A stretch of DNA of 26,528 nucleotides from a virus. Below the pieces are notes generated by a model. It was not told the DNA's origin, did no database searches, and saw nothing but the letters and a program-made list of their open reading frames with translations. The DNA lies in the IMG/VR virus record IMGVR_UViG_3300042887_001651, positions 1 through 26,528 of that record, one strand, 5' to 3'. Positions 1 through 26,528 of the stretch are shown one piece after another. A program made the position numbers and the translations under genes. The stretch's first letter is position 1. Every line of letters starts with the position of its first letter.

Positions 1-132
1 GAACTCTCTGATTTCGTGCTCGTAACCCATAGATGTTAAATCTCCACTATGTACCAATAAATCACCTCCCGGTAAATCTCCGGTTATTTGTTTGTGTTTG
101 TTGTGTGTATCCGACAAAAGTGTCACTCTCAT
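1..132 (-). CDS. Metallophosphoesterase (calcineurin-like), N-terminal part, cut by window edge
   Basis: Only the first 44 codons are present; the gene runs off the left edge. The protein begins MRVTLLSDTHNKH and continues through GGDLLVHSGDLTSMG. These are the first two metal-binding blocks of calcineurin-like phosphoesterases: D-x-H near the N-terminus and GD about 25 residues later. The family hydrolyses phosphomono- or diesters with a di-metal centre; the substrate cannot be told from this fragment. It is the last gene of the minus-strand run at the left end. A TATCTTTG -7 box lies 18 nt upstream of the start. Confidence 0.85.
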   Translation of the reverse strand, partial: MRVTLLSDTHNKHKQITGDLPGGDLLVHSGDLTSMGYEHEIREF

Positions 133-149
133 AATTTCTATTTTTTTTA

Positions 150-157
150 CAAAGATA
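150..157 (-). promoter_or_regulatory. Possible -7 box (TATCTTTG) for the phosphoesterase gene
   Basis: The minus strand reads TATCTTTG, a full match to the Bacteroidota -7 consensus TAnnTTTG, 18 nt before the phosphoesterase start codon. I see no clear TTTG/TTG at the expected distance upstream, so this is a half promoter at best. Confidence 0.4.
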
Positions 158-167
158 ATAAAAAATA

Positions 168-473
168 TTATATTTCCATAACATTTGTTATAATTTCCCC
201 AACTTCATAATATCCTGTTAATGATTCAAAATTTGGAGGACATACTTCACCATTCTGAAATTCAATTTCATAATGTCTGTTTTCCTCAGGTGTATATTCA
301 ACCATACCCTTTTTCAAAGCTTCATATTTATTTTCAGCATCAACCTTAAATAATTTTAAGTCATTTTCATACATACTTAAAATTCCTACAACATAGTTTT
401 TCTTAACTTTATATTTTAACGGCCATTTTTTGGCTTTGAATCTTGTAGAATCTCCTTTGGTGTTTTCAGTCAT
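168..473 (-). CDS. Hypothetical protein, 101 aa
   Basis: No recognised family. The protein is soluble, with a basic start (FKAKKWPLKYKVKKNY) and an acidic second half; VEYTPEENRHYEIEF looks like beta/alpha material. Its ATG lies inside the end of the preceding gene with an 8-nt overlap (ATGACTGA), a junction type used repeatedly in this window, so the two are probably translationally coupled. It ends just before the possible promoter of the phosphoesterase gene. Confidence 0.75.
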   Translation of the reverse strand: MTENTKGDSTRFKAKKWPLKYKVKKNYVVGILSMYENDLKLFKVDAENKYEALKKGMVEYTPEENRHYEIEFQNGEVCPPNFESLTGYYEVGEIITNVMEI

Positions 474-606
474 TTTTTTCTTTGTCTTCTTCTTTTTTAT
501 TATCCGTGTGATTTTTATTCATATAATCAATCCCCTCAACCCATAGGATTATCACCGCTGAGAATGCTAATCCAAACACTATTGTTAATATTGTTTCAGT
601 ACTCAT
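466..606 (-). CDS. Small single-pass membrane protein, 46 aa
   Basis: A short gene: MSTETILTIVFGLAFSAVII starts the protein, followed by LWVEGIDYM and a charged tail rich in K, D, E and N. Residues 5-23 form one hydrophobic helix, so a single transmembrane segment with a charged tail is likely. It is supported by position: its ATG shares a base with the stop of the upstream gene (TAATG) and its stop overlaps the next start by 8 nt. Function unknown. Confidence 0.7.
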   Translation of the reverse strand: MSTETILTIVFGLAFSAVIILWVEGIDYMNKNHTDNKKEEDKEKND

Positions 607-794
607 TACACTCCGTGTTTTTTAATTCTTAATTCTTTATATCGTTCCTCGTCCCCTGAATTATCATAACCCCAAGTTAATACATATTCAAGAGTAATTA
701 ACTCTCTATATTCCTCATTGGTTAAGTTACCTCGTAATTCTTCAACAACTTTATCATATATCAAATCAAAGTCTTTATTTTCTAATCCCACCAT
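606..794 (-). CDS. Hypothetical protein, 62 aa
   Basis: A small acidic, probably helical protein (LIYDKVVEELRGNLTNEEY, then LEYVLTWGYDNSGDEERY). No family recognised. It overlaps the upstream 215-aa gene by 13 nt and the downstream small membrane gene by 1 nt, which places it in the same transcription unit. Confidence 0.7.
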   Translation of the reverse strand: MVGLENKDFDLIYDKVVEELRGNLTNEEYRELITLEYVLTWGYDNSGDEERYKELRIKKHGV

Positions 795-1429
795 TTTTCA
801 ATTTCCGACTCCATTATTTTGAATAACAATTTTCTTGCTCTGTCGTGGTTTATATGACCAATATTCATCGCAATTCTTTGTTTTTTATCAGTACTAACGT
901 TATCGTGGTCTTCTAACGAAAAAATACCTTCACCATTTATTACTCTTTTGTAAATTAATGGGTATTTCTTGAAGTAATCATCAAAATTCTCTTCTAATGT
1001 TCTTGATTCCCAAGATGATAATCTTTCGTCTCCCGGAACTGGTTCAAACCAATGTTTAGTTTTATGATAATCTGAGTATTCTGACGAATAAAACTCATCT
1101 TGAACTAACCCCATCAGTTTTACACACAATCTCATTCGTTTCGCATCTAATTGTGCTCGGGTATGTCTATCATTATTACCAATATAATCGGCTTGTGATG
1201 ATAATTTATGTTTCATTATCTCAAAGATGTAATGACTATCCCAATTTCGGTCTTTCCATATGATTGGAAACCAATAAATTAGGTTTTTTACACCTGTTCT
1301 AAACATTTTATGATAATATTTACCTTCGTGATTCCACCATAATGGAATAAATCGTAATTTTCTTATAATCCAAGGTTTTTTGGCTCTTTCATCAGCCCAT
1401 TGTTCGAATATGTCTTTTTTTGGTTCCAT
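782..1429 (-). CDS. Conserved large-phage protein, 215 aa, function unknown
   Basis: A tryptophan- and histidine-rich protein with a basic, aromatic N-terminal half (PWIIRKLRFIPLWWNHEGKY, then NLIYWFPIIWKDRNWD) and the stretch DRHTRAQLDAKRMRLCVKLM. I recognise this type from other large phages, where it is annotated only as hypothetical; that rests on memory. No catalytic motif is obvious and there is no signal peptide. A Bacteroidota-type promoter sits directly upstream (1445-1475), so it probably heads an operon running to about position 168. Confidence 0.85.
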   Translation of the reverse strand: MEPKKDIFEQWADERAKKPWIIRKLRFIPLWWNHEGKYYHKMFRTGVKNLIYWFPIIWKDRNWDSHYIFEIMKHKLSSQADYIGNNDRHTRAQLDAKRMRLCVKLMGLVQDEFYSSEYSDYHKTKHWFEPVPGDERLSSWESRTLEENFDDYFKKYPLIYKRVINGEGIFSLEDHDNVSTDKKQRIAMNIGHINHDRARKLLFKIMESEIEKWWD

Positions 1430-1441
1430 TTTTAATATTTT

Positions 1442-1654
1442 CTACAAAGATAATACTTTCTCTCTCTGCAACAAACAATTTTCAAGAAAATTTTTGTCAA
1501 AAGTTATTTTCAGGTCTTCAGTCATATCAAACTCCCATTTATTTATAAAATTATTAAATAAATTAATGCTACCTTCGATATGTTTATTAGTTTGGGAGGA
1601 TAATAACACTTTATTTACCCAATTAAACTCCTGATGAATCTGAAAAACGTCCAT
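1442..1654 (-). CDS. Hypothetical protein, 70 aa
   Basis: A small protein starting MDVFQIHQEFNWVNKVLLSS, with later stretches INLFNNFINKWEF and LKITFDKNFLENCLL. No family recognised. It follows the upstream membrane-protein gene by 2 nt, and its last codons contain the promoter of the next gene. Confidence 0.65.
   Translation of the reverse strand: MDVFQIHQEFNWVNKVLLSSQTNKHIEGSINLFNNFINKWEFDMTEDLKITFDKNFLENCLLQREKVLSL
1445..1475 (-). promoter_or_regulatory. Bacteroidota-type promoter for the 782-1429 operon
   Basis: On the minus strand TTTG (1475-1472) is followed after 19 nt by TATCTTTG (1452-1445), matching the Bacteroidota consensus TTTG-N19-21-TAnnTTTG. The start codon at 1429 lies 15 nt downstream of the -7 box, implying a very short leader. 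The promoter overlaps the 3' end of the upstream 70-aa gene. Confidence 0.6.
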
Positions 1655-1656
1655 TA

Positions 1657-1896
1657 TTACTTTTTACCCATATTTTTAGTCATATTCTCAAATTGTTTCA
1701 TCATTTCTCCCATATCTGGAATATTACCAAATGGATTTGGTGATTTTGGACTAACCATACCACCCGGGAAACCTGTTTTCATCTCAGTAAATGATTTAAA
1801 TAGGGTTCTACCATATTTATCCCACCATTTATAGATTAATACTAACGTGATTATCTGTAAAACCACAAAAATTGTTAAAATAATACTTAAATACAT
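1657..1896 (-). CDS. Membrane-anchored small protein, 79 aa, Met/Pro/Gly-rich tail
   Basis: The N-terminus (LSIILTIFVVLQIITLVLIY) is a single transmembrane helix, followed by WWDKYGRTLFKSF and a tail rich in M, P, G and N (PNPFGNIPDMGEMMKQFENM). No signal-peptidase site is visible, so it is probably an inner-membrane protein with a cytoplasmic or periplasmic tail. Function unknown. An imperfect TTATTTAT sequence lies 17 nt before the start, a weaker relative of the boxes seen further right. Confidence 0.75.
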   Translation of the reverse strand: MYLSIILTIFVVLQIITLVLIYKWWDKYGRTLFKSFTEMKTGFPGGMVSPKSPNPFGNIPDMGEMMKQFENMTKNMGKK

Positions 1897-1947
1897 AATT
1901 TTTTTCTTTAATAATAAATAATGGATTTATATAAATCAAATACTCAA

Positions 1948-1978
1948 TTGAAAATACGGGGTTTGTAACCTATATTTA
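1948..1978 (+). promoter_or_regulatory. Possible promoter for the 1984-2253 gene
   Basis: TTG (1948-1950), 20 nt, then TATATTTA (1971-1978) fits TTG-N20-TAnnTTTG except for the last base. The ATG is 5 nt beyond the -7 box, so a transcript from here would be nearly leaderless. Confidence 0.4.
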
Positions 1979-1983
1979 CTAAT

Positions 1984-2253
1984 ATGAAGAAAGCATTTGA
2001 ATTTTTTATCAATAATATCCTGAGAAACGACCTTGATTTACTATTTGGAGTTGATAGTGTTATTGTCGTTAATTTTATTAAATATTCTACTAATAATAAA
2101 TCGTTCACGGTTGATTGTAAATTACTTACAACTGACCCTGAATTATGTGTAGAGTCATTTCCGGTAGGAATGGAACATTTGGTCTTAGAAAGTTGGAAAT
2201 ATATGGGATATGCTGAAAATATTAATTTAACATCAACAATTGACCTTAAATAA
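1984..2253 (+). CDS. Hypothetical protein, 89 aa
   Basis: A plus-strand gene divergent from the 79-aa membrane gene. It starts MKKAFEFFINNILRNDLDLL and has a beta-rich middle (VIVVNFIKYST, then TVDCKLLTTDPELCVESFP). By eye its pattern (IVV-x-x-I, T-x-x-x-S, V-N/D-x-x-L, T-D) resembles the second half of the tagged protein at 22074-22412, so they may share a fold. It converges with the next gene, with 8 nt of overlap between the two ends. Confidence 0.75.
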   Translation: MKKAFEFFINNILRNDLDLLFGVDSVIVVNFIKYSTNNKSFTVDCKLLTTDPELCVESFPVGMEHLVLESWKYMGYAENINLTSTIDLK

Positions 2254-2440
2254 ATAAGTGTAAATCATTCTGAATTAATCCTTCATTAACAAAATTATCA
2301 AACACGTCTTCAACGACCTCCGAAAAATGTTTTTTAGGGTCATTATTTCTAAGTTTAGTTACTTCATCTGAGAATTCTTTAAATACTCCTGAAAGGTGAG
2401 CGAAATAGTACATTTCCTCAACGTGTTCTTCGTTTGACAT
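2246..2440 (-). CDS. Conserved small phage protein, 64 aa
   Basis: An acidic helical protein (EEMYYFAHLSGVFKEFSDEV, then KHFSEVVEDVFDNFVNEGLI). This pattern is familiar from other large phages but has no known function. It stands alone on the minus strand between two plus-strand genes. Confidence 0.7.
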   Translation of the reverse strand: MSNEEHVEEMYYFAHLSGVFKEFSDEVTKLRNNDPKKHFSEVVEDVFDNFVNEGLIQNDLHLFI

Positions 2441-2514
2441 ATGATTATGATGGGTTTAAGGGGTTGATTATTAATTATAATTATAATAATAATCCGTTTT
2501 TTAATCAACAAGGT

Positions 2515-2546
2515 TTGATTTTTATTTTTAATAATCCTATAATTAC
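2515..2546 (+). promoter_or_regulatory. Probable promoter for the SlyD-like gene
   Basis: TTTG (2515-2518), 20 nt, then TATAATTA (2539-2546). The first element and spacing fit the Bacteroidota promoter; the -7 box is imperfect in its second half. The ATG follows 17 nt after the box. Confidence 0.45.
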
Positions 2547-2563
2547 CAAAAACATTTAATTTT

Positions 2564-2989
2564 ATGAAAAAAGTAGAAACAACAAGTAAAGTAAAAGTAC
2601 ATTACACAGGAAGATTAGAAGATGGAACAGTTTTCGACACATCAATTGCGGAAGGTCGTGAGCCGTTAGAAGTTGAGTTAGGTTTAGGTCAACTTATTAA
2701 AGGATTTGAGGCGGGGTTAATTGATATGTCTGAAGGTGATAAAAAAACAATTGAGATTTCAGTAGAAGACGCTTACGGAGAATCAAACCCTGAATTTATT
2801 AGCGAAATACCAAAAACCAACGTACCTGAAGGGATTCAAGTAGGTGAGTCATTACAAGGTATGGGACCTCAAGGACCAATTAACGTTCAAGTTATTGAGG
2901 TAAATGAAGAAACTGTTACTTTAGATGCAAACCACCCATTGGCAGGTAAAAATCTTATATTTGATTTAGAAGTAGTTAGTATCTCGTAA
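2564..2989 (+). CDS. slyD-like: FKBP-type peptidyl-prolyl cis-trans isomerase, SlyD-like
   Basis: SlyD-type proteins are cytoplasmic chaperones that isomerise X-Pro bonds. Residues 8-65 carry the FKBP core (VKVHYTGRLEDGTVFDTS; IKGFEAGLIDMSEGDKKTIE). Residues 66-115 correspond to the insert-in-flap chaperone domain, beginning with the family hallmark EDAYGE. The C-terminal core strand contains LDANHPLAGKNLIFDLEV, typical of SlyD. At 141 aa it matches minimal SlyD proteins and lacks the His-rich metal-binding tail of E. coli SlyD. The gene has its own promoter and an 11-bp-stem terminator overlapping its stop, so it is a single-gene unit. A phage copy may assist folding of virion proteins; that is inference. 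Confidence 0.93.
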   Translation: MKKVETTSKVKVHYTGRLEDGTVFDTSIAEGREPLEVELGLGQLIKGFEAGLIDMSEGDKKTIEISVEDAYGESNPEFISEIPKTNVPEGIQVGESLQGMGPQGPINVQVIEVNEETVTLDANHPLAGKNLIFDLEVVSIS

Positions 2990-3010
2990 TGAGATATTAA
3001 CTTTTTTTTT
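2975..3010 (+). terminator. Rho-independent terminator after the SlyD-like gene
   Basis: An 11-bp stem (2975-2985 with 2991-3001, one G-T pair), loop GTAAT, followed by nine T (3002-3010). The stop codon lies inside the hairpin loop region. Confidence 0.85.
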
Positions 3011-3020
3011 GTTAATAAAG

Positions 3021-3051
3021 TTGTTTGTTTAATTTTTTATCTATACATTTG
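3021..3051 (+). promoter_or_regulatory. Bacteroidota-type promoter for the 3075-3983 operon
   Basis: TTG (3021-3023), 20 nt, then TACATTTG (3044-3051), a full match to TAnnTTTG. The ATG of the first gene is 23 nt downstream of the -7 box. Confidence 0.65.
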
Positions 3052-3074
3052 TTGAAACATTAAAACTTAAAATT

Positions 3075-3416
3075 ATGAATGAAAAATTAAAGAAGTTGAA
3101 AGAAAAAGTTGCACCAATTTTTAAGAGTGTAACAATTTATGGAATTATTTTGTGTTCTGTCGTTGCGGCGTTCTTTGTGGGGGTTTTTTATAACCAAATG
3201 ACCAATAAAAACAAAGGTTCAAAGGTTCAAGTGAGAACAATTGTTAAGTCAGAAGTCAATTTAGCCATCGACGAAAACAATCATTTAATCGTCATTGACA
3301 AAAAAACAGGTAATTATAGTATATACCAAGATTCTATTGGAAAAACTATTTTTAAACTATACGCCAAAAATGTATGGGGTCAAAACAACACCGTTACGAC
3401 ATCAACTATAAAATAA
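3075..3416 (+). CDS. Single-pass membrane protein, 113 aa
   Basis: A lysine-rich cytoplasmic start (NEKLKKLKEKVAPIFKS) is followed by one transmembrane helix at about residues 19-38 (IYGIILCSVVAAFFVGVFY). A soluble part with beta-hairpin character follows (VNLAIDENNHLIVIDKKTGN). It is 6 nt upstream of the lytic transglycosylase and shares its promoter. Position next to a lysis-type enzyme makes an Rz/spanin-like or lysis-accessory role possible, but no sequence feature proves it. Confidence 0.75.
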   Translation: MNEKLKKLKEKVAPIFKSVTIYGIILCSVVAAFFVGVFYNQMTNKNKGSKVQVRTIVKSEVNLAIDENNHLIVIDKKTGNYSIYQDSIGKTIFKLYAKNVWGQNNTVTTSTIK

Positions 3417-3422
3417 AAAACT

Positions 3423-3983
3423 ATGAAAATACGTGGAATAATCTTATTTACGACATTACTTTTGTCGATAATTGTGTTAACAACTTCGTTCAAAATTATA
3501 AACAATAAAGTAGAAAAAAATCCAAGTATTGAACTTTCTAAATTGGGGAACTCAGATTTGAGTTCCCCAACTCCTTTAAAGATGTATGAGTTAATTGAGT
3601 ATTATTCAGATATCTACGAAATACCAAAACATATTGCATTTAATGTGGCTTATTTAGAAACAAGATACAAGGGACCTTTTGATTGGAAATACAAACCGGG
3701 ACAAACGTCTTATGCCGGAGCTGTAGGTCCAATGCAAATTATGCCGGCAACGGCAAATTATGTTCACAAACAAAAAATTTCAAAAAATAATCTGAAAAAT
3801 AATATTGAACTTAATATACGAACTAGTATGAAATTACTTCATCAGTTACATAATAGATATGGTAATTGGAAATTAGTTTGTGGTTATTACAACACCGGGA
3901 GACCAATTGTTAATGGATACGCATCGTTCTGTGTTAACAATAAAAACTATCGGAAAAATTGGGTATATATAAAGGGTGTATGA
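3423..3983 (+). CDS. Membrane-anchored lytic transglycosylase (SLT domain)
   Basis: The enzyme cleaves the MurNAc-GlcNAc bond of peptidoglycan, forming the 1,6-anhydro product. Residues 5-22 form a signal anchor or signal peptide (GIILFTTLLLSIIVLTTSF). The SLT domain starts near residue 53: catalytic Glu79 in AYLETRY, the GxxGPMQIMPxTA block at 98-111, and YYNTGRP at 155-161. At 186 aa it is a bare SLT domain plus anchor. It follows the membrane protein by 6 nt in the same operon. Its stop sits in a terminator shared with the convergent metalloprotease gene. It is either an endolysin-like or a wall-penetrating enzyme; the anchor favours export and action in the periplasm. Confidence 0.92.
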   Translation: MKIRGIILFTTLLLSIIVLTTSFKIINNKVEKNPSIELSKLGNSDLSSPTPLKMYELIEYYSDIYEIPKHIAFNVAYLETRYKGPFDWKYKPGQTSYAGAVGPMQIMPATANYVHKQKISKNNLKNNIELNIRTSMKLLHQLHNRYGNWKLVCGYYNTGRPIVNGYASFCVNNKNYRKNWVYIKGV

Positions 3984-4003
3984 TTATTCATACATCCTTT
4001 TTT
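3974..4003 (+). terminator. Terminator between convergent transglycosylase and metalloprotease genes
   Basis: A 9-bp stem (GGGTGTATG at 3974-3982 with CATACATCC at 3989-3997), loop ATTATT, then TTTTTT. The loop contains the stop codons of both convergent genes. The T run favours the plus strand. Confidence 0.8.
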
Positions 4004-4373
4004 CGTCATAAGGGTGTTTTTTTTCATATCTTTTCATTATCGAACCCGATAAAGCATTTGCCTCATCCTCGTTTTTACCACCAATATCTTGACCCTTAGA
4101 ACGTTTTAAAATAGTTGTTTGATATTCGTGTACCCATTCGTGAGCAAGTGTTCTCAAAATGTCTCTATTCATTCTATTTTTAGATAAAATTAATAATTCA
4201 TTTTTAACATTTCTTTGACCTGTGGTCATATTCCCAACCCTATCTCCAACAAACTTAATTGTCACATTATATTTTAAAGGATATAGTTTTTGTAGATATT
4301 TTATAAAATTATTATAAAATTCATAGTTTTCTTCCGGAACATCAGAATCAATATGTTTAATTGTAACTTTCAT
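3984..4373 (-). CDS. Putative zinc metalloprotease, HExxH type, 129 aa
   Basis: The motif LAHEWVHEYQ at residues 77-86 is the HExxHE zinc site of gluzincin/SprT-like peptidases. A candidate third ligand lies in NEDEANALSGS (about 101-111), where family members carry Glu. The first 75 residues are an alpha/beta lead-in without signal peptide, so it acts in the cytoplasm or inside the virion. Size is near the minimum for the fold. The start is supported by an ATATTTAT box exactly 4 nt upstream. It is divergent from the tagged lysozyme-like gene. Substrate unknown; self-processing of phage proteins is one possibility. Confidence 0.8.
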   Translation of the reverse strand: MKVTIKHIDSDVPEENYEFYNNFIKYLQKLYPLKYNVTIKFVGDRVGNMTTGQRNVKNELLILSKNRMNRDILRTLAHEWVHEYQTTILKRSKGQDIGGKNEDEANALSGSIMKRYEKKHPYDEKRMYE

Positions 4374-4377
4374 ATTT

Positions 4378-4385
4378 ATAAATAT
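4378..4385 (-). promoter_or_regulatory. ATATTTAT box, 4 nt before metalloprotease start
   Basis: The coding strand reads ATATTTAT followed by AAATATG. It is one of a set of identical boxes found 4 or 14 nt before start codons (see findings). Whether it acts as a late promoter or a translation signal is open. Confidence 0.45.
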
Positions 4386-4400
4386 ATTAAAGTTTGTTAG

Positions 4401-4407
4401 TATTTAT
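4401..4407 (+). promoter_or_regulatory. TATTTAT box before the tagged lysozyme-like gene
   Basis: Reads GTATTTATAATAAAAG, 18 nt before the ATG. The first base of the ATATTTAT box differs, but the following AATAAA matches the copies at 18326 and 25499. Confidence 0.4.
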
Positions 4408-4425
4408 AATAAAAGAAAAATTCAT

Positions 4426-5007
4426 ATGTCTAAAAAATTTATAATTTCCGAAGAAGAAAAAAGTCAAATAAAAGGATTATATAATCTGAATGAACAAGCC
4501 GGAGACATCCTTCAAGGATTTGCGGACTCAATTCTTAAAATGTTAGACTCAGATTTTAAAAACAATAATCAGGATAACACTATATTATCAAACAAAACAA
4601 CATCCGATGATGATTTTTATAAATCCATTTTAAAATGTTTAGGTGCTGAACCAACTAAAAGTAATATGTTATTTATGTATGCTTGGAGACAAGCTGAAGG
4701 TGGAGGAGCAAAAAATAATCCATTCAATACTACTCAAAAAATGGAAGGTGCAACCAATTATAATAAAATTGGTGTGAAAAACTATAGAACACCTGAAGAT
4801 GGTATACAAGCAACGTGTAAAACATTAACAAATGGTAGAAACAAATATGGATACGATAAAATTATTGACGGATTAAAAAATGATGTTGGATTATCTAAAC
4901 TATCCGACGCTGTTGTTAGTTCAAAATGGGGAACTAAAGATTTGTTAACTAGAATAACCAAAGACTACATTGCGGGAATATCCCCAAAACCTAAAGATAT
5001 TGCTTAA
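4426..5007 (+). CDS. Tagged lysozyme-like (glucosaminidase/transglycosylase-fold) protein, 193 aa
   Basis: Two parts. Residues 1-25 form the N-terminal tag KKFIISEEEKSQIKGLYNLN plus EQ, shared with 23181-23474. Residues 62-190 resemble lysozyme-like domains of phage virion lysins: AWRQAEGGGAKNNPFNTT (86-103, with Glu91 as the candidate catalytic acid), NKIGVKNYRTPEDGIQATCK (113-132) and TLTNGRNKYGYDKIIDGL. The layout (Glu in AEGG, NPxNTT, GVKxYxxxxDG, TLxNG) is that of the family; the catalytic assignment is inference. The tag ends at an (L)NE-Q site that could be cut by a prohead protease. It probably travels in the virion and opens the wall at infection. Own upstream box and a strong terminator. 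Confidence 0.75.
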   Translation: MSKKFIISEEEKSQIKGLYNLNEQAGDILQGFADSILKMLDSDFKNNNQDNTILSNKTTSDDDFYKSILKCLGAEPTKSNMLFMYAWRQAEGGGAKNNPFNTTQKMEGATNYNKIGVKNYRTPEDGIQATCKTLTNGRNKYGYDKIIDGLKNDVGLSKLSDAVVSSKWGTKDLLTRITKDYIAGISPKPKDIA

Positions 5008-5014
5008 ACCAACA

Positions 5015-5039
5015 AAACCGACGTAATGTCGGTTTTTTT
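5015..5039 (+). terminator. Bidirectional terminator after the lysozyme-like gene
   Basis: AAACCGAC (5015-5022) pairs with GTCGGTTT (5028-5035), loop GTAAT, then TTTT. On the minus strand the same hairpin is followed by TTTTG, so it can also end the convergent membrane-protein transcript. Confidence 0.85.
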
Positions 5040-5394
5040 ATTGAATTAAGTTAAGTAACACATAACTTAATTTATATCCTGCAAATGCACCCAATGCCGA
5101 TGGTATCGGGAACACAATTAATTTACCCAAGTCGGTAACATATTTTGGTCTGTTCACAATCTTACCCATAAAGAAGTAATATATTAGATACCCCATTAAT
5201 ACCGCAATATCTGTCCGTGTTGCAATAAAAACTACTAATGTGGCTCCCAAGAACCCAAAGGTAAAATTGTCTCTTACACCCTCCCAAACTTCTTTATTTG
5301 AGGCGGTTTTATACTCCCTGACTATTTTTCTTATTTTTACCTTATTTTTTCTAAAGTAATTATTTTTTTCCAATTTCATATTTTGTTTTTCCAT
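5038..5394 (-). CDS. Membrane protein with about three TM segments, 118 aa
   Basis: A basic N-terminal 45 residues (KNNYFRKNKVKIRKIVREYK) precede hydrophobic stretches at about 47-61 (FGFLGATLVVFIATR), 64-78 (AVLMGYLIYYFFMGK) and 90-115 (LIVFPIPSALGAFAGYKLSY). No family recognised. The start overlaps the upstream gene by 35 nt; the second Met (position 5379) would shorten the overlap to 20 nt. It ends in the shared terminator. Confidence 0.75.
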   Translation of the reverse strand: MEKQNMKLEKNNYFRKNKVKIRKIVREYKTASNKEVWEGVRDNFTFGFLGATLVVFIATRTDIAVLMGYLIYYFFMGKIVNRPKYVTDLGKLIVFPIPSALGAFAGYKLSYVLLNLIQ

Positions 5395-5554
5395 CTAATG
5401 ATTCCGCCTCAAATCTATCTTTATTTAGGAATGTTAGTTCTAATTGGATACTAGCAACTAATAATTCCTCCACTTCGTCCCAAGTTATTAACTCCTTCAC
5501 CCATAAAGTATGGAGAGTTCTCATTATTTCAAATTCTGTTGCTGGTTGTATCAT
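5360..5554 (-). CDS. Hypothetical protein, 64 aa
   Basis: A small acidic helical protein (TEFEIMRTLHTLWVKELITW, then DEVEELLVASIQLELTFL). No family recognised. It overlaps the upstream antitoxin-like gene by 4 nt (ATGA), so the two are probably coupled. Confidence 0.7.
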   Translation of the reverse strand: MIQPATEFEIMRTLHTLWVKELITWDEVEELLVASIQLELTFLNKDRFEAESLDGKTKYEIGKK

Positions 5555-5829
5555 TTTATTGTTAGTTTATCTTTACCTTCATATAAGGTTGATATGTTAA
5601 TTTTTCTCTCATCAATTTCTAAAAGACCATTCTCTTCTAAAAATTCTAATTTAACTTGTTTGTTTAATTCCAATAAATTCATTTCATCCAACTTTGTTGT
5701 TGTGAATTGTTCTCCTGTTGTTTCACACAGATAATGGTGGTGAATCACATTGTATGTCTTACCTTTATAATCCATTGTGGATGGTTCAGACATTAATTTC
5801 ATTTCTTTTCCGGTTAATGGACTTTTCAT
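5551..5829 (-). CDS. Antitoxin-like protein (resembles N-terminal domain of MqsA/SocA-type antitoxins), 92 aa
   Basis: The protein starts MKSPLTGKEMKLMSEPST and carries IHHHYLCETTGEQFTTTKLD at about 29-48, followed by EMNLLELNKQVKLEFLEENG. The order 'SP-TGKEM ... YLCE-TGE-FTTT-LDE-N' resembles the N-terminal region of Bacteroidota antitoxins of the MqsA/Xre class, which normally continue into an HTH domain. Here the protein stops at 92 aa with no HTH, and the Zn-site cysteines are mostly replaced (one Cys remains). It sits between thymidylate synthase (3 nt downstream of it) and a small gene, with no toxin next to it. It may be a stand-alone antitoxin mimic; alternatively an unrelated phage protein. 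The family link is from memory. Confidence 0.5.
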   Translation of the reverse strand: MKSPLTGKEMKLMSEPSTMDYKGKTYNVIHHHYLCETTGEQFTTTKLDEMNLLELNKQVKLEFLEENGLLEIDERKINISTLYEGKDKLTIK

Positions 5830-5832
5830 TTT

Positions 5833-7110
5833 TTAATTAGATAAAGGTGCTTTAATTGTTGGATGTGATTGATAATCGTCCATATAAAAATCCTCAGGTT
5901 GTAATTTAAAAACCAATTCATCAAATGTTGTATGAGGAATTTCATCTATTGCTGGACAATTAAATGTTGGTAATGAGAAAGGTTCTCTTGTTCTTGTCGG
6001 TACATCACCACACATTTCTAAAAATTCTAATATCTTATCATCATCATTTTGTGAATGACCATAATCCAATAAACCATTATACCCAAGTACGTCAATACCG
6101 TAATTAGTTCTTTCTTCTAATGTCATTTCTCTACCAATCTGTTCTTTAGCTTGTTCGATATGATTTGAATATAAATGAACATCTCCTAAATTACCAATCA
6201 ACTGGTCAGGAACCATATTTACTTCTTTTGCAATGATTTCCAATAACAATCCATAACTCGCAATGTTGAATGGTAAACCTAAGAATGTATCTACTGAACG
6301 TTGATTCCACATTAAAGAGATTGCTCTTGTTGGGATATTTAATTCATTTAATACTTCAGATGTTATCCTTTTATCTGGAGTCCAATCAAACTTTCTTTCA
6401 TTTTTTAAAATGAAAATTTCAAATCTTTGGTCATAACTCAACTCTCTTGTATAAACTTGAAATCCATAATGACAAGGTGGAAGTACGCATTGGTCTAATT
6501 CTCCAACATTCCAAGCTGATACAAGAAGTCTCCTAGAATCTGGGTTTATTTTAAGGTCTTGGATTAGGTTTGCGATTTGGTCTATTTGAGTGTTTCCCCC
6601 CACATAATCTTTAACGTGCCATTGTTTCCAACTTCTCCATTGTGACCCGTAAATTGGACCTAATTCACCCCACTTTTTAGCAAACTCATCATCAGTTTTG
6701 ATTTTGTCGATGAATTCTTCTTGTGTTAAAATAGGTTTATTATCAATATATTCAATCATTGGTTCCCAATGTTTTACATAATTCTTGTAAGCATCACCAT
6801 CCCAAATGTGACAATTATTATCAACCAAAAACTTAATATTTGTATCACCTCGTAAGAACCAAAGAAGTTCTGTTACGATTGTTTTAAATGGCATCTTCTT
6901 TGTAGTAAGTAAAGGAAAACCATCCTTCATATTGTGACGTATCTGTCTTCCGAATACTGAGATTGTTCCTGTACCTGTTCTGTCTTGTTTTGTTGCTCCG
7001 TTGTTAAGAATGTCTTGGAGTAAGTCCTGATATTGTTTATCTAATGTGTTCATGCACTTATTTCTTTGTTTAGGGTGTCTCCACTTTCCGTAGTTAGACC
7101 ATTTATTCAT
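5833..7110 (-). CDS. thyA: Thymidylate synthase (ThyA type) with large insertions
   Basis: Converts dUMP and methylene-THF to dTMP and DHF in the cytoplasm. Conserved blocks, numbered from the first Met: DRTGTGT (43-49), WFLRGDTN (84-91), WDGDAY (103-108), LGPIYGSQWRSW (150-161), PDSRRLLVSAWN (190-201), catalytic Cys213 in PPCHYGFQ, WNQRSVDTFLGLPFNIASY (268-286), GDVHLYSNH (309-317), DYQSHPTIKAP (412-422). All essential residues are present. It has 425 codons against about 264-316 in usual ThyA because of insertions at about 115-148, 222-262 and 329-378. The first contains a motif shared with other genes here (see findings). A start at Met20 (7053) would remove a 19-residue extension unlike other ThyA; the first Met is kept because of its 8-nt overlap (ATGAATAA) with the upstream gene. 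Confidence 0.96.
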   Translation of the reverse strand: MNKWSNYGKWRHPKQRNKCMNTLDKQYQDLLQDILNNGATKQDRTGTGTISVFGRQIRHNMKDGFPLLTTKKMPFKTIVTELLWFLRGDTNIKFLVDNNCHIWDGDAYKNYVKHWEPMIEYIDNKPILTQEEFIDKIKTDDEFAKKWGELGPIYGSQWRSWKQWHVKDYVGGNTQIDQIANLIQDLKINPDSRRLLVSAWNVGELDQCVLPPCHYGFQVYTRELSYDQRFEIFILKNERKFDWTPDKRITSEVLNELNIPTRAISLMWNQRSVDTFLGLPFNIASYGLLLEIIAKEVNMVPDQLIGNLGDVHLYSNHIEQAKEQIGREMTLEERTNYGIDVLGYNGLLDYGHSQNDDDKILEFLEMCGDVPTRTREPFSLPTFNCPAIDEIPHTTFDELVFKLQPEDFYMDDYQSHPTIKAPLSN

Positions 7111-7381
7111 TTTTATTTTGTTTTGATATGTAAAAATAAAGAGCAGTTATTGCGTTACCCCACTCTTTATACAATTCACTATTTGTATTCATCTCATTAT
7201 AGAATTCTTCTTTTGTTAGAAGTTCTCCCGGATTAGGTGGTTGACAAGAATTATCCTTACTATATGTTCCGTTTTGAAACATTGGATGCAACCATCGAAC
7301 GGTCGCCATACTATGTTCTGTTTCATAACATTCATATATTTGGTCCAAGGTCTCAACCATATTGGGGTCGTAATTATTCAT
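7103..7381 (-). CDS. Hypothetical protein with LTxEEF/KWG-type motif, 92 aa
   Basis: The start MNNYDPNMVETLDQIYECYE gives an 8-nt overlap (ATGAATAA) with the upstream gene, the junction type used repeatedly here; an ATG one codon earlier (7384) is equally possible, and the longer reading from 7450 would overlap by 77 nt and is unlikely. The C-terminal part contains GELLTKEEFYNEMNTNSELY then KEWG, related to the motif inserted in thymidylate synthase immediately downstream. No known family. It overlaps the thymidylate synthase start by 8 nt. Confidence 0.75.
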   Translation of the reverse strand: MNNYDPNMVETLDQIYECYETEHSMATVRWLHPMFQNGTYSKDNSCQPPNPGELLTKEEFYNEMNTNSELYKEWGNAITALYFYISKQNKNE

Positions 7382-7712
7382 CATACCAATTTTTAAATTC
7401 TTTATCTTGTAATATAAAACTTCTGATATCTGTAGGGTTAAGATAGTCATAATTTGTTACCACCGATAATTCAACATCATTCCAAGGAGTTAATAACTCA
7501 TCAATATACCTTAACTCTTTCCTTAACATTAATGATAATCCAAAGTCCGGAGGTGTTGATGGTGTTTGAAATATTTTACAATACTTTTCACCCTCATTAA
7601 TTTCTTTCCATTTTCCTTTAGGTATTGATATAAGTTTATCCTCTCTTATTAGGTAGTGTTCTCCGGAACTCAAATTAATTTTATCGGTTTCAAGTATCAC
7701 TCTATTCTCCAT
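7374..7712 (-). CDS. Hypothetical protein, 112 aa
   Basis: I chose Met at 7712 (MENRVILETDKINLSSGEHY): it gives an 11-nt overlap with the upstream gene, whereas the longest reading (7751) would overlap by 50 nt. The middle holds FQTPSTPPDFGLSLMLRKEL; the C-terminus reads PTDIRSFILQDKEFKNWYDE, a distant match to the TDxEFxxKWG motif of its neighbours. No known function. Confidence 0.7.
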   Translation of the reverse strand: MENRVILETDKINLSSGEHYLIREDKLISIPKGKWKEINEGEKYCKIFQTPSTPPDFGLSLMLRKELRYIDELLTPWNDVELSVVTNYDYLNPTDIRSFILQDKEFKNWYDE

Positions 7713-8205
7713 CCCACTCTTTTTGTCTTCCTTCATCAACTTTATTTTCAATATAGTTTCTCAGTTCTTCCATCGTTCTTAAAAACTCCAATCTCAATCG
7801 GTGGAATTCCTCATCTTTAATTTCATCCCAATGACTATAACTTTCAAAACAATAGTCGAATCCTTCTTCATCCATTCTATATCTAACAGATTCCCAAAGT
7901 TCCAAATCATCTTCCTCTTGTTCCAAAGATACCAATCCCAAGAAACTTCTTAATTGTTCATCAGATGGTCTTGCATTCTCGTGTTCATTTGGAATGGTGT
8001 ATGTTCTTCCGTAACTTGTTGTTAGAGGTTTTCCACCATTCATAATGTAGATGATACCTTTTGTGTTGGTCATCTCAATTATCTCGTGTTGGTCATCCAC
8101 AATCACATATTCAGATTCATCAATTTTGTATGCTCTGAACGTATCACCCTCAAAATTTAGTAATCCTAAATGGGGTTTTCTGTTTTTATTCTCGTATTTC
8201 GCCAT
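7702..8205 (-). CDS. Conserved phage protein, 167 aa, acidic helical C-terminus
   Basis: The N-terminal half is beta-like (HLGLLNFEGDTFRAYKIDES; GIIYIMNGGKPLTTSYGRTY). The C-terminal third is strongly acidic and helical (EEGFDYCFESYSHWDEIKDE, then EFHRLRLEFLRTMEELRNYI). The C-terminal pattern is familiar from other large phages without assigned function. It overlaps the small zinc-binding gene upstream by 20 nt and the next gene by 11 nt. Confidence 0.8.
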   Translation of the reverse strand: MAKYENKNRKPHLGLLNFEGDTFRAYKIDESEYVIVDDQHEIIEMTNTKGIIYIMNGGKPLTTSYGRTYTIPNEHENARPSDEQLRSFLGLVSLEQEEDDLELWESVRYRMDEEGFDYCFESYSHWDEIKDEEFHRLRLEFLRTMEELRNYIENKVDEGRQKEWDGE

Positions 8206-8335
8206 TTTTATTATTTATTTGGTTTATTAAATCTTCAACCATTTCATCAAACGGACATTTAATATTTATTTGTCCTTCAACGCAAGTATGTGAACACTCA
8301 TTACAAGGTTTTAACTCAAATAACATTTTATCCAT
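8186..8335 (-). CDS. Small putative zinc-binding protein, 49 aa
   Basis: A short gene starting MDKMLFELKPCNECSHTCVE and containing two Cys pairs or near-pairs (C11, C14, C18 and C27 in NIKCPFDEM), spaced like a small zinc ribbon or knuckle, followed by an acidic helix (EMVEDLINQINN). Support beyond length: the ATG overlaps the upstream stop by 8 nt (ATGGATAA), the same junction as its neighbours. It overlaps the next gene by 20 nt. Function unknown. Confidence 0.6.
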   Translation of the reverse strand: MDKMLFELKPCNECSHTCVEGQINIKCPFDEMVEDLINQINNKNGEIRE

Positions 8336-8546
8336 TTGCATGTTTTATTATTAACCTGTTTATTCTTCCTATTTTATTGAAACTATCCGCCCATTCTGCG
8401 TGGGTCTTTGGCTCACCAAATACTTCCAAATATATTTCTTTGGACAAAGGTAGTAATTTTGAGTAATATTTCCAACTATTAAAGTCGGGTAATTCAAAAG
8501 TTGTTTGAATTGGTTGGTTTATGTATGTCGTTATTTCCTTATCCAT
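8328..8546 (-). CDS. Hypothetical protein, 72 aa
   Basis: I start it at 8546 (MDKEITTYINQPIQTTFELP), where the ATG overlaps the stop of the repeat-bearing gene by 8 nt (ATGGATAA). The longer reading from 8597 would overlap that gene by 59 nt. The rest is helical (NSWKYYSKLLPLSKEIYLEV; THAEWADSFNKIGRINRLII). No family recognised. The choice of start matters, because it implies that the upstream repeat-bearing frame is translated to its end at 8539. Confidence 0.7.
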   Translation of the reverse strand: MDKEITTYINQPIQTTFELPDFNSWKYYSKLLPLSKEIYLEVFGEPKTHAEWADSFNKIGRINRLIIKHANG

Positions 8547-9075
8547 TGGTGTGTTGGTAATATAATTCTTCAACATCTCTGTTGAAATAAAATTCATTTT
8601 GATTGTCGGTGGTTTGAATCTCTTTGTAGTGTTCCTCCACCTTTATTAAATCGGTTGGGGTTATAATTCCAGTTGATGTTACCCCCATTTTGTAGTGTTC
8701 CTCCACCATATTGCTATTGTTGAAAATCCTGCAGTTGGTTGATGTTACCCCCATTTTGTAGTGTTCCTCCACCTGGGAAATCTGTATCTGCAAAAGTAGA
8801 ATTGTTGATGTTACCCCCATTTTGTAGTGTTCCTCCACCCATATCTTTGTTATGTCCTTAATTTGTTGGTTATCCATACTAAAATAGTCTTCAAAAAACT
8901 TCCAAATTTCTCTATAACTCACATAAACATACCCATTTTTTTTATTGTGTTGCAAGATACATTTTCCATCTTTCATATGAAAAATATAATCAGGGTATTC
9001 TTTCATAATGAATGGAACCATATGACTATAATTCTCATTCAACCACTTAATACAAAGTTTTTCTAGTTTAGTCAT
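8539..9075 (-). CDS. Phage protein whose C-terminal half is a 22-residue repeat (carries the CRISPR-like array)
   Basis: Start at 9075 (MTKLEKLCIKWLNENYSHMV) overlaps the upstream stop by 8 nt (ATGACTAA); the longer frame to 9219 would run over the upstream gene. Residues 1-80 form a small alpha/beta domain (YPDYIFHMKDGKCILQ; GYVYVSYREIWKFFEDYF; QQIKDITKIW) similar in layout to tagged proteins such as 20919-21239. From residue 80 the protein is VEEHYKMGVTST plus 10 unrelated residues, three times, then VEEHYKEIQTT plus 11, then VEELYYQHTNG. All five units are 22 residues apart. At DNA level the first three repeats are identical over 36 bp. Function unknown. The last unit ends in an 8-nt overlap with the next gene, so the repeat region appears genuinely translated. 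Confidence 0.75.
   Translation of the reverse strand: MTKLEKLCIKWLNENYSHMVPFIMKEYPDYIFHMKDGKCILQHNKKNGYVYVSYREIWKFFEDYFSMDNQQIKDITKIWVEEHYKMGVTSTILLLQIQISQVEEHYKMGVTSTNCRIFNNSNMVEEHYKMGVTSTGIITPTDLIKVEEHYKEIQTTDNQNEFYFNRDVEELYYQHTNG
8623..8839 (-). CRISPR. CRISPR-like array: three perfect 36-bp repeats, one degenerate end repeat, three 30-bp spacers
   Basis: Full repeats at 8672-8707, 8738-8773 and 8804-8839 are identical (plus strand begins GTTGATGTTACCCCC and ends GTAGTGTTCCTCCACC). A fourth copy at the left end keeps only its last 19 bases (8623-8641). Spacers at 8642-8671, 8708-8737 and 8774-8803 are each exactly 30 bp and unrelated to each other. Identity stops exactly at the repeat edges. 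The degenerate copy has lost its 3' half when read on the minus strand, as in the leader-distal repeat of a CRISPR array, so minus-strand transcription fits. 36/30 is usual for Bacteroidota type II-C and VI-B arrays. Against a classic array: it lies in frame within a phage gene, the repeat codes for part of that protein, repeat ends pair poorly, and no cas gene is in the window. Confidence 0.5.
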
Positions 9076-9259
9076 TACTCTCTTCATAAATTTTATAATC
9101 AAAATACCAAGGACTTGGGTCACCCTCGTTTTCATTTTTAACAACTTCTTCGGCAGCCGCCTTAGCCTCCTCGTAACTATAATACGATTCCAAGAATTGA
9201 CGAGAATCCGTATCAACAAATGGTTCTCGGTGACTATTTTTCCAAACTATAATATACAT
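9068..9259 (-). CDS. Conserved small phage protein, 63 aa
   Basis: Reads MYIIVWKNSHREPFVDTDSR, then ESYYSYEEAKAAAEEVVKNE and DPSPWYFDYKIYEE. The strand-then-helix plan with YxSYEEAxxAAE is familiar from other large phages; function unknown. Its start shares one base with the upstream stop (TAATG), and its stop overlaps the array gene's start by 8 nt. Confidence 0.8.
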   Translation of the reverse strand: MYIIVWKNSHREPFVDTDSRQFLESYYSYEEAKAAAEEVVKNENEGDPSPWYFDYKIYEESND

Positions 9260-9693
9260 TACTCAACGATTTTATTCGATTCGTTATTATCAATCTCTTT
9301 CATCTTCCCAACCATCTTCTCTAATCCGGAAAACATTGTCTTTCTTTTTTCCTCATACATTTGTCTCATATCTTCTTGTCTTCCATCATCGATAAAAGTT
9401 TTACTAACTAAATTTTCAATAGTATTGTGTAATTTTTCTTTAATACTCATTGGTGAAGATTCAATTGGTATGAAGATAATTTTCACAACTTCGTACCTAT
9501 CAAATTTCAAATTAAACTTAACCGACCGGGTATATTTTTCAATAACTTCCAACTCAACGTTTATATAAACCGTCGGGCCTAATTCGGTCCAAAACAATTT
9601 TCCGTCTTCTTGGGGATTCGGTAACTGAACTCGTATGTTTGAACCAATAACATTGTCCAACATAAAATCTATATATTTTTTAGTGATACTCAT
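9259..9693 (-). CDS. Hypothetical protein, 144 aa
   Basis: The first two thirds look beta-rich (SNIRVQLPNPQEDGKLFWTE; TVYINVELEVIEKYTRSVKF; YEVVKIIFIPIES); the end is a charged helix (DMRQMYEEKRKTMFSGLEKM). No family recognised. It overlaps the upstream membrane-protein gene by 4 nt (ATGA) and the next gene by 1 nt. Confidence 0.75.
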   Translation of the reverse strand: MSITKKYIDFMLDNVIGSNIRVQLPNPQEDGKLFWTELGPTVYINVELEVIEKYTRSVKFNLKFDRYEVVKIIFIPIESSPMSIKEKLHNTIENLVSKTFIDDGRQEDMRQMYEEKRKTMFSGLEKMVGKMKEIDNNESNKIVE

Positions 9694-10049
9694 TTTTTCT
9701 TCTTTTGATTTTTAATAATATAATTAATACTTTCTCTCATCTTTTTATACTCGTCTGATTCCATATATTCTTTAGTAAAAAATTCCCGTTTCATTCTGAA
9801 TTTTTCTTCACCCAAAAATGGGAAACCCCACATTGATGGTGTATTAGTAAAAACCAAGTTTTGTCCGTTGGCTTGTCTAACTTTATATTGAATCTTAAAA
9901 TGATATGGAAATATCGTATGCCATTTTGGGTGAGTATAATTTTTCTTATCAAACGGATACATTATTAAAGATAAAATTGTAATCGTTAAAATTGATATTA
10001 TCCACCCACCTAATAGTGCAATACCTAACCCTAATACTAATGCTTCCAT
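9690..10049 (-). CDS. N-terminally anchored membrane protein, 119 aa
   Basis: A long hydrophobic N-terminus (ALVLGLGIALLGGWIISILT, then ITILSLIMYPF) can form one long or two short transmembrane segments. The soluble basic remainder (HPKWHTIFPYHFKIQYKVRQ) ends in a lysine run. Function unknown. It overlaps the upstream gene by 13 nt. Confidence 0.75.
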   Translation of the reverse strand: MEALVLGLGIALLGGWIISILTITILSLIMYPFDKKNYTHPKWHTIFPYHFKIQYKVRQANGQNLVFTNTPSMWGFPFLGEEKFRMKREFFTKEYMESDEYKKMRESINYIIKNQKKKK

Positions 10050-10705
10050 TTTAATTTTCTTTTTGGTGTTGGTTCATAATATTCATTATCCCAATCAGGT
10101 TCTGTAGGTGGTGTATACACCGGATTATATTCCATACCAGTTTCATAGTTATTACTAAACCATAATTTATATCTTTCTTCGTAAGTCAATTCCTCACAAC
10201 AATCTTCACCCCACTTTTGGTAGAACTCATCATCGGTTAATAATTTGTTGACAAATTCTTCTTGAGTTAAGGGTCTAAATCCGTATTGAAATGATGGGTT
10301 TGTGAAATGTTCGTAATACCCATCAAACTCAACTAAACATCCATCTAAATAACCTTTTATCCTATCAAATCCGTTTTTAACACCATCAATAACATAAACC
10401 AAATAATCCTTATACAATCTATCGTTTGTATTCATCGGAATGATATCAGGATTAGGTTCACCACCACGTAATTGATTTAGAATCTCTTGGTCAATTTCTT
10501 TTTGAACTTCTTTAAATATCTCGGAAGTTAATTCGTCGTGTTCTTTCTGTTTTTGAATTTCCCTTTCAAAAGTTTCCGGAGTTAATTGATGTAAAGAATC
10601 CATTTTGAAATGTTGAGTCGGTATGGTGAATACTTCATAACCATCTATTGGATTACCATTTATGGTAATACCATTTTTAATATATTCGTAAATTGTGTTA
10701 TCCAT
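10037..10705 (-). CDS. Phage protein carrying the LTQEEF/TDDEF/KWGE motif, 222 aa
   Basis: N-terminal part: beta start (GITINGNPIDGYEVFTIPTQ), then an acidic helix region (DELTSEIFKEVQKEIDQEIL). Residues 146-167 (LTQEEFVNKLLTDDEFYQ, then KWGE) match residues 128-149 of the thymidylate synthase in this window at 16 of 22 positions. The tail is rich in P, E, Y and D and ends KRKLKWKH. No known family. The shared motif suggests exchange of a short module between unrelated phage genes, or a common binding partner. Confidence 0.75.
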   Translation of the reverse strand: MDNTIYEYIKNGITINGNPIDGYEVFTIPTQHFKMDSLHQLTPETFEREIQKQKEHDELTSEIFKEVQKEIDQEILNQLRGGEPNPDIIPMNTNDRLYKDYLVYVIDGVKNGFDRIKGYLDGCLVEFDGYYEHFTNPSFQYGFRPLTQEEFVNKLLTDDEFYQKWGEDCCEELTYEERYKLWFSNNYETGMEYNPVYTPPTEPDWDNEYYEPTPKRKLKWKH

Positions 10706-10710
10706 TTTAA

Positions 10711-11160
10711 TTATAATTTATTCATCCACAAAAAATATTCTGTGGTGTTTGAGGAACCTGTTGAGATGTCCACAAACTTGGTTCCCAATATTGTTCCGTT
10801 TGTTATATTGTTTGATAATATCGAACCACTCAAATTACCCCAAGGAGTTTCATACAAACTTAAATTATATCCGGAACCGGTTGGTGTTAAGTGATACGTA
10901 GTTTGATACCCGTTGTAAGTGTAAGTTGATGACGTTAAAAAGATTAACGTGTCGTTAGTACTCATAACCGTTCCCATCGGACCAACTCGGTAATAAAATA
11001 TTCTCCAAGTTTGTCCAACCAAACTTTCGCCAGTAATAACACCACCATTCCCGGGTGGTATAATGATAATATCCCCTGTGTTATCTATAGGACCTTCGTG
11101 AACTTCAGGAACATAACACGATGTTAACACGAAGCATAATAATAAAATTAATTTTTTCAT
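10711..11160 (-). CDS. Phage-encoded lipoprotein, 149 aa
   Basis: A signal peptide with lipobox (MKKLILLLCFVLTSCYVPEV) predicts cleavage before Cys15 and lipidation. The mature part starts with a P/G-rich linker (DIIIIPPGNGGVITGESL) and continues into a beta-rich, T/S/N/Y-rich domain (DTLIFLTSSTYTYNGYQTTY). It resembles small outer-membrane or periplasmic lipoproteins of Bacteroidota such as lipocalin-like folds, but no motif fixes the family. A phage lipoprotein exposed in an infected cell could mask a receptor and exclude other phages; that is inference. Confidence 0.8.
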   Translation of the reverse strand: MKKLILLLCFVLTSCYVPEVHEGPIDNTGDIIIIPPGNGGVITGESLVGQTWRIFYYRVGPMGTVMSTNDTLIFLTSSTYTYNGYQTTYHLTPTGSGYNLSLYETPWGNLSGSILSNNITNGTILGTKFVDISTGSSNTTEYFLWMNKL

Positions 11161-11161
11161 C

Positions 11162-11365
11162 TTACCCTAATTTTTTTTGTAATTCTTGCCAATAACCATC
11201 TTCGTTTTGATATCTCCGAACCACCTCAACTTCGTTAGGGAACCCCAATGATAGTTTTACTTGATTACCAATATCAGCACTCATTATGGTTTTAAATAAG
11301 TTTGTCATAAATGACCCTGATGTTCCTTTCATAAAGAACATAAATTCTAATTCTGTTTGTTCCAT
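11162..11365 (-). CDS. Conserved small phage protein, 67 aa
   Basis: Reads EQTELEFMFFMKGTSGSFMT, then LFKTIMSADIGNQVKLSLGF and PNEVEVVRRYQNEDGYWQEL. The helical pattern with GFPxEVExxxRYxxExGYW is known to me from other Bacteroidota phages as a protein of unknown function. It is followed after 1 nt by the lipoprotein start. Confidence 0.75.
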   Translation of the reverse strand: MEQTELEFMFFMKGTSGSFMTNLFKTIMSADIGNQVKLSLGFPNEVEVVRRYQNEDGYWQELQKKLG

Positions 11366-11369
11366 ATTC

Positions 11370-11618
11370 TTAATTTATTAATTCATCAATATCTATGTTG
11401 TTATCGGATAAAACTTCGTAAATTCTGTCAAACACATCTTGAATTACATCAAATGAGTCATACTCAGTAGTATCATCCTCATACTTTCTTTCAACTTGTT
11501 TTTTTAAATTTCTTGTTATGTCAAATAATGCGGATGCCATATCCAAAGATTTAACCGCTCTCAAATGAGCCATTCTGTCATCCGGGTCGTTTAAGTTATA
11601 CGATAATGTTGCTTTCAT
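11370..11618 (-). CDS. Conserved small phage protein, 82 aa
   Basis: I start at 11618 (MKATLSYNLNDPDDRMAHLR), because phage homologues I recall begin MKATL-x-F/Y-L; the longer reading to 11687 lies inside the upstream gene. Then AVKSLDMASALFDITRNLKK and an acidic tail ending DNNIDIDELIN. The protein is common in tailed phages, with no defined function. It overlaps the upstream gene by 23 nt. Confidence 0.75.
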   Translation of the reverse strand: MKATLSYNLNDPDDRMAHLRAVKSLDMASALFDITRNLKKQVERKYEDDTTEYDSFDVIQDVFDRIYEVLSDNNIDIDELIN

Positions 11619-11814
11619 ATTCTTTTTGTTTTTCAAATTGTTTTCTACCAATACATTTTGTTTCTTCTTTTGTATCCCACAGACCACCTCTTTTATCCGG
11701 AGGTATCATATGACAATTGTGGGACTTGTCGTGTTTCATTGAATGTCCGATAATCATATCGTTAAATTTATTTCTAACAACCCAAGGACATTCTTTACAG
11801 GATTTCTTACACAT
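11596..11814 (-). CDS. Cys/His-rich zinc-binding protein (DUF6283-like), 72 aa
   Basis: Starts MCKKSCKECPWVVRNKFNDM and contains HSMKHDKSHNCHMIPPDK and TKCIGRKQFEK. The spacing Cx3CxxCPW ... H ... HNCHM ... C resembles the small DUF6283-type zinc-binding phage/bacterial proteins, as I recall that family. The role is unknown. The gene follows its neighbour by 4 nt and overlaps the next by 23 nt. Confidence 0.65.
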   Translation of the reverse strand: MCKKSCKECPWVVRNKFNDMIIGHSMKHDKSHNCHMIPPDKRGGLWDTKEETKCIGRKQFEKQKEYESNIIV

Positions 11815-11818
11815 AATT

Positions 11819-12226
11819 TTAATATAAGTCTTCCGAAAATAATGTTGTTCTTAAATCTTTTGTTTGACCGGCGTCAAATGCTATTTGACCTCCTTCTTCT
11901 CTATCCACAAATCTATTTGTGTTTGTTAAGAATCCTTGTTCGTATTCTCCAACACCATCTTCCGCATTTGTAACACTTCGTAATCCGGTTAAACTACTCA
12001 TCGTCCACATACATTGTCCGTGTCTATGTCCCAACACTACCAATCCTCTATCACAATTTTTTGGTAGGACACCATCAATTACTTTTTGCAAAGGTATATC
12101 TTTATACCAAATTGCCGCACACAATATGTATTCTTTTTTTTTCGTGATTTCGTTTAATTCAATCTCATTAATTTCTTCACCCATTGACAAGTGGTATTTT
12201 ACGATTTCTTCTCTTTTGTTATCCAT
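11819..12226 (-). CDS. Conserved tailed-phage protein, 135 aa
   Basis: Two recognisable blocks: EYILCAAIWYKDIPLQ followed by NCDRGLVVLGHRHGQC, and QGFLTNTNRFVDREEGGQIA followed by FDAGQTKDLRTTLFSEDLY. This combination (ILCAAI-x-Y-x-D ... G-x-RH ... GFLT-x-x-x-RFVDR-x-E-A ... SEDLY) occurs in many tailed phages as a hypothetical protein. Conserved His, Cys and Arg residues suggest an enzyme or metal site, not proven. It overlaps the upstream gene by 28 nt. Confidence 0.8.
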   Translation of the reverse strand: MDNKREEIVKYHLSMGEEINEIELNEITKKKEYILCAAIWYKDIPLQKVIDGVLPKNCDRGLVVLGHRHGQCMWTMSSLTGLRSVTNAEDGVGEYEQGFLTNTNRFVDREEGGQIAFDAGQTKDLRTTLFSEDLY

Positions 12227-12606
12227 TTGTTATCTGAATTTAATATATATTCACCAATAAAGTCTTTTCCTCGACCCCATTCATTGGGTGCGATTAACGA
12301 TAATGTTAATTCTCCTGCAAAGTTATATAAAAAATATGACTTTCCAACTATTGGTTCAAAAGAAATTTTAGATTCCCACACCATAATGGAAGTATTATAC
12401 TCATCATATAGTTTTTCTATCCTTTCTCTTATCTCTTGTTGTTCTCTATTAAAGACATCCATCATCTTTTTTGATGACTGAGTTCTAAACAACGGAACAT
12501 TTGGTAAATCAAAACCTTGACTACCGGCACTTGTTGGATACGACTTTAATTTTGCGTCGTAACCATTCTTCTCATTCCAAACAACTAAATCCGGTTTCTT
12601 CTCCAT
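12199..12606 (-). CDS. DUF2452-like protein, 135 aa
   Basis: Starts MEKKPDLVVWNEKNGYDAKL, continues SYPTSAGSQGF, a helix (NREQQEIRERIEKLYDEYNT) and KISFEPIVGKSYFLYNFAGE, with IAPNEWGR and a terminal NSDNKW. This order is what I recall for DUF2452 proteins, common in Flavobacteriia and their phages: KPDxVV, Y-x-T-x-x-G, long helix, SFEPxxGxxYxLY, SLIxPxEW, LNSDxKW. Function unknown. The full domain appears present. It is adjacent to the 77-aa gene with no gap. Confidence 0.8.
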   Translation of the reverse strand: MEKKPDLVVWNEKNGYDAKLKSYPTSAGSQGFDLPNVPLFRTQSSKKMMDVFNREQQEIRERIEKLYDEYNTSIMVWESKISFEPIVGKSYFLYNFAGELTLSLIAPNEWGRGKDFIGEYILNSDNKWITKEKKS

Positions 12607-12840
12607 TTAATCAAATTTATCTATTACAACCTCAATACCGGTCATACGTCTAATATCCTCACTAATACTAAAACCATAACTATCACTTTTCCCAACAACC
12701 TCAACAAAAATTGCGGGGTTTATTTTATTATTGAATTCACCATCATCACCAATATCATATCTTTCAAGTAAAGAATAATTAACTATTTTAAGGTCCGGAT
12801 ACAAAGTGTGTAATATCTTCTCAAATTTTTTCTGTTCCAT
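12607..12840 (-). CDS. Hypothetical protein, 77 aa
   Basis: Reads MEQKKFEKILHTLYPDLKIV, then NPAIFVEVVGKSDSYGFSIS and MTGIEVVIDKFD. Its start (KK..KIL..LYP.LKIV) resembles that of the protein at 17363-17662 (RKVLKMLYPELKVIV), so the two may be paralogues. It is the first gene of the long minus-strand run, with a TATACTTG sequence at 12848-12855 as a possible -7 box. Confidence 0.7.
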   Translation of the reverse strand: MEQKKFEKILHTLYPDLKIVNYSLLERYDIGDDGEFNNKINPAIFVEVVGKSDSYGFSISEDIRRMTGIEVVIDKFD

Positions 12841-12878
12841 AATACCACAAGTATAATAAAAATATTTTTAATTAAAAG

Positions 12879-12909
12879 TTGTTGCAATAACATTTTTTAT
12901 ATATCTTTG
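12879..12909 (+). promoter_or_regulatory. Bacteroidota-type promoter for the ClpP operon
   Basis: TTG at 12879-12881, 20 nt, then TATCTTTG (12902-12909), a full match to TAnnTTTG. The first ATG (12941) is 31 nt downstream of the -7 box. It drives 12941-14233. Confidence 0.7.
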
Positions 12910-12940
12910 TCCAATATTAATAATCTAAAACATTTAAAAA

Positions 12941-13165
12941 ATGGGAAAACAAAGTTCAAAAGGGAAGTATGTTGTTAAAGTGGGTCTTCACGACATTTAT
13001 GTGTTAGCAACGTCAAAACCGGATACAACAAAAAAACACGGATATTCGATGACGTTTGATTACCGAATCTACAAAAACGGAAAACTTATTGAAAAAGGAT
13101 TAAAGTCCAAAGATGCTGCCGTTGCAAAAGCATTAACATTAGTACCAACCAAACAAAAAGCATAA
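12941..13165 (+). CDS. Small basic protein upstream of ClpP, 74 aa
   Basis: Reads GKQSSKGKYVVKVGLHDIYV, then YSMTFDYRIYKNGKLIEKGL and KSKDAAVAKALTLVPTKQKA. It is lysine-rich and probably a small beta-sheet followed by a helix. No known family. The stop overlaps the ClpP start by 1 nt (TAATG), so the two are co-translated; it might be a cofactor or substrate of the protease. Confidence 0.8.
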   Translation: MGKQSSKGKYVVKVGLHDIYVLATSKPDTTKKHGYSMTFDYRIYKNGKLIEKGLKSKDAAVAKALTLVPTKQKA

Positions 13166-13899
13166 TGAATTACGGAAAAGAGTTTCAAAAGTTCGCGATG
13201 AGCGACAGAGGTATTTCAGGACTTAATTTGGATTACTACCAAAAACACATCGAGAGTGTTACTCCATACATTTTGGAAGAAAGAGAGATGAGAGCAACTC
13301 AACTTGATATTTTCTCCCGACTTATGATGGACAGAATTATTTGGGTTTCCGGACCGGTTGAGAGTCAGATGGCATCTATCATACAAGCTCAACTTATCTT
13401 CTTGGAAACCACAGATAAAAAAGATATCAGTATGTATCTTGACACTCCGGGAGGTTCCGTATTGTCAGGTCTTGGAATCCGAGATACTATGAACTACATC
13501 AAACCGGATGTTGCAACATTAAATGTTGGGATGTGTGCGTCTATGGGTTCCGTATTAGTATCGTCAGGAGCCAAAGGAAAAAGAAGTTCATTAATCTTCT
13601 CAAAAATTATGACACATATGGTATCTCACGGAACACAAGGAAATGTTCAGGACACTCGTATCAACCAATTGGAGGCGGAGAAGTATAACTATATGTTATT
13701 CAAAATCTTGGCGGAGAATTGTGGGAAAACATTTGACGAGATGTATGAGTCATCAAGAAATGACAAATGGTTCAACTCAGATGAGGCGAAAAAGTTTGGT
13801 TTAATTGATAACATCGTTGGATTAGAGACAAACAAATCTATGACAGAAATGATGGTTGGGTTTGATGAATTTTACTCTAAAGAAATCTTAAAACGATAA
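13165..13899 (+). CDS. ClpP-like serine protease
   Basis: ClpP-fold proteases form ring chambers that degrade or process proteins. The triad is intact: Ser126 in GMCASMGSV, His151 in IMTHMVSHG, and Asp200 in SRNDKWFNSDEAKKFGLID. The oxyanion strand DTPGGSV (93-99) is also present. Length 244 aa is above host ClpP (about 195-210), from an N-terminal extension of about 40 residues and a C-terminal tail of about 25. Some tailed phages use a ClpP-fold enzyme as prohead maturation protease, others carry a ClpP homologue of unknown role. With many neighbours bearing (I/L)xE-ended tags, a processing role is attractive but unproven. No Clp ATPase is in the window. Confidence 0.93.
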   Translation: MNYGKEFQKFAMSDRGISGLNLDYYQKHIESVTPYILEEREMRATQLDIFSRLMMDRIIWVSGPVESQMASIIQAQLIFLETTDKKDISMYLDTPGGSVLSGLGIRDTMNYIKPDVATLNVGMCASMGSVLVSSGAKGKRSSLIFSKIMTHMVSHGTQGNVQDTRINQLEAEKYNYMLFKILAENCGKTFDEMYESSRNDKWFNSDEAKKFGLIDNIVGLETNKSMTEMMVGFDEFYSKEILKR

Positions 13900-13900
13900 T

Positions 13901-14233
13901 ATGATAACAAGGATTTACGGAGCGTCCGATGATTTAATTGAGATTGACGGACAAATTATTGATGAGGTCGAGGCTTACTCATCCGAGAGAAAACCTATCA
14001 AGTTTAAAACTTCATTAGGGACTAAAGGAACTATTTTATATAATGGTGAATGGAAAATAACAATCACCGAAGAAGGTTCTGATTTTGTTAAAGTTATCCC
14101 ATCTATTGGGGATGATTATGATGATAAACACACCGAGGAAAACACTAAAGATGTCCCATCATATAGTGATGTCTTAATTTTAGATGGTGATTTGGAATGG
14201 GTGAAAGTTAAAGGAGAAAAATTTAAATCTTAA
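13901..14233 (+). CDS. Conserved phage protein, 110 aa
   Basis: Beta-rich: ITRIYGASDDLIEIDGQIID, then GTKGTILYNGEWKITITEEG and YSDVLILDGDLEWVKVKGEK. The pattern GASDDLIEIDG ... EWKI ... YSDVL-x-L-x-GDLEWV recurs in tailed phages as a hypothetical protein. It follows ClpP by 1 nt in the same operon and ends in a terminator. Confidence 0.82.
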   Translation: MITRIYGASDDLIEIDGQIIDEVEAYSSERKPIKFKTSLGTKGTILYNGEWKITITEEGSDFVKVIPSIGDDYDDKHTEENTKDVPSYSDVLILDGDLEWVKVKGEKFKS

Positions 14234-14240
14234 TAATAAA

Positions 14241-14269
14241 AAAACCCTCGACTATTGTTGGGGGTTTTT
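14241..14269 (+). terminator. Terminator between convergent ClpP operon and tagged metalloprotease gene
   Basis: A 12-bp stem with two G-T pairs (14241-14252 with 14257-14268), loop TATT, run of A before and T after, so it can work in both directions. The stop codon of the minus-strand gene lies inside it. Confidence 0.75.
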
Positions 14270-15370
14270 ATCTTTTAATAGGGAATATAGTTTACTTAAT
14301 TTCTTTGTCATTTTAAGACAAATGTTTCTTGTTTGATTAATTTCGTATCGGAAGAATCGTTCATAATCTTTACCAAACCTTGTTATCTTATCTAAGTATT
14401 TATCAAAATATCTTTGTTTAGCACCACTGAACCCAAACATTGCCTCAGCAAAGTTGTCAGCCAAAAAGTCCCTCATACCACTAGCTTTCCAATTTAATAA
14501 TTGTTTAAAGAATTCTTTTAATGTTACGTCAACCATTTCTTCATCAGTCGCATCTTCCGGGTAATCAATATCATTATCATCAAAAGTTTGTTTAATTTGA
14601 GGAATAATATTTTTTAAATCTTCTCTCAACTTTTCATAAGTTAAATTTGCACCTGTTCTATAATTTTCATAAACCCTATGATTTGTTAAGAATTTGTAAA
14701 ACTCCTCTTTAGTAATTCCACTTTCTTCTAAGGCGGCATATAACTCAGTCGCTCTAACTAAATTTTCAGTTGTGTGAGCAAAATACATATAACTTAAAAA
14801 TTGATTTAGTGGTGGAATGTTTCCAAATCGTCTTCGAGAACCAATCTGATAATCAACTCTTTTATGTGTCTGAACTATTGGATTAACAGATTCATCATAA
14901 GCGTGTTTTAATTCGTGAGCCAAACTTGAAACCATAAGAGCTCGTTCTTTTTTGAATTCTTCAATTACTTCTTGAGTTGTTACATCAGTATCTGCCGCAA
15001 AACTAATTGACAACTCAACTTTATTTAAATCTGAATTTCTCTCATAGTTGAACTTGGCGTTCATTTTAACCTTACCGTGATGGGTCATACCTCGTAATAA
15101 CACTCTTGGTAAATCTCCTTCGGTATTATGATAGTCGTTTATATTATCAACCTCAAAAGATACTTTTATTGTCTTAAACTTGTAATCATTAATTTGGAAG
15201 TCACCTTTAAATGTAATTGTTTTAGAAATAAAATAAGTTATATCTTCATTAGGTTTAATTCTTGATATTATTTTGTTAAATAATTGTTGGGCAACGGCAA
15301 CGATGTTTGATGGAACTCCAACAGCTTCGTTTAAATTATTATATTGAGTTTCTTTGATTTTAATTTTCAT
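14252..15370 (-). CDS. Tagged zinc metalloprotease-like protein, 372 aa
   Basis: N-terminal tag MKIKIKETQYNNLNEAVG is a variant of the MKIIITE tag seen in neighbouring genes and contains an LNE-A site. Residues 24-145 are beta-rich. The motif SSLAHELKHAYDES (148-161) is a canonical HExxH zinc site; ENLVRATELYAALEESG (202-218) offers Glu candidates for the third ligand. The last 120 residues are helical, with a region FGFSGAKQRYFDKYLDKI and a basic end. Cytoplasmic or virion location; no signal peptide. The ATATTTAT box lies 4 nt before the ATG. Likely a virion-associated peptidase or a protein derived from one; substrate unknown. Confidence 0.8.
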   Translation of the reverse strand: MKIKIKETQYNNLNEAVGVPSNIVAVAQQLFNKIISRIKPNEDITYFISKTITFKGDFQINDYKFKTIKVSFEVDNINDYHNTEGDLPRVLLRGMTHHGKVKMNAKFNYERNSDLNKVELSISFAADTDVTTQEVIEEFKKERALMVSSLAHELKHAYDESVNPIVQTHKRVDYQIGSRRRFGNIPPLNQFLSYMYFAHTTENLVRATELYAALEESGITKEEFYKFLTNHRVYENYRTGANLTYEKLREDLKNIIPQIKQTFDDNDIDYPEDATDEEMVDVTLKEFFKQLLNWKASGMRDFLADNFAEAMFGFSGAKQRYFDKYLDKITRFGKDYERFFRYEINQTRNICLKMTKKLSKLYSLLKDKNPQQ

Positions 15371-15374
15371 ATTG

Positions 15375-15382
15375 ATAAATAT
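15375..15382 (-). promoter_or_regulatory. ATATTTAT box, 4 nt before the tagged metalloprotease start
   Basis: The coding strand reads GATATTTATCAATATG, the box and start codon of the tagged metalloprotease. Same spacing as at 4378, 16605, 18263 and 21244. Confidence 0.45.
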
Positions 15383-15390
15383 CTGTTAAA

Positions 15391-15415
15391 ATAAAAAACC
15401 CTCTGAATTAGAGGG
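15391..15415 (-). terminator. Terminator after the small lipoprotein gene
   Basis: CCCTCT (15399-15404) pairs with AGAGGG (15410-15415), loop GAATT; on the minus strand it is followed by TTTTTT. It ends minus-strand transcription coming from the lipoprotein gene, just before the box of the next gene. Confidence 0.8.
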
Positions 15416-15475
15416 AATTTGGGTCTTGATAATTTATATAATAAATTAATTCTAATAATATTAAATAATATTTAA

Positions 15476-15503
15476 AAACTAGGCTAGTAAACTAGGCTCT
15501 AGT
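15476..15503. repeat. Short direct repeat AAACTAGGCT in an intergenic gap
   Basis: AAACTAGGCT occurs at 15476-15485 and 15489-15498, each followed closely by CTAGT or AGT. It sits in the 122-nt AT-rich gap between the small lipoprotein gene and its terminator. It may be the remnant of a duplication or an operator. Confidence 0.4.
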
Positions 15504-15537
15504 AATTATAAATATCTATAAAAATGCAAAATTCAAA

Positions 15538-15771
15538 TTATCTTCGACGACCTCCCCTAACATTAAAATATGGTGCGGAAAATCTTTGTGGATAAACATA
15601 AACCGGAGTCACTACCGGATAATAAGTGTATGGGGTGTAATAATGATACACACGTCTTGGAATTGGTCTTGGCTCAGGTCTTTGACGAACACCATAAGAA
15701 TACACAACAGCCTGATAACCTTCACAAGAAGTTAATAAGACCAACATTAAAAGTAATAATTTTTTTTTCAT
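15538..15771 (-). CDS. Small Pro/Tyr/Arg-rich lipoprotein, 77 aa
   Basis: From the ATG at 15771 the protein is MKKKLLLLMLVLLTSCEGYQ, a lipoprotein signal with Cys16; an upstream ATG at 15780 would add three residues. The mature part is low-complexity: EPRPIPRRVYHYYTPYTYYP, then VVTPVYVYPQRF and a GGRRR end. Such Y/P/R-rich small lipoproteins are common in Bacteroidota; this one may be host-derived. Surface role inferred only. A terminator lies downstream. Confidence 0.75.
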   Translation of the reverse strand: MKKKLLLLMLVLLTSCEGYQAVVYSYGVRQRPEPRPIPRRVYHYYTPYTYYPVVTPVYVYPQRFSAPYFNVRGGRRR

Positions 15772-15851
15772 AATTTCCATTAAATATCAAATTTTATACC
15801 ATTTATGTCATTTTTTTCCACTAAAAAAGGTGTTTTGTCAAATATTTTCCA

Positions 15852-16238
15852 CTATTCTATGGTTTTTATGGGTTTTTTGAAGTGTTTCATAAACCAATCT
15901 TTAAATGGTTGATGCCATATGTCTCCGAAATATCCGTTCAAAGTATTAAAAGTGTCTATATCGTTAAAACTTAATATCGGTGATTGTTCAACCCATTTAT
16001 CAATTATTTCTTTATTATGATGGTTCATTTCATCACTATACCAATAATCCTCACCATACCACATAAATAAATCTTCATCATCTTCAAAATCACCCTGATA
16101 GAACGACATAGCATAATCCACCTCATTACCCCAATCATCAATACCATATGTCCAATGAATATTATTGATGTCGTAAGTTTCGTTCAGGTAATCAATAACC
16201 GCCTGATATAATTTACTCTCAGTTATTATTATTTTCAT
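15852..16238 (-). CDS. Tagged small protein (MKIIITE), 128 aa
   Basis: Tag MKIIITESKLYQAVIDYLNE, then an acidic, aromatic domain (DLFMWYGEDYWYSDEMNHHN) and a basic end (QPFKDWFMKHFKKPIKTIE). A second candidate cleavage site follows the tag (YLNE-T). The layout - short helix, beta part, a Y/F-rich stretch, final W-x-x-x-x-F/Y helix - recalls 16235-16600 and 20919-21239. Coupled to the upstream gene by a 4-nt overlap (ATGA). Function unknown; possible virion protein. Confidence 0.75.
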   Translation of the reverse strand: MKIIITESKLYQAVIDYLNETYDINNIHWTYGIDDWGNEVDYAMSFYQGDFEDDEDLFMWYGEDYWYSDEMNHHNKEIIDKWVEQSPILSFNDIDTFNTLNGYFGDIWHQPFKDWFMKHFKKPIKTIE

Positions 16239-16600
16239 TGTTTAATCCCTCCAATTACTCTATCAGTTTCTTGTTTATAGGTTTCATTAAACCATTTTAA
16301 AAGTAGTTCATCAACATTACCAAAATAACTATTTATTTCGTTATATAATTTTCTATCAACATATAATCTAACACCGGGATATGCGGGTCTTGTATTACCA
16401 CCTTTTTCCCAAACAACTGGCCCACCACTAACAACGTGAAATAAAACTTCCTTACTTTGTGGGTTAAAATATTTATAACCCCTACCAAAAGACATACTTT
16501 TAGTTGGTCTTTTTTTTAATTTACCAATATTAGGAGATAAGTCTTCAATAAACTGATGGACAATATGTTTTTGTTGTTGTTCTGTGATTATAACTTTCAT
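16235..16600 (-). CDS. Tagged small protein (MKVIITE), 121 aa
   Basis: Start at 16600 (MKVIITEQQQKHIVHQFIED); the reading to 16702 runs into the SGNH hydrolase gene and lacks the tag at its start. The box ATATTTAT 4 nt upstream confirms the choice. The middle is basic (GKLKKRPTKSMSFGRGYKYF) and the end reads NSYFGNVDELLLKWFNETYK. Function unknown. Confidence 0.75.
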   Translation of the reverse strand: MKVIITEQQQKHIVHQFIEDLSPNIGKLKKRPTKSMSFGRGYKYFNPQSKEVLFHVVSGGPVVWEKGGNTRPAYPGVRLYVDRKLYNEINSYFGNVDELLLKWFNETYKQETDRVIGGIKQ

Positions 16601-16604
16601 ATCA

Positions 16605-16612
16605 ATAAATAT
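16605..16612 (-). promoter_or_regulatory. ATATTTAT box, 4 nt before the 16600 start
   Basis: The coding strand reads GATATTTATTGATATG between the SGNH hydrolase stop and the tagged gene. It selects the internal start at 16600. Confidence 0.45.
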
Positions 16613-16613
16613 C

Positions 16614-17108
16614 TCATAACAATATATTATCAATAACTTTACCGATTTCTTTATACACCGGACAATCACAATGGGGGTCACCTTTTCCAATTGGTGGTCC
16701 AATTATTGTTCCACCTAATTCTTCATATCGTTTGTAGTATTTCTTAACCTTATCATAACCGGTGTGTTTAAGTTCACCCCAACCCCAAGAACCTTGGATG
16801 ACATAAATCTTAGCATTGGGAAATGTGACCCTCAGTGACTTAAATAATTTTTCAATACCATTATCGACATATAAGTCGTTGGTTCCAATACACAAAAAAA
16901 CATTTTTAACATTGGTTGAAACTTTACGTCTCTGAACCATTTTTATAAGGTCTGTAACCACAATCCCTTTTTTCCATAGTCCAACAACCCTTTCCACTTT
17001 TTTTGAGTTCATATCAACGTATGCCGTTTGAGAATCCCCAATAACAATATTTGTTGGAAGTTGGGAATACCCAACCAAACAAAACAATAAACAAATAATA
17101 AATTTCAT
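16614..17108 (-). CDS. Secreted SGNH/GDSL-type hydrolase, 164 aa
   Basis: Signal peptide MKFIICLLFCLVGYSQLPTN, with the YSQ cleavage region typical of Bacteroidota. SGNH blocks: GDSQ (24-27, nucleophile Ser26), GTND (75-78) and DPH (144-146, with the catalytic Asp/His pair closely spaced). Such enzymes are esterases or lipases, often removing O-acetyl groups from polysaccharides. With a signal peptide it should act in the periplasm or outside. A phage could use it on host surface glycans or peptidoglycan O-acetyl groups; inference. Length is short but complete for minimal SGNH proteins. Confidence 0.82.
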   Translation of the reverse strand: MKFIICLLFCLVGYSQLPTNIVIGDSQTAYVDMNSKKVERVVGLWKKGIVVTDLIKMVQRRKVSTNVKNVFLCIGTNDLYVDNGIEKLFKSLRVTFPNAKIYVIQGSWGWGELKHTGYDKVKKYYKRYEELGGTIIGPPIGKGDPHCDCPVYKEIGKVIDNILL

Positions 17109-17120
17109 ATTCTTATTAAA

Positions 17121-17148
17121 TTAAAAAACCCCCGTTTAATTGGGGGTT
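17121..17148 (-). terminator. Terminator after the 59-aa gene
   Basis: AACCCCC (17127-17133) pairs with GGGGGTT (17142-17148); on the minus strand the stem is followed by TTTTTTAA. It separates the 59-aa gene from the SGNH hydrolase gene. Confidence 0.8.
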
Positions 17149-17152
17149 AAAA

Positions 17153-17332
17153 TTATTTAGATGAAACTAAATAATATGTGGTTCCTTCGCGTTTAATATA
17201 CACGTTTCTTGGATTATCAACACTTGGATGGGTATTCCAAACTTCGGTCAAACCCGTTTCACCCTCCATAGGTTTCATAACACATTTTTTGTCTGCGAAC
17301 TTGATAGTTCTTGTGATTTTAACTTCTTCCAT
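17153..17332 (-). CDS. Small hypothetical protein, 59 aa
   Basis: Reads MEEVKITRTIKFADKKCVMK, then GETGLTEVWNTHPSVDNPRN and VYIKREGTTYYLVSSK. It looks like a compact beta protein. Support comes from clean start and stop positions between the neighbouring gene and a good terminator 4 nt after the stop. No known family. Confidence 0.7.
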   Translation of the reverse strand: MEEVKITRTIKFADKKCVMKPMEGETGLTEVWNTHPSVDNPRNVYIKREGTTYYLVSSK

Positions 17333-17362
17333 AGGAAATTATAAACAAAAATTATTTACCAA

Positions 17363-17662
17363 TCAATAGTTTGTTGGTTTTGTTATTGGACGACCGCCTT
17401 TACCATCCAAATACTTAATCACACAATTCTCACCATTAATAATAGAACAATAACCAAACAATCCATTTACAAAATCTTCCATAACCAACGCATCTTTACC
17501 GGGAATTCTTAACATAACTCTAAAAGTTGTTGGGTCAACATAAGCTAAATTAACATTTTTAAGAATGATTTCAAAATTTTTGTCTTTGTTATACCGAACA
17601 ATAACCTTTAACTCAGGATATAACATCTTTAAAACTTTTCTTATTGCAATCAATTTCTTCAT
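17363..17662 (-). CDS. Hypothetical protein, 99 aa
   Basis: Starts MKKLIAIRKVLKMLYPELKV, then IILKNVNLAYVDPTTFRVML and LFGYCSIINGENCVIKYLDG. Its beginning resembles that of 12607-12840 (FEKILHTLYPDLKIV). No tag and no known family. Confidence 0.7.
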   Translation of the reverse strand: MKKLIAIRKVLKMLYPELKVIVRYNKDKNFEIILKNVNLAYVDPTTFRVMLRIPGKDALVMEDFVNGLFGYCSIINGENCVIKYLDGKGGRPITKPTNY

Positions 17663-17695
17663 TTAAAAAATATAAAGTATAAATTGATAATAAGA

Positions 17696-17719
17696 AACCC
17701 CACCGATTAGGGAGGGGTT
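17696..17719 (-). terminator. Hairpin after the 38-aa gene
   Basis: AACCCC (17696-17701) pairs with GGGGTT (17714-17719) with a further partly paired CC/GG inside. The T run is stronger on the plus strand (TTATTTTTT), so direction is uncertain; the only adjacent gene ends from the minus side. Confidence 0.5.
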
Positions 17720-17724
17720 ATTTT

Positions 17725-17841
17725 TTACAATTCAGATTTTAATCTTGAAAGGATTTCGTTGTTTTTATTCATTATTTTTAACTTCTTAACAACATTTACT
17801 CTGTTTTTTTTAGGTTTCCCTATTTTTTTTGATTTAGACAT
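17725..17841 (-). CDS. Very small basic protein, 38 aa
   Basis: Reads MSKSKKIGKPKKNRVNVVKK, then LKIMNKNNEILSRLKSEL: a lysine-rich start and a short amphipathic helix. It lies alone between a hairpin on one side and the 134-aa gene on the other, 13 nt away. Its size makes the call tentative. It could be a nucleic-acid-binding peptide or an internal virion peptide. Confidence 0.55.
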   Translation of the reverse strand: MSKSKKIGKPKKNRVNVVKKLKIMNKNNEILSRLKSEL

Positions 17842-17853
17842 AATAATGATTTA

Positions 17854-18258
17854 CTAATAAGTATTTTGTTTTCTATTTTTAAAATGTAATCCCGCCTTAC
17901 CAAAGGTAACGGAGGTTAAATCAATACCCATATATTTTAAATCATCTTCCATTTCAGGTTTAAACGCCCAACTTAATGGGTATTTCAACGCTCTTTCATC
18001 CTTAAAATATTTTTCTTTGTATTTGTCACACACGTTCCACGGAACCGGAACCTCGGAATCTACCACAACAATATAATCGTAATTATTTCTCCAACTATCG
18101 TCAAAATCCCAACGCTCCTCACCATTAAATAAATCAACAATATGAACACTGAAGTTATACTTCGTGTCAGAACAAGTCATTTCATTTATTTTTTTATTAC
18201 CAAATGTATTCATATACTTGGTAATCATTTTGGGAACTATTTCGTCTTCTATATTCAT
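17854..18258 (-). CDS. Hypothetical protein, 134 aa
   Basis: I start at 18258 (MNIEDEIVPKMITKYMNTFG): the ATATTTAT box then lies exactly 4 nt upstream, while the earlier ATG at 18264 falls inside the box. The protein contains NFSVHIVDLFNGEERWDFDD, YDYIVVVDSEVPVPWNV and LSWAFKPEMEDDLKYMGIDL. No tag and no known family; the box suggests expression together with the tagged genes. Confidence 0.75.
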   Translation of the reverse strand: MNIEDEIVPKMITKYMNTFGNKKINEMTCSDTKYNFSVHIVDLFNGEERWDFDDSWRNNYDYIVVVDSEVPVPWNVCDKYKEKYFKDERALKYPLSWAFKPEMEDDLKYMGIDLTSVTFGKAGLHFKNRKQNTY

Positions 18259-18262
18259 AAAC

Positions 18263-18270
18263 ATAAATAT
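18263..18270 (-). promoter_or_regulatory. ATATTTAT box, 4 nt before the 18258 start
   Basis: The coding strand reads ATATTTATGTTTATG; the second ATG begins 4 nt after the box. It precedes a gene without the N-terminal tag, so the box is not merely part of a duplicated tag. Confidence 0.45.
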
Positions 18271-18325
18271 AATGAAAAATAATTTAATTTTACCACATTT
18301 TACAAGTCCAATAACAAATTTCGTA

Positions 18326-18333
18326 ATATTTAT
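18326..18333 (+). promoter_or_regulatory. ATATTTAT box, 14 nt before the GIY-YIG gene
   Basis: Reads ATATTTATAATAAAGG; the start codon follows after 14 nt, with AAAGGA as a possible weak ribosome binding site. Confidence 0.45.
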
Positions 18334-18347
18334 AATAAAGGACTATT

Positions 18348-19235
18348 ATGATAATTTACAAATCGACAAACAAGATTACCGGAAAAATATATATTGGACA
18401 GACAACTAAAAATTTAGAACAAAGAATTAAAGGACATATAAAAGAATCTAAAATAGATAAAAACCGACCATTTTTGTTATCAATAAATAAATATGGTGAG
18501 GATAATTTTATATTTGAAACAATTGATTCTGCAGATAATTTAGATGAGTTAAACGATAAAGAAATATATTGGATAGATTTTTATAATTCAGTATCACCAA
18601 ATGGTTATAATGTTACTGGTGGGGGTCAAGGTAAAAAAATGAAAACAACAAAAGAGTTAAGTAGAATAATCTCAGAAGGATTAAAAAATTCTGAAAAATG
18701 GCAAAAAACTAAAAATAGTGAAGAATATAAAATAAAAATGGAAAAATCTTTTATTGGGTGGTTTAGAGGTAAAAAATTTAGTCAGAAACATAAAGAAAAA
18801 ATTTGGGAAAAAAATAAAGACAGAATATTAGAATTTAATAAATCCACATCTAAAAAATGGATTGTTGTTGATAAAGAAAATAATATTATTCGTATTACCG
18901 GTAAAGAAGAATATTTTGAAAAATTAGGTATGGATACTGGTGATATATCAAGAATGAGTAAAACATTAAGTCAAGGTAAAAATAGAAAAAGATATAACGG
19001 ATATTATTGTTTTATTGATAATGGAGAATCTGATGAAACAATATTAAAAATAGTTTCAAAATTAGATGAGTTTTATAATAAAGAATATAAAATTTATAAC
19101 AGAATTACCCAAGAAACAAAAATATTAAAAAAAGATGAGGTCTATTCTTTCTGTATGACAGAGAATTATGACTACTCATCTTTTTTAAGAATGATTAAAA
19201 AACAATTTAAGTCCTATAAGAATTGGGTTATATGA
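18348..19235 (+). CDS. Free-standing GIY-YIG homing endonuclease
   Basis: The GIY-YIG domain covers residues 1-95: IIYKSTNKITGKIYIGQTTK (IIY and YIG strands), Arg26 in EQRIKGH, Glu72 in KEIYWIDFYN, and NGYNVTGGG (85-93). All catalytic positions are present. The remaining 200 residues are lysine-rich with repeated modular DNA-binding segments, for example FRGKKFSQKHKEKIWEKNKD, reminiscent of NUMOD-type modules. Such phage genes (Seg/Mob type) cut related phage DNA lacking them and spread by repair. It is the only plus-strand gene between 14.2 and 26.5 kb and sits between unrelated genes, as expected of an inserted mobile gene. It is more A-rich than its neighbours. Confidence 0.92.
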   Translation: MIIYKSTNKITGKIYIGQTTKNLEQRIKGHIKESKIDKNRPFLLSINKYGEDNFIFETIDSADNLDELNDKEIYWIDFYNSVSPNGYNVTGGGQGKKMKTTKELSRIISEGLKNSEKWQKTKNSEEYKIKMEKSFIGWFRGKKFSQKHKEKIWEKNKDRILEFNKSTSKKWIVVDKENNIIRITGKEEYFEKLGMDTGDISRMSKTLSQGKNRKRYNGYYCFIDNGESDETILKIVSKLDEFYNKEYKIYNRITQETKILKKDEVYSFCMTENYDYSSFLRMIKKQFKSYKNWVI

Positions 19236-19241
19236 TTTTTA

Positions 19242-19598
19242 CTACCACGCTCTACAACTCCAGTATCTGCTTTTGTACTTCGGCCCCGGATTATCACAAT
19301 TATGTCTTGCTCTAAAAGATTTACGGTGTTTAGGACTATATGCCTTTATTCTCATATTAGGGTCTCCAAAATTTACCTTAACAACATTTCCTTTTTCGTT
19401 TTTAACATATACCGAGCGTTTTTTAGGTCCGTCAGGTGTTAAAAATGGTTTATTAAGGGTTACTTTTCTTCCCTGATATTCCGCCTCAGTCAATAAGTCA
19501 CCAACAACAAAGTTGGTCTCCTCAACTGAACCATAAAAACTATCATCCAAATTGTTGAATAGTTTGTCGTACTGTGATTCTGTAATTATTATTTTCAT
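19242..19598 (-). CDS. Tagged basic protein with conserved RKSFRARHNC tail, 118 aa
   Basis: Tag MKIIITESQYDKLFNNLDDS, then a conserved C-terminal domain: RKVTLNKPFLTPDGPKKRSV, YVKNEKGNVVKVNFGDPN and HRKSFRARHNCDNPG, ending YWSCRAW. The second part is familiar from large T4-like and marine phages, where it is attached to different partners. The two cysteines plus His may bind zinc; this and the strong positive charge suggest contact with DNA or the head interior. Tag plus this domain supports a virion protein. It follows the upstream gene by 5 nt. Confidence 0.8.
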   Translation of the reverse strand: MKIIITESQYDKLFNNLDDSFYGSVEETNFVVGDLLTEAEYQGRKVTLNKPFLTPDGPKKRSVYVKNEKGNVVKVNFGDPNMRIKAYSPKHRKSFRARHNCDNPGPKYKSRYWSCRAW

Positions 19599-19603
19599 AA
19601 TTT

Positions 19604-20068
19604 TTAATTTATTTTATCTAAACTACTTTTTACACCATTTATTATTACATTAGGTGGTAATGGAAATTGATTTGAACTTATCTTAATATTTGGGTCAGTG
19701 ATTTTTGAAGACAAATCATTTAAAGCATCAAATAGGTATTTTGAAATGTCATCACCTTGACCCTCAGTTACAGAATTTGCAGCATTAACACCCGTATTTA
19801 TATCTAACAATTTTAAATCAACTCTTAAACTACCAAACATACTAAAATAAGTTCCCACTATCATATGTGTGGCATTTGGAGATAATCTTGATTTAATATT
19901 TGGAACATTCGCTAAGTAATCTGATAAAGAACCATATGTTTTATTCTGTGTAGCCCCTGATGTCGCCCCTGATGTTGCAGGTGGATTTACTTGCTCAGAT
20001 AACATTCTTTTTTCCAATCTTAAATTTGCTTCTTGGATGTGTCTAATTTTACTAAAACTTCTATTCAT
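19604..20068 (-). CDS. Tagged protein, RHIQEAN/MLSEQ type, 154 aa
   Basis: The N-terminus (SFSKIRHIQEANLRLEKRML, then SEQ) is another recurrent phage tag: a helix ending at LSE-Q, followed by a T/S/G/A-rich linker (PPATSGATSGATQNKTYG). The main part has SLRVDLKLLDINTGVNAANS and DDISKYLFDALNDLSSKI, which resembles the strand-helix plan of FlgO/CsgG-like domains (RLxDxxTGxxxxA). No catalytic site seen. Three nt separate its start from the upstream stop. Confidence 0.75.
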   Translation of the reverse strand: MNRSFSKIRHIQEANLRLEKRMLSEQVNPPATSGATSGATQNKTYGSLSDYLANVPNIKSRLSPNATHMIVGTYFSMFGSLRVDLKLLDINTGVNAANSVTEGQGDDISKYLFDALNDLSSKITDPNIKISSNQFPLPPNVIINGVKSSLDKIN

Positions 20069-20071
20069 AAT

Positions 20072-20917
20072 TTATTTCTTTTTGTAACTTGTCATTGTTG
20101 GTTTATTTCCGGTTCCCACTTTTGGGTCTTTCTTTTCAGCTCTTCTTTTTTGTTGGGTCATTGCTTTTTTCTCATCCTTGTCATATGATGATGCAACCTT
20201 TGGTGTTTCTTTTGAAACCTTTTTTGATGGACGACATTTTGGATACGCCTTTCCGTCGGCATCCTTTCTTCCACAAGGTGGATGTTTCCCGTCAACTTTT
20301 TTGCTTACATCAACCCACTTCTCCTTAAACCATCTTCTCAAATCTTCATTAACATTTTCGTTCTTTGGTTTAATTCCTTTCTTCTTCATATTGATGGCGA
20401 TTGCCGCTTGTTGAGCCGGACTCGACGCTTCGTTGGTTTCAATAGATTCGTTAGATAATTTCTTTTTCTTTTTTCTCCAACCACCACCTTTTGATTTATA
20501 CCACTTAGCTGCCCATCCATTTGCATAAGCACTTGGGTAAACTTTAAATTTAGATTTGGCTGCGGATTTGGCTCTTGACCATAATGACGGATTGGTTGGT
20601 TGGTTTTCACCTTCATTTAATTGATTATCATCCGAACATCTCTCTAAATAATAATCATAAATATATTCTTCAAATTCATTTTCTAATGTTTCTAAAAACT
20701 CTCCTTTATCCATTCCTTGAAAATCATCAACGTCATCGTAATAAATACCGGCTTCATAAATAACACCATTCATAAAATGTGTAATCCCCGCATAATCACA
20801 CGTATACATATTTTCCATTAAGTTATCAAGGAATATTTGAATACCACTTAATCGTCTTCTAACTGAAGAATCCATCTCCAATAACTTGTATTGTCTTTCT
20901 GTAATTATTAATTTCAT
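20072..20917 (-). CDS. Tagged multi-module basic protein, 281 aa
   Basis: Start at 20917 (MKLIITERQYKLLEMDSSVR), 1 nt after the upstream stop; the longer reading adds 11 residues before the tag. Modules: (1) tag plus an acidic helical domain related to 21776-22093 and 24490-24795 (CDYAGITHFMNGVIYEAG; EEYIYDYYLERC); (2) SLWSRAKSAAKSKFKVYPSA then YANGWAAKWYKSKGGGW; (3) SSPAQQAAIAINMKKKGIKP; (4) WFKEKWVDVSKKVDGKHPPC then GRKDADGKAYPKCRPSKKVS with a lysine-rich end. Modules 2-4 occur in other large phages in various combinations (DUF5872/DUF6321-like, from memory). The high charge and the Cys pair around CGRK ... KCRPSK suggest a DNA-contacting head protein. Function inferred only. Confidence 0.8.
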   Translation of the reverse strand: MKLIITERQYKLLEMDSSVRRRLSGIQIFLDNLMENMYTCDYAGITHFMNGVIYEAGIYYDDVDDFQGMDKGEFLETLENEFEEYIYDYYLERCSDDNQLNEGENQPTNPSLWSRAKSAAKSKFKVYPSAYANGWAAKWYKSKGGGWRKKKKKLSNESIETNEASSPAQQAAIAINMKKKGIKPKNENVNEDLRRWFKEKWVDVSKKVDGKHPPCGRKDADGKAYPKCRPSKKVSKETPKVASSYDKDEKKAMTQQKRRAEKKDPKVGTGNKPTMTSYKKK

Positions 20918-20918
20918 A

Positions 20919-21239
20919 TTAAAAATTGTTGTATAATTTAATTGGGTCAATTCCGTAAGTTCTCTTTAACCATCTCTTAACTAATTGTTCCGATTCAAAT
21001 TCATCACCAGTGAACATTCTAATACTATTCACCATTTCCCAATCAATAAATGCCGATTGACTATGTTTATTATAAAAAAATACAATATCATCTTTTGTTG
21101 GTGATTTTCCCGTATCTTTCACAAAAAAAATAAGTTCAGGTCTGTTTTTACTCACAAAATGAATTAATCCACCATATTCATCCGACAAATGTTTATCAAT
21201 AAGTCGTTCCCTTTTATTTTCCGTGATTAAAAACTTCAT
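20919..21239 (-). CDS. Tagged small protein (MKFLITE), 106 aa
   Basis: Tag MKFLITENKRERLIDKHLSD, followed by LIHFVSKNRPELIFFVKDTG, SQSAFIDWEMVNSIRMFTGD and a final helix QLVKRWLKRTYGIDPIKLY. This architecture matches the first 80 residues of the repeat-bearing gene at 8539-9075 (YPDYIFHMKDGK ... VSYREIWKFFEDYF ... QIKDITKIWVEEHYK). It shows that the WVEEHYK end there is a native family feature. ATATTTAT box 4 nt upstream. Confidence 0.75.
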   Translation of the reverse strand: MKFLITENKRERLIDKHLSDEYGGLIHFVSKNRPELIFFVKDTGKSPTKDDIVFFYNKHSQSAFIDWEMVNSIRMFTGDEFESEQLVKRWLKRTYGIDPIKLYNNF

Positions 21240-21243
21240 ATAA

Positions 21244-21251
21244 ATAAATAT
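21244..21251 (-). promoter_or_regulatory. ATATTTAT box, 4 nt before the 21239 start
   Basis: The coding strand reads GGGGGATATTTATTTATATG: the box abuts a hairpin arm and precedes the ATG by 4 nt. Confidence 0.45.
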
Positions 21252-21276
21252 CCCCCAATCTAATTAAAGATGGGGG
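21252..21276 (-). terminator. C5/G5 hairpin ahead of the 21239 box
   Basis: CCCCC (21252-21256) pairs with GGGGG (21272-21276), extended by ATCT/AGAT with a bulge. It lies after the 21287-21748 gene. On the minus strand the stem is followed not by a T run but by ATATTTAT; on the plus strand TTTTTTT follows. Confidence 0.55.
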
Positions 21277-21286
21277 AATTTTTTTA

Positions 21287-21748
21287 TTATATTTCTTCTC
21301 CGAAGATATCGTCCGTCCAATTCTCAGGAACAAGAATAATTATATGTCCTTGTCTAACTTCTATTAATGATTCCGGAACCACACCATCAAGTCTTTCTAA
21401 TATCTCAGGGTTTTCTCTGAAGACAACTCTCAACTTTCCATCGGGAGCGGTGTCCACAACCTTGTGGTTAAACCCATCCATAATTTCCTTGAATCTATCT
21501 AGTTCACCAAAATCTTCAGATTCTTCATCCTCAATATCAATATCACCACCCAAAAATCTATCAGGGACATTACTCTGCCCACCACTTTTAAGGTATTTAA
21601 TTTCCTCATCGGTCATACCTTCAAGTCCAACCTCATTATATAAATCCAAAATGATGTCGTAGTATTCAGAATCAAATTGTTCATTGATGATTCTCATTAC
21701 AATTCTTCTCAAATCAGATTCCGTTAGTTTTATAATTTTCTTTTTCAT
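21287..21748 (-). CDS. Tagged acidic protein (KLTESDLRRIV type), 153 aa
   Basis: Tag MKKKIIKLTESDLRRIVMRI then INEQ: the common large-phage N-terminus 'K-x-x-LTESDLxRIVxRIINE', with a potential cut after INE. The rest is acidic (DIDIEDEESEDFGELDRFKE) and ends in a beta part (SLIEVRQGHIIILVPENWTD). No catalytic motif. The ATATTTAT box lies 14 nt upstream. Possible virion-interior protein. Confidence 0.75.
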   Translation of the reverse strand: MKKKIIKLTESDLRRIVMRIINEQFDSEYYDIILDLYNEVGLEGMTDEEIKYLKSGGQSNVPDRFLGGDIDIEDEESEDFGELDRFKEIMDGFNHKVVDTAPDGKLRVVFRENPEILERLDGVVPESLIEVRQGHIIILVPENWTDDIFGEEI

Positions 21749-21762
21749 TTTAATTGTTTAAT

Positions 21763-21770
21763 ATAAATAT
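21763..21770 (-). promoter_or_regulatory. ATATTTAT box, 14 nt before the 21748 start
   Basis: The coding strand reads ATATATTTATATTAAAC, then 14 nt to the ATG. It has the same spacing as the copies at 18326, 23489 and 25499. Confidence 0.45.
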
Positions 21771-21775
21771 ATCAA

Positions 21776-22093
21776 TTATGAGCATTGTTTATCGTAAAGT
21801 TCTTGGAGGTAGTCAGCAAAATTATCCGCCATAAAGTAATATAAATCGTCTTTAGTTTTAACCTCCACCTTACCACCATTTTCATAATAGTAATCATCAA
21901 TTAAATCATTAACTAATAAATCACACATCTCACCAATAAAATCACCTAATGTACTATAATCACAAGGATTATAATTCTCCATAATGAAATCTAAATGACC
22001 TTTAATTTCATCGTAGTTAAATCTTCTACGAAGTGCTGCCGGAATATTCTCCATCAATAAATCGTTCTGCCTCTCAGTAATTATTATTTTCAT
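21776..22093 (-). CDS. Tagged acidic helical protein (MKIIITE), 105 aa
   Basis: Tag MKIIITERQNDLLMENIPAA, then RRRFNYDEIKGHLDFIMENY, CDYSTLGDFIGEMCDLLVND and a C-terminal NFADYLQELYDKQC. It aligns by eye with the first 110 residues of 20072-20917 (RRRLSG ... ENMYTCDYAGITHF ... YYLERC) and with 24490-24795, making a three-member paralogue group. Its start overlaps the upstream gene by 20 nt. Function unknown. Confidence 0.78.
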   Translation of the reverse strand: MKIIITERQNDLLMENIPAALRRRFNYDEIKGHLDFIMENYNPCDYSTLGDFIGEMCDLLVNDLIDDYYYENGGKVEVKTKDDLYYFMADNFADYLQELYDKQCS

Positions 22094-22412
22094 TTAGATA
22101 TATTTTGTTTATATAAATTTTTGCATTAGGAATCCATTGCTCAATAACATATTCAATCATAGGTAAAATTATTTCAAAATCTTCTCTATCTGTGTTTAAA
22201 TAAAGATTGACATTAACACTAATACCATCAGTTGTTTTTATTTCATCAACAACTATATTTTCAACCGATGAAACCTCATCTATCTCATCCATCTCACCTA
22301 AACCCCACTCATCATCGGCCATTTGACGCAAGTTATTTAACTCATCATCAAGAATTTCTTGGACAAAGATTTTTAGTTGTTCAATTTTATTTTCTGTAAT
22401 TATTATTTTCAT
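22074..22412 (-). CDS. Tagged protein (MKIIITE), 112 aa
   Basis: Tag MKIIITENKIEQLKIFVQEI, an acidic linker (ADDEWGLGEMDEIDEVSSVE) and a beta-alpha domain (ISVNVNLYLNTDREDFEIIL, then PMIEYVIEQWIPNAKIYINK). The last part resembles 1984-2253 in pattern. It overlaps the upstream gene by 4 nt (ATGA). Confidence 0.75.
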   Translation of the reverse strand: MKIIITENKIEQLKIFVQEILDDELNNLRQMADDEWGLGEMDEIDEVSSVENIVVDEIKTTDGISVNVNLYLNTDREDFEIILPMIEYVIEQWIPNAKIYINKIYLNENNNY

Positions 22413-22819
22413 TGGTTAAAATAATTATCAATTATTTGTTGTAGGGAAATACCAAACTCCTTTAAGTTTTCCTTAGTCATACCCAAAGGTCCCAAACCAA
22501 GTAAATTAAAAAAATCACGTTCACTATATATGGTTCTACGACCATCCCTTTCCATTGACACCCAACCTGGTGAAATAAACCATCCTTTATCACCCTGATT
22601 TTGAATAATAAATGGTGTCCCTTCAACCGATAATTCATATATCGGTCCATAGGTTTTAATTAAATGTTCATAAGTCCCTCTATCATTATAAAATACTTCC
22701 TTAACCTCATCTTCTAATTTATTCCAACGTCCAAGCTCCTCAATATGTTCGGGAAAATTATCCGGTAACATACTAATTATTAATTCCTTTAACCTATTTT
22801 CTGTAATTATTATTCTCAT
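22409..22819 (-). CDS. Tagged protein (MRIIITE), 136 aa, paralogue of the next gene
   Basis: Tag MRIIITENRLKELIISMLPD; the domain contains TYEHLIKTYGPIYELSVEGT, FIIQNQGDKGWFISPGW and a C-terminal FGISLQQIIDNYF. The neighbouring 22816-23178 protein has the same landmarks (HYGPMYRFF, LVQNQKGQLWFIA, GISLRTIIDEF), so the pair arose by tandem duplication. No catalytic residues obvious. Overlaps the upstream gene by 4 nt. Confidence 0.78.
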   Translation of the reverse strand: MRIIITENRLKELIISMLPDNFPEHIEELGRWNKLEDEVKEVFYNDRGTYEHLIKTYGPIYELSVEGTPFIIQNQGDKGWFISPGWVSMERDGRRTIYSERDFFNLLGLGPLGMTKENLKEFGISLQQIIDNYFNQ

Positions 22820-23178
22820 TCTTCAACAAATTCATCAATTATTGTTCTCAAACTAATACCCAAAGATTCAATTCCAAGTATTTTTAAAAAGTCATAATAA
22901 TCTATTTCATATCCATCACTTGTGTTCGCAATAAACCATAATTGACCTTTTTGATTTTGAACCAAATAATCACCCTTTTTAGTAAAAAATCTATACATTG
23001 GACCATAATGGTTAAGATAATGAACAAACATTTGCTTATAATCACTAAAAACCGCATATTTTTCAGAACTATCTAAATCATACCAACTTGTAATCATCTC
23101 AATACGGTCAGATAAATTATACCCAATCAATTTATTAACCATATTCTTAAACTTATTCTCTGTAATAATTAATTTCAT
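22816..23178 (-). CDS. Tagged protein (MKLIITE), 120 aa, paralogue of the previous gene
   Basis: Tag MKLIITENKFKNMVNKLIGY; then FVHYLNHYGPMYRFFTKKGD, YLVQNQKGQLWFIANTSDGY and ILGIESLGISLRTIIDEF. It shares landmarks with 22409-22819 but with low overall identity, so the duplication is old. It follows the upstream gene by 2 nt. Function unknown. Confidence 0.78.
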   Translation of the reverse strand: MKLIITENKFKNMVNKLIGYNLSDRIEMITSWYDLDSSEKYAVFSDYKQMFVHYLNHYGPMYRFFTKKGDYLVQNQKGQLWFIANTSDGYEIDYYDFLKILGIESLGISLRTIIDEFVEE

Positions 23179-23180
23179 AA

Positions 23181-23474
23181 CTATTTAATCAAACCACGTT
23201 CTTTGGCTTCTCTAGCACCACGAATTTCGTTACTTGGAATTGGTAACGTTCTTGGTTTAATTTTGTTAATTGCATTATTAAACCCACGACGATAATCCTC
23301 ATAATCTTTTTCAGTTGGAGTTACTTCCTTAACACCTGAAATAGTTCTTTTAGCCGTTTTAATAAATCTGAAATCAGGTTCTTCAGTTGTTCCGGATGTT
23401 GTTGGAGGTACAGGTTGTTCATACAATCCAATAATGTGTTTTTTTTCTTCTTCAGAAATTATAAATTTTCTCAT
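23181..23474 (-). CDS. Tagged small protein (KFIISEEEK type), 97 aa
   Basis: Tag MRKFIISEEEKKHIIGLYEQ, nearly the same as that of the lysozyme-like gene at 4426. It is followed by a P/T/G-rich linker (PVPPTTSGTTEEPDF) and a basic helical end (YRRGFNNAINKIKPRTLPIP). The tag ends in YEQ, so cleavage there would release the remaining 77 residues. The ATATTTAT box lies 14 nt upstream. No known domain after the tag. Confidence 0.78.
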   Translation of the reverse strand: MRKFIISEEEKKHIIGLYEQPVPPTTSGTTEEPDFRFIKTAKRTISGVKEVTPTEKDYEDYRRGFNNAINKIKPRTLPIPSNEIRGAREAKERGLIK

Positions 23475-23488
23475 AACATCATTTTAAT

Positions 23489-23496
23489 ATAAATAT
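23489..23496 (-). promoter_or_regulatory. ATATTTAT box, 14 nt before the 23474 start
   Basis: The coding strand reads GGGGGATATTTATATTAAAA, followed after 14 nt by the start codon of the tagged gene. Confidence 0.45.
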
Positions 23497-23521
23497 CCCC
23501 CAACTCCAAAAGGGGCGGGGG
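23497..23521 (-). terminator. C5/G5 hairpin between 23550-24005 and the 23474 box
   Basis: CCCCC (23497-23501) pairs with GGGGG (23517-23521), with a second GGGG just inside. On the minus strand the stem runs directly into ATATTTAT; on the plus strand it is followed by TTTT. The same composite occurs at 25507-25537. Confidence 0.5.
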
Positions 23522-23549
23522 TTTTGAAATTGAGTGAAACGAGTTCGGG

Positions 23550-24005
23550 TTATTTTTCGGTCACACCAAAAACCTCAAAGAATTTATCCTCATTTGTTTT
23601 TTCAGGGGGGAATATAAATGACTGAACGTGAAAGGAAACGAAGTCCATTCCATCATAAGTCATTTTAAAATAGTCGGTAAGTTCATCACCATATTCTTTC
23701 TTGGATTTTTTCATACCATTTGTTTCATCAAAATATAAATCAACCCCAACCAAATAGTTATATACCGGATTAAATGTCATAGGGTCATACATTTTATTAT
23801 CTCGATACCCAACGGACACAATGTCCTTAATTTCCGGACACATCTTTAAGACAACATCCTTAAATCTTTCGGGAATAACAATTGGTTTAGCATACGGGTT
23901 TCCGTTAAAATCAGGTTCCTTTTGACCAATCCGAATCACATTACCACCGTATGTGTTATTCATATAAAAGTCGGCAAGGTTTACTACATCATCTTCTGTT
24001 TCCAT
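23550..24005 (-). CDS. Hypothetical protein, 151 aa
   Basis: Reads METEDDVVNLADFYMNNTYG, then FKDVVLKMCPEIKDIVSVGY, VYNYLVGVDLYFDETNGMKK and MDFVSFHVQSFIFPPEKT. An alpha/beta protein without tag and without the ATATTTAT box close by. No family recognised. It lies between two tagged genes. Confidence 0.75.
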   Translation of the reverse strand: METEDDVVNLADFYMNNTYGGNVIRIGQKEPDFNGNPYAKPIVIPERFKDVVLKMCPEIKDIVSVGYRDNKMYDPMTFNPVYNYLVGVDLYFDETNGMKKSKKEYGDELTDYFKMTYDGMDFVSFHVQSFIFPPEKTNEDKFFEVFGVTEK

Positions 24006-24050
24006 AAAATTATTTTTTAAAAAAAGATAATCATATTATTTTATAAAGTC

Positions 24051-24080
24051 AAAAAAAAAAACCCACTCGTTAAAGTGGGT
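24051..24080 (-). terminator. Terminator after the 24089-24421 gene
   Basis: ACCCACT (24061-24067) pairs with AGTGGGT (24074-24080), loop CGTTAA, followed on the minus strand by ten or more T (24060-24051 and beyond). A strong intrinsic terminator. Confidence 0.88.
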
Positions 24081-24088
24081 GTTATGAA

Positions 24089-24421
24089 TTAAAATTTTGT
24101 ATGATGTTTTCTCATTTCAGAATCAAGTAATGATTGAATGTCTTTAAGTCTTCTTGTATGAATTGGGTTATCATTCGCAATTGACAACAAAAATTTAATA
24201 TCACTAGCTCTCATCGGAATCATCGAACCACCTTGTTCAAATTCCCTATTTTTTTTAGTAGCATCTGTGGCTCTTCTCAAGGCATAGTCAATATAATCAT
24301 CATCCATATTATCAATATTACTAAGTTTAGGTAACCCTGAATCATCAAACGGAGCTTCACTAATTATTCTTCTAACCAAACGATTCAAATCGTTCTCACT
24401 TAATCTTACAACTTTTTTCAT
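24089..24421 (-). CDS. Tagged small protein (RLSENDLNRLV type), 110 aa
   Basis: Tag MKKVVRLSENDLNRLVRRII then SEAPF, the same class as 21287-21748, with a possible cut after ISE. The rest is helical (YIDYALRRATDATKKNREFE; RRLKDIQSLLDSEMRKHH). No catalytic motif. It is a single-gene unit with its own box 36 nt upstream and a strong terminator. Confidence 0.78.
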   Translation of the reverse strand: MKKVVRLSENDLNRLVRRIISEAPFDDSGLPKLSNIDNMDDDYIDYALRRATDATKKNREFEQGGSMIPMRASDIKFLLSIANDNPIHTRRLKDIQSLLDSEMRKHHTKF

Positions 24422-24457
24422 TTTTATTTTTTTATTTAACGTTAAATTTATTTATAT

Positions 24458-24465
24458 ATAAATAT
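24458..24465 (-). promoter_or_regulatory. ATATTTAT box, 36 nt before the 24421 start
   Basis: The coding strand reads ATATATTTATATATAAATAA. The box is further from the start codon than elsewhere; the region is very AT-rich, so chance occurrence is more likely here. Confidence 0.3.
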
Positions 24466-24489
24466 ATCAACATCACAAAAAAAAAAAGG

Positions 24490-24795
24490 TTAACATTTTT
24501 CTCTACCGGCAAAATAAAACTCGGTACATTCAACATAAAACATATCGGTTAACGTGGCTTGAAATTCTTTATAATCAAAATTCTCCTCCTCATAATAATA
24601 GGGGTGAAGAGAATCCATAAACACGGAGAAAAAATAATATTCAAAATCCTCATAGGTATCACGACGACAGATACCATCCCGGGTATATTCCATCGTAAGT
24701 TTCAACTCCTGTTTAACCAAATCATAGTTACGTCTTAACCAAAGTTTGGAATTAAACATTCTATCATACTGTTCTTCTGTTATAATAATTTTCAT
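24490..24795 (-). CDS. Tagged acidic helical protein (MKIIITE), 101 aa
   Basis: Tag MKIIITEEQYDRMFNSKLWL, then RRNYDLVKQELKLTMEYTRD and DFEYYFFSVFMDSLHPYYYE, ending MFYVECTEFYFAGREKC. It shares the plan of 21776-22093 and of the first module of 20072-20917 (RR-x-Y/L, helix, C/D-rich turn, acidic-aromatic helix, terminal Cys). Function unknown. Box 5 nt upstream. Confidence 0.78.
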   Translation of the reverse strand: MKIIITEEQYDRMFNSKLWLRRNYDLVKQELKLTMEYTRDGICRRDTYEDFEYYFFSVFMDSLHPYYYEEENFDYKEFQATLTDMFYVECTEFYFAGREKC

Positions 24796-24800
24796 ATTAA

Positions 24801-24808
24801 ATAAATAT
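24801..24808 (-). promoter_or_regulatory. ATATTTAT box, 5 nt before the 24795 start
   Basis: The coding strand reads GGGGGATATTTATTTAATATG (as box plus 5 nt plus ATG), abutting a C5/G5 hairpin arm. Confidence 0.45.
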
Positions 24809-24831
24809 CCCCCAACTTAAAAAGAGGGGGG
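24809..24831 (-). terminator. C5/G6 hairpin overlapping the end of the 44-aa gene
   Basis: CCCCC (24809-24813) pairs with GGGGG within 24826-24831. It includes the last codons and stop of the 44-aa gene and runs into the ATATTTAT box of the next gene. Confidence 0.5.
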
Positions 24832-24951
24832 ATAATTTATAATCTCCATAAGTCCATCAACCTTTATTCCAACCTCATCACCCTCAAGTAATAAATGTTT
24901 TTTCTTTGACGTTACAAAATCTCTTTTAAGTTTAAGTTTAAATAAACCCAT
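24817..24951 (-). CDS. Very small basic protein, 44 aa
   Basis: Reads MGLFKLKLKRDFVTSKKKHL, then LLEGDEVGIKVDGLMEIINY and PPSF. A lysine-rich strand-like start followed by an acidic part. It begins 2 nt after the stop of the tagged gene at 24954, and its end forms one arm of a hairpin. The codon pattern looks genuine, but size limits confidence. Confidence 0.6.
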   Translation of the reverse strand: MGLFKLKLKRDFVTSKKKHLLLEGDEVGIKVDGLMEIINYPPSF

Positions 24952-24953
24952 TA

Positions 24954-25484
24954 TTATTTCTTTTTAAATTGTTCAAACCATTCTAAAAACTCATCATCAA
25001 TAGCTTGTACACCATCTTCTATAAGTTGTTCGTCTGTTGTTAGGATGATTTTTTTAGGATTAGCAAATTGAACGTGAGATAATTTATAACTTCTTTTTAA
25101 TGAATTATTACTATCTGTAAACCAATCTCCTTCTTTAATTTCTGAATCATTAGTGATGTAGATGTTTCTACCCTCTACAATAGAATTAATCTCTCTACTT
25201 ATTTGAGGATTTGTTGATAGGAATAATTTACCGTCAAAATGTAACCTACCTGGTTTATCTGTTGGTAATACGTGTATGTTTTTCATATCTTCTTTATATC
25301 CCGCTTTGGCGTATCTTTCTTCAGCAGTAGGATAATATTGTTCACTAACCAATGGTTTTGAATCACCAAGTTTTGAATTTAATAATTTAGAGAAATTCTC
25401 AGTTATAACATTCATTCCCCCTGTGTGTTGTTCAAGGATTGAGTTTTTTTCCTCATTCGACAAATTGTTTAATAGATGTTTCAT
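24954..25484 (-). CDS. Tagged protein (LSNEEKNSILEQH type), 176 aa
   Basis: The N-terminus MKHLLNNLSNEEKNSILEQH is a tag related to the ISEEEKxxIxGLYEQ class, ending ILE-Q; a second site (NVITE) follows. The domain contains GRLHFDGKLFLSTNPQISRE, INSIVEGRNIYITNDSEIKE and KIILTTDEQLIEDGVQAIDD, ending in a short charged helix. This second part looks like a small beta-roll with a regular T/S pattern; no family recognised. Box 14 nt upstream. Confidence 0.75.
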   Translation of the reverse strand: MKHLLNNLSNEEKNSILEQHTGGMNVITENFSKLLNSKLGDSKPLVSEQYYPTAEERYAKAGYKEDMKNIHVLPTDKPGRLHFDGKLFLSTNPQISREINSIVEGRNIYITNDSEIKEGDWFTDSNNSLKRSYKLSHVQFANPKKIILTTDEQLIEDGVQAIDDEFLEWFEQFKKK

Positions 25485-25498
25485 AATTTCTTTTTATT

Positions 25499-25506
25499 AT
25501 AAATAT
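25499..25506 (-). promoter_or_regulatory. ATATTTAT box, 14 nt before the 25484 start
   Basis: The coding strand reads GATATTTATAATAAAAAG, then the ATG at 14 nt from the box. It is near-identical to the copy at 18326. Confidence 0.45.
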
Positions 25507-25537
25507 CCCCCAACTCCGAAATAAAAGGGGCGGGGGG
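25507..25537 (-). terminator. C5/G6 hairpin ahead of the 25484 box
   Basis: CCCCC (25507-25511) pairs with GGGGG within 25532-25537, with another GGGG inside. The 25538-25575 stretch after it contains TCCGGTTCCGGA, a short palindrome-like element. No gene is seen in 25485-25614. Confidence 0.5.
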
Positions 25538-25578
25538 ATTTGAATTCGACCGAAGGGAGTCCGGTTCCGGAGAGACAA

Positions 25579-25609
25579 CAAAAAACCCCCAACTAATTAA
25601 AGCGGGGGG
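25579..25609 (-). terminator. Terminator after the HTH-like gene
   Basis: CCCCC (25586-25590) pairs with GGGGG (25604-25609), with loop AACTAATTAAAGC, followed on the minus strand by TTTTTTG. The loop and stem are identical to those of the terminator at 26247-26275. Confidence 0.85.
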
Positions 25610-25614
25610 ATTAA

Positions 25615-26103
25615 TTATTCTTTAATAAAATATTTCACATTACCAAGATATTCTTCACGAATAATTCTATCACATCTTTCAGAATCTTCATTATAAAAAT
25701 CATTAATGAAATTTACGTCAACTTCTTTATTACTATTCTTTATATTATTTATAAATTCTTTAATTAAATCCTCAATAGTATCTTGTGGAACACTCCCCTT
25801 TATATGGTCACCAATTTTATCACTAATATCCATCCAAGTGTCAAATCCATAATAACAATGAACCGCAGACCAAACCTCCCAATCTTTTTGTTCTTCAGGT
25901 GTTCTACCATACATCCCCCCTTTTTTATTTTTTCTTTTAAAAAATTCCTCAACAATAGAACTATGAACCAATGTTGTTCTACCTTCTTTCTTAACTTTTT
26001 CAGAATCAGTTATTTGTTTTAGTTTTTTGTAATAAGTCACATCACTTATATCAAATATTGACATAATTTCTTTTTTATTATACCATTCTCCTTTTAGTTC
26101 CAT
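25615..26103 (-). CDS. Putative DNA-binding protein with N-terminal HTH, 162 aa
   Basis: The start MELKGEWYNKKEIMSIFDIS followed by DVTYYKKLKQI reads as a helix-turn-helix of the MerR/excisionase or terminase-small-subunit kind (KKEIMSIFDIS-x-x-TYYKKL), then TLVHSSIVEEFFKRKNKKGG. The second half is acidic and helical (DHIKGSVPQDTIEDLIKEFI; DVNFINDFYNEDSERCDRII). It is a single-gene unit ended by a good terminator, and a 13-bp inverted repeat lies 100 nt upstream, a candidate operator. It could be a transcription regulator; not proven. Confidence 0.65.
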   Translation of the reverse strand: MELKGEWYNKKEIMSIFDISDVTYYKKLKQITDSEKVKKEGRTTLVHSSIVEEFFKRKNKKGGMYGRTPEEQKDWEVWSAVHCYYGFDTWMDISDKIGDHIKGSVPQDTIEDLIKEFINNIKNSNKEVDVNFINDFYNEDSERCDRIIREEYLGNVKYFIKE

Positions 26104-26202
26104 ATTCGTTTTAATTTTATTGAAATAATCATACTAATAAAATAATATTAAATCAATCTTTTTATAAAAAAAAATCCAAAAAATTTTTTTTAACTATTTG
26201 AC

Positions 26203-26246
26203 ATATCCGGAAATTTTCCGGTTAATCCATAGTAATTTCCGGATAT
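26203..26246. repeat. Perfect 13-bp inverted repeat with 18-nt spacer
   Basis: ATATCCGGAAATT (26203-26215) is matched by its reverse complement at 26234-26246; the spacer contains a further TTCCGG. It lies upstream of the HTH-like gene and adjoins the terminator at 26247. It may be an operator for that protein or a structured RNA. Confidence 0.7.
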
Positions 26247-26275
26247 AAAAAACCCCCAACTAATTAAAGCGGGGG
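26247..26275 (-). terminator. Terminator after the 27-aa gene
   Basis: CCCCC (26253-26257) pairs with GGGGG (26271-26275), with loop AACTAATTAAAGC, followed on the minus strand by TTTTTT. Same core as 25579-25609. Confidence 0.85.
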
Positions 26276-26285
26276 TATATCAATA

Positions 26286-26369
26286 TTACTTACTTAGATA
26301 TTCTTCAAACTCTCTCTGTATATCTTCTCTACTCTCCATTGAAGTGGGGATTAAAAATATATTTCTCAT
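26286..26369 (-). CDS. Very small protein, 27 aa, with a strong ribosome binding site
   Basis: Reads MRNIFLIPTSMESREDIQRE, then FEEYLSK. Unusually for this window, a canonical GGAGG lies about 7 nt before the ATG, and the upstream membrane gene ends 3 nt away, so translation is plausible despite the size. A terminator follows 10 nt after the stop. Function unknown. Confidence 0.55.
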   Translation of the reverse strand: MRNIFLIPTSMESREDIQREFEEYLSK

Positions 26370-26371
26370 AA

Positions 26372-26528
26372 CTAATCCTCCGCTAAATAATTACCCACAC
26401 AGTAAATCTCAAAAAACAAAAACAATACTCTACCAACCCAAGATGTAAACACCCACCAATTAAGTGGATTCAAATCCCAAGCAATAAAACTACCTATCAA
26501 ATAAAATATCAAATGAATTGATATCAAC
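26372..26528 (-). CDS. Membrane protein, C-terminal part, cut by window edge
   Basis: The last 51 codons of a minus-strand gene: ISIHLIFYLIGSFIAWDLNP, then NWWVFTSWVGRVLFLFFEIY and CVGNYLAED. Two hydrophobic helices joined by an AWDLNPLNW turn, a pattern of small phage inner-membrane proteins. The start lies beyond the right edge. Confidence 0.65.
   Translation of the reverse strand, partial: LISIHLIFYLIGSFIAWDLNPLNWWVFTSWVGRVLFLFFEIYCVGNYLAED

Follow-up and report, generated by a model that had tools for sequence, protein, structure and literature searches.

The proteins that bacteriophage T4 packages in its head are a diverse group united by a targeting sequence (PMC3012670), which lies at the N-terminus and in which cleavage follows the rule L/I-x-E (PMC9026906). 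IPI, IPII, IPIII and Alt, the last of which is an ADP-ribosyltransferase (PMC9026906), are otherwise unrelated proteins that carry a short N-terminal propeptide ending in (I/L)xE, and the prohead protease of T4 is gp21 (PMC9026906, PMC3012670). In the T4 record, the N-termini read MKTYQEFIAE/A for IPII and IPIII, MELITE/L for Alt, MLKEQLIAE/A for gp22 and MAKINELLRE/S for gp24, and FLTE/A lies near residue 65 of gp23. The exact cut places, marked here by slashes, are those that we take to follow from the L/I-x-E rule and general knowledge.

Related arrangements have been described in other phages. SPN3US and phiKZ, which belong to another giant-phage lineage, have large genomes and ejected cargo, and the N-terminal propeptides of many of their head proteins are cut after E by a gp21-like protease, although several of these propeptides exceed 100 residues and there is no shared repeated tag (PMC5694885). 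In phage P1, from another phage group, the N-terminal 30 residues of DarB direct the protein into the head for injection, but no consensus among the Dar N-termini was reported (PMC9024508). The consulted sections of the description of the bS21 jumbo phages say nothing of N-terminal tags or of cargo bearing them (PMC9723584), and literature searches, including searches by the letters of the tags, returned no description of the peptides reported here.

The locus analysed in this study resembles T4 in its short N-terminal extensions with (I/L)xE ends on otherwise unrelated proteins and, in its relatives, in a gp21-family protease and a gp23 with the same kind of site. Whereas T4 has a handful of tagged proteins, the 26 kb analysed here encode about 17 and a 322-kb relative about 30; moreover, the tags fall into several classes without clear sequence likeness to MKTYQEFIAE, and their processing would be by analogy.

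The window and its tagged genes

The window, meaning the whole stretch of 26,528 bases that was analysed, comes from a virus record, and the closest relative found is the 322-kb record IMGVR_UViG_3300042482_000702 (G001), with the first 19 kb of which it is syntenic. We take the window to be part of the genome of a T4-type jumbo phage that is close kin of G001. A ribosomal protein S21 gene lies on the opposite strand within the terminase-portal-protease-capsid head module of G001, and in this and in genome size G001 is like the bS21 jumbo phages, for which freshwater Bacteroidetes are the predicted hosts (PMC9723584). The window phage is probably related to those phages, and the host group of this large uncultured phage is probably Bacteroidetes bacteria. 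The nearest cultured phages gave no nucleotide match to the window, a tblastn search for cultured-phage counterparts of the short tag peptides gave 0 matches, and the T4-type Flavobacterium phage immuto has gp21 and no such tags. A candidate CRISPR array at 8606-8839 was rejected: the same repeat occurs, diverged, in G001, with 66/69 spacing and inside a reading frame.

All seventeen tagged genes listed by the first-pass annotation proved to be open reading frames with the starts and N-termini it had given them (Table 1), and, as it had claimed, the tags contain (I/L)xE, with at least one site within the first 29 residues of 17/17 proteins. The gene starting at 15370 has a divergent member of the tag, MKIKIKETQYNNLNEA. 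The first-pass lysozyme-like call for the product of 4426..5007 was not confirmed. The structures modelled for two tagged proteins were of low confidence, with pLDDT values of 50.6 and 50.3, and a fold search with one of them gave no usable match; in PADLOC, 0 tagged proteins matched a defence family.

Table 1. Tagged genes and promoter-like motifs in the window (a slash marks a putative cut place)
Feature	Positions	Strand	Remark
Tagged, HExxH zinc-protease-like, MKIKIKETQYNNLNE/AVGVP	14252..15370	-	second (I/L)xE kept in 5/5 homologs
Tagged acidic protein, MKIIITESKLYQAVIDYLNE/T	15852..16238	-	tagged homologs in G001
Tagged protein, MKVIITEQQQ	16235..16600	-	
Tagged basic protein, Cys-containing HVA1-like module, MKIIITESQY...DLLTE/AEYQGRK	19242..19598	-	
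Tagged protein, variant class, RHIQE/A...RMLSE/Q	19604..20068	-	
Tagged basic DUF5872 protein, MKLIITERQYKLLE	20072..20917	-	Pfam PF19197, E 1.8e-16
Tagged protein, MKFLITENKRERLI	20919..21239	-	
Tagged acidic protein, class B, LTESDLRRIVMRIINE/Q	21287..21748	-	
Tagged protein, MKIIITERQNDLLME/N	21776..22093	-	
Tagged acidic protein, MKIIITENKIEQL	22074..22412	-	
Tagged protein, MRIIITENRLKELI	22409..22819	-	paralog of 22816..23178 product
Tagged protein, MKLIITENKFKNMV	22816..23178	-	
Tagged protein, class C, KFIISEEEKKHIIGLYE/Q	23181..23474	-	
Tagged protein, class B, LSENDLNRLVRRIISE/A	24089..24421	-	
Tagged protein, MKIIITEEQYDRMF	24490..24795	-	
Tagged protein, class C variant, SNEEKNSILE/Q	24954..25484	-	
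Tagged protein, class C, KFIISEEEKSQIKGLYNLNE/Q	4426..5007	+	
Promoter-like motif ATATTTAT before 15370	15375..15382	-	
Promoter-like motif ATATTTAT before 16600	16605..16612	-	
Promoter-like motif ATATTTAT before 21239	21244..21251	-	right after C5...G5 hairpin
Promoter-like motif ATATTTAT before 21748	21763..21770	-	
Promoter-like motif ATATTTAT before 23474	23489..23496	-	right after C5...G5 hairpin
Promoter-like motif ATATTTAT before 24421	24458..24465	-	
Promoter-like motif ATATTTAT before 24795	24801..24808	-	right after C...G5 hairpin
Promoter-like motif ATATTTAT before 25484	25499..25506	-	right after C...G5 hairpin
Promoter-like motif GTATTTAT before 4426	4400..4407	+	second copy at 4372

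Portability of the tags and their (I/L)xE sites

A degenerate DNA pattern for MKIIITE matched at least 120 stretches of viral contigs, and the same pattern reversed, as a control, gave 48 matches in the whole collection; a slightly wider pattern occurred 1-12 times per record in 22 large tagged viral records and 0 times in reversed form, so that chance does not account for the tags. The MKIIITE tag first proposed is real and shared, but the conserved unit is longer than proposed: in 177 non-redundant proteins the consensus of this class (class A) is M-K-I-I-I-T-E-[SN]-Q-[YL]-x-x-[LI]-x-E, and information declines to background by residue 17-20. The search demanded the stretch up to the first E; Q9, L/I13 and E15 lay outside this requirement and count as independent findings. 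Tag codons differ at synonymous positions while the residues, including Q9 and L/I13, are kept, so that selection acts on the peptide.

Once 20 residues were trimmed, 241 MKIIITE-type tagged proteins from public viral contigs resolved into 83 families, to be read as at least 83 unrelated families of which 50/83 are singletons. The same trimming in the window left a sole related pair, the products of 22409-22819 and 22816-23178 (E 9e-12), so the possibility that the tags are plain homologous domains extending beyond residue 20 did not hold up. The tag is therefore a portable module, a short (about 10-20 residues) N-terminal extension on otherwise unrelated proteins. The HVA1-like module of the 19598 protein was also found untagged in other viral contigs, and a G001 homolog of the window gene 8539-9135 carries a tag that the window gene lacks. 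In a junction test, the HVA1-like module occurred in many N-terminal contexts and the tag/domain junction was often not (I/L)xE; the test is therefore not counted as support.

The tagged families include phage lysozymes, transglycosylase (SLT), GDSL hydrolase, LysM proteins, DUF5872, ECF sigma factor and DHH, together with HNH endonuclease-like proteins and weak ADP-ribosyltransferase-like matches. As cargo, the HNH endonuclease-like proteins would be odd, and they count against a packaging reading.

The extensions end in L/I-x-E. In class A, the first site is there by design of the search; a second (I/L)xE with a small or polar residue after it lies near residue 15, at offsets 5-17 after the first E, in 46/83 families, compared with a mean of 10 and a maximum of 20 over 2000 shuffles and with 8, 1 and 5 families in the three next downstream segments. 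The residue after it is mostly S/D/N/E/Q/A/G, that after the downstream sites K/L/I/F. Classes B, C and D were gathered from loci that had been retrieved for other purposes, most of them tag-bearing, and the counts hold for that set: in class B (LTESDL), an E at +13 that was not asked for by the search is present in 37/37 non-redundant proteins, with I (30), L (4), V (2) or M (1) at P3, that is I or L in 34/37, and conservation falls at the residue right after this invariant E; in a fourth class, MNLQEN..RI..MMG.(I/L)xE, found in G001 and other loci, the E is present in 18/25. The tag classes listed at first pass are real, and a close relative has at least this further class. Class A IITESQYKKLI, class B LTESDLTRIVKRVINE and class C IISEEEKxxI may be read as one plan, a putative helix start T/S-E-x-Q/D/E. 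About half of the class A families are without the second (I/L)xE, and in these a cut would fall after residue 7, within the conserved stretch.

Head genes of relatives and the shared upstream motif

No head genes lie in the 26.5-kb window, and the link to gp21 comes via relatives. A search for a prohead protease gene, as proposed with the original reading, found the gp21 type in 12/22 large tagged records including G001, and gp20 (T4-type portal) in exactly the same 12. Terminase is present in 15/50 tagged records, 14/15 of which also have gp21 (the exception is G051), and the HK97-type capsid (PF05065) in 0/50; the records without gp20 and gp21 are probably mostly fragments missing the head module. 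Among the reversed-pattern control contigs 1/21 has gp21, so that the tagged rate is higher, but this control amounts to only about 1.2 Mb and is weak. One tagged gene stands between the core gene and gp21 in G010, and another just before the terminase in G007. The major capsid protein of the relatives shares this cleavage motif where its propeptide ends: QAS[FYH]LINE/A is invariant over 10 gp23 homologs, at the place corresponding to T4 FLTE/A.

Many tagged genes also share an upstream motif. All motif tests used simple gene models that begin at ATG alone and a rough definition of the leads of transcription units. In the window, [AG]TATTTAT lies on the coding strand no more than 60 bases ahead of 8/8 tagged leads vs. 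2/20 untagged leads (p = 1.4e-5); in G001 it precedes 10/11 tagged vs. 51/189 untagged leads, with 7 predicted from shuffling. Some of the untagged G001 genes that follow the motif look by sequence like genes for the tail sheath, the tail tube and the scaffold. The motif has no conserved -35 element, and in most cases 12 or 22 bases separate it from the start codon; we read it as a putative late promoter. Of the G001 genes with the motif, 28/58 encode (I/L)xE together with a small or polar residue within residues 4-28, vs. 19/117 (p = 2e-5), and the association persists without the MKIIITE class (p = 0.001).

Probable capsid targeting and its alternatives

We consider it likely, with a probability of about 0.8, that the tags are capsid-targeting propeptides, as on the T4 internal proteins. 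The first-pass reading of the tagged set as cargo or core proteins finds support from several independent sides, in the short portable tags, their (I/L)xE ends, gp21 with the gp23 site, and the shared motif. Points against it are the phage immuto, which has gp21 but not the tags, the class A families that lack a second site, the module junctions that often differ from (I/L)xE, and a link to gp21 that comes by way of relatives. As far as sequence can test them, the tags have the features of T4 capsid-targeting sequences; what is new is how far the tags have multiplied, both in number and in classes. That the proteins are packaged, cut and injected is our inference. The motif suggests that the tagged genes would be transcribed late, from a promoter common with virion genes. 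By analogy with T4, the short amphipathic N-terminus may bind the prohead core and draw the protein into the assembling prohead, where a gp21-type protease would cut after the observed (I/L)xE at the end of the tag, and the freed cargo would remain in the DNA-filled head. Some of it would probably be ejected into the host and act at once, candidates being the DUF5872 protein and the zinc protease and, in relatives, lysozymes, the sigma factor and possibly ADP-ribosyltransferases.

The tagged proteins could instead be core or scaffold parts for head building that are cut up and lost at maturation rather than delivered. The T4 core proteins gp22, gp67 and gp68 are gp21 substrates too and are cut into fragments (PMC9026906), and many tagged proteins of the window are small and acidic; yet enzymatic or regulatory domains are present in many tagged proteins (phage lysozyme, SLT, GDSL, LysM, ECF sigma, DUF5872), and the tagged set varies from one relative to the next, as a structural core would not, so that we hold this explanation to be unlikely. 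Still less probable is an address elsewhere, in the tail or baseplate, the membrane or a replication compartment, with the (I/L)xE ending as a helix feature. Class B tags do read as basic amphipathic helices, and several tagged families are peptidoglycan-active, like tail enzymes, but the E and the next small or polar residue are conserved while the residue before the E varies, as at protease sites, and the same site is invariant in gp23. Finally, the shared starts could be a nucleotide-level or shuffling feature, either good translation starts, for which AT-rich MKIII beginnings are suited, or recombination seams copied among genes, as the spread of tags across many genes might suggest. The free variation of synonymous codons around kept residues, and the one end peptide motif shared by several unlike classes, make this very improbable.

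Capsid targeting could extend to a multi-class address code, although we regard this as tentative and rather doubtful. By means of several distinct tags, each genome might have dozens of its proteins loaded, perhaps into different core parts or at different doses, as an injected arsenal including a sigma factor that would redirect transcription in the host as soon as infection starts.

For most proteins encoded by uncultured jumbo phages, no function is known. The shared upstream motif is a possible marker of late genes in the same phage group. If the tags mark virion cargo, candidate injected effectors, at least 83 families here, could be listed from sequence alone, which would provide a route to anti-defence proteins in phages that have never been grown and new short peptides for loading proteins into phage heads.

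Late motif, hairpins and start codons

At four places in the window, the GATATTTAT motif continues directly from a terminator-like hairpin with no gap, as if a terminator and the promoter following it were fused. In the window and in its closest relative found, the viral record G001, the motif mostly lies 12 or 22 bases ahead of the ATG, two preferred distances that differ by about one helical turn, and this spacing suggests from sequence that late transcripts could be nearly leaderless. A small untagged protein with an HExxH (LAHEWVHEYQ; 3984-4373) is encoded divergently from the tagged 4426 gene, the promoter region being common to both.

Hairpins adjoining the motif, and five further genes with or without the late motif, in the window
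Position	Feature	Motif
21244-21290	C-run/G-run hairpin, terminator-like	GATATTTAT adjoining
23489-23540	C-run/G-run hairpin, terminator-like	GATATTTAT adjoining
24801-24845	C-run/G-run hairpin, terminator-like	GATATTTAT adjoining
25499-25560	C-run/G-run hairpin, terminator-like	GATATTTAT adjoining
2564	FKBP isomerase	Absent
3423	SLT transglycosylase	Absent
5833	Thymidylate synthase-like	Absent
13165	ClpP-like protease	Absent
18348	GIY-YIG endonuclease	Present, only one of these five genes

Repeats at 8606-8839

The four 36-nt repeats here, spaced by 66 nt, have the appearance of a small CRISPR array. That reading is disfavoured, since the copies in G001 (L148 8893-9312) are diverged, have 63-69 spacing and lie within a reading frame; more likely, this is a repeat that encodes protein (VEEHYKMGVTST), its copies joined by linkers that vary. 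Viral locus L093 holds two similar copies.

Basic modules and tagged proteins in other loci

The HVA1-like (19242-19598) and DUF5872-type (20072-20917) basic modules recur in hundreds of viral contigs, combined in many ways. Two tagged proteins lie close together in locus L032 (2154-4127), with ADP-ribosyltransferase-like starts (YHGSN, YHGFN) and a PARP match that is weak and for only one of them. In locus L100 (6783-7346), the tag MKIIITESQYNTIINE, with the putative cut before G, sits on an ECF-type sigma-70 factor, a candidate virion-carried sigma factor.
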